From Alphaproteobacteria bacterium HGW-Alphaproteobacteria-18 (GTDB taxonomy: Bacteria > Pseudomonadota > Alphaproteobacteria > Caulobacterales > Hyphomonadaceae): 64,000 nucleotides of DNA. The translations under genes and the position numbers were made by a program. The stretch covers positions 95,074 to 159,073 of the forward strand of contig PHEH01000008.1 of NCBI GenBank assembly GCA_002841155.1, given 5' to 3'. Under the pieces are notes generated by a model. That model saw nothing but the letters and a program-made list of their open reading frames with translations. It was not told where the DNA came from and did not search any database. Positions 1 to 64,000 of this stretch are shown here, one piece after another. Each line of letters opens with the position of its first letter. Positions within the stretch are counted from its first letter, which is position 1.

Positions 1-746
1 ATAATCAGCGGTTTTCCCGCCGCGAGGACGAGGACGGCCCCGTCTGGCTGTGGGGAACCCATGCCGTGATGGCGGCTCTGGCCAACCCGGCCCGGACCTT
101 CCACACCCTGCTGGCCACGGAAAACGCCGCCCAGAAGCTGCCCGCCGGCGTAATTGCCCCGCAGCTGGCCACAGCCAAGGAAATCGACCACCGCCTGCCC
201 CCCGGCGCCGTCCATCAGGGCATTGCCCTTCGGGTGGCCCCGCTGGAAGAGGCCGTTCTGGAAGACGTCATCGCGGCGGGTGCCACGCGCATTGCCGTGC
301 TCGATCAGGTCTCTGACCCCCATAATCTCGGCGCCATCTTCCGCTCGGCGGCCGCGTTTGGCTTTACCGGCCTTGTCCTGCAGACCCGCAATGCCCCGCC
401 AATCACCGGCATCGTCGCCAAAAGCGCCGCCGGAGCCATCGAGACGGTCACCGAGATCCGCGCCGTCAACATCGCCCGCGCGCTGGAACAGCTCGCCGAG
501 GCGGACTTCCACACCGTGGGCCTCGCCGGCGAAAGCACGCGGCCGCTGGACGAGGCGGTCAAAGGCGCGGCGAAAGTCGCGATTGTTCTGGGCGCCGAAG
601 GCCCCGGCCTGCGCCCGGCCGTCGCCAAGGCCTGCTCGGAACTCGCCTGCATCCCGATTGCCGCGCAGATGGAAAGCCTCAACGTGTCCAATGCTGCCGC
701 AATTGCCTTTTATGAGGCTAGCCGTGGCAGTTTCCCTGCCCGCTGA
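1..746 (+). CDS. rlmB: 23S rRNA (guanosine-2'-O)-methyltransferase, RlmB/TrmH family (5' partial)
   Basis: SPOUT-class SAM methyltransferase of the SpoU/TrmH type, expected to 2'-O-methylate a guanosine in 23S rRNA. The open frame runs in from the left edge: before the first internal ATG it reads WLWGTHAV, the usual N-terminal substrate-binding start of RlmB, so the real start lies outside the window. The three SpoU motifs are visible: an N/R motif (DPHNLGAIFRSAAAFG), the SAM-binding LGAEGPGLRPAV, and the C-terminal MESLNVSNAAAIAFYEA that forms part of the trefoil knot. The gene ends 42 bases before the next gene on the same strand. The family assignment is firm. The exact target nucleotide (RlmB versus another TrmH paralogue) is inferred from the N-terminal motif. 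Confidence 0.92.
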   Translation, partial: NQRFSRREDEDGPVWLWGTHAVMAALANPARTFHTLLATENAAQKLPAGVIAPQLATAKEIDHRLPPGAVHQGIALRVAPLEEAVLEDVIAAGATRIAVLDQVSDPHNLGAIFRSAAAFGFTGLVLQTRNAPPITGIVAKSAAGAIETVTEIRAVNIARALEQLAEADFHTVGLAGESTRPLDEAVKGAAKVAIVLGAEGPGLRPAVAKACSELACIPIAAQMESLNVSNAAAIAFYEASRGSFPAR

Positions 747-788
747 CTCTGTTACACTGCTCCACAACGCGATCGGGGAGACGCCGGC

Positions 789-1691
789 ATGATGCGCTTT
801 ATTTCCATCCTTCTGGTGATTGCCGGTCTGCTCGCAGCCGGGATCGGCGGCGCGGCCCTTATGGACAGCCACCTCCCGAAAGCCGAAGCGCCCGCGATGG
901 CGCCCGCCCCGCCGCCCCCGCCCATGCCGTCTCCGGTGGAGGAAGCAGAAGCCCCGCCTGCGCCTGAGCGTGTTGGCGAGCCTGAAGTTGCCACCGAATC
1001 GGCGCCGCTTTCTGATGACGACTTCAATTTCCAGCCGATGGTGGAAGCAGCGCCCGCCCCTGGTGCCGAAGAGGAAGCCCCAGCCGCGCGCGCCATGCGG
1101 TCTGCGCCGCCAATGGGCGAAGAGCACACCCCCGAAGCGGTTGATATCGACGCTCCCAATGTCACCACCGCCGTCTCCGAATCCTTCATCGACTCGCTCA
1201 AAACCGTGCCCGTCGCCCATGAGACGCCGCGATCGGCCGAATACAAACGCGCCTTCGATGTTACCTTCGCCATCGACGCAACAGGCGACGATACGGCCGC
1301 CGATGCCCTGCCGGGGCGCGGCATGATCGAGGAAGGCACCGCCCGTGTCTCTGACCGTGTGGAAGTCCGCCTCTCGGGCGCCGCCTTCACCATCGTGCCC
1401 ACCTCGCCGCCGATTCAGGCGCTTTCTCCGCTAACGGAAAATACATGGCGCTGGTCGGTCACCGCGCTCAGCGCCGGCGACCATGACCTCACCTTCGAGA
1501 TCTTCGCCATCGATTCCGGTGAAGTCGTGCCTCTGCGCACCTATCGCGACACAGTGACGGTGAATGTCTCCGGCCTCAACCGCGCTATCGCCTTCGCAGA
1601 CCAGGCCAACCCGCTGTTCGTTTTGCTCGGCGGTCTCGGCTCGCTGCTCGCAGGCCTCTTTGGCATCGCCCGCTTCTTCTCGAAGAAATAA
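789..1691 (+). CDS. Hypothetical proline/alanine-rich bitopic membrane protein
   Basis: Not recognised. The 300-residue product begins with a hydrophobic signal or anchor helix (about residues 4-25), followed by roughly 90 residues rich in Pro, Ala and Glu that look extended and disordered. A more ordered, probably beta-rich section follows (about 130-260), then a second hydrophobic segment (about 273-295) ending in a basic tail (RFFSKK). This suggests a periplasmic body held at both ends in the inner membrane, or an exported protein with a C-terminal anchor. The start at 789 follows a GGGGAG sequence at suitable spacing; the next codon is also ATG. No catalytic motif was found. Confidence 0.7.
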   Translation: MMRFISILLVIAGLLAAGIGGAALMDSHLPKAEAPAMAPAPPPPPMPSPVEEAEAPPAPERVGEPEVATESAPLSDDDFNFQPMVEAAPAPGAEEEAPAARAMRSAPPMGEEHTPEAVDIDAPNVTTAVSESFIDSLKTVPVAHETPRSAEYKRAFDVTFAIDATGDDTAADALPGRGMIEEGTARVSDRVEVRLSGAAFTIVPTSPPIQALSPLTENTWRWSVTALSAGDHDLTFEIFAIDSGEVVPLRTYRDTVTVNVSGLNRAIAFADQANPLFVLLGGLGSLLAGLFGIARFFSKK

Positions 1692-1697
1692 TCAGGC

Positions 1698-2402
1698 TTA
1701 CTTAAGCTCGATCCAGAGCTGCTCAGTCTGCGCCAGCAGTTCGCCTTGCGCGGTGAACAGCGCGCTTGCCGCGCCATGCTTACGCCCATCATCATAGAGG
1801 TGCCAGGCAGCCACGATCAGCGGCGCGCCTGCTTCCGGCCGCCGCGTGACCTGCCCCTTGATCCGCCCCAGGACCATCGGGCGTTCCTGAAAGCCGATGG
1901 CAAAGGCGCCGGGGCAGTCCAGCGCCGCCCAGATCACGGCCTCGCTCACCCGGCCGTCTGCGTCCGCATAGTCGCTGCCCGGCGTCCACACATCCGTAAC
2001 GCCGTCATAGCCATGCGGCTTGCCGGTAAAGATGCAAAGCCCATCCTGCGTCCGCGCTGGTCCGCATACGAAGCATCCGGGGAAAGCGTGGTCGGCCACC
2101 GGGGGAAAGCTTCCCCGGCCCTGCGCCGCCACTTCCAACGAAGGCGCCGCAGGCACGCCGCCCAGCGCGTCCACGCCCCGCGCCGTCACCACCACCGCTT
2201 CGCCATGCCGGCATTCACACGCCCCGTCAGCGATGGCGAGATCCATCGCCGCCTCCAGCGGCGGCGGCGCGCGCAACGACACCTCAATCGCGCCCTCGAT
2301 CCCGGCCTTGCGCATCTCGCCCGCAATCAGCCCGGCCACATAGCCGCCATTGCCGGTGTCTGGAGGCCCGTTGAAACGTTTGGGAATGAAAATCTGCGGC
2401 AC
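1698..2402 (-). CDS. Thioesterase-superfamily-like protein (hotdog fold)
   Basis: A 234-residue protein that reads like a double-hotdog thioesterase-like family. It has an N-terminal GGYVAGLIAG helix motif, a central FVCGPARTQDGLCIF motif and a C-terminal half with a QVTRRPEAGAPLIVAAWHLY-type strand pattern. Acyl-CoA hydrolysis is a family-level inference and no substrate can be named. A GTG start at 2402 is preferred: it begins directly at the conserved part and has a GAGG upstream. Upstream in-frame starts to 2471 would add an arginine-rich extension with no family resemblance. It converges with the membrane-protein gene on its left, six bases away. Confidence 0.55.
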   Translation of the reverse strand: MPQIFIPKRFNGPPDTGNGGYVAGLIAGEMRKAGIEGAIEVSLRAPPPLEAAMDLAIADGACECRHGEAVVVTARGVDALGGVPAAPSLEVAAQGRGSFPPVADHAFPGCFVCGPARTQDGLCIFTGKPHGYDGVTDVWTPGSDYADADGRVSEAVIWAALDCPGAFAIGFQERPMVLGRIKGQVTRRPEAGAPLIVAAWHLYDDGRKHGAASALFTAQGELLAQTEQLWIELK

Positions 2403-2576
2403 GGAACATTCGCCTCGTCTGATCCTGAACCCGCCGCTTACCCGGCCCGGAATGAGCAGGTCAACACGCAATCAGGCCCCTGGCGAAACGAACTAGGTAT
2501 GAACGCCGGTATCTGGCTGGCCACGTCAATGCTAATAGCTGGTTGAGCAATTCGGAGAATGACCGGGGAGAAAAGC

Positions 2577-3227
2577 ATGACACTTTCGGTAATCAGCGCC
2601 GGCTTTGGCCGCACGGGCACGATGTCCCTGAAACTGGCCCTGGAAGAATTGGGATTTGGCCCCTGTCATCACATGGATGAAGTTATTGAACACAGCGAGG
2701 TTCAGGTGCCGCTCTGGCGCAACGCGCTGGATGGTGTTCCGGACTTTGCGGCCATCTATGCGGGCTATCGCTCAGCGGTCGACTGGCCCACAGCTGCCTT
2801 CTGGCGCGAGCTGGCGGCAGCTTATCCCGAGGCAAAGTTCATCCTCACTTCCCGGCCCGTTGAAAGCTGGGTGCGCAGTTTTTCAGATACGATCCTCGCC
2901 ACCCTTCAGGATATCGACAACTGGCCTCTGGAAACCACCGAATGGCTTCACACGGCAAAACGCATTGTCCTCGAGCGCAGCCTCCAGGGCGCAGTCACCC
3001 CGGAATCTCTTGCGCAGGCTTTCCTGGTGCATGAAGCGGCGGTCAAGGCGGAAATCCCCGCCAACCGCCTGCTGGTACACCGGGCAGAGGACGGATGGGA
3101 ATCGCTCTGCGCCTTCCTCGGCGTGCCTGCTCCGCAAACCGTTTATCCGTACACCAACAGTAATGAAGAGTTCTTCGATCTGCTGGAAGAGGCCAAGGAC
3201 GTATCGTCAGGCTCGGAAGCTCAGTAG
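2577..3227 (+). CDS. Sulfotransferase-fold family protein (Sulfotransfer_4-like)
   Basis: A 216-residue protein starting with a nucleotide-binding P-loop-like motif, GFGRTGTMSLKLALEELGFG, typical of the single-domain sulfotransferase-like family common in bacteria and lower eukaryotes. The fold binds PAPS in true sulfotransferases; a 3'-phosphate site is suggested by FILTSRPVESWVRSFSDT around residues 85-105. Whether it really transfers sulfate, and to what, cannot be told. The ATG at 2577 is chosen over 2559 because GGGGAG lies 6-11 bases upstream of it. The 3' end overlaps the convergent acyl-CoA dehydrogenase gene by seven bases. Confidence 0.75.
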   Translation: MTLSVISAGFGRTGTMSLKLALEELGFGPCHHMDEVIEHSEVQVPLWRNALDGVPDFAAIYAGYRSAVDWPTAAFWRELAAAYPEAKFILTSRPVESWVRSFSDTILATLQDIDNWPLETTEWLHTAKRIVLERSLQGAVTPESLAQAFLVHEAAVKAEIPANRLLVHRAEDGWESLCAFLGVPAPQTVYPYTNSNEEFFDLLEEAKDVSSGSEAQ

Positions 3228-4393
3228 GATTTGGGCAGGCCCAGCACGCGCTCTGAAATAAAGTTCAGGATCATCTCGCGGCTGACCGGCGCAATCCGCG
3301 CCAGCATCGCTTCGCGCATCATCCGCTCGACGTGATATTCCTTGGCATAGCCCATGCCGCCATGGGTCAGCACGGCGGTCTCGCATGCGGTGAAGCCAGC
3401 CTCCGTGCCCAGATATTTCGCGGCATTGGCTTCCGCGCCGCAGTCCTGCCCGGCGTCATACAGCGAGGCGGCCTTGTAGGCGAGCAGCTCAGCGGCCGAA
3501 AGCTCCGCCCACGACTTGGCCAGCGGATGGGCAATGCCCTGGTTCTGGCCAATCGGCCGGCCGAACACCACGCGCTCATTGGCATACCGCGTCGCCCGCT
3601 CCAGCGCCGCAAAGCCAAGCCCGACAGACTCTACCGCAAACAGCACGCGCTCAGGGTTCAGCCCCTGCAACAGATATTTGAACCCGTCGCCTTCATTGCC
3701 GATCAGATGTTCCTTGGGCACTTCCAGCCCGTCGATGAACAGCGTGTTGCACTCCACCGCCTTGCGGCCCATCTTGGGGATCACATTGGCTTCGATCTTG
3801 CCCCGGTCGAGATCGGTGTAGAACAGCGAGAGGCCCATATAAGGCTTGGCGCACTGATCCTTCGGCGTGGTGCGCGCGATGATCAGGATTTTGTCAGCCC
3901 GCTGAGCACCCGTCGTCCAGATCTTGCGGCCATGGATCAGATAGCCGGTGTTGGTCCGCTCTGCCTTCGTCTCAAGGCTGGACGTGTCGAGGCCCGAATT
4001 TGGCTCGGTCACGGCAAAGCACATTTTCTCTTCCCCGGAGATGATCTTGGGCAGGCTCTCACGCTTCAGCTCCGGATTGCCGAATTTCTCCAGCGGCTTT
4101 GGCCCGAAGATGTTGAGGTGGATCGCCGAAGCGCCCGAATAGCCAGCCCCGGTGCGCGTCACGGTCTGCATCATCAGCGCCGCTTCGGTCAGGCCGAGGC
4201 CCGCCCCGCCATACTCTTCGGGAAACGCGATGCCGAGCCAGCCGCCCTTGGCCATGGCATTGCAGAATTCTTCCGGCCAGTTGCCCGTCTCGTCGGTCTT
4301 TGCCCAATAAGCATCGTCAAACGGCTCCAGCGTCCGGGCCACCGCGTCGCGGATAGCGGCCTGATCTTCGGTCATCGGCTGGATTACATGCAT
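3221..4393 (-). CDS. Acyl-CoA dehydrogenase
   Basis: Flavoprotein of the acyl-CoA dehydrogenase superfamily (390 residues, normal length), catalysing alpha,beta-dehydrogenation of an acyl-CoA with electrons passed to ETF. Visible features are the N-terminal helical domain with GIAFPEEYGGAGLG, the FAD-binding middle domain with CFAVTEPNSGLDTS and KIWTTGAQRADK, and the C-terminal helical domain with RVVFGRPIGQNQGIAHPLA and GGMGYAKEYHVERMMREA. The chain-length class cannot be assigned. The start at 4393 is supported by GGGAG seven bases upstream. The thiO-like gene lies 56 bases upstream on the same strand, so the two may be co-transcribed. Confidence 0.93.
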   Translation of the reverse strand: MHVIQPMTEDQAAIRDAVARTLEPFDDAYWAKTDETGNWPEEFCNAMAKGGWLGIAFPEEYGGAGLGLTEAALMMQTVTRTGAGYSGASAIHLNIFGPKPLEKFGNPELKRESLPKIISGEEKMCFAVTEPNSGLDTSSLETKAERTNTGYLIHGRKIWTTGAQRADKILIIARTTPKDQCAKPYMGLSLFYTDLDRGKIEANVIPKMGRKAVECNTLFIDGLEVPKEHLIGNEGDGFKYLLQGLNPERVLFAVESVGLGFAALERATRYANERVVFGRPIGQNQGIAHPLAKSWAELSAAELLAYKAASLYDAGQDCGAEANAAKYLGTEAGFTACETAVLTHGGMGYAKEYHVERMMREAMLARIAPVSREMILNFISERVLGLPKSY

Positions 4394-4449
4394 GGCGTAA
4401 GCTCCCTTTGGCGCCGAGACTTAAGGCGCGAGAGGGGGCACGTCCAGCG

Positions 4450-5616
4450 TCAGGCCGTCGCGGAATAGGCCCGGCGCGGGGTGAACGTAGCGGCAAGCTC
4501 GCCCACCGCCTGCCCGAGGATCTGATCGGCAATGATCTGCGCGGTCACCGGGGCGAGCAGGATGCCATTGCGATAATGCCCGGCGGCCACATAAAGCCCC
4601 GGTGTCACCGTCTCGCCGATGAAGGGGGCATGATCCGGCGTTCCGGGGCGCACCCCGGCCCAACGCTCGGTCACCGGCGCGCCCGCCAGGTCGGGGCAGA
4701 GCTTCACGCCCTCCAGGCGCAGCGCCTCGATCACTTCGGCTTCGGGCGTATCAATCACCCTATCTGGCTCCATCGTCGCCCCGATCACCACCTGGCCGTC
4801 CCGGGGCACCAGATATACATGCCCGGCGCGCACCACCCGCTCCGGCGCGCCCTCCCCGGCCGCCACCGACAGCATCTGCCCGGCATGGCAGTCGATATCG
4901 TCGAGCGCGGTCTCCCAGTTCACCAGGCTGTAGAGCTGCCCCCGCTCCGCCACCTTGATCACCGGCGTCTCCCATCCCGCCGCCGCCACGATCGCGTCAT
5001 GGCCGTCCAGATGCACGCGCCCGTTCCGGGATGTCAGCGATGCCGCCCCCTTCACGAAGGTCACGCGCGGGCTCGCCTCCAGCGCCGCCAGCAGCGCGCG
5101 CACCGTGCGGCGGTTGTCCACCCGCGTATCGGTCTCCAGCTCCAGCCCGCCCAGCACATCGCGCGAGAGCGCCGGCTCCATTTGCGCCAGATCATCGCCG
5201 GTCAGCTGCCGGTGCGCCACGCCCCGCGCGCTCAGCACCTGGCTGATCGCGGCCAGATGCGCCGCCTCGCCCGCGTCGAGGGCAACGGCCAGCGCAGGCG
5301 CCGCTTCAAACCCCGAAGACAGGCCCGAAAGCCGCTCGATATCCTCTGAAAAGGCTGGCCAGAGCCGCGCGCTTTCCAGGCAAAGGTCAAAGAGGCGCGG
5401 GTGCACGCCCTCTTCAGCGGCGGCCTCAAAGGCGGGCGCAATCATGCCGGCAGCGGCCCAGCTTGCGCCGCGCCCAGCGGGCCGTGTGTCAAAAAGGGTT
5501 ACCCGTGTGCCACGGCGGTACGCCAGTTCAAACGCAAGGCTGAGGCCAATGATACCCGCGCCAATGATGGCCACGCGCGGCTGAGAGGATGAATTGCGGG
5601 GAAAGCCTCTGAACAT
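4450..5616 (-). CDS. thiO: Glycine oxidase ThiO / D-amino-acid oxidase family FAD enzyme
   Basis: FAD-dependent oxidoreductase of the DAO family, 388 residues. The N-terminal Rossmann motif VAIIGAGIIGLSLAFELA binds the FAD ADP moiety, and RGASWAAAGMIAP is the usual second FAD contact of glycine oxidases. The C-terminus has RWAGVRPGTPDHAPFIGET and GLYVAAGHYRNGILLAPVTA, diagnostic of ThiO, which oxidises glycine to dehydroglycine for the thiazole of thiamine. No other thi gene is nearby, so the thiamine role rests on family resemblance. A different D-amino-acid or opine substrate remains possible. Confidence 0.85.
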   Translation of the reverse strand: MFRGFPRNSSSQPRVAIIGAGIIGLSLAFELAYRRGTRVTLFDTRPAGRGASWAAAGMIAPAFEAAAEEGVHPRLFDLCLESARLWPAFSEDIERLSGLSSGFEAAPALAVALDAGEAAHLAAISQVLSARGVAHRQLTGDDLAQMEPALSRDVLGGLELETDTRVDNRRTVRALLAALEASPRVTFVKGAASLTSRNGRVHLDGHDAIVAAAGWETPVIKVAERGQLYSLVNWETALDDIDCHAGQMLSVAAGEGAPERVVRAGHVYLVPRDGQVVIGATMEPDRVIDTPEAEVIEALRLEGVKLCPDLAGAPVTERWAGVRPGTPDHAPFIGETVTPGLYVAAGHYRNGILLAPVTAQIIADQILGQAVGELAATFTPRRAYSATA

Positions 5617-5656
5617 GGCCGCCTTGTAGGCGGCCCGTCAGAACCGGGAAAGTGGC

Positions 5657-5920
5657 TCAGTACGGAAAATGGGCGACCTGAAGTCCAGTCTCGGTCATCC
5701 AGAAGGAGCAGAAGGCTTCCGCCATCTCGCGGCTCTGGAACACCAGTTGTTTCAGGCGTTCGCCCGCAGGGCCAAAGCCCGTGCGCACCATGAGATCAAG
5801 CGAGCAAGCGTCCCACTGGCCCATCGCATCCTGCTTTTCGACAAAGGCATCAATCAGCGCGGCAAGGCGCATGTCTTCGTCCGAAGACGCTACATCGAAA
5901 TCGACGATGACATCTGTCAT
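5657..5920 (-). CDS. Small hypothetical protein (87 aa)
   Basis: Not recognised. The frame stays open upstream to 6097, but an ATG at 5920 is preferred because it follows a GGTGGTGGGA purine-rich stretch and opens a compact acidic/amphipathic protein (MTDVIVDFDVASSDEDMRL...). It contains no signal peptide or membrane segment and ends in QVAHFPY. Helical periodicity in the middle (LIDAFVEKQDAMGQWDACSLDLMV) suggests a small globular cytoplasmic protein. It lies downstream of, and on the opposite strand to, the iron-transporter promoter region. Confidence 0.5.
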   Translation of the reverse strand: MTDVIVDFDVASSDEDMRLAALIDAFVEKQDAMGQWDACSLDLMVRTGFGPAGERLKQLVFQSREMAEAFCSFWMTETGLQVAHFPY

Positions 5921-6097
5921 TCCCACCACCCGTCTATTCGTTACCAACTCTTTAACAGAGTGGTGACCTGTTATGAAGTCTTTTCGCACTTGCAACAATT
6001 CTGCCATGCGCCTTACGAGGGCCTGCCAGTCATGCGAAAGGCCTGTAACAACGGGCCTCATGCAAATTCCGGGCAAAAGGTCGCGACAGCCAATCAT

Positions 6098-6112
6098 TGC
6101 GATTCATTCTCA
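6098..6112 (+). promoter_or_regulatory. Candidate Fur-type iron-responsive operator
   Basis: The 15-mer TGCGATTCATTCTCA matches the 7-1-7 Fur box model TGATAAT-N-ATTATCA at 10 of 14 positions. The right half is near perfect (6 of 7) and the left half weaker (4 of 7). It sits 41 bases upstream of a ferric-iron binding-protein gene, where a Fur or Irr site would be expected. No clear -10/-35 pair was identified around it, so the assignment rests on sequence match and context only. Confidence 0.4.
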
Positions 6113-6152
6113 AACATGGTTTGGTCCCGCCAACTCTTGAGGAACCCGAGAT

Positions 6153-7241
6153 ATGAAACGCATCCTTGCTATCGCTGGCCCAGTGCTCGGCCTGGTGCTG
6201 GGCCTTGCAGCCTGTGGAAACCCCGCGACGCCAGCCAGCCCTGAAGCACCGGCCGTACAAGCTGGAGAAGCCCCGGCCGAGACCGGCGCTGCCGGCTCCG
6301 TGAACATCTATTCGGCGCGCCACTATGATTCTGACAAAGCCATGTATGCGACTTTCGAGGCAGAAACCGGCATTCGCGTGAATGTGCGCGAGTCCGGCGC
6401 GCCTGAGCTGCTCGAAACCATGAGGGCAGAGGGATCCCGCTCCCCGGCCGATATCATCATCGCGTCCGATGCCGGCGCGCTCTACCGTTTCCAGGAAGCC
6501 GGCTTCACGCAAGCCATCACCTCAGAGAAGCTCACGGCGGCCATCCCGGCCCAGCTGCGCGAAAAAGACGGCCACTGGTTCGGCCTGACCAAGCGCTACC
6601 GCATCATCGTCTATGACCCACAGGTCGTCTCGGCCAATGAGGTCACCACCTATGCAGACCTCGCCGACCCGCGCCTGAAAGGCGAGGTTTGCGTGCGCTC
6701 GTCCACCAATATCTACAACCTCTCCCTGATGGGCGAAATCATTGGCCATGTCGGCGCCGAAGCCGCTGAGGAATGGGCAAGGGGCGTCGTTGCCAATCTC
6801 GCCCGCAAACCGCAAGGCGGTGATACTGCCCAGATCGAAGCGGTCGCTGCCGGGGAGTGCGCTGTTGCGCTCGTGAACCATTATTACTGGGTGCGCCTTG
6901 CCAATGGGTCCCCTGAAGAGCGGCTCAAAACCACCAAAACTCTGCTTTCCTTCCCGGACCAGAATGGAAATGGCACGCATGTGAATGTTGTGGCTGCCGG
7001 TGTCGCGGCGAATTCCCCGTCACGTGAAAACGCCATCCGGTTCCTGGAATTCCTCGCCACCCCGCAGGGCCAGGAACTCCTGACCGCCGAAACGAAGGAC
7101 ATTCCAGTCGTTGCCGGCTCGGCGCTCCCTGCTGGCCTTGAGCAGGTTACTGGTTTCAAGGAAAGCGACTTCCCGCTGAGCGAGCTTGGCGTCCATCAGG
7201 CAGAGGCGCAGGCGATCTTTGATCGTGCGGGCTGGAACTGA
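6153..7241 (+). CDS. fbpA: Ferric-iron ABC transporter, substrate-binding lipoprotein
   Basis: Periplasmic Fe(III)-binding protein of the FbpA/AfuA family (362 residues). The N-terminus is a lipoprotein signal with lipobox LAAC at about residue 20, so it should be anchored to the periplasmic face of a membrane. The mature part opens with VNIYSARHYDSDKAMY, the family's hallmark, and carries the tandem tyrosines in NHYYWVRL (Tyr244-Tyr245) that ligate ferric iron in FbpA. A GAGGA lies about 12 bases before the ATG. The permease and ATPase follow in the same direction, giving a complete binding-protein/permease/ATPase set. Confidence 0.93.
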   Translation: MKRILAIAGPVLGLVLGLAACGNPATPASPEAPAVQAGEAPAETGAAGSVNIYSARHYDSDKAMYATFEAETGIRVNVRESGAPELLETMRAEGSRSPADIIIASDAGALYRFQEAGFTQAITSEKLTAAIPAQLREKDGHWFGLTKRYRIIVYDPQVVSANEVTTYADLADPRLKGEVCVRSSTNIYNLSLMGEIIGHVGAEAAEEWARGVVANLARKPQGGDTAQIEAVAAGECAVALVNHYYWVRLANGSPEERLKTTKTLLSFPDQNGNGTHVNVVAAGVAANSPSRENAIRFLEFLATPQGQELLTAETKDIPVVAGSALPAGLEQVTGFKESDFPLSELGVHQAEAQAIFDRAGWN

Positions 7242-7276
7242 AACAGACCGCCACCGCCCTTCCCATCTCCAGACAG

Positions 7277-8842
7277 ATGCCGGCGCTCATCGCCGGCATC
7301 ATCATTGCTGTGCCTGTTGTCATGGTGGTGTTTGCCGGCCTGTTTGATGGTGCGGGCGCGGCCTGGACGCACATTCGGGAAACCCTGCTGCTGCGCTATC
7401 TCGGCGGCACGCTCTCTGTTCTCGCCCTCACTGGAACGCTCTGCCTCCTGTTCGCGGTGCCCGCCGCCTGGCTCGTCACCATGTTCCGGTTTCCGGGGCG
7501 GGCGGTGTTCGAATGGCTGCTGATCCTGCCGCTGGCGGCGCCCGGCTATGTGCTTGCCTATGCCTGGGCAGATCTCGCCGGTGTCGGCGGTCCGGTCCAG
7601 TCCGCCCTGCGCGACGCCACCGGCTGGTCCGCGCGGGACTACTGGTTTCCGGACATCAACTCCCTGCCGGGTCTCTCCTTCGTGCTGGCCTGCACGCTCT
7701 ATCCGTATGTCTATCTCACCGCCCGCTCAGCCTTCGTGTCCCAGTCTGTCTGCGCCCTGGAGGCCGCCCGCAGCCTCGGGGCTGGCCCCGGCCGCAGTTT
7801 CTGGTCGGTCGCCCTGCCGGCTGCCCGGCCGGCCATCGCCGCCGGCCTCGCCCTCGCCCTGATGGAGGCGGCCGCTGACTATGGCGCGGCCGAGTTCCTC
7901 GGCGTGCCGACCCTCACCTATGGCATCGTGCGCGCCTGGAAGAGCTTTGGTGAGCCCGCTGCCGCTGCCCGCCTCGCCTTTGTACTGATCGGGCTCATCG
8001 CCGTCCTGATCCTCACCGAGCGATGGGGACGGGGCCGCGCGGGTAGCCAGCAATCCTCGATCCGCTGGCGCCATGTTTCGCGCACCCAGTTGACCGGCGT
8101 GTCCGCAATTGGCGCCAGTGTGTCCTGTTTTGTCCTGTTTCTGGCAGCCTTTGGCCTGCCGGTGGGGCGCCTTGTCTGGAGAAGTATCGAGACAGGCGCC
8201 GCCGCCGCGCCGATCTGGGACGCGCTCGTCAACTCGATTATCCTGGCTGGATCAGGCGCTATCTTCGCCTTTATCCTCGCCCTCATGATCGTGCTGGCCG
8301 CCCGCGCCAAAGGGCCGGCCGCCTTCTTTGCGCGCGCCAGCGCCGTCTCGGGATATTCGATCCCCGGTGCCGTCCTGGCCCTCGGCGCCCTTGCAATCAT
8401 TGCACTTTTCCCGGTCACGCTGTCGGGCGGCGTTGCCCTCTTCGCCCTTGCCTGGGTCTATGCCTCCCGCTTTACCGCCGCCGGAACCGAACCGATGGCC
8501 GCCGCCCTTGCCCGCGCGCCTGCCTCCCTCTCCAACGCTGCCCGCAGCCTCGGCGCGAGCCCCTCCCGCCAGGCCTTCGAGGTGGACCTCCCCATCGCCC
8601 TCTCCGGCGCAGCGGTGGCCGCGCTGATCCTCTTCGTTGAGGCCTTGAAAGAACTCCCGGCTACCCTGATGCTCCGCCCCTTCAACTGGGATACCCTGTC
8701 CGTGCGCGCCTATGCCTATGCCAGCGACGAACGACTTGCCGCCGCCGCGCTGCCGGCCTTGCTGATTACGGTGGCCGGCCTTGTGCCGGTGATCCTCCTG
8801 TCCTGGCAGCTCTCACGCTCCCGCCCCGGTGAGACGCAGTGA
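7277..8842 (+). CDS. fbpB: Ferric-iron ABC transporter permease
   Basis: Inner-membrane permease of the FbpB type: 521 residues forming two fused six-helix permease halves. Each half has an EAA loop that docks on the ATPase: EAARSLGAGPGRSFWSVALP around residue 157, and NAARSLGASPSRQAFEVDLP around residue 419. The annotated ATG leaves almost no cytoplasmic N-terminus before the first helix. No alternative in-frame ATG or GTG with a ribosome site was found between the fbpA stop and this codon. The 3' end overlaps the ATPase gene start by four bases (GTGA), indicating translational coupling. Confidence 0.93.
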   Translation: MPALIAGIIIAVPVVMVVFAGLFDGAGAAWTHIRETLLLRYLGGTLSVLALTGTLCLLFAVPAAWLVTMFRFPGRAVFEWLLILPLAAPGYVLAYAWADLAGVGGPVQSALRDATGWSARDYWFPDINSLPGLSFVLACTLYPYVYLTARSAFVSQSVCALEAARSLGAGPGRSFWSVALPAARPAIAAGLALALMEAAADYGAAEFLGVPTLTYGIVRAWKSFGEPAAAARLAFVLIGLIAVLILTERWGRGRAGSQQSSIRWRHVSRTQLTGVSAIGASVSCFVLFLAAFGLPVGRLVWRSIETGAAAAPIWDALVNSIILAGSGAIFAFILALMIVLAARAKGPAAFFARASAVSGYSIPGAVLALGALAIIALFPVTLSGGVALFALAWVYASRFTAAGTEPMAAALARAPASLSNAARSLGASPSRQAFEVDLPIALSGAAVAALILFVEALKELPATLMLRPFNWDTLSVRAYAYASDERLAAAALPALLITVAGLVPVILLSWQLSRSRPGETQ

Positions 8843-9846
8843 CAGCAGCCCTCTCTGCCCATCTCGTCACCCGCCGCTATGGCGAGCGCGCCGTTGTTGA
8901 CGGCGTCAGCCTCAGCCTGCCGCCCGGCCAGATCACAGCCCTGCTGGGAGGGTCCGGTGCAGGCAAGTCCACCCTCCTGCGCCTCTTTGCGGGCCTGGAA
9001 GGGGTCGATGAAGGCGAAATCCGTCTCGGCGCAGACATCCTCTCCGCCCCCGGCCGCACTTTGCCGGCCGAAAAGCGCCGCATCGGCCTGATCTTTCAGG
9101 ACTTTGCACTCTTCCCGCACCTGACGGCGGCCCGCAATGTCGCCTTCGGCCTCAAACACCTGCCCAAGGCCGAGGCCACGGCCCGCGCGCAGGCCTGGCT
9201 GGCGCGCCTCGGCCTGGAGCCGCGCGCGGCTGCCTATCCGCATGAGCTTTCAGGCGGCGAGCAGCAGCGCGTCGCCATCGCCCGTGCCCTGGCGCCCGAG
9301 CCTGCCGCCATCCTGATGGATGAGCCGTTCTCCGGCCTCGACCCGAGCCTGCGCGACAGCGTCCGCGACGCCGCCCTCGATGCCATCCGCGCCGCCGGCA
9401 TCCCGGCCCTCCTGGTCACGCATGATCCCGCCGAAGCCCTCGAGCATGCCGATCGCATCGCGATCATGAGCCAGGGCAAGCTTCTCCAGGAAGGCCCCGC
9501 CCGCGAGATCTACACCCAGCCTGTCAGCGCCGCCGTCGCCGGCGCTCTGGGGCCCGTTAACCGCTTCACGGCCGGAGACGTCCCGGCAGGGCTTCTGACG
9601 GGCCAGGCGCCGGGCGCTATGATCCTGGTGCGGCCCGAAGGGGTGTGTATCGACCCGGCGTCCGGGATTCGCGCCCGGGTTCTCTCAGCCCGCATGACGG
9701 GCCCCCTGACGCGCCTGACGCTTGACCTCAATGGTCTCAAAATGACCGCACTTGTCCCGCCAGTGACTGAAATTGTCCCGGGAATGGAGATCGGTGTCCG
9801 CCTCGATCCTGCCCTGACGTTCACATTCGCGTCAGGCGAAGTCTGA
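8839..9846 (+). CDS. fbpC: Ferric-iron ABC transporter ATP-binding protein
   Basis: ABC ATPase energising the iron importer, 335 residues. Walker A is GGSGAGKST (about residues 37-45), the Q-loop lies in FQDFALFPHLT, the signature is LSGGEQQRVAIARAL, and Walker B is ILMDEPFSGLD followed by the switch histidine in LVTHDPAEAL. After about residue 240 comes a C-terminal TOBE/OB-like regulatory domain, usual for FbpC. Translation starts at a GTG that overlaps the permease stop, so the three genes form one operon. Confidence 0.94.
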   Translation: MTAALSAHLVTRRYGERAVVDGVSLSLPPGQITALLGGSGAGKSTLLRLFAGLEGVDEGEIRLGADILSAPGRTLPAEKRRIGLIFQDFALFPHLTAARNVAFGLKHLPKAEATARAQAWLARLGLEPRAAAYPHELSGGEQQRVAIARALAPEPAAILMDEPFSGLDPSLRDSVRDAALDAIRAAGIPALLVTHDPAEALEHADRIAIMSQGKLLQEGPAREIYTQPVSAAVAGALGPVNRFTAGDVPAGLLTGQAPGAMILVRPEGVCIDPASGIRARVLSARMTGPLTRLTLDLNGLKMTALVPPVTEIVPGMEIGVRLDPALTFTFASGEV

Positions 9847-9937
9847 CAAATCAGTTAGACCGCAGGGGACACCTCGCCATACGCGCGGCAAAGTCCTAGT
9901 CTAAGCAGGTCATATCCATGACCACAGGAGCCGCTTC

Positions 9938-11371
9938 GTGGCACACAAAGTCATCCAGATCGCAACCGCTGTCGCCGCAAGCGCGATCATGGCCTTCAGC
10001 GCGTCGGCGCAGAGCCTGATCCGCGACGCGGAAATCGAAGAGACGATCCGCGAATGGACAGACCCGATCCTGGAAGTCTCCGGCCTCGTTCCTGAAGATG
10101 TCGGTATCTACATCATCAACGATGCATCCCTGAACGCCTTTGTCGCCAACGGGCAGCGCATCCACATCCATACCGGCCTGATGATCGCTGCGGAAACTCC
10201 CGGTCAGATCAAGGGCGTGATTGCGCACGAGACCTGCCATATTGCCTGTGGCCATACCGTCTCGCGCGGACGCGCCGCCAATGTCGCCATGCGTCCGGCG
10301 CTCCTCTCCATCGGTCTTGGCCTGCTTGCCATTGCCGCCGGTGAAGGCGGCGCAGGTGCCGCCCTGATTGGCAGCTCCCAGCAATTTGCCGCCATCAACT
10401 TCTTCACCCACACCCGCCCCGAGGAAGCCTCGGCCGACGCCCATGCCGTCAAATACCTGGCCGCTCTCGGTCAGTCCCCGGCGGGTATCGTCGAATTCTT
10501 CGAGAACTTCCGCTATCAGGAAGTGATGTCGGAAGCGCGCCGCTATCCCTATTTCCGGGCTCACCCGCTGGCTTCGGACCGTATCCGCACCACGCGCAGC
10601 CTCGCCGAAGCGACCGGCCTGATGGATGTTCCCCCAACTGACCGCGAACTCAAACAATACCAGATGTTGAGGGCCAAGCTTGTCGGCTTCCTGGACTCAC
10701 CCCTCAAGGTGAGGCGGGACTATCCGGCAACCGATACGAGCCAGCCAGCCCGCTATGCTCGCGCAATTGCAGCCTACCGTGCCGCAGACATTCAATCGGC
10801 GATGAAAGACATAGAGTCCCTTCTCGCCGAAGAGCCAGAGAACCCCTACTTTCACGAGCTCAAGGGCCAGATTCTTTTCGAAAGTGGACGTATTGCCGAC
10901 TCGGTAGAGCCTCACAAACGCTCTCTGGAACTCAAGCCGGGACAACCCCTGCTGCTCATCAACTATGGCCGCTCGCTCAATGCGCGCGGGGAAGAAGGCG
11001 ATGTCCAGATGGCAGAGACCGCCCTTCGGGATGCCCTCATTGCCGAGCCTGACAACGCATTCGCCTGGGCCCAGCTGGCGATTACGCTGGAGAAGCAGGG
11101 CCGGCGCGCCGAAGCCCAGCTTGCAACAGCAGAATCGGCCTACTGGGTGGGAGACATTGTTCGGGCGAATGCCTTTGCCCGCCGCGCCGTTGATCAGCTC
11201 GACCGAAGCTCAACAAATTTCCGCCGCGCAGACGACATTCTTCTGATCACCGATCCCAACAATCCGGAGAACCGCACATTTTATGACCGCCAGAGTCGCG
11301 GTCAGCGGATCTCGATTGAAACCTCTGACAGAGAGATGCCCTTTGGCGATTTTTCCCGTCAGCGTCCCTGA
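9938..11371 (+). CDS. M48-family metalloprotease with TPR repeats (BepA/YfgC-like)
   Basis: Exported zinc metalloprotease, 477 residues. An N-terminal signal peptide (about 1-25, ending FSASAQS) is followed by a peptidase M48 domain with the zinc motif HETCH (His97-Glu98-His101) and the downstream third ligand in the RPEEASADAHAVKYL segment (about 160-172). The C-terminal half (about 270-440) contains TPR-like helical pairs such as NPYFHELKGQILFESGRIADSV. This is the architecture of BepA, a periplasmic protease/chaperone acting on outer-membrane proteins during assembly. Start is GTG at 9938 with AGGAG upstream. It stands alone between the iron operon and the DsbA-like gene. Confidence 0.9.
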   Translation: MAHKVIQIATAVAASAIMAFSASAQSLIRDAEIEETIREWTDPILEVSGLVPEDVGIYIINDASLNAFVANGQRIHIHTGLMIAAETPGQIKGVIAHETCHIACGHTVSRGRAANVAMRPALLSIGLGLLAIAAGEGGAGAALIGSSQQFAAINFFTHTRPEEASADAHAVKYLAALGQSPAGIVEFFENFRYQEVMSEARRYPYFRAHPLASDRIRTTRSLAEATGLMDVPPTDRELKQYQMLRAKLVGFLDSPLKVRRDYPATDTSQPARYARAIAAYRAADIQSAMKDIESLLAEEPENPYFHELKGQILFESGRIADSVEPHKRSLELKPGQPLLLINYGRSLNARGEEGDVQMAETALRDALIAEPDNAFAWAQLAITLEKQGRRAEAQLATAESAYWVGDIVRANAFARRAVDQLDRSSTNFRRADDILLITDPNNPENRTFYDRQSRGQRISIETSDREMPFGDFSRQRP

Positions 11372-11462
11372 GATCCGGAGGGGTAAACCCTCTGTGAGGA
11401 TGGGTGGACGTACCCGGCCGCGTGCCTATAGTCCGGCGAGCTAAAATCAGGGATCTTCAGAA

Positions 11463-12212
11463 ATGAACCGTACACTTCGCTTCACGCCTTTTCTTGCGCT
11501 CGGCTTTGCAGGCCTTGCCCTGCTGCCTGCCTGCGCGCAGGGCGGGGGCACCCCAGACAAGGCGGAAGTCGAAAAAATCGTCGAGGAATACATCCTCGCC
11601 AATCCCGAAATCATCGAAAAAGCGCTGCTTGCCCTGACTGAGAAAGAGCGTCTCGCTCAGGCCAGCGCCAGCAAGGCGGCCATCGCCGACAGCAAGAACG
11701 AGCTTTACAACAAGAGCGATGATTTCTTCGTCGGCCCGGAAGACGCCGCCGTCACGGTTGTTGAATTCTTCGATTATCGCTGCGGCTATTGCAAACGCTC
11801 CGCAGAGTGGACGGCAAACCTGCCGAAAACCTATGATGGCCAGGTTCGTGTCGTCTTCAAGGAATATCCGATCTTCGGCGGCATCAGCGAAACAGCAGCC
11901 CTTGCTGCGCTCGCATCCGGCCGGCAGGGCAAGTACATTGACATGCACCTTGCCCTTATGGCGCTTAAATCAAACGACGATCTGACCGAACAGAAGATCG
12001 ACGAGTTGGCCATGCAGCTCGGCATTGATGTGCAACGCATGCGCGCCGACATGAAATCCGACGGCGTGAAAAAACAGCTGGCTGACATGCAGGCTCTGGG
12101 GCGCACCCTGAAGGTTGGCGGCACACCGGGCTACTTCTTAGGTGATCAGGTTATTGAGGGCGCCAACCTTCCCAAGATCGATGAAGCCATCCGGACCGCA
12201 ATAACAGGCTGA
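11463..12212 (+). CDS. DsbA-family thiol:disulfide oxidoreductase, lipoprotein
   Basis: Thioredoxin-fold protein of the DsbA/Com1-like group, 249 residues. It has a lipoprotein signal (lipobox LPAC near residue 21), then a charged helical stretch (EVEKIVEEYILANPEIIEKAL) typical of the N-terminal dimerisation segment of ScsC/DsbD-like proteins. The thioredoxin domain carries CGYC (Cys107-Cys110) in FFDYRCGYCKRSAEW and a cis-proline in VGGTPGYFLG. It should oxidise or isomerise disulfides in the periplasm. The stop codon abuts the convergent uxs gene with no gap. Confidence 0.9.
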   Translation: MNRTLRFTPFLALGFAGLALLPACAQGGGTPDKAEVEKIVEEYILANPEIIEKALLALTEKERLAQASASKAAIADSKNELYNKSDDFFVGPEDAAVTVVEFFDYRCGYCKRSAEWTANLPKTYDGQVRVVFKEYPIFGGISETAALAALASGRQGKYIDMHLALMALKSNDDLTEQKIDELAMQLGIDVQRMRADMKSDGVKKQLADMQALGRTLKVGGTPGYFLGDQVIEGANLPKIDEAIRTAITG

Positions 12213-13175
12213 TCAGACCGGCAGGGTGCGGTTGGCAAGCAACGCGTCAAAATAGGCGATGGTCTTCGAGAGGCCTTCGCGCAGATCGACAGAAGGTTCC
12301 CATTCCAGAATCTGGCGTGCCTTGGTGATGTCGGGCTGACGCTGCCTGGGATCATCCTGCGGAAGCGGACGGAAGACGAGTTTTGACCCCGAGCCGGTCA
12401 GGTCAATCACACTCTCTGCCAACTGACGGATCGTGAACTCGGATGGATTGCCGATGTTTATCGGACCTGTCACATTGTCAGGCGTCTCCATCAGACTGAC
12501 AAGGCCGCGCACAAGGTCGTCCACGTAGCAGAAGCTGCGTGTCTGCGAGCCATCGCCATAAAGCGTGATGTCTTCGCCTTTCAGGGCCTGGACGATGAAG
12601 TTGGAAACAACGCGCCCATCATTGGGATGCATCCGCGGACCATAGGTGTTGAAGATACGCGCAACCTTGATCCGCAGCGCATGCTGGCGGTGATAGTCGA
12701 AGAACAGGGTCTCTGCGCAGCGCTTGCCTTCGTCATAGCAGGAACGAGGGCCGATAGGGTTGACGTTCCCCCAATACTCCTCCGTTTGCGGATGAACAAC
12801 AGGATCGCCATAGACTTCCGAGGTTGACGCCTGAAGGATCTTGGCTTTCAGGCGCTTTGCGAGGCCCAGCATGTTGATAGCACCATGAACGCTGGTCTTG
12901 GTCGTCTGAACCGGATCGTACTGATAGTGCACCGGGCTTGCCGGACACGCCATGTTGTAGATCTCGTCGACCTCGACATAGAGCGGGAAACACACATCAT
13001 GGCGCATCAGCTCAAACCGGGGATGGCCGATCAGGTGAGACACATTCATCCGCGTGCCTGTGAAGAAATTGTCCACACAGAGTACCGTGGCGCCAGCTTC
13101 CAGAAGCCGCTCACATAGGAATGAGCCGATAAACCCGGCCCCGCCCGTTATCAGAACGCGCTTTTCAAGATGCAT
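12213..13175 (-). CDS. uxs: UDP-glucuronate decarboxylase (UDP-xylose synthase)
   Basis: Extended short-chain dehydrogenase that converts UDP-glucuronate to UDP-xylose with bound NAD. In its 320 residues the Rossmann motif GGAGFIG is at 11-17, the catalytic TSE is at 118-120 ([10 protein letters not shown]) and Tyr147 with Lys151 lies in [21 protein letters not shown] and [21 protein letters not shown] are highly characteristic of Uxs rather than of other epimerases or dehydratases. It supplies a precursor for the surface glycan, although it lies about 2 kb outside the main locus. The ATG is preceded by GGAAG. Confidence 0.93.
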
Positions 13176-13284
13176 GGTCTTCCAATCCCGAACTCAAACA
13201 AAACACTCAAGCGAAATGCCGTTTACTGGATAAAACCATGCACAGGAACGGGATTTCAGCAAATTCTCATCAAGGGTCAGCGCC

Positions 13285-13719
13285 CTATTCCTCCCCTTGC
13301 ACGCCCCCCCTCAGGGATTTGACCTCGCTGCGGCGCTTCTTGGCCGCGATCCGGCGGCGCACGCTGCCCGCTGTCGGTTTGGTCGCGACCCTTCGTTTGG
13401 GGGGCACGGAGGCCTTCAGGATCATTTCTGCGAGCCGCTGACGCGCCGCGGTCCGGTTCAGGACCTGGCTGCGGTGCTCGCTGGCTTCAAGGATAAGGCG
13501 GCCATCTGCCGTGATACGGCTGGCATAGAGCTTTTCAAAGCGTGCCTTGACCGGCCCCGGAAGGGACGACGCCTGCACATGCCATGTCAGCTGCACCGCG
13601 CTGGACACCTTGTTCACATTCTGGCCGCCAGGGCCGGACGCACGCACGAATGCCTCACTGAGTTCCCATGACGGGACAGAGATTGCATCTGAAACCCGCA
13701 GATCGCCGAATTCCGCCAT
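13285..13719 (-). CDS. arfB: Peptidyl-tRNA hydrolase ArfB (ribosome rescue factor)
   Basis: Codon-independent release factor that hydrolyses peptidyl-tRNA on ribosomes stalled without a stop codon. The 144-residue product carries the catalytic GGQ at 31-33 inside ASGPGGQNVNKVSSAVQL and a C-terminal strongly basic tail (RRRIAAKKRRSEVKSLRG) that enters the empty mRNA channel. There is no codon-recognition domain, which separates it from RF1/RF2. The ATG at 13719 gives the family's usual N-terminus; the open frame extends upstream without family resemblance. It is transcribed away from the RcnB-like gene. Confidence 0.9.
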   Translation of the reverse strand: MAEFGDLRVSDAISVPSWELSEAFVRASGPGGQNVNKVSSAVQLTWHVQASSLPGPVKARFEKLYASRITADGRLILEASEHRSQVLNRTAARQRLAEMILKASVPPKRRVATKPTAGSVRRRIAAKKRRSEVKSLRGGVQGEE

Positions 13720-13857
13720 GACCCGTTTCCTGAAGCAAATGTTCAGCGGGAGTTCAGGCAATCCCCCGCACAAATCAACCTGCAATGCTGGATATCCCAG
13801 CTTCCCCTGTCACCGGCAAAGGCCTGTGGCCGGAACCCGTAAGATGGAGCAAGCGCC

Positions 13858-14370
13858 ATGCGCCTGAATAAATCCTTTACGCGCCTTATCGCAGCTACGA
13901 CGGCTGCCGGCCTTCTGATTGCGCCCCTCGCGCATGCTGACCGCGATCACCGGGGCAAGGGAAAGCGCGGCTACGAACGCGGATATGACCGGGGTCATGA
14001 TCGCAATTACGACCGTGGCCGCAAACAGGATCACAAATATCACTACCGGCACAGCCAGGCACCGCGCTATCATTACAGTCCGCCTCCACGGGCCTATTAT
14101 GCGCCCCCCCGAACTTCCGTGACCGTGACCTATGGCTACACATATGGTCCGCATTATCATCGCGGGTATGCGCCCCGCTATAATGTCGGCAGCTACTACA
14201 GCTATGCCCCGCGTACGGTCTACATTTCAGAGTACAACCGCTATGGCCTGTATTCGCCGCCGAGCGGGTATCACTGGGTTCGAGACAATGACCGCGGGGA
14301 CGCCATTCTTGCATCTGTAGCGACAGGTGCAATCATTGGTCTTGTTGTCGGCGCTTTGGCTTCAAACTGA
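13858..14370 (+). CDS. RcnB-family exported protein
   Basis: Secreted protein of 170 residues with a signal peptide (cleavage near AHA-DR, about residue 27). The first half is very rich in Arg, His, Tyr and Asp (RGYERGYDRGHDRNYDRG, then YHYRHS and PRYHYSPPP repeats), and the second half is the RcnB-like domain YGLYSPPSGYHWVRDNDRGD followed by a hydrophobic glycine-rich tail (AIIGLVVGALASN). RcnB of E. coli is a periplasmic protein involved in nickel/cobalt homeostasis; metal binding here would fit the His/Asp content but is inferred. A clear rho-independent terminator follows. Confidence 0.75.
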   Translation: MRLNKSFTRLIAATTAAGLLIAPLAHADRDHRGKGKRGYERGYDRGHDRNYDRGRKQDHKYHYRHSQAPRYHYSPPPRAYYAPPRTSVTVTYGYTYGPHYHRGYAPRYNVGSYYSYAPRTVYISEYNRYGLYSPPSGYHWVRDNDRGDAILASVATGAIIGLVVGALASN

Positions 14371-14404
14371 TCTTCATTGCCTCGTACCCCTGAACTGAGG
14401 CCGA

Positions 14405-14449
14405 GACACCCGGAATTGGGCATCCCCCAGCTCCGGGTGTCTTATTTTT
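14405..14449 (+). terminator. Rho-independent terminator after the RcnB-like gene
   Basis: A perfect 10-bp stem, GACACCCGGA paired with TCCGGGTGTC, encloses a 17-base loop and is followed by TTATTTTTA. It lies 35 bases after the stop codon. Confidence 0.85.
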
Positions 14450-14584
14450 AGCCGTGCGCGGACATTCACAACTTCACCGCGATGTTAACTTCACATTGGC
14501 ACAAATCATGATTAGCTTGACCCTGCACTGGATGGTCCAGGGCAAAAGTACGTGCATGCTGCACGCTTGAAAGGAGGTGATCCA

Positions 14585-14665
14585 ATGTCGAGTGAGAAAC
14601 CAGGTGAGGCCGTTGGGTCTGCATCCTATGGTGTCTGGCTGGAGCAGCCTCCGGTCAGTGCCTAG
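14585..14665 (+). CDS. Small ORF (26 aa) with a perfect-complementarity Shine-Dalgarno
   Basis: ATG at 14585 opens a 26-residue peptide (begins MSSEKPGEAVG, ends GVWLEQPPVSA, then TAG). It is preceded by AAAGGAGGTGATCC (14570-14583), complementary over 14 bases to the expected 3' end of bacterial 16S rRNA, with seven bases between GGAGG and the ATG. Ordinary genes in this window have only 4-6 matching bases. Translation is therefore likely, but no function is known to me. It may be a translated leader or a dual-function small RNA that binds ribosomes. Confidence 0.55.
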   Translation: MSSEKPGEAVGSASYGVWLEQPPVSA

Positions 14666-14722
14666 AGATGTGGCTCAGGCGCTGAAACGCGTCTGGACCT
14701 GACGGGCCCCACGGGGCTCACG

Positions 14723-14757
14723 GAAGCCGCCCCTCGACAGGGCGGCTTCTTTGTTTT
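14723..14757 (+). terminator. Rho-independent terminator after the small ORF
   Basis: A perfect 10-bp stem, GAAGCCGCCC with GGGCGGCTTC, a 7-base loop and then TTTGTTTT. It closes the small transcription unit 58 bases after the 26-codon ORF and isolates it from kdsA. Confidence 0.9.
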
Positions 14758-14834
14758 CCGGGTGAGGAAACGGGTTCGCGCGGGTCCCAAAATCCGCTAA
14801 CTAGCCGCCTAACAGGATTCCGGAGCAACCGATC

Positions 14835-15692
14835 ATGACCGCGCTGACCCACACACCTTCCGGCTGGACTATTGGCGGCAATGGCCCTCTTGCGGTTATG
14901 GCGGGCCTAAATGTGCTGGAAGATGAGGGCCTTGCCCTGGAAGTCGGGACAGAACTGAAGCGCATCTGCATAGCCCTTGGCCTGCCCTATGTGTTCAAGG
15001 CGAGCTTCGACAAGGCAAATCGCTCCTCAATCAAATCCTATCGGGGGCCCGGCCTGGAGGCTGGCCTGAAAGTGCTCGCAAGCGTAAAATCAAAGCTTGG
15101 CGTTCCCGTGGTCACCGACCTGCATGAGCCTTTTCAGGCAGAGCAGGTTGCAGCAATCGCAGACATCATCCAACTGCCCGCTTTCCTTGTCCGCCAGACT
15201 GACCTCGTCGTCGCGACGGCAAAAGCCGCAGCCAAGAAGAACGCCCTTATCCAAGCCAAGAAGGCCCAATTCATGGCCCCTTGGGACGCGAAGAACATTC
15301 TGACAAAAATTGCTGAAGTTGCCCCCGAAGTGGGGGTCATCCTGTGCGAACGCGGCGTGAGCTTTGGCTACAACAATCTTATTGTCGACATGCTCGCTAT
15401 TCCCGAAATGAAAAAGCTGGGATGTCCCGTGACGATAGACGCGACCCACGCCGTCCAGTTGCCTGGGGCTGATCCACGCACAAGCGGCGCCTCAACAGGC
15501 GGACGCCGGGACGGCGTCGCCATCATCGCCCAGTCTGCAATCGCAGCAGGCGCGGATGGCGTGTTTCTGGAATTCCATACCGACCCGGACAAGGCACTTT
15601 GTGATGGACCGAGCTGTCTTCCCCTTTCCGGCGCCGAGGCACTCCTGACAACCCTGAAAGCCGTCCACACTGCCGTGAACGGACCAGAATGA
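14835..15692 (+). CDS. kdsA: 3-deoxy-8-phosphooctulonate synthase
   Basis: Condenses phosphoenolpyruvate with arabinose 5-phosphate to Kdo-8-phosphate, the first committed step of the Kdo that links lipid A to core oligosaccharide. The 285-residue length is standard. Family motifs include FKASFDKANRSSIKSYRGPG near residue 55, VVTDLHEPFQ, the metal/PEP-site segment CERGVSFGYNNLIVDM, and the C-terminal GGRRDGVAIIAQSAIAAGADGVFLE. The downstream glycosyltransferase gene overlaps the stop by four bases (ATGA), so the two are translationally coupled. Confidence 0.95.
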   Translation: MTALTHTPSGWTIGGNGPLAVMAGLNVLEDEGLALEVGTELKRICIALGLPYVFKASFDKANRSSIKSYRGPGLEAGLKVLASVKSKLGVPVVTDLHEPFQAEQVAAIADIIQLPAFLVRQTDLVVATAKAAAKKNALIQAKKAQFMAPWDAKNILTKIAEVAPEVGVILCERGVSFGYNNLIVDMLAIPEMKKLGCPVTIDATHAVQLPGADPRTSGASTGGRRDGVAIIAQSAIAAGADGVFLEFHTDPDKALCDGPSCLPLSGAEALLTTLKAVHTAVNGPE

Positions 15693-16687
15693 ACCCGCCG
15701 AATATCTCTGTTATCATTATCAATTATAATGGCGGCGCCTTCCTTCAGGATGCGGTCAATTCCCTCGGACGGCAGACATACAGGGATTTCGAGCTGATCC
15801 TGTTTGATAATTCATCGGCAGACGGATCTGTGGACAATGTGGACCTATCTACTGTTCCGGCCGCCCGGCTTGTGCGCAACCCTGAGAATATCGGATTTGC
15901 AGCTGGCAACAATCGGGCAGCAGAGATCGCCAATGGCAGATGGCTTGTCCTGCTGAACCCGGATACTGCCGCCACACCTGACTGGCTGGAAAAGATGGCC
16001 AATGCAGCGGCCGCATACCCAGACTGCAAGACGTTTGCCTCGGCTCAACTGGACATGAATACGCCAGACACAATAGACGGCGCCGGGGATGCCTATCTTC
16101 TGTTTGGCATTCCGTGGCGCGGCGGTTTCGGCCGTCCGGCAAGTGAGCTTCCGTCTTCAGGCTGGTGCTTCAGCGCCTGCGGCGCCACGGCCATGTATGA
16201 CTTGACCCTGTTCCGTGAAATCGGCGGCTTTGATGAGCGGTTCTTCTGTTACTGTGAAGACGTTGACCTGGGCTTCCGGCTTCAACTTGAGGGGCATGAT
16301 TGCCTGTTTGTACATGATGCGGTGGTCCATCACGCAGGCAGCGGGATTACAGGACGAACAAGTTCATTCTCGACCTATCATGGCACTCGCAACCGGATCT
16401 GGACATACTTCAAGAATATGCCCCTACCTTTGCTGGTCCTTACCCTGCCGGGGCATCTGGCTCTGACGGCTTATATCCTGATCCACAATGCCTTTACGCC
16501 GCGCATCCGTCCCATGCTTAAAGGGCTGGCAGATGGTATCGCTGGCATTGCGCACGTCCGGAAAGAGCGCGCCTGGAAGGTGGGCTCCAGAAAGATCGGC
16601 CTGTGGAAGCTGGCACGCAAGATGGCCTGGAACCCCTTGTTTCTGCACCGGCGCAATGTGCATGTCCGCCCGCTGGAACGCGCGTGA
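15689..16687 (+). CDS. Family 2 glycosyltransferase (rhamnosyltransferase-like)
   Basis: GT-A fold transferase of 332 residues. ISVIIINYNGGAFLQDAV starts the nucleotide-binding domain, FDNSSADGS supplies the first acidic site and LLNPDTAATPDWL the metal-site region. GGFDERFFCYCEDVDLGFR in the middle is the acceptor/base segment typical of dTDP-rhamnose-dependent GT2 enzymes, and HHAGSG with a following RNRIWTYFKN is seen in the same group. A hydrophobic stretch near the C-terminus (LPLLVLTLPGHLALTAYILI) may attach it to the inner membrane. The sugar donor is not certain. It is coupled to kdsA, suggesting a core or O-antigen role. Confidence 0.88.
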   Translation: MNPPNISVIIINYNGGAFLQDAVNSLGRQTYRDFELILFDNSSADGSVDNVDLSTVPAARLVRNPENIGFAAGNNRAAEIANGRWLVLLNPDTAATPDWLEKMANAAAAYPDCKTFASAQLDMNTPDTIDGAGDAYLLFGIPWRGGFGRPASELPSSGWCFSACGATAMYDLTLFREIGGFDERFFCYCEDVDLGFRLQLEGHDCLFVHDAVVHHAGSGITGRTSSFSTYHGTRNRIWTYFKNMPLPLLVLTLPGHLALTAYILIHNAFTPRIRPMLKGLADGIAGIAHVRKERAWKVGSRKIGLWKLARKMAWNPLFLHRRNVHVRPLERA

Positions 16688-16692
16688 GCCGA

Positions 16693-17613
16693 TTACCCAC
16701 CTAACTCACTTGAAGTAGGCGCGCGCCCAGCAAATCGCCGCTCCGGGACGCCCTTCCGGGGCGATTTGTAGATAAACAGAGATCCCGCCCTGGGCTCGCT
16801 AGCCCGTTGATCTTCCGAGAGATCCACCCGCGCCGTAGTGACGGCGAGCAGATCAAGATCGCGACCACCAAAGGCGACACAAGTTACCCGCGAAGCGGGA
16901 ACATCAATCCTGCCCTCGGATTCTCCTTCAGAAGAAAAGATGCCCACAGCCCATCCCTCCCAGAGGGCAGAATAATATCGCCCGTCCTGATCAGTCGTTG
17001 CGCCATCGGGGGAACCACCGGAGATCGAAGCGATGAGGAGCGCCCCTTCTCCCAGATCGCCTGTGGAAAGATCAAACGGGTAAGCAGAGACTCGCCCCCG
17101 AAGACTGTCCGCATGATATAGGCGCCGCCCCTGCGGACTCCAGCAAAGCCCATTTGAAATACAGATGCCATCAATATGTACCGTAAGCTGACCGCACGGG
17201 GAAAACCGGTAAAGGCGGCCAAGATCATCCCCCCCGGCAAGAACCGCATCTTCCACCATGCTGCCCACCCAGAACGCGCCATCTGACCCTACCCGGCCAT
17301 CATTGAGGCGAACACCGGGCGGAAGGTCCGGCAACAGAAGCGGGGTAAAGGTGCCGGTGCCTGCCTCCAGCCAGCCTATTTCCCGGTCAAAGGCGGCGAT
17401 CAGCATGCCGGCCTGTGATGTCAGGCCGAACGAACAGAGCCGCCCCGGAAGCGGCACGGTCGTAAGGCGCTTCTGAGCCAGATCATACTGATGCAAGCGC
17501 CGCCCGAGAATGTCGGTCCAGAGGAAGGCCCCACTCGCTTCATCCCAGACAACGCCCTCGCCCAGGAGATCCGCTGTCGGAACTTCGAGGATGAGTTCCC
17601 AAGGCTGGGGCAT
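16693..17613 (-). CDS. SMP-30/gluconolactonase/LRE-family protein
   Basis: Six-bladed beta-propeller of the SMP-30 family, 306 residues from the ATG at 17613. Family motifs visible are LLGEGVVWDEASGAFLWTDI, RLNDGRVGSDGAFWVGSM (the metal/substrate segment with Asn and Asp), CISNGLCWSPQGRRLYHADS and GSPDGATTDQDGRYYSA. These supply the Glu, Asn and Asp ligands of the central divalent metal. Such enzymes hydrolyse sugar lactones; the substrate here is unknown. An upstream TTG at 17679, four bases from the fcl stop, could add 22 residues but has no ribosome site. It lies immediately downstream of fcl on the same strand. Confidence 0.85.
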   Translation of the reverse strand: MPQPWELILEVPTADLLGEGVVWDEASGAFLWTDILGRRLHQYDLAQKRLTTVPLPGRLCSFGLTSQAGMLIAAFDREIGWLEAGTGTFTPLLLPDLPPGVRLNDGRVGSDGAFWVGSMVEDAVLAGGDDLGRLYRFSPCGQLTVHIDGICISNGLCWSPQGRRLYHADSLRGRVSAYPFDLSTGDLGEGALLIASISGGSPDGATTDQDGRYYSALWEGWAVGIFSSEGESEGRIDVPASRVTCVAFGGRDLDLLAVTTARVDLSEDQRASEPRAGSLFIYKSPRKGVPERRFAGRAPTSSELGG

Positions 17614-17682
17614 CTGTTTTCCGATCTCATTCAAAACAATAGCGGTCCCGACGATGGCCGCTAGCGGAGAGAACCGCAAGGA

Positions 17683-18660
17683 TCAGAGCTTTGCCATATT
17701 CTGGTGGTCGAGAAACCAGCGATACGCGGTCTCAAGACCTTCACGCATGCCGATTTTCGGAGTCCAGCCGAGATCTCTCAGGCGATCTGCCTTCATGAGC
17801 TTGCGCGGCGTGCCATCGGGCTTGGTCAGGTCCTTCTCAAGCTCACCCTCAAAACCAACAATCTGCATGACCAGTGTTGCAAGCGCCTCAATCGTCATGT
17901 CCTCACCCGAGCCGACATTTACATGGCCGTTGCCTGAGTAAACTTTCAGCAGATGAACCAGAGCATCAGCGCAATCATCCGCATGCAGAAACTCCCGCTT
18001 CGGCGTGCCCGTTCCCCAGATGGTCATCGAAGGGGCACCGGCGAGTTTCGCTTCATGCGCCTTGCGGATCAGCGCCGGGATAACGTGTGAAGACTGGAGG
18101 TTGTAGTTGTCGCCCGGACCATAGAGGTTCGTAGGCATCGCCGAGATATAATCGACCCCGTGCTGACGGCGATAAGCCTGACAGAGTTTGATCCCGGCAA
18201 TCTTGGCGATAGCGTACCACTCGTTAGTGGGCTCAAGCGGGCCGGTCAGCAGAGCGTCCTCGTCAATGGGCTGGTCCGCGAACTTTGGGTAGATACAGGA
18301 TGACCCGAGGAAGAGGAGCTTCTCCACATCATTGCGGAACGCCGCCTCAATCAGGTTTGCCTCGATCATCAGATTGTCATAGAGGAAATCCGCCGGGTAC
18401 GTATCATTGGCGAGAATGCCGCCGACTTTGGCGGCTGCGATGATAACAACATCGGGCCGGCGGTCCGCCATCCAGGCGCGCACGGCGGACTGATCAATCA
18501 GGTCAAGTTCTTGCCGCCCGGCGGTCAGGATTTCGCAACCTTCCCGCGCCAGGCGCCGCTCGAGCGCCGAACCAACCATGCCGCGATGGCCAGCAATGAA
18601 AATACGTTTTCTGGAGAGGTCGTAAATCAACTTTTCTGCACCGGTTGTTATCTCAGCCAA
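17683..18660 (-). CDS. fcl: GDP-L-fucose synthase (GDP-4-keto-6-deoxymannose 3,5-epimerase-4-reductase)
   Basis: NADPH-dependent epimerase-reductase completing GDP-L-fucose synthesis after Gmd. Its 325 residues include [17 protein letters not shown] (Rossmann loop GHRGMVG at 24-30), [11 protein letters not shown], the catalytic [10 protein letters not shown] serine and the YAIAKIAG tyrosine/lysine pair, then [13 protein letters not shown]. The frame has no ATG before the Rossmann motif; the available starts are TTG codons at 18660 and ten codons later, neither with a strong ribosome site. This may mean the original 5' end was lost in a rearrangement. A fragment of a second fcl lies at 19743-19799. 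Confidence 0.92.
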
Positions 18661-18974
18661 ACTAATCGAGCCCTATCCCGCGGCGCCGTGGTTCGCAACT
18701 TTTAATCACCGCGTTCTCCACGCTTGCGCAACAGACATAGTTTCCAATAGAGTCAACCTTGTCGCTGGGATTGCACCGGCAGGTCAGATCGCATTGCGCA
18801 CAGGGTGGATAAGTATGGAAACCAGAACAGACGCCATTTCCGGATTGGTTTTTCCTGCTGGTCAGGGCTCTTAATTCAAGGCCACATCTTATCAGATAAT
18901 CTTGGTTGCGCTTTTCTACCGACATTTGGCAGAAATATTCCCCAGAGACTGAGAACGCAGATTTAGGAAATAGA
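18661..18974. other. Divergent intergenic region with a possible Cys-rich coding remnant
   Basis: The 314 bases between fcl and the methyltransferase gene carry no supported intact gene. On the minus strand, 18662-18832 reads as a cysteine-dense tail (eight Cys in 45 residues, including PPCAQCDLTCRCNP and NYVCCAS) that ends one base before the fcl start codon. It has no start signal and its frame runs upstream into the methyltransferase gene, so it is more likely a relic or chance than a gene. No clear promoter pair was identified. Confidence 0.35.
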
Positions 18975-19694
18975 ATGTTCAAGCTCGGCACTGCAGATGA
19001 ATATATTGCGCTCAAGCGCAAATATCCAAAACTTTATGAAAAACATGGATATGAATGGAGCCTCAAAGAGTTTGGATTTCTTTTTGTCTTTGACAAGATC
19101 CGCGAGTTGAACGCGAAAACGGTTCTGGAATTCGGGTGCGGTTACAGCACAAGCTTCTCAGCAGCCCTGAAGGCAGAGGGCGTTGCGTTGACTTTGCTCG
19201 ATGACCCCCTGAGCAACAAGGGGATCACCGGCGATGAGGCCCGATTGAGGAATGCGCAGGAGGCCGCTGCCGCCAACGGGCAAACTTACGTCCGCGGCCT
19301 TCTGGGTGAAGGACGGTTGAGCAGCGGTACCTTTGATCTAATCTCGTCCGTATCCGTCGTCGAACACATAGATGACGCCAGCATGTTGGATTGCGTAAGA
19401 GATGCCATGCGCCTTTTGCGACCCGGCGGTGTCCTCATTAATTCAATAGACATTTACACAAAATCAACTCGCCATATTGTCTGGCACAATACTTGTTTGG
19501 CCGAAGGCTTTCGAGTTGAGCAACCGCATAATCTGACTTGGCATTTCGATGGGCATTACGCGACCTTTCTTGAACGTGCCGACATACGCTATAAGATATA
19601 CAATAGCTCGAGGGCACCTGATGTGATGAACAGTTCTCTAAGATATCACTCGCATTTTGCTACCGTACTTCATTGCGCAATCAAACCGAGTTGA
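18975..19694 (+). CDS. Class I SAM-dependent methyltransferase
   Basis: A 239-residue Rossmann-fold methyltransferase. Motif I is VLEFGCGYSTSFSAAL, which binds SAM; the acidic residue after strand 2 lies in LTLLDDP; the post-II/III region includes FDLISSVSVVEHIDD and LLRPGGVLINSID. The Cys in motif I and the VVEHI segment resemble sugar or lipid methyltransferases of polysaccharide loci. The ATG at 18975 follows TAGGAAAT; an upstream TTG at 18906 is less likely. It is transcribed against its neighbours fcl and the sulfotransferase, which suggests that it was inserted into a gmd-fcl operon. Confidence 0.8.
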   Translation: MFKLGTADEYIALKRKYPKLYEKHGYEWSLKEFGFLFVFDKIRELNAKTVLEFGCGYSTSFSAALKAEGVALTLLDDPLSNKGITGDEARLRNAQEAAAANGQTYVRGLLGEGRLSSGTFDLISSVSVVEHIDDASMLDCVRDAMRLLRPGGVLINSIDIYTKSTRHIVWHNTCLAEGFRVEQPHNLTWHFDGHYATFLERADIRYKIYNSSRAPDVMNSSLRYHSHFATVLHCAIKPS

Positions 19695-19742
19695 TCTCCT
19701 TCGGAGGTGGACGACCGAGCGGCACAGGCCGATTGCTGCAAC

Positions 19743-19799
19743 AGAGCCAACTATACCGCGATGGCCGGCGACGAAGATGCGTTTTGACTGGAGACCATA
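19743..19799 (-). pseudogene. Fragment of a second fcl (GDP-L-fucose synthase N-terminus)
   Basis: Reading the minus strand from 19799 gives YGLQSKRIFVAGHRGIVGS, matching residues 13-31 of the intact fcl product in this window ([19 protein letters not shown]), including the nucleotide-binding loop. Similarity stops abruptly after the serine and no further fcl sequence follows. Nucleotide identity over the fragment is only about three quarters by eye, so it is not a fresh duplication of the neighbouring gene. It sits three bases beyond the end of the sulfotransferase gene, where the next gene of a gmd operon would begin. Confidence 0.75.
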
Positions 19800-19801
19800 C
19801 A

Positions 19802-20602
19802 TTACGCGTTCAAATACTTGTCGGCGATCGCCTGACGCTCAGCTTCGGAATAGAAAATGCGGAAATATTCCGCTTCTAGACAGCCTTCCACGACATGACG
19901 ATGCGATGTGCCGATCGTGCGAAGCAATTCGGCATACTCTGTTGCATAGTGCTTCTCGGCCGATACATTCTTCCTGACTATAGTGATGTTGAAGCCCAGC
20001 AGGTTCTTGATAGCCGCAGCCTTCCGCTCGTCCGGGCATTCTACTTTTATCATAAGAACCCGGCTGCCGTCCTTACCAGCAAAACGGAAATGGTCCTGTG
20101 TCGGATCAACTCTTGCGCTACCCGGATCAAAGCCCGTGATGGGGTAAAGCTCATTCTTCATCCAGTTGTCCGGAATGTTCGTAGGATACCTGGCGAGCAG
20201 CGAGGATATCGCATCCTGAGACCAGTCTGCGCCCTTCGGCAGGTTTTGAAGGACGTTTGACACAAAGTGCGAAACGGGGTCGCGGATCAGAGTGATGTAG
20301 GTAATCTTCCGTCGAAGCTTGAGCGCATTGTAGGCTTGCAGCGAGCGGATTAGGTGAAGGGGCAGCGTTGGGTATATGTCGCTTTCAAGAAATCTGTTCA
20401 GCAGTTCGCGGAGGCGCTCGGGCTGCAGATGGTGAACGTCATAGCAGGGGTGATTGGCATCCAGCAGCGCGCCCGCGACCGAGGAAGACCCCACCTTCCC
20501 CATTGTGTAAACGAACGTCGTCGCAACAAAGCTTTGCGTAAAGAGGTCTTGGAAACTTGGCTCAAGCGGTTTGGGAAGTATTTTGTCGTTCGTATCTGTC
20601 AT
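19802..20602 (-). CDS. Sulfotransferase-like / putative capsular polysaccharide synthesis protein
   Basis: A 266-residue protein with an N-terminal P-loop-like segment FVYTMGKVGSSSVAGAL (about residues 31-47), the place where sulfotransferases bind the PAPS 5'-phosphosulfate. TLIRDPVSHFVSNVLQ (about 110-125) corresponds to the 3'-phosphate-binding motif. It resembles the family annotated as putative capsular polysaccharide synthesis proteins. Sulfation of the surface glycan is an inference, supported by cysD/cysNC in the same window. It follows gmd after 32 bases on the same strand and is probably co-transcribed with it. Confidence 0.75.
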   Translation of the reverse strand: MTDTNDKILPKPLEPSFQDLFTQSFVATTFVYTMGKVGSSSVAGALLDANHPCYDVHHLQPERLRELLNRFLESDIYPTLPLHLIRSLQAYNALKLRRKITYITLIRDPVSHFVSNVLQNLPKGADWSQDAISSLLARYPTNIPDNWMKNELYPITGFDPGSARVDPTQDHFRFAGKDGSRVLMIKVECPDERKAAAIKNLLGFNITIVRKNVSAEKHYATEYAELLRTIGTSHRHVVEGCLEAEYFRIFYSEAERQAIADKYLNA

Positions 20603-20634
20603 CGGACCTGCCTTGAATCATACTAGCTGACGCA

Positions 20635-21708
20635 TCAATAGAAATTGCGATTATTGCGACCTACCTCCCGGCTGACGGTCTTGATATCCTCAACCACCAT
20701 TTCCTTCACCAGTTCCGGGAACGTCGTCGTATGTTTCCAACCAAGCTTCTGATATACCTTGGACGGATCACCGATCAGTAGGTCGACTTCTGTGGGCCGG
20801 AAATAGCGGGGATCTATGCGGACCAGGACGTCGCCTGACCTGGCGTCCCTCCCCACTTCATCAACCCCGGCGCCACTCCATTCGATCGTCCGGCCAATTT
20901 CGGCAAAAGCCCGTTCGACAAACTCCCGTACGGTATGTGTCTCACCTGTCGCGAGCACCCAATCGTCGCCCACATCGTGCTGAACAATCCGCCACATGCC
21001 TTCGACATAATCGCGGGCGTGTCCCCAGTCGCGCTTCGCGTCAAGATTTCCGAGATAAAGCTCTGACTGAAGGCCGAGTTCGATGGCGGCAACAGCCCGG
21101 GTGATCTTGCGTGTAACAAAAGTTTCACCGCGGGTCGGCCCCTCGTGATTAAAGAGGATGCCGTTAGAGGCATGGATGCCATAGGCCTCGCGATAGTTGA
21201 CCGTGATCCAGTAGGCATAAAGTTTGGCCACGGCATAAGGGCTGCGCGGATAGAAAGGTGTCGTCTCGCTTTGAGGCACAGCCTGCACCAGGCCATAAAG
21301 CTCCGACGTGGACGCCTGATAAAAGCGCACACTGTCTTCAAGCTTGAGTATCCGCAGCGCTTCCAACAGACGCAGCGGCCCAACAGCATCCGCATTGGCG
21401 GTATATTCGGGCGTCTCGAAACTGACCTGCACATGGCTCTGGGCAGCGAGATTGTATATTTCGTCTGGCTGCGTCTCCTGCACAAGGCGGATCAGATTGG
21501 TGGAATCCGTCATATCACCGTAATGCAAATGAAAGTGGCCGTTCGCATCATGGGGATCAACATAGATCTCATCCACTCGGCTCGTATTGAAGGACGATGA
21601 CCGCCGCTTCACGCCGTGCACAATGTACCCCTTCTCAAGAAGGAGTCTTGCCAAATAGGCGCCATCCTGACCGGTGACGCCTGTAATTAGGGCAGTTTTA
21701 GTTTTCAT
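20635..21708 (-). CDS. gmd: GDP-mannose 4,6-dehydratase
   Basis: NADP-dependent dehydratase forming GDP-4-keto-6-deoxymannose, the first step to GDP-L-fucose (or GDP-rhamnose/perosamine). From the ATG at 21708 the product is 357 residues, the usual size. It has [19 protein letters not shown] with the TGQDG loop at 12-16, [31 protein letters not shown], the [12 protein letters not shown] Tyr/Lys pair, and [17 protein letters not shown], all diagnostic of Gmd. A TTG at 21759 would extend it by 17 residues without family support. With fcl in the window, GDP-L-fucose is the probable product. Confidence 0.95.
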
Positions 21709-21914
21709 GCGGGGATTGCATCCAGCTAGGGCATTGAGGTTCGCAGGCTTATGGGGCAATTCTAACTTTCAAGGCAAGCGATGATGTCCATGAGAAGCAG
21801 CGCTCAATCCAAGGCTGTCATTCGAGTGTCATTATTGGAAATCTTCAAGGCGTTGGCCTTTACCCAAATACTGGGAAAGGTTAGTGGATCCTCTGCCAAA
21901 TTGGGACCAGAATT

Positions 21915-22598
21915 ATGTTCGATATTATTAGAAAACAGGAATACTTTGATCTTCTTGGTGGCGGGTTCGCAGATCAAAAAGACCACACACTCAAAGGAAT
22001 TCAGGACGGGTGGATCTGGAAGCACCTCTCTGAAACTAAAGGTAAAAAAATCCTTGAGGTTGGAGGCGGCAATTCGCGCATACTTCCCAAGCTGAAGGAA
22101 AATGAACTTTGGAACGTCGAAAAATTTGAAGGCGTCGGAAATGGGCCTACGGCGCCAAATGATGTTGACGGAGTAACAGTCGTTCCGGCTTTCATGGGCG
22201 AGTTTCACCCCGATATTCCGGAAGTTGACATCCTGTTCTCCATTTCTGTTGTCGAGCACATTCCGTTCAGTCAGTACGCCTCTGCATTTGAGGACATGGC
22301 CCGCTGTCTGAAACCAGGCGGCACCATGTACCATGCCGTGGACCTTCCCCTGGGCAACGAGCCTCTGGATGTTGCCCAGCAGCGCATTCGATTGCTTATG
22401 GAAGCGGTAGACAACAACAAGCTGACCTGGCGCACGCCGCCAGCGATATCTCCCGACCTCACCTTCTCTTGCGATATGGCCGCCAATTCCGACCTTACCA
22501 TGTGGATATGGTCGCGAATCTCAGAGGCGTCCCGGACCTCCGGACCTCATGTTCAAATTGTCACCATACAGATGATCGCGGACAAGCCTGTAGCTTGA
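21915..22598 (+). CDS. SAM-dependent methyltransferase (glycan-locus type)
   Basis: A 227-residue class I methyltransferase. KGKKILEVGGGNSRILPKL is the SAM-binding motif I, and VDILFSISVVEHIPFSQYASAFEDMARCLKPGGTMYHAVD covers motifs II-III. Its layout resembles that of the 239-residue methyltransferase at 18975, including the SVVEHI segment, so the two may be distant paralogues. It starts 206 bases from the divergent gmd gene and ends 21 bases before the giant multidomain gene, with which it is likely to share a transcript. O-methylation of a glycan sugar is the most plausible job. Confidence 0.8.
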   Translation: MFDIIRKQEYFDLLGGGFADQKDHTLKGIQDGWIWKHLSETKGKKILEVGGGNSRILPKLKENELWNVEKFEGVGNGPTAPNDVDGVTVVPAFMGEFHPDIPEVDILFSISVVEHIPFSQYASAFEDMARCLKPGGTMYHAVDLPLGNEPLDVAQQRIRLLMEAVDNNKLTWRTPPAISPDLTFSCDMAANSDLTMWIWSRISEASRTSGPHVQIVTIQMIADKPVA

Positions 22599-22619
22599 TC
22601 GCAAGAGCGGTAATTCCTC

Positions 22620-25600
22620 ATGAAAATATCCGTGATCACTCCGTCCTTCAATCAGGCGCAGTTCCTTCCCGCCAACCTGTCGTCCGTGCGAAGCCAGACA
22701 TATCGGGACGTTGAGCAGATTATCGTCGACCCAGGCTCCAAGGACGATAGCCGTGATATTGCCGCAGCCGCAGAGCACGCCTTACTCATAGCAGAGCCTG
22801 ACCGCGGCCAGTCCGATGGCATCACAAAAGGGTTCTCGAGGTCCTCAGGCGACATTCTGACCTGGCTCAACTCTGACGATTTCTATCCATCCGAGCGGGT
22901 TCTCGAAATTGTCGCGCGGGAATTTGAACAGAACCCGGACATTGATGTTGTCTACGGGAACGTCAACTTCGTTGATGAGCAGGGCGCTTTTCTACGAAAA
23001 GGCTACATCAACCAGAAGCCTGAAACTTTGCTTGAAAGCTTTCAGTACCAGGTCGGCATTGTCCAGCCCGGCCTCTTCATGCGGCGGTCGGTTTTCGAGG
23101 CCGTCGGAGGCCCCTCAGAGCAGTACGAGTACTGCATGGACTATGAATACTGGGTCCGCATCAGTACGGGTGGCTTCAAGTGGAAACATGTTGACGAAAT
23201 TCTCGCCCATCACCGCTGGTGGGGGGGGATGAAGACCAGCAAAGGGCGCGATGCGAGCCTGGTCGAGCATATGCGGGTCTGCAATGATTACTTTGGCTAC
23301 ATTCACTGGAAGTGGCTTGATCGTTACGCGGAGTATCTAACGTCAAACAAGGACGGCGTGGTCAATCACAGCTCGACGACCGACCCCGAAGTGAAGGCCC
23401 GAAACCTCAAATCTGTGATTGCCCGCTTTGTGTCGCAGGACATGATGAGCCAGATTGAAGCGAGCAAGAATGAACAACAGCGCGATACGCTGGAATTCAT
23501 CCGCACACATGCGCCCGATATGCCACGCTACTACTTTCCAGCTGAAGAAATCGCATCCCTGTCCGAAACCCACCCTGCCCCCGACGCGACGAAACGGACA
23601 GCCTGGCACATTTTCGATGGAATTGATGCGGGTCAGCGAAGATACAAAACCTATAATGTCCCCGGAAACTTTCACCGCGCATTTGATGCTCAGTGGTATG
23701 ATGAAACCCTGAAGGCCGGCGCCGCGAAGCTGCAAAAGCTCGCACAACATAAAAAGTCGAATATATGCGTCGTCGTTGCGAACGGGCCGAGCCTGAACAA
23801 GACAGACCTGTCGCTGCTGACTGATGTCGATGTCATCATTTCGAATTTCGCGACCTTGAACGAAACCCTGCTGAAATCAGCGACAATGGTGACGGTCACG
23901 AACACGCTGGTCGCCGAACAAGGCGGCGTTGCGTTCAACAATATCCAGACACCAAAGATCCTGCCTGTCTGGCTCTCACACCGGCTGAACCACACCGAAG
24001 AAACAAGCTTTGTCAGCGCCACCGTTTGTCCTGATTTCTGCACATCGCTTGAGGGGGAGTTTTCATGGCGCTCCACGGTCAGCTATTTCAACATGCAGCT
24101 TGCTTTTGCGCTGGGCTTCGAAAAGGTCCTCCTTGTCGGATTCGATCACTTCTACACGCAACCCGAGAACGTCAAAGAAGGCGACAGGATCGAACAGAAG
24201 GACGACGACGAGAACCACTTCGACCCCCGATACTTCAAGAACAAGGTCTGGCAGGCTGCAGACACAGGCAACATGGAGGCGATGTACAAATTGGCTAAAT
24301 CCGCCTTTGAAAGAGCCGGGCGAGAAATCGTCAATTGCACCGTAGGCGGACATCTGGAGGTATTCAGAAGAGGGGATCTGACTCAAGAACTTTCAAATCG
24401 GACACGCGCCAAGGCGCCTCCAAAAAAAGCAGCCGCCTCTGAACGGCATCCCCGGACCTTGGTCTTCGACATGACTGTCCGGGGAAATGGCACCGCGACC
24501 GGCGAACTCAAAGAGAACATTTTTGGGAACTGGCCCCAGGAAAATTATCTGCAGGTATTCTTGCAGGATCGGGAAACACTGGGCATCTGCGCTAACGGAA
24601 TAAAATCTATTCTTCCTAAGGATCATGCTGGGCAGATTAAGGACGTCATAAGCTCGTTCAATCCCGAAGTTATTCTTTACCGGCCAGTTCCAGACACTGA
24701 GTTGTTACATACTACGGCTATGAGCGCGATCCGTGCCCGGCCTCATACACCGCTTGTCACATGGATTATGGACGATTGGCCAACAAGGCTTGAACGCGAT
24801 GATCGTCCGCAGTTCACAAGACTCGACCCCGACTGGAAGTGGCTTCTCCAAACTTCAGCGCTGCGTCTATCCATAGGAAAAAAAATGTCCTCCGTTCTGG
24901 AGGGCCGGTACGGCCTGAAGTTTGAGCCGTTCGCCAACGGAGTAGACCCCGCTCAATGGGACAACGACGCGGAGATTGAAAAAGCGCGTCCATTTGTGAT
25001 CCGGTATGCTGGCGCGCTTGCTGATAACATGACGGCTGACAGCGTTCTTCGAGTTGCCAAAGCAGTGGAAGAACTTGCTGCTGATGGCGTTCCAGTGCGC
25101 ATGGAAATCCGTACACGTCCTCTCTGGAAAGACCAACAGGCCCACCTCTACGCGCAACTTAAGCACACTGAATTCTGCACAGAATTGCTGTCTTCTGAAG
25201 ATTACAGAAAATGGATTTCGGGTGCCGGCGGGGTGCTGCTGGCTTACAATTTTGATGCGGACAGTTTGGCTTACACACGCTTATCGATGGCAAACAAGTT
25301 GCCGGAGTGCCTGGCTAGCGGAGCCCCCCTGATTGCGCATGGGCCATCGGACGCTGCGACGATATCCTACCTTCAGGAAAATGAGTGCGCGCTGGTCGTT
25401 GATGAGCCTGACGTCAACAAGCTGAAGGCGGGCATTCGTGGTCTGATTTGCGATACCTCGTCAGCAAAGCGGCTGGCGGACAAGGCAAGAGTGATCGCTT
25501 TCTCGAAACATAACTTGGGCGACATACGGAACAGATTCAGGGATGCGATTGTGAACGCAAGCCGGTACGAAGTGCTGGGTCCCCAACCGGGACTTGAGCG

Positions 25601-28271
25601 TAGCAAAAATGCACATGTCGACGAAACAGCGGTCGTCGCGCTCATGCTGTCCGAGCGTACCGGCCGGCAGCATGTGATGCTGGATGTTGGCGCTCATTTT
25701 GGAACTTCAGCCCAATACTTCGACGAACTTGGGTGGAGCATTCATTGCTTCGAGCCCGATCCGAATAACCGCAAGAAGCTCCAGAGCCGATTTGGCAACT
25801 CGCCGAATGTCCGGATCGACGACCGCGCGGTGAGTGACCAGCCCGCGACAGGGCTGAAATTCTTCACTTCAGGTGAGAGTACCGGGATCAGCGGCCTTCA
25901 CGCGTTCCATGATACGCATAAAGTTACAGCAACCGTAGACGCGACAACTGTTTCCGAAATCGCAAGAGACCGGGCGATCAGCCGGGTCGACTTCCTGAAA
26001 ATTGACGTGGAAGGCTTCGACCTCAATGTTCTCAAGGGCGTCCCTTGGGAAACGCTTCAACCCGATGTGATCGAGTGTGAGTTCGAAGACGCCAAAACAT
26101 TGCGCCTTGGTCATGATTGGAAACACATCGCCGACTATCTCGAGGCAAGAGGATATACGGTTTATGTCAGCGAGTGGCATCCTATTGTCCGCTACGGCAC
26201 TCCACATGACTGGCGCCGCGTTGTACCGTATCGCAGATGTGAACTTGACAGTGATGCCTGGGGCAATTTCCTCGCCTTCAAGGAGGACCCAGGTTACAAA
26301 GCGGTCATATCTGCATTCGCAGCATTGGTGAAATACCGGCCACAGTTAAGCTTGGCCGCCGTGTCCACCAATAATCAGCAGCAATCGCTGAAAACGGGTG
26401 CTCCGGCAAAAACGCCGCCTATCGCTTCAAAAAGTATTAGTACATTGAGCCCAAATAAGGCCGCCCCAGCACAAATCCCCCTCAAACAAACAGATGACCA
26501 GAACGGCAATTTGAGCATGCTACAGAAAACACCATCCCATGCTTTGCAGGCGCCCCCGCCCCCCGGGCCCATGTGGTACGCTGCCCCGGCTCAGAAACTT
26601 CAGCAAGTTTCTCCCCCCTTGTTCGGGGCACTGAGATTTGCTCGCCGGAGCTTTGTTCACATGGTTTCGCGCCCTCATCTGATTGGCTTGCTCCTGGGCG
26701 CAACCGCCCTGGCCGCCTGGGTGGGCTTCAGCGCTCAGTTTGACGACAGCCGGAACTGGATCCTCGCGTCCGCTGGAATTGGGCTGCTGGGCGCTGCCAT
26801 TATATATGTGGCCGCCAAGGCCCAGGCACACATTGCCGCTCTCCATATTCAGAACGTCGCGGTTCACGCCGAATTGAGCGGTCTGCAGGAACGCCTTAAG
26901 CAGGTCGATCAACAAATTATCCTGCGTGATAATCCAGCTCTGGCATCTCTGAACAAGCAGATTGCGGAGCTTCAAAGCGCTCTTGCCCTGGCAAAGGCGT
27001 CCAGTTCTCAAATCACTTCAGATCTTGGCGCCAAAACAGCAAACCTTTCGGTCCAGTTATCTGAGCTTTCCGAAGCCGCAGCCAGCCTTCCAGGAGTGCA
27101 GGCAGATATAGCGAAGCTGGGAACCGCTATTAAGCTCACGCAGGACAACAACGACCAGAACATCACGGCCGCCAAAGACGCGATAGCAAAGGTGTCTGCA
27201 GACGTTGCTCCGCTTTCCCAGAAGCTGGCTATGCTCGATAACGCGAACCAGGCCCTCACGGCGAAACTGGAGAGCCTCTCCAAACAAATAGAGGCAATAC
27301 AAGCGACCGACACAGCGCTCCGTGGGCAGGTTGACGCCCTCAAAAGTGATGGGGCCAAAGTCGGTGGCGCCATCTCCACTGTTTCGGACAAAGTCGGTGC
27401 AATTGACGCCCGGATAACCGCGTCCGAGAAATGGTCGCGGTTTGATAACGCTGCATGGTTCCAGCACTTTAATCGCAAGCTGTCGAAGCAGCATATCGAA
27501 ACGCTCGACAAAGAATGGCGCAAGCGGCTCTCGATTCCGATGCAGCCAGCCACACTTGGTTATATGGCTAACCGTGCCTGCGAGATCGAACGTCAACTTG
27601 AAGGCCGCTTGGCGACTTCGATTGAGGATATACTCCTTCGTTCACTTGTCGCTCGAGCTGTAAGGGGCAAAAACGTAGACGTTCTGGAAATTGGTACGCT
27701 GTTCGGAACCGGCGCAGCCATCATGTTCGATGCCCTTGATGGTCACTATGATGAAATTCACTTTACCCTGCTTGATCCGCTGGAGGGTTACTATAACGGC
27801 GCACAAGCCGACATCCTGACCGGTCAGCGCGTAAACGAGCAGGTTGTGCGCAAGAATTTTTCGCGCGTCGGCATGAGTGAAGATCAGTACACGCTCATCA
27901 AGCATCTGAGCACCGAGCCCGATGCCATGCAGAAAGCTGCAACCCGGAAATATGATGTCCTTGTGATCGATGGGGACCATTCATATGCGGGCGTGAAAAC
28001 AGATTTTGAAAACTACGCTCCCCTTGTGCGCGTTGGTGGATACATAATTCTCGACGATTACAACTCTCCCGACTGGCCCGACGTCAAAGAGTATGTCGAC
28101 AATGAGCTGGGGAAACACGATTTCATAGCTCCCGTCGGAGCTACCTGGCGCACGAGCGTTTACAGGGTCGTGAAGGATACGGTCAAGGCCGGCCGCACCC
28201 AATCACCCGCCACACGCAAGAAGCCTTCGGTACGTCCGGATGCGGAAGATACGCAAATTTCGGATGAGTAA
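22620..28271 (+). CDS. Giant multidomain membrane-anchored glycosyltransferase/methyltransferase
   Basis: A single uninterrupted frame of 1,883 codons. Domains by residue: (i) 1-260, GT2 with ISVITPSFNQAQFL and the metal motif NSDD at 84-87. (ii) about 365-600, DUF115/Maf-like, with ANGPSL at 387-392. (iii) about 613-977, GT4-like (WIMDDWPTRL, FANGVDP, VIRYAGAL, ECLASGAPLIAHG). (iv) about 993-1233, FkbM methyltransferase, with LDVGAHFGTS at 1021-1030 and FLKIDVEGFD at 1125-1134. (v) a Pro-rich linker. (vi) two hydrophobic helices at about 1354-1373 and 1380-1402 with a short polar turn. (vii) coiled coil, about 1405-1610. (viii) a class I methyltransferase with VLEIGTLFGTG near 1688 and VLVIDGDHSYAG near 1780. 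The hairpin topology would leave both catalytic halves in the cytoplasm. The domain identities are well supported. The combined role (polymerising, methyl-capping and length control of an exported glycan) is inferred. Confidence 0.85.
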   Translation: MKISVITPSFNQAQFLPANLSSVRSQTYRDVEQIIVDPGSKDDSRDIAAAAEHALLIAEPDRGQSDGITKGFSRSSGDILTWLNSDDFYPSERVLEIVAREFEQNPDIDVVYGNVNFVDEQGAFLRKGYINQKPETLLESFQYQVGIVQPGLFMRRSVFEAVGGPSEQYEYCMDYEYWVRISTGGFKWKHVDEILAHHRWWGGMKTSKGRDASLVEHMRVCNDYFGYIHWKWLDRYAEYLTSNKDGVVNHSSTTDPEVKARNLKSVIARFVSQDMMSQIEASKNEQQRDTLEFIRTHAPDMPRYYFPAEEIASLSETHPAPDATKRTAWHIFDGIDAGQRRYKTYNVPGNFHRAFDAQWYDETLKAGAAKLQKLAQHKKSNICVVVANGPSLNKTDLSLLTDVDVIISNFATLNETLLKSATMVTVTNTLVAEQGGVAFNNIQTPKILPVWLSHRLNHTEETSFVSATVCPDFCTSLEGEFSWRSTVSYFNMQLAFALGFEKVLLVGFDHFYTQPENVKEGDRIEQKDDDENHFDPRYFKNKVWQAADTGNMEAMYKLAKSAFERAGREIVNCTVGGHLEVFRRGDLTQELSNRTRAKAPPKKAAASERHPRTLVFDMTVRGNGTATGELKENIFGNWPQENYLQVFLQDRETLGICANGIKSILPKDHAGQIKDVISSFNPEVILYRPVPDTELLHTTAMSAIRARPHTPLVTWIMDDWPTRLERDDRPQFTRLDPDWKWLLQTSALRLSIGKKMSSVLEGRYGLKFEPFANGVDPAQWDNDAEIEKARPFVIRYAGALADNMTADSVLRVAKAVEELAADGVPVRMEIRTRPLWKDQQAHLYAQLKHTEFCTELLSSEDYRKWISGAGGVLLAYNFDADSLAYTRLSMANKLPECLASGAPLIAHGPSDAATISYLQENECALVVDEPDVNKLKAGIRGLICDTSSAKRLADKARVIAFSKHNLGDIRNRFRDAIVNASRYEVLGPQPGLERSKNAHVDETAVVALMLSERTGRQHVMLDVGAHFGTSAQYFDELGWSIHCFEPDPNNRKKLQSRFGNSPNVRIDDRAVSDQPATGLKFFTSGESTGISGLHAFHDTHKVTATVDATTVSEIARDRAISRVDFLKIDVEGFDLNVLKGVPWETLQPDVIECEFEDAKTLRLGHDWKHIADYLEARGYTVYVSEWHPIVRYGTPHDWRRVVPYRRCELDSDAWGNFLAFKEDPGYKAVISAFAALVKYRPQLSLAAVSTNNQQQSLKTGAPAKTPPIASKSISTLSPNKAAPAQIPLKQTDDQNGNLSMLQKTPSHALQAPPPPGPMWYAAPAQKLQQVSPPLFGALRFARRSFVHMVSRPHLIGLLLGATALAAWVGFSAQFDDSRNWILASAGIGLLGAAIIYVAAKAQAHIAALHIQNVAVHAELSGLQERLKQVDQQIILRDNPALASLNKQIAELQSALALAKASSSQITSDLGAKTANLSVQLSELSEAAASLPGVQADIAKLGTAIKLTQDNNDQNITAAKDAIAKVSADVAPLSQKLAMLDNANQALTAKLESLSKQIEAIQATDTALRGQVDALKSDGAKVGGAISTVSDKVGAIDARITASEKWSRFDNAAWFQHFNRKLSKQHIETLDKEWRKRLSIPMQPATLGYMANRACEIERQLEGRLATSIEDILLRSLVARAVRGKNVDVLEIGTLFGTGAAIMFDALDGHYDEIHFTLLDPLEGYYNGAQADILTGQRVNEQVVRKNFSRVGMSEDQYTLIKHLSTEPDAMQKAATRKYDVLVIDGDHSYAGVKTDFENYAPLVRVGGYIILDDYNSPDWPDVKEYVDNELGKHDFIAPVGATWRTSVYRVVKDTVKAGRTQSPATRKKPSVRPDAEDTQISDE

Positions 28272-28304
28272 TCGAAACTGATCCGCACCCCAACCATCAA
28301 TGAA

Positions 28305-28347
28305 CTGCCTGCGCAACGGGGTCAAAATTCCCAAATTGCGCAGGCAG
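28305..28347. terminator. Bidirectional terminator-like inverted repeat
   Basis: A perfect 12-bp inverted repeat, CTGCCTGCGCAA with TTGCGCAGGCAG, surrounds a 19-base loop between two convergent genes. There is no strong T run on either side, so it may act as a factor-dependent or bidirectional terminator or an mRNA 3' stabiliser. Confidence 0.6.
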
Positions 28348-28359
28348 AGGCATCAAAGG

Positions 28360-29283
28360 CTACTCTGAAGAATTGCTGCTGAGCCCCATAAGGAGAGCGT
28401 TTTCCGCGATCTCCATCGGCGCCAGATCGTAGTCTGTTTGGTTCGCCCGGATGAGGTCAGAAAAGCGGCGATAAACGCCGTCATACTCGTTCACATTCAG
28501 GATATTTGGCGCTCCGTCCCTTAATTTCAGGGATGCTCCTCCTTCTGAAAGTTCGAGGGTCTCTCCGTTGGCCGCAACAAGCTGAATCCTCCAAATTTCG
28601 TCTTCTCGCTGATGAAATTCAAACGATGCGGAGACGGTTATATCATCCGCATGCAAGCAGAAGTCAGCTGCGTCTGGCGCGACGGCATTCAGCGGCACGG
28701 ACACCTTTGCGTTTCTTACTTGCCAATCAGCAGGAAAAATTTCAGTCAGGATCGACAGCGCATTGATTCCAGGATCGAAGACGCCAAGCCCACCCGCCTG
28801 CCACAGCCAAGTCTGGCCAGGATGCCATTCTTCAACATTCTCGCGCCATTCTATCGAACCACTCAGGACTTTGTTTGCACGCACCCAATCGCGAGCAGCG
28901 TCGATGTGCGGGGAAAATCTTGAATGCCAGGCTGCGAACAGGACCGATCCACTTTTTCTGGCGGCCGTCCCAATGGAACGTGCTGTTGCAAGATCAGAAG
29001 CGGGCGGCTTCTCCAAAAGTACCGCGCAACCATTGCTGAAGAGCTTTTCGCAAATGTCCTTGCGTATTTGCGGCGGGGTGCACACAGCAGCCGCGTCGAA
29101 TTCAATTTTCGATGAAAACAGTGCCTCGATTGAAGGAAAGACAGGAAGATTTTGTGTGCTAGCGACTTGCGGGTCCACAGCGCAGACCAACTCGAAATCT
29201 GGATTGCGCAGAAGCGCACCACAATGCTGATCGCGGGCGATTTTCCCCAATCCGATCAAGACCACTCTAACTGGACGCCGCAA
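28360..29283 (-). CDS. Gfo/Idh/MocA oxidoreductase, D-galactose/L-arabinose 1-dehydrogenase-like
   Basis: NAD(P)-dependent sugar dehydrogenase of the Gfo/Idh/MocA family, 307 residues. RVVLIGLGKIARDQH is the nucleotide-binding turn, CTPPQIRKDICEKLF follows, VLLEKPPAS contains the catalytic lysine motif (EKP), and WHPGQTWLWQAGGLGVFDPGINALSIL is highly characteristic of bacterial galactose/arabinose 1-dehydrogenases. It would oxidise an aldose to its lactone. A TTG start at 29283 is supported by GAGG seven bases upstream. It may instead act on a sugar or sugar nucleotide of the glycan pathway. Confidence 0.82.
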   Translation of the reverse strand: MRRPVRVVLIGLGKIARDQHCGALLRNPDFELVCAVDPQVASTQNLPVFPSIEALFSSKIEFDAAAVCTPPQIRKDICEKLFSNGCAVLLEKPPASDLATARSIGTAARKSGSVLFAAWHSRFSPHIDAARDWVRANKVLSGSIEWRENVEEWHPGQTWLWQAGGLGVFDPGINALSILTEIFPADWQVRNAKVSVPLNAVAPDAADFCLHADDITVSASFEFHQREDEIWRIQLVAANGETLELSEGGASLKLRDGAPNILNVNEYDGVYRRFSDLIRANQTDYDLAPMEIAENALLMGLSSNSSE

Positions 29284-29770
29284 GACTGACCTCTAAATCT
29301 ACGAGTGCGCTACACAGGCCCGGCCTAATGTGAACCAGAACCGCAATCCGAGTGATTAAGCCGCCCTCATGGTGTCTTTATAGCATGCTGAGTAAGATCT
29401 TTAGCCTCTAAGCCTCAAAAAATGTGATGCAGTCGATGTTTCCTAAAACCCAATCGCATTATTTGTAAATCAGGTGAACTTAAGTAGACGACGAAATGGG
29501 CTTTTTAACAGATCAGACACCGGGTCGGCCTTAAATCGTCAGCACTTTCCGGCGTCGTGGCTATAGGAACGCCAAGTTTTAAGCATGGTCGCAATAGGAG
29601 TTTGGACTATCGGGCATCCTGCCCACACTTCCATTCTAGTCGCAGTGGAAGAAGCTGGCCCTACTCATCCGTGTTGACTTGAAGAGGAAATCCGTATTCG
29701 GACAACTATGTCAGCGTACGTCGGTACCTAAGTTTCTGAATAGAAACTTGATGATTTAATTCGAATAATT
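29284..29770. other. AT-rich intergenic stretch
   Basis: 487 bases without a supported gene, clearly richer in A+T than the core sequence, as is the sulfotransferase gene beside it. It contains an 8-bp perfect hairpin, AAGTTTCT-GAAT-AGAAACTT (29730-29749), 21 bases beyond the end of that gene; this could mark its 3' end, although no T run follows. No insertion sequence ends, tRNA or clear promoter were recognised. Confidence 0.5.
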
Positions 29771-30508
29771 TTAAAGATCCCAATTTGGATTGGTTTCATA
29801 GCCATACCGTAGCAGAATATCATTAAATCTCTGCCTAAATGCATCAGCTACAGGAGGTGTAAATACTTCGCGCCACTGAACGGAGTTTGGATTTTCGAAG
29901 CGCATTTCTTGTCTGGGTGTAATTACGTCAAGATTCAAACCCAACCTCTTGCCTATGTCGCTCATAAAACCCGCAAGATCGACATCCAGATCCTCAAGTT
30001 TCACTTCTATAATATTAGATTTTTCTTCCCACGGGCGTATTTGCCTCTCGATTATACTCCCTGCAATGTTGTCCATTTCATAGATCAAACCATCTTCTTG
30101 ACTTAGCGTCTGTAGCTTTAATCTGTCCTCACCAAGCTTCGGCCACCTCCAAAGAGGCGTCTCGACTGGATGTCCATCAAGATGATGAAAGTAGCAAGAA
30201 ACCAGGAATTGCCTAGGGTCGCGAATGACATGAATACCAACATGTTCGGGATCGGCCGCTTCGATTTTGTCGACGACCTTCCGCGATGCGTTTGTCAGGC
30301 CCATCACACATGCCCGTTCAGTCAACTTCTGAAAGTCGACATTGTAAAAGTCTAAATCGTCGGGATGCTCAAATTCAAACACGGGATCGGAAATACTGTA
30401 TTGGTGGAACTCTGCTCCACCGATCTTTGCAATTTCCTTAAGCAGGTAGGTCCGAAAGTATCGAGAACCACATTTGTGGTGACCATAAAATACTAAACTT
30501 CTATTCAA
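29771..30508 (-). CDS. Sulfotransferase family protein
   Basis: A 245-residue PAPS-dependent-type sulfotransferase candidate. The N-terminal LVFYGHHKCGSRYFRTYLL is the phosphosulfate-binding loop, and HVIRDPRQFLVSCYFHHLDGHP, about 100 residues later, is the 3'-phosphate motif with the conserved Arg and Ser. The C-terminus includes EVFTPPVADAFRQRFNDILLRYGY, common in glycan sulfotransferases. It probably starts at a TTG whose last bases overlap the wzt stop (TTGA), with GGAAG upstream; a TTG at 30523 is the alternative. Base composition is markedly more AT-rich than the core genes, suggesting acquisition. Its substrate may be the glycan exported by the coupled transporter. Confidence 0.75.
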   Translation of the reverse strand: MNRSLVFYGHHKCGSRYFRTYLLKEIAKIGGAEFHQYSISDPVFEFEHPDDLDFYNVDFQKLTERACVMGLTNASRKVVDKIEAADPEHVGIHVIRDPRQFLVSCYFHHLDGHPVETPLWRWPKLGEDRLKLQTLSQEDGLIYEMDNIAGSIIERQIRPWEEKSNIIEVKLEDLDVDLAGFMSDIGKRLGLNLDVITPRQEMRFENPNSVQWREVFTPPVADAFRQRFNDILLRYGYETNPNWDL

Positions 30509-31767
30509 CTTGCGACTTCCCAAGTGTGTGGCAGCGAAAGCAACCCGTAACTGTTTCTAGAACCACGATTAACAACGATTGGGGGATTTAGCTTTCTGTA
30601 AAGGTGCTCAACACCATCTCTTACGACCACATTAGAATGGTACGTCCCCGGACCAAATATACCTGGAGGGATGAGAAGCTCATATCTGTTTCTACCCACT
30701 TGGTGAATCAGGCCATCAGGATATGTTTCTCTCGATGCGAACCCTACTATGTAAGTGCCATCGCTGGAGTAAATGGGAACGCCGATCGTAAGTTGTCGAA
30801 CGGGTTTTTTTAAAACAACTTCACAGACAAAACGCAATTGGCGTCCCTCTGAAATATGATCTATTGGCGCACCATCTTCACCACTCCAGTAATGGTCCAC
30901 GTGCTCAATTACGTCTTGTTGAGCATCAAGTTGCGGCTGTACTGCGAGTGAAAGCTGAACTGGGCTTGCAGGCAAGGTGGTCGGAGCATCAATCTCCTCC
31001 AAATAATACTTGATTGCCTCTTTGGCGGGGCCGCGGAAATGAACTTCTCCCTGATGCATGACAATTACCTGATCGCAAAAACGCTCAACATCAGCCATTG
31101 AGTGAGACACAAAGACAAAAGCGCTGCGGCTTCGCATTTCCCGGATTTTACCGAGGCATTTCTGGCGGAAACGGAAATCGCCGACAGCAAGCACTTCGTC
31201 GATGAGGAGGATGTCTGGAGAAACCGTCGCCATGACCGAAAATGCCAGACGCATCCGCATGCCGGAAGAATAGGTTGCCAAGGGGGCTTTGATTGCCTCG
31301 CCCAGTTCCGAAAAATCGATGATTTCCTGCAGGTGTTCCCGCGTCTTCTGGCGAGTGAAACCAAGCGCCGCCGCGCGCAGGAAAATGTTCTCATAGCCGC
31401 TAGCGGAGGACTGAAAGCCGGCATGCAGATCGATCATGGCCGCTGAGGTGCCGTTGACGACGATTTCGCCGGCATCGACGGGGATCTGCCCTGCGAGCAT
31501 CCGCAATAGGGTCGTCTTACCCGAGCCGTTGAGGCCGATGATGCCCAGCGCTTCGCCGCGGGCGACCTGAAACGACACATTCCGAACAGCCCAGAACTGA
31601 GATCCCTCGACAGAGGCCTGCGGCTTTGCCTTCTTCCCCCAGAAAGCACGCCAGGCTGCGGTGCCGAGCTTCTTTTTCATGTCCCGGTTCTGGCGGGCGT
31701 AGATCTTGCCCAGCCCCCCGACCTGCATGACGGGCAATTCCTGGGTGAACGCGTCAGGCTGGCTCAT
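30505..31767 (-). CDS. wzt: O-antigen/polysaccharide ABC exporter ATPase with C-terminal glycan-binding domain
   Basis: ATPase of the Wzm-Wzt type. Residues 1-250 form the nucleotide-binding domain: Walker A GLNGSGKTT (78-86), YSSGMRMRLAFSV as the ABC signature region, Walker B ILLIDEVLAVGD and the switch in VFVSHSMADV. Residues about 265-420 form a beta-rich extension (GRQLRFVCEVVLKKPVRQLTIG, VVVRDGVEHLYRK) of the Wzt C-terminal carbohydrate-binding type, which in E. coli O9a recognises the capped non-reducing end of the glycan before export. It overlaps wzm by four bases (ATGA). The start of the sulfotransferase gene overlaps its stop. Confidence 0.93.
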   Translation of the reverse strand: MSQPDAFTQELPVMQVGGLGKIYARQNRDMKKKLGTAAWRAFWGKKAKPQASVEGSQFWAVRNVSFQVARGEALGIIGLNGSGKTTLLRMLAGQIPVDAGEIVVNGTSAAMIDLHAGFQSSASGYENIFLRAAALGFTRQKTREHLQEIIDFSELGEAIKAPLATYSSGMRMRLAFSVMATVSPDILLIDEVLAVGDFRFRQKCLGKIREMRSRSAFVFVSHSMADVERFCDQVIVMHQGEVHFRGPAKEAIKYYLEEIDAPTTLPASPVQLSLAVQPQLDAQQDVIEHVDHYWSGEDGAPIDHISEGRQLRFVCEVVLKKPVRQLTIGVPIYSSDGTYIVGFASRETYPDGLIHQVGRNRYELLIPPGIFGPGTYHSNVVVRDGVEHLYRKLNPPIVVNRGSRNSYGLLSLPHTWEVAS

Positions 31768-32639
31768 ACGATCTCACGAATCCGGTGTTCCATGACATAG
31801 AAGAAACGTCCTGCAATCAGGGCCAGCAGCAAAGCTACGCCTGACCAGATCAGCAGTACAGTCAGGTCAATATGGGTTCCAAAGAAAAGATACTCCCTCG
31901 CCGATTTTATGAAGACATTGAACGGATTAACATCTTCAAGCAGGGCCAGGGGGCCCATCGTGCTGACCGGAAAAATGACGCCGCTCATGAATATACCATA
32001 TTGCAGGATGATGCTCGTGAGCCTGTCGATATCGGGATAGATCATGTTGAATATCGACAGGATAAGTCCCAGCGAAAGACAAAAAACCATACCCGAAAAA
32101 AGCGTGAAAAGCAGAAGCGGCAGGTGAACTATCGGGACCGGGCCGAACCAGATAACCAGCGCCGCAACGAGCACCAATCTGACAAGGGTATCGAAGCTCA
32201 ACTGCGCAAATGAGGAGCTGATTGCGGCCGTCAGAGGGATGGACGTTCGCATTGCCTCCTGAGTGCGCTGTCTCACGACCTGCATGGGACGCGTGATCAT
32301 GCCAGTCAGCAGCATCCAGATAGTCACGTTGAAACCGATATAAACAGCCGGGCTGAGCCCTTCATACTGCGGAAAAATACGCAGGTTCACGAGTAGGATG
32401 TAAACCGAGATTGGAACAAGCGGCAGGATGATGTTCCAGAGAACCCCCAGCTTTGTGCCGCGATATGCACTGCGAAAGTCACCGACAAACACCACGGAGA
32501 TATGGGATCTGAAACGCCATATTTCTGCTGCCATGGCCCCAATTGCCCCAATCGGGTTTGAGTCCATGCGGCTGTCCGGAAGGTAACGGCGCGTAACGGC
32601 GGAAGGGTCACGACCTTGAGTAGATTTAACTTTTTTCAT
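31764..32639 (-). CDS. wzm: O-antigen/polysaccharide ABC exporter permease
   Basis: ABC-2-type integral membrane permease exporting undecaprenyl-linked glycan with Wzt, 291 residues from the ATG at 32639. FRSAYRGTKLGVLWNIILPLVPISVYI is the conserved N-terminal coupling helix and first membrane segment; about five more hydrophobic segments follow. The frame is open upstream to 33059, but that part is Cys/Arg-rich, overlaps the divergent glycosyltransferase gene and has no family resemblance. The ribosome site before 32639 is weak, so the exact start is less certain than the identity. Confidence 0.92.
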   Translation of the reverse strand: MKKVKSTQGRDPSAVTRRYLPDSRMDSNPIGAIGAMAAEIWRFRSHISVVFVGDFRSAYRGTKLGVLWNIILPLVPISVYILLVNLRIFPQYEGLSPAVYIGFNVTIWMLLTGMITRPMQVVRQRTQEAMRTSIPLTAAISSSFAQLSFDTLVRLVLVAALVIWFGPVPIVHLPLLLFTLFSGMVFCLSLGLILSIFNMIYPDIDRLTSIILQYGIFMSGVIFPVSTMGPLALLEDVNPFNVFIKSAREYLFFGTHIDLTVLLIWSGVALLLALIAGRFFYVMEHRIREIV

Positions 32640-32800
32640 CTGACTATACCCAAGGCGGAGGAACATCCCTGTTTGGGCGACCTCGCCCGATAGCTGCCTG
32701 AGCCGATCCTGAGTGTCAACGCAGCGTCTGACATACTGTCTGGTTGACGATACCTCCAATGCCGACAAGAAGATGGCAGGTAAATTTGGCAGGAAACCGC

Positions 32801-34669
32801 ATGCTCCTGAACAATCTGAACACGCCCGCTGGGCCCGCTCTGGAAAGAAAGCTCGCAATCCTGGGTAATGGCCCCAGCCTGCGCGGGTTTGATTTCGCGC
32901 GCCTGGGCGGGATGGATACGTTGGGAATGAATGCCGCGTTCCGTTACTGGGACAAGATTGGCTGGCGGCCAAACCATTATGCCTGCCTTGATGATGCGCT
33001 GATCGATACGCACAAGGAAGACATCTGCCGCCTGATCGAAGAAGGCCGCATTGAATCATTCTTTCTATCAGGGCGTATTCTGGAAAGTCATCCCGGCCTG
33101 GCGCAACGAGAGAATGTGCGCTTTCTGGATTCCTATGTTCCCTATTGGCATGAAACCCGCGGTGCAGGATTTGGGGTTGAGCTAATAGATGCGCCCGCCT
33201 TCAGGACTGGCTGGCCCAACCTTTTGACGACCGGCGCCTATTCGCTGCGATATGCGGCGGAACTGGGCTACACGCAGCTGATCCTTCTGGGAATTGATCT
33301 GGACTATCAGCCCTTGCCTGAGGCGGCAGAGGCTGACGGGCTGCGACTGGTCATGACCGAAACACCAAAGGAAAATCCCAATTATTTCTTCGATGATTAT
33401 CAGCAGGCCGGGGACGAGTTTCATGTGCCCAATCCTGAGAGCCATGATCAGGAGTTGCATGTCGCCGCATTTGCGGCCGTCCGGGACGACTTTGAAAATG
33501 AGGGTCTGGATATTGAGCTGATCAACACCAATCCCGCGTCCCGTCTGAACCTGGAAGGCATTCTGCCCTATAGCGATATCCGCAAGGTGCTCGGAGAGCC
33601 GGCCCTGGGGGCGGTCGTCGTTCCCCTTACGCCGGGCGAACATGAGCAGTTGATGGATAATCTGTGGCTGTGGTCTCTGCCGGGCTTCGCGCCATTTCTC
33701 GGCAAGAAACCCCGGCAAGTCCCGGATTTGATTTTCGTCTGCAACAACGCTCGGGCCGCCGCAATTGAACCAACCGTGCTCGAAGCCATGAATAGCGCGC
33801 CTCATCTGCGTGCATGTTTCAATGATATAAGGTTTATCGATCTGAATCTCTCTGGCGACAGGGATCTTTATCTGCGGGACAATGTAGGCCCCGCCTCAGA
33901 ATTTGGCTGGCGCGCCGGCCCAAACCATCTGTTCTTTGGCGCGCTCGAGGCGCTGAAACAGCATTGGGGCCATGCCCTTTTCATGGAAACCGACTGTGTG
34001 CCGATCCATGCAGGCTGGCTCGGTAAGTTCAACAACCTTCTGGCCAGTGATGAACTGCCATGGGTTATCGGCAGCATCTACCGGGGCTCTGATCCTCTCG
34101 GATCGCGGGAGAAGCGCCACATAAATGGCAATGCCATCTATGCTACGGGTGATCCGGCCTTTCACGATTTTGTCGAAACGATCTGGCGCCCGAAACTCGA
34201 CCAGATGGTCAAGGAACGCCCCGAACTCGCCTTCGATTGCGTGCTTGAGGCGCTTTATGAACAGGCCAATGCGTTGGCCGGGGACGATGATGAACTCTGG
34301 AAGGCGCTGAGGAGCGCCAGCCATAAATTCCGCTACACAGAAGCCATCGTGAACCTTACCAGCGCCCGCCGCGGCCCTTATAAACTGGTCAAACAGATCA
34401 CCGACGCCATGTCGACTTCCCCCAATGCCTGCCTCGTTCATTCCAGGATGCTGGCTACATATGTGACCGTTCTGAGAAGAAGCGAAACGCCTCGCAATCT
34501 TAAGGCCATGCTGGACCTTATGAGAGCTGAAGCGCCCGATGCTCTGCTGCCAACCCTGCCGGAGGCGCCACCAACAAGCATGGGCACAGTGTCGCCCCGC
34601 CCGCCCTGGACGGTCAAACGGATTGTTAGCGGTGTCGCGCGCAGGGCACTGAATTGGGCGGGAGGTTAA
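32801..34669 (+). CDS. Two-domain glycosyltransferase (DUF115/GT42-like plus GT-A-like)
   Basis: A 622-residue protein. The N-terminal third opens with KLAILGNGPSLRGFDFARLGG and a following YACLDD, the nucleotide-binding signature of DUF115/Maf-like and CST-type (GT42) transferases, which use CMP-nonulosonates. TTGAYSLRYAAELGYTQLILLGIDLDY closes that domain. The second part has VPDLIFVCNNARAAAIEPTV and HALFMETDCVPIHAGWL, a GT-A-like acidic metal-site segment. ATG at 32801 is chosen for its AGGAA ribosome site; in-frame starts at 32744 (TTG) and 32759 are possible. It is divergent from wzm. The donor may be the CMP sugar made by the cytidylyltransferase at 35825, which is inference. Confidence 0.72.
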   Translation: MLLNNLNTPAGPALERKLAILGNGPSLRGFDFARLGGMDTLGMNAAFRYWDKIGWRPNHYACLDDALIDTHKEDICRLIEEGRIESFFLSGRILESHPGLAQRENVRFLDSYVPYWHETRGAGFGVELIDAPAFRTGWPNLLTTGAYSLRYAAELGYTQLILLGIDLDYQPLPEAAEADGLRLVMTETPKENPNYFFDDYQQAGDEFHVPNPESHDQELHVAAFAAVRDDFENEGLDIELINTNPASRLNLEGILPYSDIRKVLGEPALGAVVVPLTPGEHEQLMDNLWLWSLPGFAPFLGKKPRQVPDLIFVCNNARAAAIEPTVLEAMNSAPHLRACFNDIRFIDLNLSGDRDLYLRDNVGPASEFGWRAGPNHLFFGALEALKQHWGHALFMETDCVPIHAGWLGKFNNLLASDELPWVIGSIYRGSDPLGSREKRHINGNAIYATGDPAFHDFVETIWRPKLDQMVKERPELAFDCVLEALYEQANALAGDDDELWKALRSASHKFRYTEAIVNLTSARRGPYKLVKQITDAMSTSPNACLVHSRMLATYVTVLRRSETPRNLKAMLDLMRAEAPDALLPTLPEAPPTSMGTVSPRPPWTVKRIVSGVARRALNWAGG

Positions 34670-34749
34670 GCTTAGCGAGGTTTAAGCCTAAAAAGAGCCA
34701 CAAAGCCAAGGAACGTCAATAACTGGTCAGATCGCGGCGACCTATCGGA

Positions 34750-34778
34750 TTGTCACCCGGCAGGCTGCCACCTATACT
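34750..34778 (+). promoter_or_regulatory. Sigma-70-type promoter
   Basis: TTGTCA (34750-34755), a 17-base spacer and TATACT (34773-34778) give a near-consensus housekeeping promoter. Transcription would begin near 34785, about 30 bases before the glycosyltransferase ATG at 34817, and could drive the genes through 38589. Confidence 0.75.
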
Positions 34779-34816
34779 ACCCAAAGGTATATTGCTCGCG
34801 CGCAGGACTACGGAAA

Positions 34817-35791
34817 ATGATGACAGCAAGCATTATAATCCGCGCGCTGAACGAAGCCAAATGGCTCGGCAAGGCGCTTGAATCCTGCACGCAGCAGACC
34901 CTTCCGGAAGATGTTAAACTTGAGCTCATTCTGGTGGACTCCGGCTCCACAGATGAAACCATCAAGATCGCCAAGCGCCATGGTTGCCGCATCCTCCACA
35001 TCAGCAAGACAGACTTCACATTCGGCCGGTCGCTGAATGTTGGATGCGATGGGGCGGCGGGTGACATTCTGGTATTCATTTCCGCGCACTGTATTCCCAG
35101 CGATCCCAACTGGCTTGCCAATCTGATTGCGCCGCTGCGGGACGGTACCTGCGATTACGTATATGGTGGCCAGCATGGTCTTGAGGGCGTGACGCGTTTT
35201 TCCGAGGAGCAGGTTTTTGCCCACTACTTCCCTGCGGAAAGCGATTTGAAACAGGCCGGCTTTTTCTGCAACAACGCCAACGCCGCCATCACCCGCAAAG
35301 CGTGGGCGCCGATCCGGTTTGACGAAGAAGTCACCGGCCTTGAGGACATGGTCCTTGCAAAGGCGATTGTCGCAGGAGGGGGGCAGATCGGTTATGTGGC
35401 CGATGCGGGCGTCACTCATATCCATGAGGAAACCTATCGGCAGGTCCGGCGGCGCTATTTTCGCGAAGCGCTGACGATGCGCGACATCATGCCCGAAGTG
35501 CAGTTCAACCTTTTCGACCTCGTTCGCTGCTTTATGGCGGGTGTGACACATGACCTGGTTGAGGCGGCCCAGGAACGCGTGTTCTGGAAAGAGCTGGCGG
35601 GAATTTTCGCGTTCCGCTTCTCGCAATATTGGGGAACCTATCGCGGCCACAATGAACACCGCACGCTCTCCCGCTCTCAGAAGCAGGGATACTATTATCC
35701 GCGGCCAACCAAGCGCGCGGGCCGCAAAATCAAACCCTCGCAGTATACTGAAGGTCAGCTCCTCGAAGCGGAAACGAAATCGCGCAGCTAA
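34817..35791 (+). CDS. Family 2 glycosyltransferase
   Basis: GT-A fold enzyme, 324 residues. ASIIIRALNEAKWLGKALESC starts the domain, VDSGSTDETIKIAKRHGC holds the first acidic pair, and FGRSLNVGCDGAAGDILVFISAHCIPSDPNWL is the region where the usual DxD is replaced by SAHC, as in one rhamnosyltransferase-like subgroup. CNNANAAITRKAWAPIRFDEEVTGLEDMVLAK is the acceptor/base segment. It heads a probable operon with the cytidylyltransferase, dehydrogenase and DUF2793 genes behind a strong promoter. The donor is unknown. Confidence 0.87.
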   Translation: MMTASIIIRALNEAKWLGKALESCTQQTLPEDVKLELILVDSGSTDETIKIAKRHGCRILHISKTDFTFGRSLNVGCDGAAGDILVFISAHCIPSDPNWLANLIAPLRDGTCDYVYGGQHGLEGVTRFSEEQVFAHYFPAESDLKQAGFFCNNANAAITRKAWAPIRFDEEVTGLEDMVLAKAIVAGGGQIGYVADAGVTHIHEETYRQVRRRYFREALTMRDIMPEVQFNLFDLVRCFMAGVTHDLVEAAQERVFWKELAGIFAFRFSQYWGTYRGHNEHRTLSRSQKQGYYYPRPTKRAGRKIKPSQYTEGQLLEAETKSRS

Positions 35792-35824
35792 CTCCTCCAC
35801 CCCCACAGAAATGAGAACCATGGC

Positions 35825-36541
35825 ATGATTGATGGCCAGAAACTGACGGCACTTTTGCCGATGAAAGCCAATAGCGCCCGCGTCATTTCCAAGAATTTTC
35901 GGCAGATCGCGGGCAAGCCGCTGTTCCGCTGGATTCTCGATACAATGCTTGCCGTTCCGGAAATTGATCAGGTCGTCATCAACACGGATGCCCGTGAGAT
36001 ACTGGCACGCGAAGGACTGAAGGATGGCGACGCAAATGGGCGCGTCCTTATCCGGGATCGCAAGCCCGAAATCTGCGGTGATTTCGTTTCAATGAATCTC
36101 GTCCTCGCCGATGACATCGCGAACGTGCCTTCCGACCATTATCTGATGACACACACCACCAATCCGCTGCTCCGCGCCGAAACGATTGCGGACATGCTGC
36201 GTACCTACAAGAGCGGCATCGATAATGGCAAAGCCGACTCGCTGTTTTCCGTGAACAGAATGCAGACCCGCTTTTACACGCCGGATGGCGCCCCGATCAA
36301 TCATGATCCGGATAACCTCATCCGCACGCAGGATCTTGATCCGTATATGGAAGAAAATTCCGTCTGCTATCTCTTTACGCCCCAGAGCTTTCAGGCGACC
36401 CAGGCCCGGATCGGCCGGAAGCCCCTCCTTTTCCCGACGCCAAAGCTCGAATCTGTGGATATTGATGAACCCGCAGACTGGTTTATTGCCGAATCCCTTC
36501 TTCTCCGCGTCGCCGCTGGCGAAGCGCTGCCAACGGCCTGA
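35825..36541 (+). CDS. Acylneuraminate cytidylyltransferase family protein
   Basis: Nucleotidyltransferase that would activate a sugar acid (nonulosonate-like or Kdo-like) with CTP. In the 238-residue product the N-terminal signature is LLPMKANSARVISKNFRQIAGKPLF, a variant of the classical PARGGSKRxxxKN loop. VVINTDAREI, then HTTNPLLRAETI with its acceptor-site residues, and VDIDEPADWFIAESLL with the metal-binding Asp residues complete the family pattern. No nonulosonate synthase (NeuB-like) or epimerase is in the window, so the sugar cannot be named. The dehydrogenase gene starts three bases after its stop. Confidence 0.83.
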   Translation: MIDGQKLTALLPMKANSARVISKNFRQIAGKPLFRWILDTMLAVPEIDQVVINTDAREILAREGLKDGDANGRVLIRDRKPEICGDFVSMNLVLADDIANVPSDHYLMTHTTNPLLRAETIADMLRTYKSGIDNGKADSLFSVNRMQTRFYTPDGAPINHDPDNLIRTQDLDPYMEENSVCYLFTPQSFQATQARIGRKPLLFPTPKLESVDIDEPADWFIAESLLLRVAAGEALPTA

Positions 36542-36544
36542 AAC

Positions 36545-37486
36545 ATGTCGACACCCCGTATTCTCGTTACCTGCCCGCCAATGCTCGGCCTCTTTCCAGA
36601 GTTCAAACCCGATTTTGCCGCCGCTGGCCTGACCGGCATCCCGGCAAAGACGACCCAGATCCTCAGCGAGGACGAACTTATTGCTCTGTTGCCGGACTAT
36701 GATGGCTGGATCATCGGAGACGACCCAGCCTCCCGCCGCGTCATCGCTGCGGGAAAGGCCGGGAAGATGCGCGCCGCCATCAAATGGGGGGTGGGCGTAG
36801 ACAATGTGGACTTTGCCGCCTTCAAAGATCTCGGGGTTCCCGTCGAGAATACGCCCGGTGTGTTTGGCGGCGAGGTAGCCGATGTCGCTCTCACCTATAC
36901 GCTTGGCCTGGCACGGGAGACCTACCGGATCGACCGCGAAATCCGGCTGAACAATGCCTGGCCCAAGCCGAGCGGCATCAGCATGGCGGGCCGCACTGTC
37001 GCGCTTGTCGGCTTCGGCGATATCGGGCGCCAGACAGCCAAACGCATCGCCGCCTGCGGCAGCAACCTGATCATCTATGATCCGGCCTACGCGCCCGCCG
37101 ACGGCATACCCGCCGAGCCCGCCGTCTGGCCAGAGCGTATTGGCGAAGCTGATTTCATCATCTTCACCTGCCCACTGACACCGCATACGCGGGGGATGTT
37201 CAATCACGATCTGCTCGGCAAGCTAAAACCCGGTGTGCGCGTCGTGAATGTGGCGCGGGGCCCGGTTATCGTGGAAGATGCGCTGATTGAAGGCCTCTCT
37301 TCCGGCCTGATCCATTCGGCGGCCCTGGATGTATTTGAAGTCGAGCCCCTGCCGGCCGATTCGCCGCTGCGTGGTTTCGACAGATGCATCTTCGGATCGC
37401 ACAATGGATCGAATTCGGCGGACGCGGTGCGCCGTGTCAGCCGGATAGCGATTGGAAAAATGCAGCGCCTACTGGGTCTGTCCTGA
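36545..37486 (+). CDS. D-2-hydroxyacid dehydrogenase (phosphoglycerate-dehydrogenase-like)
   Basis: NAD-dependent D-isomer-specific hydroxyacid dehydrogenase, 313 residues. The cofactor loop is VALVGFGDIGRQTAKRIA; IKWGVGVDNVDFAAFKDLGVPVENTPG is the conserved substrate-side segment; VVNVARGPVIVEDALIEGL holds the catalytic Arg, and ALDVFEVEPLP the Glu. The usual terminal His lies in GSHNGSNS. It differs from SerA in lacking regulatory ACT domains. Its tight coupling to a CMP-sugar synthetase-like gene suggests a role in making or modifying an acidic sugar rather than serine synthesis. Confidence 0.85.
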   Translation: MSTPRILVTCPPMLGLFPEFKPDFAAAGLTGIPAKTTQILSEDELIALLPDYDGWIIGDDPASRRVIAAGKAGKMRAAIKWGVGVDNVDFAAFKDLGVPVENTPGVFGGEVADVALTYTLGLARETYRIDREIRLNNAWPKPSGISMAGRTVALVGFGDIGRQTAKRIAACGSNLIIYDPAYAPADGIPAEPAVWPERIGEADFIIFTCPLTPHTRGMFNHDLLGKLKPGVRVVNVARGPVIVEDALIEGLSSGLIHSAALDVFEVEPLPADSPLRGFDRCIFGSHNGSNSADAVRRVSRIAIGKMQRLLGLS

Positions 37487-37575
37487 TCAAAAAGGGGGGG
37501 ATAACCTTTCCACAATCCGCCCGGCCTGCGCCGCCTTCATACTCCCGGAATGATGAATTTCCGGGAGTTTTCAAG

Positions 37576-38589
37576 ATGGACACCACCGCGCGGCTTGGCC
37601 TGCCCTACCTTCTGCCTAATCAGGCGCAGAAGCACGTCACCCTCAACGATTCGCTAAGTCATCTGGACGCGCTGACGGGGCTCCTGATCCGTTCACGGCA
37701 AATCAGCGCCGAGCCAATATCGCCTTCGTCCGGCGACGCCTATCTTCTCCCAGAGGAAAGCACAGGCGCCAACTGGACCAGCCTGCCTGCCGGAGCGCTC
37801 GTCTGTTTTCAGGAGGGCGCATGGCGGGTTTTGCCCATTCCGATAGGATTGCGTGCATGGGTCGCAGATGAAGCAACACTGGTTGTGATGAGTTCAGAAG
37901 GATGGGTCACGGCAGCTCCGGCCCGCCTGTCCCGCCTCGGCATCGAAACCGACGCTGACCCGACAAACCGCCTCGCCGTCAAATCCGACTCGGTTCTGTT
38001 TTCTCATGATGATGTAACCCCTGGCACAGGCGATATGCGGCAGATAATTAACCGTCTTGATGCGGATAACTTCGCCTCGATCATTTTCCAGACCGATCAT
38101 GTCGGCGGCGGCGAAATCGGGCTTTCCGGCGATGCAGGGTTTGACCTTCGCACCAGCCCTGACGGGGCAGACTTCCAAACAGGTCTGCGTCTGCGTACAT
38201 CCGATGGAAAGGCAAGCTTTCCGGCGGGCTTTTCAGATCCCCTCACCCTCCTCGGGCAGTTGAAGTTGCGCTACAGCGCCGCGACGATTGCGGACGATAC
38301 CGTCGCGACAATCGATTTTGGGGAACCGGTCTACGGCTCAACTATTTTAGCTGTGCCAAATTCTCTTACTTCCGGCGCAGCTGTTTTCTTCTTTGCACGG
38401 ATGGCGCCGACGCCCTCACTCTCGCCGCTCTTTTCGGGCGGGCATGCTTTCACCCACAGCACAGGTGAGCTGACAGGCACGACCGGAACCGATGGCGGCA
38501 TTAATTTTTCCGCGACGAGCGACGGCCGGTTCCTGATCGAAAACCGGCGGGGCTATGCTGTTACCTATACGGTGTACGCGTTCAAATGA
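37576..38589 (+). CDS. DUF2793-containing protein
   Basis: A 337-residue protein beginning TARLGLPYLLPNQAQKHVTLND...LDAL, the signature of DUF2793, a domain found in alphaproteobacterial prophage and gene-transfer-agent-associated structural loci. The rest is glycine/serine/threonine-rich and probably beta-structured (FFFARMAPTPSL, SATSDGRFLIENRRGYAVTYTVYAF), as in tail-fibre or spike proteins. No signal peptide is visible. The ATG at 37576 has GGGAG upstream; the frame is open further upstream into the dehydrogenase gene. Its presence inside a surface-glycan operon is unexpected. The 3' end overlaps the convergent glycosyltransferase gene by eight bases. Confidence 0.75.
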   Translation: MDTTARLGLPYLLPNQAQKHVTLNDSLSHLDALTGLLIRSRQISAEPISPSSGDAYLLPEESTGANWTSLPAGALVCFQEGAWRVLPIPIGLRAWVADEATLVVMSSEGWVTAAPARLSRLGIETDADPTNRLAVKSDSVLFSHDDVTPGTGDMRQIINRLDADNFASIIFQTDHVGGGEIGLSGDAGFDLRTSPDGADFQTGLRLRTSDGKASFPAGFSDPLTLLGQLKLRYSAATIADDTVATIDFGEPVYGSTILAVPNSLTSGAAVFFFARMAPTPSLSPLFSGGHAFTHSTGELTGTTGTDGGINFSATSDGRFLIENRRGYAVTYTVYAFK

Positions 38590-39691
38590 TCCAGCTGACG
38601 CGTCGCAGGAAGTTTTCCCCGCAGGTATCTATCTGGATTTTGCAGGTCTGCGCCGGCGTCAATCCCGCATCGAAATGGATCGCCAAACTGGCGGGCCCAG
38701 CACGTTCCTGGCGTGCCGGAAAATCCACACTTGCCTGAAACGCGTCTGCTGGGCCGTCATAATCAATGCGGATGCCCGCCATCGGCCGATCCGCATAATG
38801 CGCCACAACCAGCGCGCAGCCAGGATGAATACGCCCATCCGCGCCGAGACCGAAGACCACAGGCCCGTTCCGGCGCAGACGGCGGAGCAGCTTCGTTTTC
38901 AAGCCTTCTGGCCAGATCCGGTCAGCAATCGCGTGGACGGCAAAGGCACGGAACGTGCCGCGCTGCATATCCTGCGGGGCGTGTTCAGCTATGATCGCGC
39001 GCAACTCAGCGCGCCGGCGTGTATTCAGGGACGCTGTCTTGGTATCGGCGCCCCACAGAACCATAGAGAGCGGTTCCTCTACAAATCCGAATTTCGATCC
39101 GTCTTTATACAGGCGAATCCAGAGATCCCAATCCATCGTGTAATGAAGGTCACGGTTCAAGCCACCGGCCCGGTTATACGCGGCGCGCGAAAACAGGCAG
39201 GATGGCTGGGAAATGATACCGGCTTGCAGCAGGCGCGGGCCCGGCGGCTCCACATTGAAATGGTATCCCGTCATCGCGCCCGCATCATCCAGAATGGTGC
39301 TGTGCCCATAGATGACCTCAAGAGACGTGTCGGCGGCATGGGCCGCCCGTATCTGCGCCAGCGCGCCGGGCATCAGGATATCATCGGCGTTCAGCCACCC
39401 GAGCCAATCCCCTTCAAGATTGTCCCAGCCCTCCAGGATGGCATCGGATTGCCCCTTGTCGGGACCATGACGACGAAATGCCAACCAGTCTGCATTGGCG
39501 TCCGCCAGAGCCTTCACACGGGCATCGCCCGAGGCATCCAGAAGCGCGACAGCAACTCCCGAGCCCTGACACTTCAGGCTCGCCAGAGCCTGTGGAAGAA
39601 ACGGATGCCACGCGCCGACGGGCACTGAGATCGCGAAGGATTGCATTGGATCAGGCTCTCGCATGTCTACCGCTTGTGGGGTGAACTGCAT
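38582..39691 (-). CDS. Family 2 glycosyltransferase
   Basis: A 369-residue protein with a GT2 domain in its first 250 residues: FAISVPVGAWHPFLPQALASL, then GDWLGWLNADDILMPGAL with the metal motif NADD, and ISQPSCLFSRAAYNRAGG...YTMDWDLWIRL. The same sequence plan occurs in the N-terminal domain of the giant protein at 22620 (GDILTWLNSDDFYP, MDYEYWVRI), so the two are probably paralogous. About 100 C-terminal residues beyond the GT2 domain are beta-rich and of unknown role. In-frame ATGs at 39664 and 39646 are plausible alternative starts; the last begins directly at the GT2 fold. Confidence 0.83.
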   Translation of the reverse strand: MQFTPQAVDMREPDPMQSFAISVPVGAWHPFLPQALASLKCQGSGVAVALLDASGDARVKALADANADWLAFRRHGPDKGQSDAILEGWDNLEGDWLGWLNADDILMPGALAQIRAAHAADTSLEVIYGHSTILDDAGAMTGYHFNVEPPGPRLLQAGIISQPSCLFSRAAYNRAGGLNRDLHYTMDWDLWIRLYKDGSKFGFVEEPLSMVLWGADTKTASLNTRRRAELRAIIAEHAPQDMQRGTFRAFAVHAIADRIWPEGLKTKLLRRLRRNGPVVFGLGADGRIHPGCALVVAHYADRPMAGIRIDYDGPADAFQASVDFPARQERAGPASLAIHFDAGLTPAQTCKIQIDTCGENFLRRVSWII

Positions 39692-39922
39692 TCGTCAGAA
39701 ACTGCAACATCTTCTTTTGCTCTGTCGTAGAGGCTCAGACGCGGATTTCTGCGATAGGCCAGCTTCCCATGATTGAGCAAACAGCACCCTGAATCGCACT
39801 TAGGAGCGCCTGAATGCGATGCCGCTCCTGAAAGCCCGGATTGACATTACCCCCCTCATTGGCGACCTGTCAGCAGCATTTATGCAGGCTAGCAGCCGTG
39901 CAGAGGCATAAAAAGGATTGCG

Positions 39923-40486
39923 ATGTTTTTTGCTCAGTCCATCCCGGAGGTCATCCTCGTAAAGCCGCCGCGGCTGGGCGATGCACGGGGATATTTCAGC
40001 GAAACTTATAGAGAGAGCATTTACCGTGATAACGGCATTTCCGGCCCTTTTGTGCAGGACAATCATTCTCTTTCCAGCGCACGTTTTGTGCTGCGGGGAC
40101 TGCACTTTCAGATTGGGCCTGCTGCTCAGGCGAAACTTGTCCGCTGCACACGTGGCGCCATCTTTGATGTCGCTGTGGATATCCGAAAGGGTTCGCCGAC
40201 TTTTGGCGCCTATGTCGGAGCGGAACTCTCTGAGGAAAACGGGCACCAGCTCTATGTGCCAGTAGGCTTTGCTCATGGCTTCTGCACACTGACAACAGAT
40301 TGCGAAGTCCAGTACAAGGTATCGGCCTATTATGATCGCGAACATGATCGCGGTCTCGCCTGGAACGATCCTTCCGTCGGCATCCGATGGCCATTTGAGG
40401 GGTATGAACCTATCCTTTCGGAAAAGGATGCCATACAGCCCACACTGTCGGAACTTCCAGACTATTTCAGTTACCGCGCGGGATGA
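39923..40486 (+). CDS. rmlC: dTDP-4-dehydrorhamnose 3,5-epimerase
   Basis: Cupin-fold epimerase of the dTDP-L-rhamnose pathway, 187 residues (usual size). GDARGYFSETY and FVQDNHSLSSARFVLRGLHFQ contain the substrate site, with the catalytic His at residue 61; VRCTRGAIFDVAVDIRKGSPTFG and LYVPVGFAHGFCTL complete the family signature. A good AGGA precedes the ATG. The rmlB gene begins directly after its stop codon. Confidence 0.95.
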   Translation: MFFAQSIPEVILVKPPRLGDARGYFSETYRESIYRDNGISGPFVQDNHSLSSARFVLRGLHFQIGPAAQAKLVRCTRGAIFDVAVDIRKGSPTFGAYVGAELSEENGHQLYVPVGFAHGFCTLTTDCEVQYKVSAYYDREHDRGLAWNDPSVGIRWPFEGYEPILSEKDAIQPTLSELPDYFSYRAG

Positions 40487-41584
40487 ATGCTGAAGGATAC
40501 TGACCCAGTGAAAGTGATCGTGACCGGAGGGGCTGGCTTCATAGGCTCGGCTGTCGTTCGCTATCTGATCGAAAACACATCCGTTTTCGTTACGGTCGTC
40601 GACAAGCTGACCTACTCGGCCAATCTCAATTCCCTCGCCCCGGTATCGTCTTCCTCGCGATACAAATTCATCCGCGAAGACATTTGCGATAGCTCTGCCA
40701 TGCTGAGCCTTTTTCTGGCAGAGCAGCCTGATTATGTGTTGCATCTCGCTGCGGAAACACATGTCGACCGGTCAATTTCCAGCTCCCAGCAATTTATCCA
40801 GACCAATATCAACGGCACATACACTCTTCTGGAAGCCGCCCGCGCGCACTACGCGGCAATGCCGCACGATCTGCGCAGCCGGTTCCGCTTTCTCCATGTC
40901 TCAACAGATGAAGTCTATGGATCTCTCGGCCCGGAAGGCCTCTTTCGCGAGACAACAGCTTATGATCCGTCCTCCCCTTATTCAGCATCAAAGGCTGCCT
41001 CCGATCACCTCGCCAAAGCCTGGCACCGAACCTACGGCCTTCCGGTAGTCATCTCAAACTGTTCTAACAATTATGGGCCATATCACTTCCCCGAAAAGCT
41101 CATCCCCCTGATAATTTTAAACGCCCTGGAAGGAAAGGATCTTCCTATCTACGGAGACGGCTCAAACATTCGAGACTGGCTGTATGTTGATGACCACGCC
41201 AGGGCCCTGTGGATGATTGCCACGGAGGGGCGCCTAGGAGAGACATATAACGTTGGCGGCCAGAACGAGCGAACCAACCTGCAAGTTGTTCAAAAGATTT
41301 GCGACCTGCTTGACGAACTGCGACCAAGCAAGAAACCACGCCGTGAACTGATCAGTTTTGTCACCGACCGACCTGGTCACGATCAGCGCTATGCAATTGA
41401 CGCAACAAAGCTTCAGAGTGAACTTGGCTGGAAAGCTGAAGAGAGTTTCGATACGGGCATACGCAAGACCGTTCAGTGGTTTCTGGACAATCCCGAATGG
41501 TGGGGGGCGCTTCGCAAAACCGTATACGCCGGTGATCGGCTCGGCCTGATATCCTCATCCGACGATCCGGAACAAAAGAACTGA
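40487..41584 (+). CDS. rmlB: dTDP-glucose 4,6-dehydratase
   Basis: NAD-dependent dehydratase forming dTDP-4-keto-6-deoxyglucose, 365 residues. [19 protein letters not shown] is the Rossmann loop, [14 protein letters not shown] and [13 protein letters not shown] (catalytic Thr-Asp-Glu) follow, then [15 protein letters not shown] with Tyr/Lys, and [18 protein letters not shown]. The ATG directly follows the rmlC stop. A GTG seven codons later gives a more typical N-terminus and could be the true start. The product feeds RmlC and RmlD, the latter encoded 7 kb away on the other strand. Confidence 0.95.
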
Positions 41585-41742
41585 CGCTTGGAAAACTTGC
41601 GAGGCTGACTTGCCGATGCCGCCGGTTGGGTTGCCATCTTCTTACCAGATACGGTCTTAGAAATGCACACTTAGGCGATTGCAAAGCGCGCAGGCGGCGA
41701 TAGCTTGCGCGATCGCGTACGCTGGCAAGTAATAATGGGAAC

Positions 41743-42633
41743 ATGAAATCCATGAAGGGCATCATTCTGGCTGGCGGAAAAGGCACGCGCCTCTACCCGA
41801 TTACGCGTGGTGCATCCAAACAGCTGCTCCCCATCTATGACAAGCCGATGATCTTCCATCCAATCACGACGCTGATGCTCGCCGGAATAAGGGATATCCT
41901 GGTGATCGCGATGCCTGACTCCTTGTCATCTTATCAGCGGCTGCTCGGAACGGGCGAGGATTGGGGCATGAGTTTTACCTATGCGCCTCAACCCGAACCA
42001 CGCGGTCTTGCTGATGCTTTTATCATAGGCGCAGGCTTTGTCGGTGGTCACTGTAGTGCTTTGGCGCTTGGAGATAACATGTTCTATGGCGCCGGCCTTG
42101 GCGGCGAACTGGAAAGCTTTGGAAAGCTTGAAACCGGCGCCACGATTCTGGCTTGCCAAGTTACCAATCCGTCTGAATTCGGAGTCGTTGAAATGGCGCC
42201 CGACGGAACAGCCCTCTCGATTGAGGAAAAACCGACGCGCCCCAGAAGCAACTGGGCAGTAACGGGCCTCTATTTCTACGATCAGGACGTCGTGGACATT
42301 GCCCGGGAAGTGCAGTCCTCAGCGCGCGGAGAACTTGAAATCACATCGGTCAATGAGGCTTACCTGAAGCGCGGTAATCTCAAGGTTCACCGCCTCGCCC
42401 GCGGCACTGCTTGGCTTGATGCGGGGACGTTCGATGGCCTGATCCAGGCTTCCCAGTTCGTGCAGACCGTAGAAAAACGTCAGGGCATGAAAATCGCCTG
42501 CCCGGAAGAAGTGGCCTGGCGCAAACACTTCATTAACGATGCGCAACTTGATAAACTCGCCTCGGAATACAAGAACGAGTACGGGCAATACCTTCACAGC
42601 CTCCTGAACATGCCTTTCTGGGAGCAGACCTGA
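41743..42633 (+). CDS. rmlA: Glucose-1-phosphate thymidylyltransferase
   Basis: Makes dTDP-glucose from dTTP and glucose 1-phosphate, first step to dTDP-rhamnose. In the 296-residue product, [16 protein letters not shown] is the nucleotide-binding signature with the catalytic Arg, [15 protein letters not shown] and ALGDNMFYG carry substrate and metal contacts, and [19 protein letters not shown] and [14 protein letters not shown] complete the RmlA pattern. A second ATG three codons in is equally possible. It is separated from rmlB by 158 bases without a recognised gene. Confidence 0.95.
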
Positions 42634-42778
42634 GGCGAGCAGGCCCGCCAGCCCCCTATGCCCCCGCTATCCCCAGATAACTTAAGGCCACACCTTGGGT
42701 TGTCGCCCGCAGCGGCGAAACCTTGCGCCAGACCGCGCGCCATGTTACCGGCTCCAAAACATATAAAGGATCGTTGAT

Positions 42779-44188
42779 ATGAGCGCCCAGGCTGCCCCCC
42801 AGGACTTTTTCGTGAAGGACATCTCACTGGCCGAGTTCGGCCGGAAAGAGATCGCAATTGCCGAAACCGAAATGCCGGGCCTGATGGCCGCGCGGGAAGA
42901 GTTCGGCCCGACCCAGCCGCTGAAGGGCGCGCGCATCTGCGGCTCCCTGCACATGACAATCCAGACCGCCGTGCTGATCCAGACCCTGGAAGCCCTCGGC
43001 GCCCAGGTGCGCTGGGTTTCGTGCAACATCTACTCGACGCAGGACCACGCCGCCGCCGCCATCGCGGACGCTGGCACCGCCGTCTTCGCCTACAAAGGCG
43101 AGACACTGGAAGAATATTGGGACTATACCGACCGCATGTTCCAATGGCCCGATGGCGAAGGCCCCAACCTCATCCTCGATGATGGTGGCGACGCGACGAT
43201 GTACCTGATCCTGGGCGAGAAGGCGGAAACCGATCCGTCCTTCCTTGAAAAGCCGACCTCCGAAGAAGAAAAATACTTCTTCGCCCAGATCAAGAAACGC
43301 CTGGCGGCCTCGCCCGGCTGGTTCAAGAAAACCAAGGCAGGCGTCCGCGGCGTTTCGGAAGAGACCACCACAGGCGTCAACCGCCTCTACCAGTTGGAGA
43401 AGCGCGGCGAGCTGCCCTTCCCGGCGATCAACGTCAACGACTCCGTCACCAAGTCGAAGTTCGACAACAAATATGGCTGTAAGGAATCGCTGGTCGACGC
43501 GATCCGCCGCGGCACCGATGTGATGATGGCCGGCAAGAAGGCGTTCGTCGCCGGTTATGGCGATGTCGGCAAAGGATCGGCCGCCTCTCTTGCAGGCTCT
43601 GGCGCCCGCGTCGGCGTCTCCGAAGTCGATCCGATCTGCGCCCTGCAAGCCGCCATGGACGGGTTTGAAGTCCTGACGATGGACGAAGCTGCGCCGAAGT
43701 TTGACATCTTCGTCACCGCGACCGGCAACAAGGACATCCTGACCGTCGATCATATGCGCGCGATGAAAGACATGGCGATCGTCTGCAATATCGGCCACTT
43801 CGACAACGAAATTCAGGTCGAAGGCCTGCGTAATTTCCAGTGGACCAACATCAAGCCACAGGTCGACATGATCACCTTCCCGGATGGCAAGCGCATCATC
43901 CTTCTTTCCGAAGGCCGCCTTGTGAACCTTGGCAACGCCACCGGCCACCCTTCCTTCGTGATGTCGGCCTCGTTCACCAACCAGACGCTCGCCCAGATCG
44001 AACTGCATGTGCGCGGGCATGAGTATGAGAACAAGGTTTACACCCTGCCCAAACATCTCGACGAGAAAGTGGCCCGCCTCCACCTCGACAAGCTCGGCGT
44101 CCAGCTGACCCAGCTTTCGAATGAGCAGGCAGCCTATATCGGCGTGGAATCAACTGGCCCGTTCAAGCCGGAACACTACCGCTACTGA
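42779..44188 (+). CDS. ahcY: Adenosylhomocysteinase (S-adenosylhomocysteine hydrolase)
   Basis: NAD-dependent hydrolase splitting SAH to adenosine and homocysteine, removing the inhibitory product of methyltransferases. The 469-residue length and the insert typical of bacterial AhcY are present. [13 protein letters not shown] and [17 protein letters not shown] form the substrate domain, [17 protein letters not shown] holds the catalytic Lys/Asp/Asn, [16 protein letters not shown] is the NAD loop, and the C-terminus is FKPEHYRY. It leads an ahcY-purU-metK group. The 145-base leader contains a hairpin but no riboswitch that could be recognised. Confidence 0.96.
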
Positions 44189-44210
44189 TCCGGCGCCTAC
44201 GGGGACACGC

Positions 44211-45068
44211 GTGTCGCAGACTTTTATCCTTACCCTGAGCTGCGGCGACCGGGTTGGCCTTGTGGCCAGCCTGGCCCGCCTCATGGAAGAGCATGGCTGC
44301 TTCATCGTCACCTCGCGCACCTTCGGTGATCCGCTAACGAACCGTTTCTTTGCTCGGCTGGTGTTCAGCCCGCCGGGCAATGGCGGCTCGCTCGACGCCG
44401 TCAAAGCCGCCATGGCGCCGCTGGCCGACGAGATCGGGGCAGACTGGCAGATCCGCTCGTCGGATGAGAAGCTGCGCACCCTGCTCATGGTGTCGAAATC
44501 AGACCACTGCGCCAATACGCTGCTCTATGCGGCCCGGCGCAATGAACTGCCCATCGAGATCACGGGCATCGTCTCCAACCATGACACGCTGAAACCGGCC
44601 TTTGCGCATTGGGGCCTGCCCTGGTTCCATGTGCCGGTGACCGCCGCCACAAAGGCCGGCGCAGAAGCCCGTCTCTACAGCATCATCGAAGAGACACGCT
44701 CCGAGCTGACCGTCCTTGCACGGTATATGCAGGTTCTGAGCGCAGACGCCTGCCGCCGCCTTGAAGGGCGCGTCATCAATATCCACCACTCCTTCCTCCC
44801 GGGATTCAAGGGCGCCCAGCCCTATCACCAGGCACACGCACGCGGCGTCAAGGTGATCGGCGCAACCGCCCATTATGTAACGGCAGACCTCGATGAAGGC
44901 CCGATCATCACCCAGGCCACCGAAACCATCGACCATACCTTCACCCCGGAAGACATGGTCGAAACCGGCCGCCATATCGAAGGCATCGCCCTGCTGCGCG
45001 CTGTGAAGGCGCATGCCGAACACCGCATTTTTCTCAATTCCGGCCGCACAGTCGTGTTCGCCCGGTAA
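44211..45068 (+). CDS. purU: Formyltetrahydrofolate deformylase
   Basis: Hydrolyses 10-formyl-THF to THF and formate, 285 residues. The N-terminal ACT domain ([25 protein letters not shown]) is the usual methionine/glycine-sensing part. The C-terminal formyltransferase-like domain carries [43 protein letters not shown] with the catalytic Asn/His/Asp environment. The GTG start at 44211, 22 bases after ahcY, gives the normal family length; an in-frame ATG inside ahcY would add a non-homologous leader. Its placement between ahcY and metK links one-carbon flux to the SAM cycle. Confidence 0.93.
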
Positions 45069-45091
45069 GCCATTTCCAAGAGGAGCCAAGA

Positions 45092-46273
45092 ATGCCCCTG
45101 AAGTCCCATGAGTTCACCAGCGAAAGCGTCGCCGAGGGCCATCCCGACAAGGTTTCGGACCAGATTTCCGACGCCATCGTGGACCTGTTCCTGAGCAAGG
45201 ACCCGACCTCGAAAGTCGCCGTCGAAACGCTCTGCACCACCAACCGCGTGGTTCTGGCCGGCGAGGTGCGCACCAATAATGGCGCCGTCGTCACGCATGA
45301 GGAAATGAACGCAGCTGCCCGCGCGGTCGTCAAGAAAATCGGCTATGAGCAGGACGGCTTCCACTGGCAGAACATGTCTGTGGAAAACCACGTTCACGGA
45401 CAATCCTCTGAGATCGCCCAGGGCGTTGAAGAAGGCCAGGGTCTCTTCAAGGAAGAAGGCGCCGGCGACCAGGGCATCATGTTCGGCTATGCGACCGATG
45501 AGACCCCAGAGCTGATGCCGGCAACACTCGTCTATTCTCACCAGATCCTACAGAAACTCGCTGAGCTTCGCCATTCCGGCAAGAACCCGCAGCTGGAGCC
45601 TGACGCCAAGAGCCAGGTGACGCTGCAATATCAGGGCTCGCGCCCGGTCGGCGTCAATGCGGTCGTCGTCTCTCACCAGCACAAGGCCGGCGTCAGCCAG
45701 GAAGAGCTGCGCGAGATCATCCGCCCGGTCGTCAAGTCGGTTCTTCCCGAGGGCTGGTTCCCGCCGGAAGAGAAATTCTACATCAACCCCACCGGCAGCT
45801 TCGTGATCGGTGGCCCTGATGGCGATTGCGGCCTCACCGGCCGCAAGATCATCGTGGATACCTATGGCGGCGCTGCCCCGCATGGCGGCGGCGCGTTCTC
45901 CGGAAAAGATCCGTCCAAGGTGGATCGTTCGGCGGCCTACGCCACGCGGTATCTTGCCAAGAACATCGTGGCCGCCGGCCTTGCCACACGCTGCACCATC
46001 CAGGTGTCGTATGCGATCGGCGTGGCCCAGCCACTCTCGATCTATGTCGACACCCACGGCACCGGCACCGCCGATGAGGCCCGCATCGCCAAGGCCGTGC
46101 GCGAACTTTTCGACCTCTCGCCAAAAGGCATCCGCACGCAGCTGAAGCTTGCAAACCCGATCTACGGGCCAACAGCCGCCTACGGACATTTCGGCCGCAT
46201 CCCGGGCGCCGACGGCACCTTCACCTGGGAAAAGACCGACCTCGCAGACGAGCTGAAACGCCTCGTGAACTGA
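45092..46273 (+). CDS. metK: S-adenosylmethionine synthetase
   Basis: Forms SAM from methionine and ATP. The 393-residue product has the family motifs [21 protein letters not shown] (ATP and metal site), [15 protein letters not shown], the phosphate-binding [19 protein letters not shown] and a C-terminal GHFGR. It ends the ahcY-purU-metK group and is closed by a strong terminator. The group would supply SAM and clear SAH for the methyltransferases of the nearby glycan genes as well as for general metabolism. Confidence 0.97.
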
Positions 46274-46301
46274 CGCGCAGGCGTTTACACATGACAAAAA
46301 G

Positions 46302-46338
46302 AAGGCCGCTTCCCGAGGGAGGCGGCCTTTTTGTTTTT
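46302..46338 (+). terminator. Rho-independent terminator after metK
   Basis: AAGGCCGC (46302-46309) pairs with GCGGCCTT (46322-46329), with further pairing of CCC/GGG inside, followed by TTTGTTTTT. It ends 15 bases before the convergent aminotransferase gene stop. Confidence 0.9.
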
Positions 46339-46353
46339 CAATGCCCGTCTGGT

Positions 46354-47508
46354 CTAGCCATTGAAGCCGAGAACCGTTGCGATCACCCGGTCCTGATCCT
46401 CCGCCGGCAGATAGGGGTGCATCGGCAGGGCCAGCACATGACGGCTCGCCGTCTCGGTGACCGGCAGCGCGCCTTCGGGCGGGGCAAACCGCGTGGCAAA
46501 GTCCTGCTGGTGGATGGGCACGGGATAGTAGACCATGCTCGGGATACCATTGGCGCTCAGATGGGCCTGCAGGCCGTCGCGATTTTCATGCTCGATCACA
46601 TACTGCGCCCAGACGCTCTGCCCGCCCCCAATGACGCTCGGGACACGGCGCACATTCCCCCGCAGCGCATCGGAATAACGCCGAGCAACCGCTTCGCGCT
46701 TTTCGATCTCATCGGCAAAAATCTTCAGCTTCTCCAGAAGGATTGCCGCCTGGATCGTATCGAGGCGCGAGTTCATGCCCACCCGCAGCGACAGGTATTT
46801 GGGATCATGATGAAAGTTGCGCTGGGCAGCGTCGGTAGGCGTCACCTTGCCATAGACGCGCAGCGATTCGATGAGTTCGGCCAGCTGGCTGTCATTGGTG
46901 ATGATCGCCCCGCCATCGCCATAACAGCCGAGCGGTTTGGCCGGGAAAAAGCTGGTGGTGGCAATATCGGCCCAGTCGGAAGGATGTTTCCCATTCAGTG
47001 TACAGCCATACCCCTGGGCGGTGTCAGCGATCAGCTTCAAGCCTTCGCGCGCGCAGATCGCCTGGATGGCGGGATAATCTGCCGGCTGACCAAAGAGATC
47101 GACCGCGATCACCACTTTCGGCGTGAGTTTGCCCTCGGCCTTCACCCGGGCAATCTCCGCCTCCAGGCTCGCCGGGTCCATATTGTAGGTCTCAGCCAGG
47201 ATATCGACAAAGACCGGCGTTGCGCCCAGCCAGGGCACGACCTGCGCGGTCGCCACGAATGTGAAGCTCGGGCAGAACACCGCGTCACCCGGCTTGATCC
47301 CCCAGGCCATCAGCGCCAGCGCCAGCGCGTCGGTTCCGTTGGCGCAGGAGACGGCATGCTTTGCCCCGCACCAGGCGGCCAGCTGCTTCTCCAACTCGAC
47401 CACTTCCGGGCCGAGCACATACCGGCCACTCTCGATGACCTGCTGCACGGCCGTATTGATCTGTGTCTCGATGCGGCGGCGCTGGGCCTGAAGGTCGATG
47501 AACTGCAT
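46354..47508 (-). CDS. DegT/DnrJ/EryC1/StrS sugar aminotransferase
   Basis: PLP-dependent aminotransferase placing an amino group on a nucleotide-linked keto-sugar, 384 residues. FIDLQAQRRRIETQI and SGRYVLGPEVVELEKQLA form the N-terminus, SCANGTDALALALMAW binds PLP phosphate, ADTAQGYG contains the PLP-ring contact, and SFFPAKPLGCYGDGGA carries the Schiff-base Lys191. The sequence style is that of WbpE/WlbC-type enzymes acting on UDP-linked 3-keto sugars, but the substrate is not determinable. ATG at 47508 has AGGAT upstream. It is the last gene of a glmS-rmlD-nucleotidyltransferase-aminotransferase run. Confidence 0.88.
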   Translation of the reverse strand: MQFIDLQAQRRRIETQINTAVQQVIESGRYVLGPEVVELEKQLAAWCGAKHAVSCANGTDALALALMAWGIKPGDAVFCPSFTFVATAQVVPWLGATPVFVDILAETYNMDPASLEAEIARVKAEGKLTPKVVIAVDLFGQPADYPAIQAICAREGLKLIADTAQGYGCTLNGKHPSDWADIATTSFFPAKPLGCYGDGGAIITNDSQLAELIESLRVYGKVTPTDAAQRNFHHDPKYLSLRVGMNSRLDTIQAAILLEKLKIFADEIEKREAVARRYSDALRGNVRRVPSVIGGGQSVWAQYVIEHENRDGLQAHLSANGIPSMVYYPVPIHQQDFATRFAPPEGALPVTETASRHVLALPMHPYLPAEDQDRVIATVLGFNG

Positions 47509-47604
47509 GGGGTCTGGTATCCTGATCCTGAGCCTTGGTTGGCCATGCCCGCTGTTTGGCGCGCCTCGCGCCCGCTTTCCAGTCACACTTGGTTTCAGCC
47601 TGTG

Positions 47605-48525
47605 TCAGGAAAACTCTACGCGTTCCTGAGAGAAATAGAACAGCGACCGGGTTTCATCATCAATTGTCGAGGCATCGACATGCAGCAGCTTGCGCATCGC
47701 ATTCTTGCGATCCTTGAGGGCATGTTCGAAGTCTCCCTCGATCAGCTTGTCCACGGCGAGCCGGGTCATGGCATCGCGGACCTCCATATACATCGTCAGG
47801 GATCCGCCCAGAAACATGGACTCATAGGCAATCTTGCTGGCGATCTTGTCATGGATATTGGCGTAACCGAACTGGCGCTCCATCACAGACTGGCGCTTGG
47901 TGATGAAGTCGATTTCCTGCCGATAGTCGGGATGGCGTAGATAAATGGATTTCAGCCGCACCATTTCCGAATCAATGGTCTCCTTCACCTCCTCAGGTAG
48001 CGCGTCGGAGAGGATAATGACGATATCGACATCCGATCCCTTCACCATCTCGCCGGAGGCGGCATGCTCGCGGGGTTCGTTATGGGCAAGAAAGTAGGCA
48101 AGATCGCCAGCGATGAACGCGCAGAGCTGACTGCGGGTCTCTCGGGTGAGTTTCAGGAAAACAGCCTTCATTGCGCTCTGGGCCAGCGCTATTTTCTCCC
48201 GGCTGATTTCCCGGTGCATATTTGAAAGAGACCCCTGCCGCTCGATCATCTGCTCACGCTGGTCTGGCAGACCAAAGAGGGTGAAGGAAAGAAAGTCCCG
48301 CAAGATGGAGGGGCTCAGCCGCACCTGATCCTCGCGGGTGATGTCATAGCGCAGATAATAGCTCGCAAAGTGGGAAATCAGGAACGATTGGCTCCGAAAG
48401 CAGGCTTGCCACAGCGCCAGCACAGGCACATCCGGCATGGCAAAGGCGAGTTCTTTGCCGAGTTGAGGCCCCTTCCCCGACAAGGTCTGAAGGATACGCG
48501 CCTCGATATCGCTGATAGACGTCAT
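47605..48525 (-). CDS. Nucleotidyltransferase-fold protein of unknown target
   Basis: A 306-residue protein not recognised beyond its catalytic core. AGDLAYFLAHNEPREHAASGEMVKGSDVDIVIIL shows the DNA-polymerase-beta-type nucleotidyltransferase pattern, with GSDVD at 163-167 and a third acidic residue likely in the YRQEIDFITKR segment further on. The first 150 residues are helical (LALWQACFRSQSFLISHFASYYLRY) and of unknown role, as is the C-terminal helical part. ATG at 48525 has GAGGCGAG upstream. Flanked by rmlD and a sugar aminotransferase, it may act in glycan metabolism, but such folds also occur in toxins and tRNA or protein modification enzymes. Confidence 0.6.
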   Translation of the reverse strand: MTSISDIEARILQTLSGKGPQLGKELAFAMPDVPVLALWQACFRSQSFLISHFASYYLRYDITREDQVRLSPSILRDFLSFTLFGLPDQREQMIERQGSLSNMHREISREKIALAQSAMKAVFLKLTRETRSQLCAFIAGDLAYFLAHNEPREHAASGEMVKGSDVDIVIILSDALPEEVKETIDSEMVRLKSIYLRHPDYRQEIDFITKRQSVMERQFGYANIHDKIASKIAYESMFLGGSLTMYMEVRDAMTRLAVDKLIEGDFEHALKDRKNAMRKLLHVDASTIDDETRSLFYFSQERVEFS

Positions 48526-48562
48526 TTGCTCGCCTCGTTTTCCGAATATGTCTGCGCCGGGT

Positions 48563-49450
48563 TCAGTGGCTTTCTGCCACAATAATCCTGACAGAGTTCT
48601 GAAGACCAGTTCGCCAGTCTGGCAAGGTCAGCCCGAAAACATCTTCGGCTTTTCCCGAGTCCAGGCGCGCATTCAGCGGGCGCTCAGCGGGCGTCGGGTA
48701 ATCGCTGGTCAGAACAGGCTTCACCCGCGCAGAAGGGCCGCCAATGGTCCTGCTCTCAGAAAAAATGGCCTGCGCCATGCTGGCCCGGTCCATCTCCTCG
48801 CGCCCGGCAAGATGATACATGCCCCAGCTGTCAAAGCCGGGCTTTAGCACCTGGTCTGCAATCTGGAGCAATGCGGCGGCAAGGTCCGGACAGTATGTCG
48901 GATATCCGATCTGATCACAGACGACCGAAATCTCATCTCGCTGGCCTGCGAGCTTCAGCATTGTACGGACGAAATTGTCCGCATACTCGGAGAAAACCCA
49001 GGAGACACGTACAATAACATGCTTCCGGCAAAAGGCCGCAACGGCCTCTTCGCCAGCCCGCTTTGACCGGCCGTAAACGTTGAGAGGCGCGGTGGCGTCG
49101 TCAGCAACATAAGGCCCCGGTTTTCGCCCATCGAAAACACAATCGGTCGAGATATGTATCAGTGGAATATTTGCAGAGGCACACAGCCTGGCAAGCGTCG
49201 CAGGGCCATCCCGGTTCAGGGCGAAAGCTTCCTCGTTCTGGGTCTCTGCCGGATCAACCTTTGTAAATCCACCTGCATTCAGGATAATACGCGGCCTGAG
49301 CCGCGCAACCAGATCGGCCAGCTTGCCCGGATCTGCCAGATCGCCTTCCGGGCGCCCGGCACACATTACGTCATCCCTGCCTGCCGCGTTCAGCGATTGG
49401 GCAAGCTGACCATTGCGGCCAATGACAAGAACGGGACCAGCCTCAAGCAT
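48563..49450 (-). CDS. rmlD: dTDP-4-dehydrorhamnose reductase
   Basis: Final NADPH-dependent step to dTDP-L-rhamnose, 295 residues. VLVIGRNGQLAQSLNAAG is the nucleotide loop, NAGGFTKVDPAETQNEEAFALN is the RmlD hallmark (usually NAAAYTxVDxAE), HISTDCVFDGRK carries the catalytic Thr-Asp region, and PLNVYGRSKRAGEEAV the Tyr/Lys pair. It completes the rmlCBA set found on the other strand 6-9 kb away, so the four rml genes are split into two units. It follows glmS after 47 bases. Confidence 0.92.
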   Translation of the reverse strand: MLEAGPVLVIGRNGQLAQSLNAAGRDDVMCAGRPEGDLADPGKLADLVARLRPRIILNAGGFTKVDPAETQNEEAFALNRDGPATLARLCASANIPLIHISTDCVFDGRKPGPYVADDATAPLNVYGRSKRAGEEAVAAFCRKHVIVRVSWVFSEYADNFVRTMLKLAGQRDEISVVCDQIGYPTYCPDLAAALLQIADQVLKPGFDSWGMYHLAGREEMDRASMAQAIFSESRTIGGPSARVKPVLTSDYPTPAERPLNARLDSGKAEDVFGLTLPDWRTGLQNSVRIIVAESH

Positions 49451-49497
49451 GACCGGGCTATACCATAGCTCCGCGCGGCATCAATGCAGCCTGCTCT

Positions 49498-51324
49498 CTA
49501 TTCTACGGTCACCGATTTTGCGAGATTGCGCGGCTGATCGACATCCGTTCCACGCGTCAGGGCGACATAATAAGCGAGCAGCTGCAACGGCACTGCGGCG
49601 AGGATCGGCAGGGAGATCTCGTCTCCTTCAGGCAGCTCGATCACATGGTCTGCCCGTTTGCCGGCCGCCTTGATGCCAGCGGCATCCGAAATCAGGATGA
49701 TCTCGGCGCCGCGCGCGCGTACTTCTTCGACATTCGAAATGGTCTTCTCGAAGAGCTCGTCCTTGGGCGCAACCACGATAACCGGCAGGCCCTTCTCGAT
49801 CAGGGCGATAGGGCCGTGCTTCAGTTCACCGGCAGCGTAGCCTTCAGCGTGAATGTAGGAAACTTCCTTGAGCTTCAGTGCGCCTTCCAGCGCGAGGGGA
49901 TAATACCGGCCGCGCCCCAGGAAGAGGATATCGCGTTTACCCGCAATATGTTTGGCGATCTCCTGTACATGGCCTGCGCATTCCAGCGCTTCGGTCACCT
50001 TGCGCGGCAAGGCCAGCAGGCTGCGGACATATTTCATTTCGTCGCCGGGAAGCAGATGACCGCGCGTCTTGGCAGCCGAAAGCGCAAGAATGGCGAGCAC
50101 GGACAATTGGGCGGTGAAAGCCTTGGTCGAAGCAACACCGATTTCCGGGCCGGCATGGGTCGGCACGATGGAGGCCGCTTCGCGGGCAATCGAGCTTTCC
50201 GGAACGTTCACAACGGCAATCGCAGGCGTGCGGTTCTCCCGGCAATAGCGCAGCGCGGCGAGGGTATCGGCCGTTTCGCCAGACTGGCTGACAAAGATCG
50301 AAAGGCCTTTCACCGGCAGGACCGGCCGGCGATAGCGGAACTCCGACGCAATATCGGGCTCAAAGGCGAGACGGGCGATCTGCTCGAACCAGTATTTCGC
50401 CGTGAAGGCGGCATAGAATGCTGTGCCACAGGCAATTGCAACCGCCCGGTCGGCGTCGGCAAACAGCGTCTCCGCCGCTTCGGGCACGCTGACGGTCTGG
50501 GTCGCCTGATTGATGTAGGGCATGATGGACCGCGCCAGCGACTCCGACTGCTCATGGATTTCCTTGAGCATGAAATGGTCATACTCGCCGCGCTCGATCA
50601 GCGCGTCATTGACCGCGGACGTCACACGTGCCCGGTTGACCCGCTCGCCACGCACATTACGGATGTCGAAGGAATCCTTGCGCAGGACAACCCAGTCGCC
50701 CTCCTCCAGATACGTTACGTCCCGCGTCAACGGAGCGAGCGCGATGGCATCCGAGCCGAGATACATCTCGTCTGCGCCATAGCCGAGCACCAGGGGCGAG
50801 CCCTTGCGGGCGCCGATGACCAGTTCCGGATCGTTCGAGAAGATGGCGGCGATGGCGAAGGCGCCCTGGAAATGCTTCAGCGCCTCTTCAAAGGCAGCAA
50901 CGGGATCTTTGCCCTCTTCCATATAGGCGTCAATCAGCTGGGCGATGACTTCGCTGTCGGTCTCGGACTCGAATGTGCGGCCGCGCGCCTCAAGGTCTTC
51001 GCGCAGCTCGCGATAGTTCTCGATGATGCCATTGTGCACGATGGCAACCGAGCCGGACATATGCGGGTGGGCGTTGGTCTCATTCGGGGCGCCGTGGGTG
51101 GCCCAGCGGGTGTGGGCAATGCCGGTCAGGCCTTTGAGAGGGCTCTCGATCAAGCGTTCCTGAAGGTTGACGATCTTGCCCTTGGCGCGGCGGCGCTCGA
51201 CGCCGCCTGCGGCAGCCACAGCAATACCGGCGCTGTCATAGCCGCGATATTCAAGCCGCTTGAGGCCATCGACCAGACGGCCAGCCACTTCTTCTCTGCC
51301 TGCAATCGCGACGATACCACACAT
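49498..51324 (-). CDS. glmS: Glutamine-fructose-6-phosphate aminotransferase (isomerizing)
   Basis: Produces glucosamine 6-phosphate for peptidoglycan, lipid A and amino-sugar glycans, 608 residues. After Met removal Cys2 is the glutaminase nucleophile (MCGIVAIAGREEVAGRL); LEYRGYDSAGIAV and HTRWATHGAPNETNAHPH follow. Two SIS isomerase domains come next, with IFVSQSGETADTLAALR and SYIHAEGYAAGELKHGPIAL, and the C-terminus is VDQPRNLAKSVTVE. The start at 51324 is fixed by the required Cys2; the frame is open for 11 further codons. It is divergent from cysD. Confidence 0.96.
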   Translation of the reverse strand: MCGIVAIAGREEVAGRLVDGLKRLEYRGYDSAGIAVAAAGGVERRRAKGKIVNLQERLIESPLKGLTGIAHTRWATHGAPNETNAHPHMSGSVAIVHNGIIENYRELREDLEARGRTFESETDSEVIAQLIDAYMEEGKDPVAAFEEALKHFQGAFAIAAIFSNDPELVIGARKGSPLVLGYGADEMYLGSDAIALAPLTRDVTYLEEGDWVVLRKDSFDIRNVRGERVNRARVTSAVNDALIERGEYDHFMLKEIHEQSESLARSIMPYINQATQTVSVPEAAETLFADADRAVAIACGTAFYAAFTAKYWFEQIARLAFEPDIASEFRYRRPVLPVKGLSIFVSQSGETADTLAALRYCRENRTPAIAVVNVPESSIAREAASIVPTHAGPEIGVASTKAFTAQLSVLAILALSAAKTRGHLLPGDEMKYVRSLLALPRKVTEALECAGHVQEIAKHIAGKRDILFLGRGRYYPLALEGALKLKEVSYIHAEGYAAGELKHGPIALIEKGLPVIVVAPKDELFEKTISNVEEVRARGAEIILISDAAGIKAAGKRADHVIELPEGDEISLPILAAVPLQLLAYYVALTRGTDVDQPRNLAKSVTVE

Positions 51325-51592
51325 AAATCCATGCTCCGGTTCTCTGGCCCCAGCCAAAAGTCTGCAAATGTCCTGCCAATGGCGTCATCGTTTCCATAAA
51401 CCCCGCGAGTCGGGCTGCACAATGACGATTTATGTGCATTTGTGACACCAACTGCGGCGGATTCAGGTCTGGCGTCCGGCCTGCTTTCGTTTAGCTTTAC
51501 TGAAGGGTGAATACGCAACCATCACGGAGCCTTTCTTCTGTCTGCAAGGCCCGCTACGGAACGCGCTCACATGCCAGAACAGGATCAGCCCC

Positions 51593-52495
51593 TTGCCCAC
51601 CCTGACCCATCTTGACCGGCTTGAAGCCGAAAGCCTGCACATCCTTCGGGAGATTGCGGCCGAGTGCGAGAAGCCGGTGATGCTCTATTCCATCGGCAAG
51701 GATTCGGCCGTGATGCTGCATCTGGCGATGAAGGCTTTCTATCCGGCCAAGCCCCCCTTTCCGCTGCTGCATGTCGATACCGGCTGGAAATTCCGCGAGA
51801 TGATCGAGTTCCGGGACCGCAAGGTAAAGGAGCTGGGCCTGGAGCTGCTGGTCCATATGAATAAGGATGGCGTGCGCGAAGGCGTCGGCCCGTTCAGTCA
51901 TGGCTCGGCCTATCATACCGATGTGATGAAGACCACCGCGCTAAAACAGGCGCTCGACAAATACGGCTTCGATGCGGCCTTCGGCGGCGCCCGGCGGGAC
52001 GAGGAAAAGTCCCGCGCCAAGGAGCGCGTCATCTCGTTCCGCTCAGCCGGTCATCGCTGGGACCCCAAACGTCAGCGCCCGGAAATCTGGAACCTCTACA
52101 ATACGCGCATGCACAAGGGCGAAAGCCTGCGGGCCTTTCCGCTCTCCAACTGGACCGAGCTCGACATCTGGCAATATATCCGGCGCGAAGGCATCGAGCT
52201 TGTTCCGCTCTATCTGGCCGCGCCGCGCCCCGTGGTCACCTGGAACGACACGCTGATCATGGTCGATGATGACCGCGTGCCCGCCGAGATCGCAGCGAAG
52301 GCGGAAGTCAAATCCGTCCGTTTCCGGACACTTGGCTGCTATCCGCTGACCGGCGCTGTGGAAAGCTCCGCCCACACGCTGGATGACGTCATCCAGGAAA
52401 TCCTCCTCACCACCACCTCCGAGCGCCAGGGCCGCGCCATCGACAAGGACCAGTCCGCCTCGATGGAGAAGAAGAAGCAGGAAGGCTATTTCTGA
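51593..52495 (+). CDS. cysD: Sulfate adenylyltransferase subunit 2
   Basis: PP-loop ATPase-type subunit that joins sulfate to AMP, forming APS with CysN; 300 residues. [21 protein letters not shown] is the classical N-terminus, [19 protein letters not shown] contains the PP-loop SxGKDS, and [29 protein letters not shown] and [15 protein letters not shown] are diagnostic. The start is a TTG at 51593 with AGGAT at good spacing; no in-frame ATG lies upstream. An overlapping 14-codon ORF begins at an out-of-frame ATG (51571). The stop overlaps the cysNC start by one base (TGATG). Confidence 0.95.
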
Positions 52496-54426
52496 TGCGC
52501 CTCAATGACGATCTCATCGCTTCGGATATCGGCGCCTATCTGGAGGCGCACGAGAACAAATCCCTTCTGCGCTTCATCACCTGCGGCTCGGTCGATGATG
52601 GCAAGTCCACCCTGATCGGGCGCCTGCTCTACGATTCAAAGATGATCTTTGAAGACCAGCTGGCCGCGCTGGAAAACGACTCCAAAAAAGTGGGCACGCA
52701 AGGCGACAGCATCGACTTTGCCCTCCTGGTCGATGGCCTCGCCGCCGAGCGCGAACAAGGCATCACGATTGATGTTGCCTACCGCTTCTTCGCCACGCCG
52801 AAGCGTAAATTCATCGTCGCCGACACGCCGGGACATGAACAGTATACGCGCAATATGGCCACCGGCGCCTCCACCGCAGACGCCGCCATCCTGATGATCG
52901 ACGCGCGCAAGGGCATCCTGACCCAGACGCGCCGCCACAGCTTTATCGCAAGCCTTCTGGGCATCCGCCATCTCGTGCTCGCCGTGAACAAGATGGATCT
53001 TGTCGGCTATAATCAGGATGTGTTCGAAGACATCGTCTCTGACTTCATGACCTTCGCCGAAGGCCTTCCGGGCAAGGTGAACATCCGCCCCATCCCGCTC
53101 TCGGCGCTGGCGGGCACCAACATGACCGAACGCTCGCCCGAGACGCCCTGGTATGATGGCCCGAGCCTGATCGAATATCTCGAAACAGTCGAGATCGAAG
53201 GCGAGGACACCGCGCGCCCCTTCCGCCTTCCCGTTCAGTGGGTAAACCGCCCCAATCTCGATTTCCGGGGCTTTGCCGGCCAGATTTCCAGCGGCGCGGT
53301 GCGCCCCGGCGACCGGGTTCGCTCTCTGCCTTCAGGACGCGAAACCACGATCACCCGCATCGTGACCGCCGGCGGAGACCTTGACCAAGCCGTCGCCGGC
53401 CAGTCCGTGACGCTGACTTTCGCTGACGAGATCGACACCTCGCGCGGCGACATGATCGTCTCGGCCGATCAGCCTGCGGAAGTTTCCGACCAGTTCCAGG
53501 TTCACCTCCTCTGGATGAGCGAGCAGCCCCTGCTGCCCGGCCGCCGCTACATCCTGAAAGCCGGCGCCAAGACCGTGACCGCCACCGTCAACGCGCCCAA
53601 GCATGGCATTGATGTCAACACGCTGGCCGAAACCCCTGCCCGCGCCGCCGAGCTCAACCAGATCGTGGTGACGACGCTTTCCCTCGATCAGCCGATCCCG
53701 TTTGATCCCTACAAGGATAACCGTCAGACTGGCGGCTTCATCCTGATCGACCGCCAGTCAAACGACACCGTTGCCCTCGGCCTGATCGATTTTGCGCTGC
53801 GCCGCGCCTCCAACATCCACTGGCAGGCCATCGACATCAGCCGCGACGCGCTGGCCGAGCAGAAAGGCCAGCGCCCGGCGGTTCTCTGGTTTACCGGCCT
53901 CTCAGGCTCGGGCAAATCGACCATCGCCAACGCACTGCAAAAGCGGCTCTTCGCCTATGGCCGCCACACCTTCATCCTGGACGGCGACAATGTCCGCCAC
54001 GGCCTCAACCGCGATCTTGGCTTCACCGATGCTGACCGGGTGGAAAACATCCGCCGCGTGTCGAATGTCGCGCGCCTGATGTCGGATGCGGGCCTGATCA
54101 CGCTGGTCTCATTCATCTCGCCTTTCCGGGCCGAGCGGCAGTTGGCGCGCAGCCTGATGCCGGAGGGCGAGTTCATCGAGATCCATGTCGATACGCCGCT
54201 GGAAGTGGCCGAAAGCCGGGATGTCAAAGGCCTCTACAAGAAGGCCCGCGCCGGCGAGATCCGCAACTTCACCGGCATCGACAGCCCGTATGAGCCCCCG
54301 CTCAACGCCGAAATCCGCATCAGCACAGCCGAGCGCACGGCAGAAGACGCCGCTGAGGAGATCTTCGCTTATCTTGAAGAGCACGGTTTCCTGAGTGTCT
54401 GGGAAGGGCCTGGTAGCGGCATCTGA
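52495..54426 (+). CDS. cysN: Bifunctional sulfate adenylyltransferase subunit 1 / adenylylsulfate kinase
   Basis: CysN-CysC fusion of 643 residues. The N-terminal two-thirds is a GTPase related to EF-Tu: G1 [18 protein letters not shown]3 [13 protein letters not shown]4 NKMD, then two beta-barrel domains. From about residue 463 comes APS kinase: [18 protein letters not shown] (P-loop), [15 protein letters not shown] and [15 protein letters not shown]. With CysD the enzyme makes PAPS directly, the donor for sulfotransferases. No PAPS reductase or sulfite reductase is nearby. This fits a sulfation role as well as assimilation, though the genes for assimilation may lie elsewhere. Confidence 0.96.
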
Positions 54427-54513
54427 ACAGGGGGCACCCAAGAACGGCCCGCAGGTTGCATATCTCGCGCCAATGGGCATTGTCGCCTGCGGACAGTACA
54501 ATGCGAGCGTAGT

Positions 54514-55584
54514 ATGAGCATCCATCCTGTGATCATGTGCGGCGGCGCCGGCACACGCCTGTGGCCAGCCTCTGACAAGGCGTGCCCCAAACAGTTTCAC
54601 CGGCTGATCTCTGACAAATCGGTCTTCCAGGAGACAGTCCTTCGTTTCTGCTCTGCCGACACCGGAGAGGCATTTGCCGCCCCGATCATCATCAGCAATG
54701 CGGCCTATGCTGATCTGATCGAGGCGCAGCTGGCTGAAATAGGCGTTGAGCCCTGCGCTATCCTGCTTGAGCCAGCAGGCAAGAATACAGCTGCCGTCGC
54801 AGCGATGGCCGCGCGCTTCATTGCCGATCACTTTCCAGGTGGGCTCGGCCTGCTTGTTCCTTCCGACCATTTCATTGGCCAGCCTGCTGTCTTCATCAAC
54901 GCTGTGAAGGAAGGCGCCGCGATTGCCCGAACCGGCTTCATCACGACTTTCGGCATTGCTGCCTGCCGCCCTGAAACAGGCTTTGGCTATATTCAGGCTG
55001 GCGCGCCTCTTGAAGGCCCGGTTTCCAGAGTTGCCGCCTTCCGAGAGAAACCGGATGCGGTCACAGCCGCCCGCTATCTCGCAAGCGGCCAGTATAGCTG
55101 GAATGCCGGTATTTTCCTCTTTGACGCTGAAACATTGCTCATGGAACTGGAAGCTTACGCCCCGGACATCCTCCTTGCATCCTCCAATGCGCTGAAAGCA
55201 GCGCGCGTGGACGCTACCAAAATTTTCCTGGACCCTGAAATCTTCGCCACCATCCGCAGCACGTCCATCGACTATGCTGTCATGGAGAAAACCCAGCGCG
55301 CGGCCGTCTATGCACCGCTAGATTGTGCCTGGAGCGATATCGGGACCTGGGCCATGATCGGTGATGTCTCTGACCGTGCGAACCTGCCCGAACCCGTCAG
55401 CATCTCCGCCAGTGATTGCCTGGTTCATGCCGCAGACGGAGTATTGGTTGCCCTCGTGGGTGTTGAAAATCTGATCGTCGTTGCAGACGGCCGGCGTGTT
55501 CTGGTCGCGGCAAGAGACAAGGCCCAGGATGTCGGCCAGGTAGTCCAGGCGCTGAAAGAACGCGGACTGGACACCTATCTCTGA
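54514..55584 (+). CDS. manC: Mannose-1-phosphate guanylyltransferase
   Basis: Makes GDP-mannose, the substrate of Gmd. The 356-residue product opens with PVIMCGGAGTRLWPASDKACPKQFH, the pyrophosphorylase signature with catalytic Arg and Lys. LLEPAGKNTAAVAAMAA, LLVPSDHFI, the ETGFGYIQ acceptor loop, AFREKPDAVTA and WNAGIFLFDAETLL are all typical of ManC. It lacks the C-terminal phosphomannose-isomerase domain found in bifunctional relatives. It lies 87 bases after cysNC on the same strand. No phosphomannomutase is in the window. Confidence 0.93.
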   Translation: MSIHPVIMCGGAGTRLWPASDKACPKQFHRLISDKSVFQETVLRFCSADTGEAFAAPIIISNAAYADLIEAQLAEIGVEPCAILLEPAGKNTAAVAAMAARFIADHFPGGLGLLVPSDHFIGQPAVFINAVKEGAAIARTGFITTFGIAACRPETGFGYIQAGAPLEGPVSRVAAFREKPDAVTAARYLASGQYSWNAGIFLFDAETLLMELEAYAPDILLASSNALKAARVDATKIFLDPEIFATIRSTSIDYAVMEKTQRAAVYAPLDCAWSDIGTWAMIGDVSDRANLPEPVSISASDCLVHAADGVLVALVGVENLIVVADGRRVLVAARDKAQDVGQVVQALKERGLDTYL

Positions 55585-55681
55585 TCCCCAGAGAAACGGG
55601 TAGCCTTCTTGCCAGCCGTCACCAATCGCGACATGCTCCCTCGCAAGGGAACCTGATCGTCACCTGACGGGGAGAGGCCAC

Positions 55682-58051
55682 ATGGCCGGGTCTGAAGCAC
55701 ACCTGCGCATCACCGTGAGGCTTGCCGTCCTGGCTGCGCTGTCGACAGCTCCGCTCTGGCTCGGCGCCTGCGCCAGTGGTGGTGGCGGAAGCGGGGGCAA
55801 CTTGCCCGCTCAACCCCTGCCTCCCCCGCCACCTCCTCCGCCACCACCACCGGCCGGCCCGCCCCCTTCCGCTTTCGAAACCAGCGAATATATGACCACA
55901 CGCGGCCTGGCGCTCATCAATGCGTCTACGGCCTATTCACAGGGCGCAACGGGAAACGGGATAATCGTTGCGGTCATCGACACCGGCTCTGACCAGACAC
56001 ACCCTGATCTCACAGGCCAGTTTACCGGCCCCACTCATGACATCAACGCAGCCGAACGCGCAGCTGGCGACATCGATACCGAAGGTCACGGAACGCTTGT
56101 TACCGGCATTATTGCGGCCAGGCGGGATGGCCTCGGCATCATGGGGACAGCATTTGAAGCAAGCATCCTGGATATCCGCGCAGATCGCGCCGGCAGTTGT
56201 GCCGAGCCAGATGGATGCCGGTATCCCGTCACAGATGTTGCCGCAGCAATCAACTATGCCGTCAATAATGGCGCCAGGGTCATCAACCTGTCTCTTGGCA
56301 GCGAGCCTGGCAATGACCAGACCATCGAAAATGCAATTATCGATGCCGCCCAACGGGGTGTACTGATTGTTGTATCGGCCGGAAACGATGCCGAGCCACC
56401 GACAACGGACGAAAACGGAAATCCGGTTGCCGCGAAGGGCACATCCGTTAACAGCCCGGCGCGCGCGGCAGGATACACTACGTCCCTGGGCCGTGTGGTG
56501 GCCGTTGGCGCGGTCATTGCTGGCGGTAATTCGGGCACGCCTGATACAGAAGACACCGGTAGGATCGCAGGATTTTCAAACCGCGCAGGCTCTCAGGCGC
56601 GCGATGCCTACATCCTCGCCCCGGGTCAGGGCGTCGTCTCCACAGGCCCCGATGATGATGTCGCCTTCCCTGGAGATCCGACCAATGATCCAGACAGCAT
56701 CGGCGATTATTACCGCGTAAGCGGAACCTCCTTTGCTGCGCCATATGTCTCCGGATCTCTGGCCTTGTTGTTGCAGACTTTTCCAAATCTCCAGGCACGC
56801 CCGGAAGATGCCCTCCGCATACTGCTCGATACGGCAGATGATTATATCGACCTGACCCCTGATCCCATCCTCGGAACTGTGGCCGGCGCAGGCGTTGACG
56901 ATGTCTCAGGCGTCGGCCTGCTGAACCTTGGCCGGGCTTTTCAGCCCCAGGGCGCTCAGACGGCTTTCTTCAATGGCCAGCGTGTTCTGCTGGGGTCTCT
57001 TATGGGGGCGCCGGGCGGCGCGTTCGGAGACTGGGCCGAACAGGGCGGCCTGTTTGAAGGCATCGCGCTGGTTGACCGATATGACAGGGCCTTCCAACTG
57101 AATGCATCCGCCATGTCGCGGGCTGGCGAAGCCCCGCTCGCAAACCTGCGCGCGCGCACCGCATCCCTCGCAGGAGAAACACGCGCCGTCCGCGCTGGCG
57201 CGATCCAACTATCCTGGCACACACCGAAACTGTTTGAAGACCGCGCCGCGCCGTATCAGCCTGAAGCACAGTCACAATTTGCCGCTACATTTCACTTCGA
57301 CAGCGGAGAGGTAGCTGCCGGCCGGGGCGGAAGCCTGCCGCAGATCGCGCCCTCCGCCAGCCTGATTTCCGAACCGGGCATGCCCGGCCTCCTGACGCCC
57401 GCAGCCAGTTGGGCATCGGTACGCCACACATTCGGCCCGGTCGATGTTCACGCCTTTACCTCAGCGGACGAGACCAGCCACAGATATGGCGCCGGGATCG
57501 GCCGTACTACTCTGGACTGGACCCTGCGCAGCAGCCTGGAGACCCTTCAGGATGAAGAGACCGCCCTTGGCGGCGCGGTCCAGTCACGCCTTGGCGAAGA
57601 CAATCAGGGCCGGCTCACCGCATGGACAGGCGAAGGGGCATGGAAACCCGGCCAAGGCTGGGAACTCTCTGGCGGATTTGAGCTTGGGCTTGCCGAGCTT
57701 GAAGGCCTCGATGCCAGGGGTGTGTATACATCCCGGTGGTCGCTCGGTGCCAGCCGCGGCTTCGGCCCGGCCACGCTGACATTCGTGCTGGCCCAGCCAA
57801 GGCGGACGGAACGTGGTCTCCTGACCTTTGAAACTGTAACCGGCGCCGATACTTCTGGCCTGCTATTCAGTGAGCGGCAGATATCTCTCACACCCAGCGG
57901 CAGGCAGCTGAACTTCGAGACGCGCCTTCGCTGGCAGGTGGTTGAGGGCTGGAATGCCGAAACCGCAGCGGCCTGGATCACCTCGCCAAATCACGTCGCC
58001 CTTGCAGATGATGCAGGTGTCCTCTGGCTAGGCCTGAGGGGCCGTTTCTAA
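55682..58051 (+). CDS. Subtilisin-family (S8) autotransporter lipoprotein
   Basis: A 789-residue exported protease. The signal ends in a lipobox (LGAC, Cys30), followed by Gly-rich and Pro-rich spacers (about 31-62). The S8 catalytic domain has Asp99 (VAVIDTGSDQTHPDL), His135 (DTEGHGTLVTGIIA) and Ser350 (SGTSFAAPYVSG). After about residue 420 the sequence becomes beta-rich, with alternating hydrophobic strands (GWELSGGFELGLAEL, SLGASRGFGPATLTFVLAQP), and ends in GLRGRF, a terminal Phe as in outer-membrane barrels. This is the plan of NalP/SphB1-type lipidated protease autotransporters. Barrel identity is inferred from pattern only. GGGGAGAGG precedes the ATG. Confidence 0.82.
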   Translation: MAGSEAHLRITVRLAVLAALSTAPLWLGACASGGGGSGGNLPAQPLPPPPPPPPPPPAGPPPSAFETSEYMTTRGLALINASTAYSQGATGNGIIVAVIDTGSDQTHPDLTGQFTGPTHDINAAERAAGDIDTEGHGTLVTGIIAARRDGLGIMGTAFEASILDIRADRAGSCAEPDGCRYPVTDVAAAINYAVNNGARVINLSLGSEPGNDQTIENAIIDAAQRGVLIVVSAGNDAEPPTTDENGNPVAAKGTSVNSPARAAGYTTSLGRVVAVGAVIAGGNSGTPDTEDTGRIAGFSNRAGSQARDAYILAPGQGVVSTGPDDDVAFPGDPTNDPDSIGDYYRVSGTSFAAPYVSGSLALLLQTFPNLQARPEDALRILLDTADDYIDLTPDPILGTVAGAGVDDVSGVGLLNLGRAFQPQGAQTAFFNGQRVLLGSLMGAPGGAFGDWAEQGGLFEGIALVDRYDRAFQLNASAMSRAGEAPLANLRARTASLAGETRAVRAGAIQLSWHTPKLFEDRAAPYQPEAQSQFAATFHFDSGEVAAGRGGSLPQIAPSASLISEPGMPGLLTPAASWASVRHTFGPVDVHAFTSADETSHRYGAGIGRTTLDWTLRSSLETLQDEETALGGAVQSRLGEDNQGRLTAWTGEGAWKPGQGWELSGGFELGLAELEGLDARGVYTSRWSLGASRGFGPATLTFVLAQPRRTERGLLTFETVTGADTSGLLFSERQISLTPSGRQLNFETRLRWQVVEGWNAETAAAWITSPNHVALADDAGVLWLGLRGRF

Positions 58052-58419
58052 TGCGCGCGCGTTATCTGATGGTTGCCATACTCAGCCTGACGGGATGCGT
58101 CCATGCCTTGCCTCCGGAAGTTACCTGCCCTCCTGTGGTGCAGGCCGAGGCTTGGGTAAACCGCATGCCCGGCCCGCAGCCACCCGACACGTCATTGATC
58201 GTCACCGCCCGTATTGACGCACAGGAACTCTGGATGCTGAAGGCCATGACGCAGGAAGCGGCGCCGCGGATTTTACAGCTGGAATTGCTGCCCGGCGGGT
58301 CTGGGTATCTCGGCAATACCGGCTTTCGTAGCACGAAAGCGGGCCACCCCGAGCGCATAGAGATATTCTGTTCAGGCAAACTGCATCACACGATCAGCCA
58401 CGTCATGACCGTCATGTGA
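58051..58419 (+). CDS. Small hypothetical lipoprotein
   Basis: A 122-residue protein with a short lipoprotein signal (YLMVAILSLTGCVHAL, Cys16). The mature part is a small mixed domain containing two further Cys (TCPP and FCSG), which may form a disulfide. No family was recognised. Its ATG overlaps the stop of the protease gene (TAATG), so it is translationally coupled and may be a partner, inhibitor or chaperone of the protease; that is inference from context only. Confidence 0.7.
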   Translation: MRARYLMVAILSLTGCVHALPPEVTCPPVVQAEAWVNRMPGPQPPDTSLIVTARIDAQELWMLKAMTQEAAPRILQLELLPGGSGYLGNTGFRSTKAGHPERIEIFCSGKLHHTISHVMTVM

Positions 58420-58431
58420 TCTGATTACGGA

Positions 58432-59964
58432 TCAGTTATTGCGGCGCTTGTGACGCGGTGGGCCGTCTGCCCCAACCTTGCCGGCATAAGGGTTTTTACC
58501 CTGACGCACGAACAGGCGGATCGGCACGCCATGCATGTCGAAGGCTTCGCGGATACCGTTGACGAGATAGCGCTTGTAACCTTCCGGCATCTGATCGCCG
58601 CGTGAGGCAATCAGAACAAAGGTCGGCGGGCGGGCTTTCATCTGGGCCATGTAGCGCGGCTTGATACGCTTGCCCTGCACGCTCGGCGGCGGGTGGTGCT
58701 CGACCGTATGGCGCAGCCAGCGATTGAGATCCCCGGTTTTCGCACGCGCCGTCCAGTCTTTATAAACCTTGACCACCGCAGGCATCAGCTTCTCGATGTT
58801 GCGGCCGGTGAGGCCGGAGAGAAACACAACCGGCGCGCCGCCTGCATTGGGCATCAGCCGGTTGGCGAGATCGCGGATATGGCGCGCGGCGCCGTCCGTA
58901 TCTTCCACCGTATCCCATTTGGAAATGACGAGCACGATGCCCCGGCCTTCGCGCAGGGCGAGATCAGCGATCTGAAGATCCTGCTTCTCCATCGCCTCAT
59001 GCGCGTCCATCACGAGGGCAACGATGTCGGCATATTTCAGGGAACGGATCGTCTCGGCGGTCGACATCCGCTCAAGGCGCTCTTGCACCTTGTTCTTGCG
59101 GCGAAGGCCTGCCGTATCGACGAGCCGAATCTGGCGCCCTTCCCATTCCCAGTTGATGGTGATGGAATCGCGCGTGATACCCGCTTCCGGGCCCGTCAGC
59201 AGACGGTCGGACTGGAGCAGCTGGTTGATCAGCGTCGACTTGCCGGCATTCGGGCGGCCAACAATGGCAAGACGGATCGGGCGATCCGCCGGGGCGGGCG
59301 CATCAGCGGCATCGGCATCGACATCAGCCGCTTCAATGGCCGCCACGAGTTCTTCATCCGAGAGGGTCGTATCATCGATATCGATATGGGCGAGCTTTTC
59401 GAGAATATCTTCGCCCGCGCCCTTTTCATAATCGGGCTCGGCTTCTTCCAGCGCGCGCTCGAAGGCTTCAGGCCCCAGCGCGTTGCGGATGGCTTCATAG
59501 AGCTCTGCCATGCCCTCGCCGTGTTCGGCCGACAGGCCGACCGGTTCGCCAAACCCCAGACTGAAGGCATCAAAGACGCCCGCCTCTCCGGCGCGGCCTT
59601 CGGCCTTGTTGGCAGCCAGCACGACAGGAAGGTTTGCCTTGCGCAGCAGGCCGGCGAAGGTTTCATCCTCCGGCGTGACGCCAACCCGGGCATCTACCAG
59701 AAAAAGGACGAGGTCCGCCTCGGCAATTGCCGCTTCGGTCTGAGCGCGCATGCGCGCCTCGAGACTGTCATCGTTCACATTGTCGAAACCGGCCGTGTCG
59801 ATCAAAGATAGCGGCAGCGAGGCAAGCCGGCCATCGGCCATCTTGCGGTCGCGCGTAACCCCAGGCTGGTCGTCAACAAGGGCGATCTTCTTTCCAACCA
59901 GACGGTTGAAAAGGGTCGATTTACCGACATTTGGCCGGCCGACGATAGCGAGCTTCAATGGCAA
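58432..59964 (-). CDS. der: Ribosome-biogenesis GTPase Der (EngA)
   Basis: Essential double-GTPase for 50S subunit assembly, 510 residues. The first G domain has AIVGRPNVGKSTLFNRLVGKK and DTAGFDNV, the second AIVGRPNAGKSTLINQLL (about residue 233) and DTAGLRRKNKVQERLERMS, then a KH-like C-terminal domain with VNGIREAFDMHGVPIRLFVR. An acidic insert (EAADVDADAADAPAPADR) joins the two G domains. It is the last gene of a TPR-bamB-der run, a common alphaproteobacterial arrangement. Confidence 0.96.
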   Translation of the reverse strand: MPLKLAIVGRPNVGKSTLFNRLVGKKIALVDDQPGVTRDRKMADGRLASLPLSLIDTAGFDNVNDDSLEARMRAQTEAAIAEADLVLFLVDARVGVTPEDETFAGLLRKANLPVVLAANKAEGRAGEAGVFDAFSLGFGEPVGLSAEHGEGMAELYEAIRNALGPEAFERALEEAEPDYEKGAGEDILEKLAHIDIDDTTLSDEELVAAIEAADVDADAADAPAPADRPIRLAIVGRPNAGKSTLINQLLQSDRLLTGPEAGITRDSITINWEWEGRQIRLVDTAGLRRKNKVQERLERMSTAETIRSLKYADIVALVMDAHEAMEKQDLQIADLALREGRGIVLVISKWDTVEDTDGAARHIRDLANRLMPNAGGAPVVFLSGLTGRNIEKLMPAVVKVYKDWTARAKTGDLNRWLRHTVEHHPPPSVQGKRIKPRYMAQMKARPPTFVLIASRGDQMPEGYKRYLVNGIREAFDMHGVPIRLFVRQGKNPYAGKVGADGPPRHKRRNN

Positions 59965-60016
59965 GGCAGACGCCCTCCGCAGCGGCTAAAGCCGGAAGGT
60001 GCGCCTCCGGCCTATA

Positions 60017-61366
60017 TTATCTGATGGCGATCAGGCGTGCCTTGTCCGTCAGGACATAAAGCTTACCCTGCGCCGCGATGGGCTCAAGATACACCGTATC
60101 GCCAAGTTTCAGCGAAGCGGTCTGCTGCCCCGTCTGGGTGGAGAATGCAAGCAGTTCCCCCTCTGAAGAGACAGTGATGACCCGGTCTGAGGCTATAATC
60201 GGGGATGTATAGCTGATCCGGTTCTTCTTTTTCTTTTCGTTCTTGAACTGAGGCAGTTCCGTTACCCAGTAGGCATCGCCATTCTGAGCATCCAGACAGG
60301 CCAGTTCCCCGTTGAGGCCCAGCACGAACAGGTAACGCCCAGCCAGGGCAGGTGCGCGGGTGGAGCCGATCGGCTTGCCCCACAAGCGATTGCCGCTTCG
60401 GCCATCAATCGCCACGGTGGCGCCTGACTGGTTGGAGGCATAGACTAGACCCGCCCCCAGAATTGGCCGGGAACCAATATCGTTGATCTCGGAAATCGGC
60501 GTGAAGCCACCGGCCTGCTGGATAGCGTCGGTCCAGAGGCGGCGTCCGTTCGCGGCCAGATAGGCAATGATTTCACCCGAAGAGAATGGCGCAATCACGA
60601 ATTCCTCAACCGCAGCAACGCTGGGGCTGCCCAGAACGCGTGCGGTTTCAGAGATCGCCTGATCGCTCCACAAGGTCTGACCGGTGGCCAGATCGAGGGC
60701 AAAAATCTCGTTATTATTGGAGTTCACAAAGATTCGGCCGTCCGCAATGGTCGGAGAGCCCGTCATCGGCGCGCCCAGAACGCGGCGCCATTTTTCATCC
60801 CCTGAGGCTGAATTCAGCGCAGCAACGTAACCATATCCACTGGCAACAACAACCGTATCCCCAGAAACGGCAAGCCCGCCCCCAATGGCCGCCTTGTCCC
60901 GCCGCGTGAGACCTTTCAGCCGTTCAGCCCAGACTGCGGAGCCATCCGACAGGCGCATGGCGCGCACCGTCTGCTGAGAATCCAGAACATAGATCAGGTT
61001 TCCATCGGTCACGGGCGTTGAGGTCAAGGCCGACTTGCGCGTCGATCCCTTGCCAGCGGACCGGCGCCAATCGATCTTCAGCTCAGGCGCAGCCACAAGA
61101 TGGCCGGTAACTTTCGACGCATTGCCACCCGCCTCAGGCCAGGCATTGACCGATATCGCCGGGGGCAATTCGATAGCCACACCTGCCAGACCGGGTTCGG
61201 GCGCGACCTGCTCCTCGTCCAGCACCATTGCGAGGCGGCCAGCCTTGTCTTCTGCTGCCTTTTCAGCGGCATTGTTGCCGCCAAACCTGGGCAGGCTGCT
61301 ACAGCTCGACAGGGCGAGCGCCGTGGCCAGGGTTGTCGTGAGAAGAATAGTGCGGGCAAACTTCAT
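60017..61366 (-). CDS. bamB: Outer-membrane protein assembly factor BamB
   Basis: PQQ-like beta-propeller lipoprotein of the BAM complex, 449 residues. The signal ends in LSSC (Cys22). Repeated propeller blades are visible: LIYVLDSQQTVRAMRLSDGSAVW, VAALNSASGDEKWRRVLG, IFALDLATGQTLWSDQ, TVAIDGRSGNRLWGK and LACLDAQNGDAYWV. It overlaps the upstream TPR gene by four bases and lies 52 bases before der. Role in outer-membrane protein insertion is from family knowledge. Confidence 0.92.
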   Translation of the reverse strand: MKFARTILLTTTLATALALSSCSSLPRFGGNNAAEKAAEDKAGRLAMVLDEEQVAPEPGLAGVAIELPPAISVNAWPEAGGNASKVTGHLVAAPELKIDWRRSAGKGSTRKSALTSTPVTDGNLIYVLDSQQTVRAMRLSDGSAVWAERLKGLTRRDKAAIGGGLAVSGDTVVVASGYGYVAALNSASGDEKWRRVLGAPMTGSPTIADGRIFVNSNNNEIFALDLATGQTLWSDQAISETARVLGSPSVAAVEEFVIAPFSSGEIIAYLAANGRRLWTDAIQQAGGFTPISEINDIGSRPILGAGLVYASNQSGATVAIDGRSGNRLWGKPIGSTRAPALAGRYLFVLGLNGELACLDAQNGDAYWVTELPQFKNEKKKKNRISYTSPIIASDRVITVSSEGELLAFSTQTGQQTASLKLGDTVYLEPIAAQGKLYVLTDKARLIAIR

Positions 61367-62079
61367 TGGCCGGTCTCCTGCGGCTCGGCCGGCGCCGCGT
61401 CAGCGGGCAGAGCCTGTGTTGCATCTTCAGATTCTGTCGGCACAGGGATCGCGGCAAGCGCGATATCCGCGCGGCGGGCCAGTCCCTGCGGCGCGAAGGC
61501 ATCAAAGCGCAGGCGATTGTATTCAGTCCGCGCCCGGGCAAAATCGCCCGCTTCAAAGGCCTTGGCCGCAATCAGTTCCCGGGAAAGCGCGCCCACAGTG
61601 CTTTCATCGGTGGCCAGGCTGCCAAGGCTGAGTTCGAGTTCTTCAAGGCTCAGCGTATCGGCCTGGAAATAGGCCGATTTAAGAAGCGCGAGGCGTTCAT
61701 ACGGCCCGCCTTCCGTGCCGCCGACCGAAGCAAGCAGCTCAGCTGCGCCCGCCGCGTCTCCGCCGCCTTCATATTTGGTCTGGGCGAGGAAGTGCGCGGC
61801 CAGAGGCGCGAGCTTGGGATCCTCGCTCATGATCCGGGTGAAAGCCTCTTCGGCCTCTGTGTAACGCGCGTCTTCAAGGGCGCGGATGCCGTTCTCAAGC
61901 GCCAGGGCGCGAGCTTGGCGGCGCTCCTCGGCCTGAGGCTTCAGCACGAACTCATTGACGGCAACGCCAATAATCAGCGCCGCCACCCCGCCATAGACAA
62001 AGGGACGCCACTTCTTCCAGAGCCCCTCCAGCTTTTCCTGGCGGATGCCTTCATCAACTTCAGTGAAAATATCGCTCAC
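61363..62079 (-). CDS. TPR-like inner-membrane protein (YfgM/UPF0070-like)
   Basis: A 238-residue protein with a cytoplasmic N-terminus (SDIFTEVDEGIRQEKLEGLWKKW), one membrane helix (about 28-44, FVYGGVAALIIGVAVNEFV) and a periplasmic helical domain with TPR-like repeats (RYTEAEEAFTRIMSEDPKLAPLAAHFLA). In E. coli, YfgM lies beside BamB and links periplasmic chaperones to the Sec translocon; a similar role is inferred. The GTG start at 62079 has GGAG eight bases upstream and gives the family N-terminus, so the longer ATG-type reading to 62133 is rejected. Ala/Pro/Glu-rich C-terminal tail. Confidence 0.87.
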   Translation of the reverse strand: MSDIFTEVDEGIRQEKLEGLWKKWRPFVYGGVAALIIGVAVNEFVLKPQAEERRQARALALENGIRALEDARYTEAEEAFTRIMSEDPKLAPLAAHFLAQTKYEGGGDAAGAAELLASVGGTEGGPYERLALLKSAYFQADTLSLEELELSLGSLATDESTVGALSRELIAAKAFEAGDFARARTEYNRLRFDAFAPQGLARRADIALAAIPVPTESEDATQALPADAAPAEPQETGQ

Positions 62080-62159
62080 GCTGGGGCTCCGGCGGGACTG
62101 TTGGGGACTTGGGCGCGAACCTAGACGGCCCATCGCGGCGCTGCAACGGATCAGCGCTG

Positions 62160-62987
62160 TTAAGACCCTTGTTTTCGCAGGCTGTAGGTTTCAGCCGTGC
62201 CCGGAAAGCGCCGGGCGCGCACGTCTGCGGCGTATTCTGCGGCCGCCTTGTCGATCGCTTCGCGCAGATCGGCGTAGCGGCGGACGAATTTCGGGGTCCA
62301 GTCAAACAGGCCGAGCATGTCCTGGGTGACCAGTACCTGGCCGTCACAGGCGGCAGACGCGCCGATCCCTATGGTCGGGCAGCTGACTTCTGCGGTGATG
62401 GCGGCGGCGAGATCTTCGGCGACGCCTTCGATGACAATGCAGAAGGCCCCGGCATCGGCAGCGGCGCGGGCCTCGGCGACCACGCGGTCGCGCTCATCCC
62501 CGGTTCGGCCCTTGGCACGAAAACCGCCATCGACATTGATTGCCTGCGGACGCAGGCCGATATGGCCCATGACCGGGATGCCGCGCTCGACGAGATGGGC
62601 AATCTGACCGGCGGCATAGGCGCCGCTCTCGATCTTGACCGCCTGGCAGCCGGTTTCCTTCATGATCCGCACCGCGTTGAGGAAGGCCTGCTCGGCGCTG
62701 GTTTCATAGGAACCAAACGGCATATCGACGACCACCATCGCCTGATCTGACCCACGCATGACCGCCTGGCCGTGGAGGATCATCATCTCCATCGTGACCC
62801 CGACCGTGGAGGGCAGGCCGTGGACGACCATGCCGAGACTGTCGCCCACCAGGAGGATGTCGCAATGGGGATCGAGGATCGCGGCGGTCGGGGCGTCATA
62901 GGCCGTCAACATGACGAGCGGCGTTGCCCCTTTGGCAGCGGCGATGTCCTTGACGGTCTTGCGGGCAGTCTGGGTCTGTTTCGACAT
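62160..62987 (-). CDS. panB: 3-methyl-2-oxobutanoate hydroxymethyltransferase
   Basis: First step of pantothenate synthesis, transferring a one-carbon unit from methylene-THF to ketoisovalerate; 275 residues. [16 protein letters not shown], the metal-site [64 protein letters not shown] and [22 protein letters not shown] cover the family signature. It lies 80 bases upstream of the TPR-bamB-der run on the same strand. Confidence 0.96.
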
Positions 62988-63045
62988 GGCCCAGCGATTA
63001 CCCGGTCAGGACCGGGCGGGCAAGCAATGCCTTTGAGGCCCCGGT

Positions 63046-63627
63046 TCAGCCTGGCAGGGCGGGCATGAGAAAGAGAATCGGATGGAGCCAGAGGAGAAGG
63101 ACGGCATAAGCCCCTGCCCCAATGACCACCGCGCCGATATCGCCCATCGCCGAAACGGGCGCGTCTGGCCCAGGGCCAATATCCCCGCGTTTCTTCAAGG
63201 CAATCCGGTCAATGACGCCATAGGCAAGGAAGCTGCCGAAGAGGAGAACCGAGTTCAGCTCGCCATTGGCCAGGAGATGGCCGAGCGCCCAGATTTTCAC
63301 CGCTACCAGCATCGGATGCTTCACGGCTTTCTTAATCCGGCCAGTCGGCGTGTAGGCGGCGGCAAGCATGATCATCGCCGGGAGCATCAGGACGAGGTTG
63401 AGATGGGCGAGGCCCGTGGGCGGTGTGTAGAGGATGGGTGCGGGCCTGGCGGCGCCAAAGCCCCAGATAATGAGGCCAAATCCAACAAGGGAAACAAGGC
63501 TGTAGAGGCCCATATAGGGGCCATAACCGAGCTTTTCCTTGATGTCCTTGCCGGGCGCGCGGCTACGGAAAGTGCTGAACAGGTGGGCCCCGAAAAAGAT
63601 GATGAGCCCCAGGATGAGATAGGTCAT
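63046..63627 (-). CDS. NnrU-family membrane protein
   Basis: A 193-residue integral membrane protein of the NnrU family, with about six hydrophobic segments. Characteristic segments are TYLILGLIIFFGAHLFSTF near the start, GPYMGLYSLVSLVGFGLIIWGF, and the conserved VKHPMLVAVKIWALGHLLANGEL with FGSFLAYGVIDRIALKKR. NnrU was described beside nitric-oxide/nitrite reductase genes and resembles isoprenylcysteine methyltransferase-like membrane folds; biochemical function is unsettled. The ATG at 63627 has GGGAGG seven bases upstream. Confidence 0.88.
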   Translation of the reverse strand: MTYLILGLIIFFGAHLFSTFRSRAPGKDIKEKLGYGPYMGLYSLVSLVGFGLIIWGFGAARPAPILYTPPTGLAHLNLVLMLPAMIMLAAAYTPTGRIKKAVKHPMLVAVKIWALGHLLANGELNSVLLFGSFLAYGVIDRIALKKRGDIGPGPDAPVSAMGDIGAVVIGAGAYAVLLLWLHPILFLMPALPG

Positions 63628-64000
63628 GGCGGTGCCTCCCCGGCGTTTTGGCGATGCTAGCGTGATTGGGGATTTCGGGGAAGCGGGGGGCGTTGCGGGC
63701 AGCGGCGGCGGCCGGAACGCGCGGGGGCGCGGCCGGTGGGGGGGGGATTGGGGCTTGGGTTGGGGGTTTCGGGAAAGAGCGGCGGCGGTGGGTTGCGCGC
63801 AGCCTAAGACGTGTCGTTTGGGGCTCCCCCCTCCGCCCCTGCGGGGCACCTCCCCCGTGAAGAACGGGGGAGGAGACCAGCGTCCGATAATGGATGTTGG
63901 TTCGTTGGAGGATTTTCAGAAAACTCCGAAACAACGCCAACGAGCGTTGGAGGAATCCTGCTTTCCCAGACCGGGTCATCCCAGCTTGGCTTTACGGCTT
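63628..64000. other. Intergenic region with palindromic elements (right edge)
   Basis: No gene is supported in these 373 bases. The first part is a GC-rich G-run stretch (63680-63790). Then come the two hairpins described separately. Further on, the 10-mer CGTTGGAGGA occurs twice (63903-63912 and 63945-63954). The sequence continues past the window, so a gene beginning beyond the edge cannot be excluded. Confidence 0.5.
63835..63873. repeat. Double-hairpin palindromic repeat element
   Basis: Two adjacent perfect hairpins: GCCCC-TGC-GGGGC (63835-63847) and CCTCCCCCGT-GAAGA-ACGGGGGAGG (63849-63873, 10-bp stem with a 5-base loop). Such compact GC palindromes are typical of dispersed intergenic repeats in alphaproteobacterial genomes. 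Dispersal cannot be tested within this window, where only one copy was seen. Confidence 0.55.

Follow-up and report, generated by a model that had tools for sequence, protein, structure and literature searches.

How a coiled coil can act as a ruler and measure out a polysaccharide has been established for a small number of Escherichia coli and Klebsiella systems (PMC11231755). The rule given there is that the terminator is located at the distal tip of the coiled coil, away from the polymerase modules. In WbbB of Klebsiella pneumoniae O12, the terminator is an N-terminal β-Kdo transferase, the polymerase is C-terminal with the coiled-coil ruler on the same chain, and the product is exported by an ABC transporter. 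The K. pneumoniae O7 protein ORF6 likewise combines an N-terminal methyltransferase-kinase that makes methylphosphate, a central coil, and C-terminal GT2 modules, and its locus encodes Wzm/Wzt (PMC11231755). E. coli WbdD, which caps chains with methyl or methylphosphate, is linked to a coiled coil whose base lies near the membrane (PMC3482155, PMC11231755), and is described as a methyltransferase only in O8 and as a kinase-methyltransferase in O9a (PMC3482155). On the export side, a domain of the Aquifex Wzt (6o14) is reported to bind 3-O-methyl-mannose (PMC9445017).

We analyzed a stretch of 64,000 nucleotides (the window) from Alphaproteobacteria bacterium HGW-Alphaproteobacteria-18. Positions 22620 to 28271 of its forward strand form one uninterrupted open frame of 1,883 amino acids, present as a single copy in the genome, which we call the synthase. 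An artifact of frame or assembly was ruled out because the same kind of long frame recurs in other genomes. From the N terminus, the order is GT2, Maf/DUF115, GT4, FkbM, a Pro-rich linker, a membrane hairpin, a coiled coil, and a second methyltransferase (MT2). Accordingly, the three putative polymerizing modules (GT2, Maf/sialyltransferase-like, and GT4) all lie N-terminal of the hairpin, at the proximal end. Three domains passed the Pfam cut-offs: GT2 (residues 1 to 235; 22620..23324; PF00535, 5.8e-23), for which phmmer matches were chondroitin synthase and other chains; FkbM (residues 993 to 1240; 25596..26339; PF05050, 1.8e-24), which lies on the polymerase side of the hairpin and is 56 to 75% identical across nine other genomes of the family; and MT2. 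The linker (residues 1241 to 1340; 26340..26639), recognized from its sequence, is poorly conserved. No kinase domain was present among the 24 Pfam families listed for the protein.

The two remaining domains required other evidence. The Maf/DUF115-type domain (residues 365 to 600; 23712..24419) matched MptE-like at 6.5e-7, below the cut-off. Its profile (A2) reached alpha-2,3-sialyltransferases among PDB sequences at 5.7e-12 and, weakly, 5mu5 at 0.0018, entries that we take to be CST-type sialyltransferases and Maf. These matches place the domain among the CST/Maf CMP-sugar transferases, and because its profile is related to the alpha-2,3-sialyltransferases, its donor is probably a CMP-sugar. 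The GT-B, GT4-like domain (residues 608 to 980; 24441..25559) had no match in a single-sequence Pfam search of the window protein, and its profile found one weak match among PDB sequences (0.068); Pfam GT4-type models matched it in relatives L002 and L006 only, below the cut-off. Its identity was settled by structure prediction after these searches came up short. An AlphaFold model with high confidence (pLDDT 92.6) has a GT-B fold with close structural matches to BshA, MshA, and PimB', which assigns it, on the model, to the retaining GT4 glycosyltransferases.

The predicted hairpin (26679..26816) consists of two hydrophobic helices (residues 1354 to 1372 and 1381 to 1399; hydropathy 1.89 and 2.16) joined by an eight-residue loop, QFDDSRNW. 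Its N-terminal flank is basic (RFARRSFVHMVSRPH), and the hairpin is retained in relatives. It is followed by a putative coiled coil (residues 1400 to 1602; 26817..27425), called from its composition and heptad period, which differ from those of the rest of the chain. The heptad z is modest (2.8 to 2.9). A single-chain model of hairpin, coil, and MT2 was poor (pLDDT 58.9) and was consulted for secondary structure only; in it, long helices carry on from the second transmembrane helix (TM2). MT2 (residues 1603 to 1853; 27426..28178; PF13578, 1.9e-14) comes directly after this coil of about 200 residues, with the hairpin at the opposite end. The first-pass annotation had proposed the continuous frame, the order of its domains, and a cytoplasmic location for both halves of the chain. 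The frame and the order were confirmed. The domain assignments are upheld as predictions, GT2, FkbM, and MT2 by Pfam, Maf by profile, and GT4 by model, and so is the topology, given the basic flank and the short loop.

To place this protein among its relatives, we used samples of 105 genomes from the family, 299 from the order, and 385 from the class. The survey recovered a family of related architectures. Among the 105 family genomes, the FkbM core was found in 10, the MT2 profile in 9, and the sulfotransferase described below in 3. Seven of the 10 cores end in hairpin, coil, and MT2 within one open reading frame, and two (G054 and G024) end in hairpin, coil, and sulfotransferase. G099 (73% complete, with two short contigs) encodes its polymerase and its MT2 as distinct proteins; both have a hairpin, and the two hairpins are 41% identical. 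Across the order sample, MT2 occurred in 16 genomes, 10 of them outside the family. The nine family proteins, these 10, and one from locus L009 make up a set of 20 MT2 proteins. Glycosyltransferases, hairpin, coil, and MT2 share one chain in 12 of the 20 (seven in the family plus L171, L172, L173, L174, and L177), and two of these, L172 and L174, have no FkbM. Hairpin, coil, and MT2 occur without glycosyltransferases in four (L120, L123, L175, and L176), and other membrane segments precede MT2 in two (L178 and L179). MT2 of L009 stands alone, with no membrane helix called. In L180 (L180:9827-15052), the order is reversed to the canonical one, with MT2, a coil of about 630 residues, Maf, and GT4-like domains; its MT2 is remote (7.1e-26) and has DNY where most have DDY. 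When the 385 class genomes were searched with the coil plus MT2 or with the MT2 profile, each query found its own genome only; given 16 of 299 in the order sample, the class sample therefore held few genomes of the order. Of 72,556 plasmid records, 5 matched, all over less than 80% of the query.

Drawing on the domains, their order, synteny, co-occurrence, and exchange of modules, as established from sequences and models, we infer that the synthase is probably both polymerase and chain terminator, on a single chain, for a lipid-linked surface polysaccharide that would be exported by the adjacent Wzm/Wzt. The GT2, Maf/sialyltransferase-like, and GT4 domains of the N-terminal half would add the sugars of the repeat unit on a lipid carrier, with methylation within the repeat by FkbM. 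The hairpin would anchor this half to the cytoplasmic membrane at its inner face, the site of growth of lipid-linked chains, and TM2 would run into the coiled coil, carrying the sugar O-methyltransferase MT2 away from the membrane. A chain would then be capped with a methyl group at its nonreducing end only once it was long enough to reach the tip, such that the coil would serve as a ruler and rod length would set chain length. The methyl cap would stop growth, and the capped end could be recognized by the C-terminal domain of Wzt for export. We favor this mechanism in part because the anatomy fits the published rule for distal terminators (PMC11231755), because L180 has the canonical order, and because in L009 the synthase parts are divided among three neighboring genes at a locus that encodes a full-length Wzt.

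The character of MT2 also argues for a terminating role, because it resembles MycF and NovP and keeps its motifs in the fused proteins. It matched TylF (PF05711) at 3.7e-7, above the cut-off, its profile reached MycF at 1.7e-4, and two sugar O-methyltransferases, MycF and NovP, are among the solved structures closest to it. A Foldseek search with the hairpin-coil-MT2 model ranked MycF first and also listed catechol-type O-methyltransferases. The window protein has the motifs EIG, DxDH, and DDY, and the family profile match together with the acidic motifs places MT2 among the TylF/MycF/NovP sugar O-methyltransferases. The acids of DxDH and DDY presumably bind metal. In the six other fused family proteins, MT2 is 62 to 72% identical to that of the window, and DxDH and DD are kept in all 12 fused proteins. 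These observations bear on an alternative that assigns capping to FkbM, beside the hairpin, and makes MT2 either an enzyme of late modification or a partly degenerate domain with a structural role. FkbM does lie close to the membrane-proximal junction, and MT2 is eroded in two nonfused proteins, having lost the metal-site residues of one motif in L120 and of both in L123. Yet a proximal terminator would need no rod to measure length, the MT2 motifs persist in every fused protein, and L172 and L174 dispense with FkbM, all of which makes capping by FkbM very improbable.

If MT2 caps the chain, the exporter might be expected to bear a matching domain. Wzt (30505..31767, reverse strand; ABC_tran, 4.2e-20; Wzt_C, 7.7e-5, below the cut-off) lies 2.2 kb from the synthase, and the gap between the two genes ranged from 32 to 3,444 bp in the nine loci measured. 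Next to it is the Wzm permease (31764..32639, reverse strand; ABC2_membrane, 8.8e-10; homologs of 285 to 291 residues). Its listed reading frame, which extends to 33059, is too long: homologs start about 140 codons later, at about 32639. At the C terminus of Wzt is a predicted carbohydrate-binding domain (30508..31005, reverse strand). Its profile (A7, 14 rows) had four PDB matches at E values up to 1 (6o14, 8dky, 7k2t, and 8dku; best, 2e-5), all named ABC transporter, with one aligned stretch common to all four. The locus thus encodes Wzm/Wzt together with a domain predicted to be of the cap-binding type.

The distribution of this domain follows that of the fused methyltransferase, and MT2 is better understood as a terminator because the Wzt domain, related to a methyl-cap binder, is found near by in 7 of 7 family genomes with fused MT2. 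It is present in 9 of the 105 family genomes, the other two being G005 and G011. Treating the genomes as independent would put the chance of this overlap at 1.6e-9, but that assumption does not hold, and co-occurrence of neighboring genes is not independent of descent. In G005, Pfam identified a methyltransferase-coil-PhyH protein near Wzm/Wzt; G011 has a protein that is similar by eye, cut at the end of the locus. Proteins joining a methyltransferase, a coil-like segment, and a PhyH dioxygenase near Wzm/Wzt lie at L161:827-3649 (by Pfam) and L162:17191-19998. Such proteins possibly represent a further cap chemistry. The Wzt domain is absent from both sulfotransferase-tipped genomes and from G096 and G099, in which MT2 is eroded. 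Across the 20 MT2 loci, 13 have a Wzt with the C-terminal domain, 2 have a Wzt that lacks it (L120 and L172; 2 of the 15 with a visible Wzt), and 5 have no Wzt in the fetched stretch (L123, L173, L174, L176, and L180). Loci such as L172, in which the MT2 motifs are intact although Wzt has no such domain, speak against the proposed reading.

Alternatively, the synthase could be the processive enzyme proposed in the first-pass annotation, with both methyltransferases modifying every repeat, the coil serving only for oligomerization or positioning, and neither termination nor ruler. Coiled coils commonly oligomerize, and two well-conserved methyltransferases on one chain would suit such a role. 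Decoration of this kind would leave unexplained, however, why all seven family genomes with fused MT2 also have a Wzt domain akin to a methyl-cap binder, why two relatives carry a sulfotransferase at the tip, and why each of the 12 fused proteins ends in MT2, behind the coil, whereas FkbM is missing from two of them. We consider it unlikely.

Variation in the coil is a further reason to favor a capping MT2 at the end of a ruler, because coil length ranges from 140 to 268 residues in nine fused family proteins while MT2 and FkbM are conserved. The coils measure 204, 167, 246, 140, 235, 196, and 146 residues in the seven MT2 proteins and 191 and 268 in the two with sulfotransferase tips, values that vary with the called limits of TM2 and the tip domain. 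Heptad z is 2.7 to 8.4 in these nine. Fused proteins outside the family have coils of 108, 342, 184, 145, and 172 residues (z, 3.6 to 5.0), and z is 1.8 in L175 and 1.9 in L178. Unlike MT2, the coil sequences can barely be aligned. The coil of L016 contains an in-frame tandem array (L016:11341-11640, residues 1466 to 1565) of 7.1 copies of a 42-bp unit with 93% matches, each unit encoding 14 residues, or two heptads. Between L016 and L011, MT2 is 91% and FkbM 82% identical, and the coil is 95 residues shorter in L011 (235 versus 140). The array may vary from strain to strain and tune glycan length. No tandem repeats were found in the window gene or in L120. The rods of the hairpin proteins with eroded MT2 (888 residues in L120:9023-12811 and 958 in L123:1-3824) are not explained by a simple short ruler.

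Replacement of the tip enzyme also argues for termination by MT2, because two of the 10 family synthases have a sulfotransferase in its position, preceded by the same hairpin and by a coil. The same type of enzyme is encoded as a stand-alone PAPS-type sulfotransferase of 250 residues in the window (29771..30523, reverse strand), between MocA and Wzt, and was identified by profile and homologs. It had no Pfam match at 0.001 (Sulfotransfer_1, 0.047, below the cut-off). Its homologs form the tips in L117 and L118 (Sulfotransfer_1, 0.0014 and 8.4e-4, also below the cut-off). A three-row profile reached PDB sulfotransferases at 0.0044, and L149 forms a bridge, matching the profile at 4e-16 (positions 50 to 241) and Sulfotransfer_1 at 1.3e-16, above the cut-off. 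Across five aligned rows, HHK and RDPR do not vary. Cap recognition is unsupported at the sulfotransferase-tipped loci, because their Wzt proteins are short (278 and 249 residues), nothing there matches the window Wzm, and the genomes lack the Wzt domain. Separately, a gene weakly resembling the window sulfotransferase (8e-06) lies at L172:3628-4401, near an MT2 synthase with a domain-less Wzt. In the window, a sulfated glycan is plausible because the sulfotransferase gene shares the region with CysD and CysNC for PAPS synthesis (51593..54426, forward strand; profile matches). The genome has no other near-full-length match to the APS kinase encoded there, only a second one spanning positions 2 to 49, and the enzyme therefore also serves general sulfate metabolism.

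Exchange extends to the polymerase modules. Before FkbM, the window has GT2-Maf-GT4, Hyphomonas chukchiensis (L002) GT2-Maf-Maf-GT4, L003 x-GT2-Maf-GT4, L111 x-Maf-GT4, L116 Maf-GT2, and both L011 and L016 GT2-GT2-Maf. Among the loci compared, the window GT2 and Maf are nearest to L002 (72 and 68%), the closest GT4 is that of the Hyphomicrobiaceae MAG L004 (53%), and L116 is nearest for FkbM (75%), hairpin (42%), Wzt (54%), Wzm (67%), and MocA (54%). MT2 identities are nearly tied (L116 and L011, 71%; L002 and L016, 70%). It looks as though polymerase modules have been swapped on a constant chassis. Carried further, hairpin and coil would form a plug-in system with shuffled N-terminal glycosyltransferase sets, interchangeable tip chemistries (O-methyl or sulfate), either chain direction, and length retuned by in-frame heptad-repeat expansion, a tentative generalization that we regard as possible but doubtful. 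The first-pass annotation knew of no other example of the full order. That exact order was indeed not found in the loci examined, but it is one combination among shuffled architectures. Its picture of a chain that assembles a glycan and methylates it in one place overlooks what the architecture is probably for, since MT2 is held at the tip of a coil whose length varies, a layout that matches chain terminators with rulers (PMC11231755), and since the Wzt domain is related to a methyl-cap binder.

The surrounding genes suggest which sugars may be involved. The window encodes steps for GDP-L-fucose, including GDP-mannose 4,6-dehydratase (20635..21759, reverse strand; TIGR01472, 1.6e-177) and GDP-L-fucose synthase (Fcl; 17683..18660, reverse strand; NF047922, 2.5e-162), and dTDP-glucose-derived steps. 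Several of the structures nearest to MT2 presumably act on 6-deoxysugars, and one might guess from the locus that the methylated sugar is fucose or rhamnose. A methyltransferase gene (21915..22598, forward strand; Methyltransf_23, 3.3e-6) lies 21 bp upstream of the synthase; its homologs adjoin the synthase in L002, L011, and L016 and are near it in L117. A CMP-sugar cytidylyltransferase-like gene (CTP_transf_3; 35825..36541, forward strand), with a remote PseF match only, could possibly supply the donor for the Maf domains. At 34817-37486, the window carries GT2, CTP_transf_3, and 2-hydroxyacid dehydrogenase genes, and the same trio occurs in Rhodobacteraceae, Thiocystis, and Nitrospirae loci. 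Also inside the glycan region, at 42779-46273, are AHCY, metK, and a gene that combines a formyltransferase domain with an ACT domain. Dedicated SAM supply by metK and ahcY was dropped as evidence because no further metK was found in the genome.

Comparison of loci also revealed a second Maf-type protein, conserved next to Wzm (32744..34669, forward strand). Maf glycosyltransferases are reported to modify flagellins in several bacteria, and the weak reach of the Maf domain profile to 5mu5 would be compatible with a machine that glycosylates flagellin or S-layer protein. That profile is nevertheless far closer to sialyltransferases, the locus has Wzm/Wzt and nucleotide-sugar genes, and no flagellar family was found among 30 neighbors (Pfam at 0.001), so that a role in protein glycosylation is hardly credible.

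If MT2 and its counterparts are terminators, the synthase looks like an alphaproteobacterial design, in a marine bacterium, that places the polymerase, its membrane anchor, the rod, and the capping enzyme in a single polypeptide. Among its relatives are natural variants in coil length, proteins with a different tip enzyme, and one with the order inverted, with which ruler function, cap identity, and recognition by the transporter could be tested separately. Sulfate as a length-defining cap, if true, would be a terminator chemistry not found in the literature searched. None of the titles and abstract openings searched shows the window architecture or a sulfotransferase terminator, although the WbbB paper or a review on made-to-measure O-antigens may mention either.

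Compared with the described systems, the window protein resembles WbbB in carrying polymerase modules and a putative ruler and terminator on a shared chain; it differs in its reversed order, in having an O-methyltransferase at the tip and a membrane hairpin at the proximal end of the rod, and in its FkbM domain. ORF6 of O7 shares the combination of methyltransferase, coil, and glycosyltransferase modules; again the order is opposite, the glycosyltransferase set differs, and Pfam found no kinase in the window protein. For the same reasons, no kinase family among the 24 and a C-terminal MT2, the protein does not qualify as an ortholog of O9a WbdD or O7 ORF6. In WbdD, moreover, the capping enzyme is N-terminal, the polymerase (WbdA) is a separate protein, and the chain has a C-terminal amphipathic helix rather than a hairpin. 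The window Wzt profile matches the methyl-cap-binding domain of A. aeolicus WzmWzt (6o14; PMC9445017), although the similarity is remote (E, 2e-5 over 118 profile positions). The principle is thus already known (PMC11231755); what appears to be new, as far as searches show, is the inverted order with a hairpin, the polymerase set, the sulfotransferase tip, and the change of length by heptad repeats.
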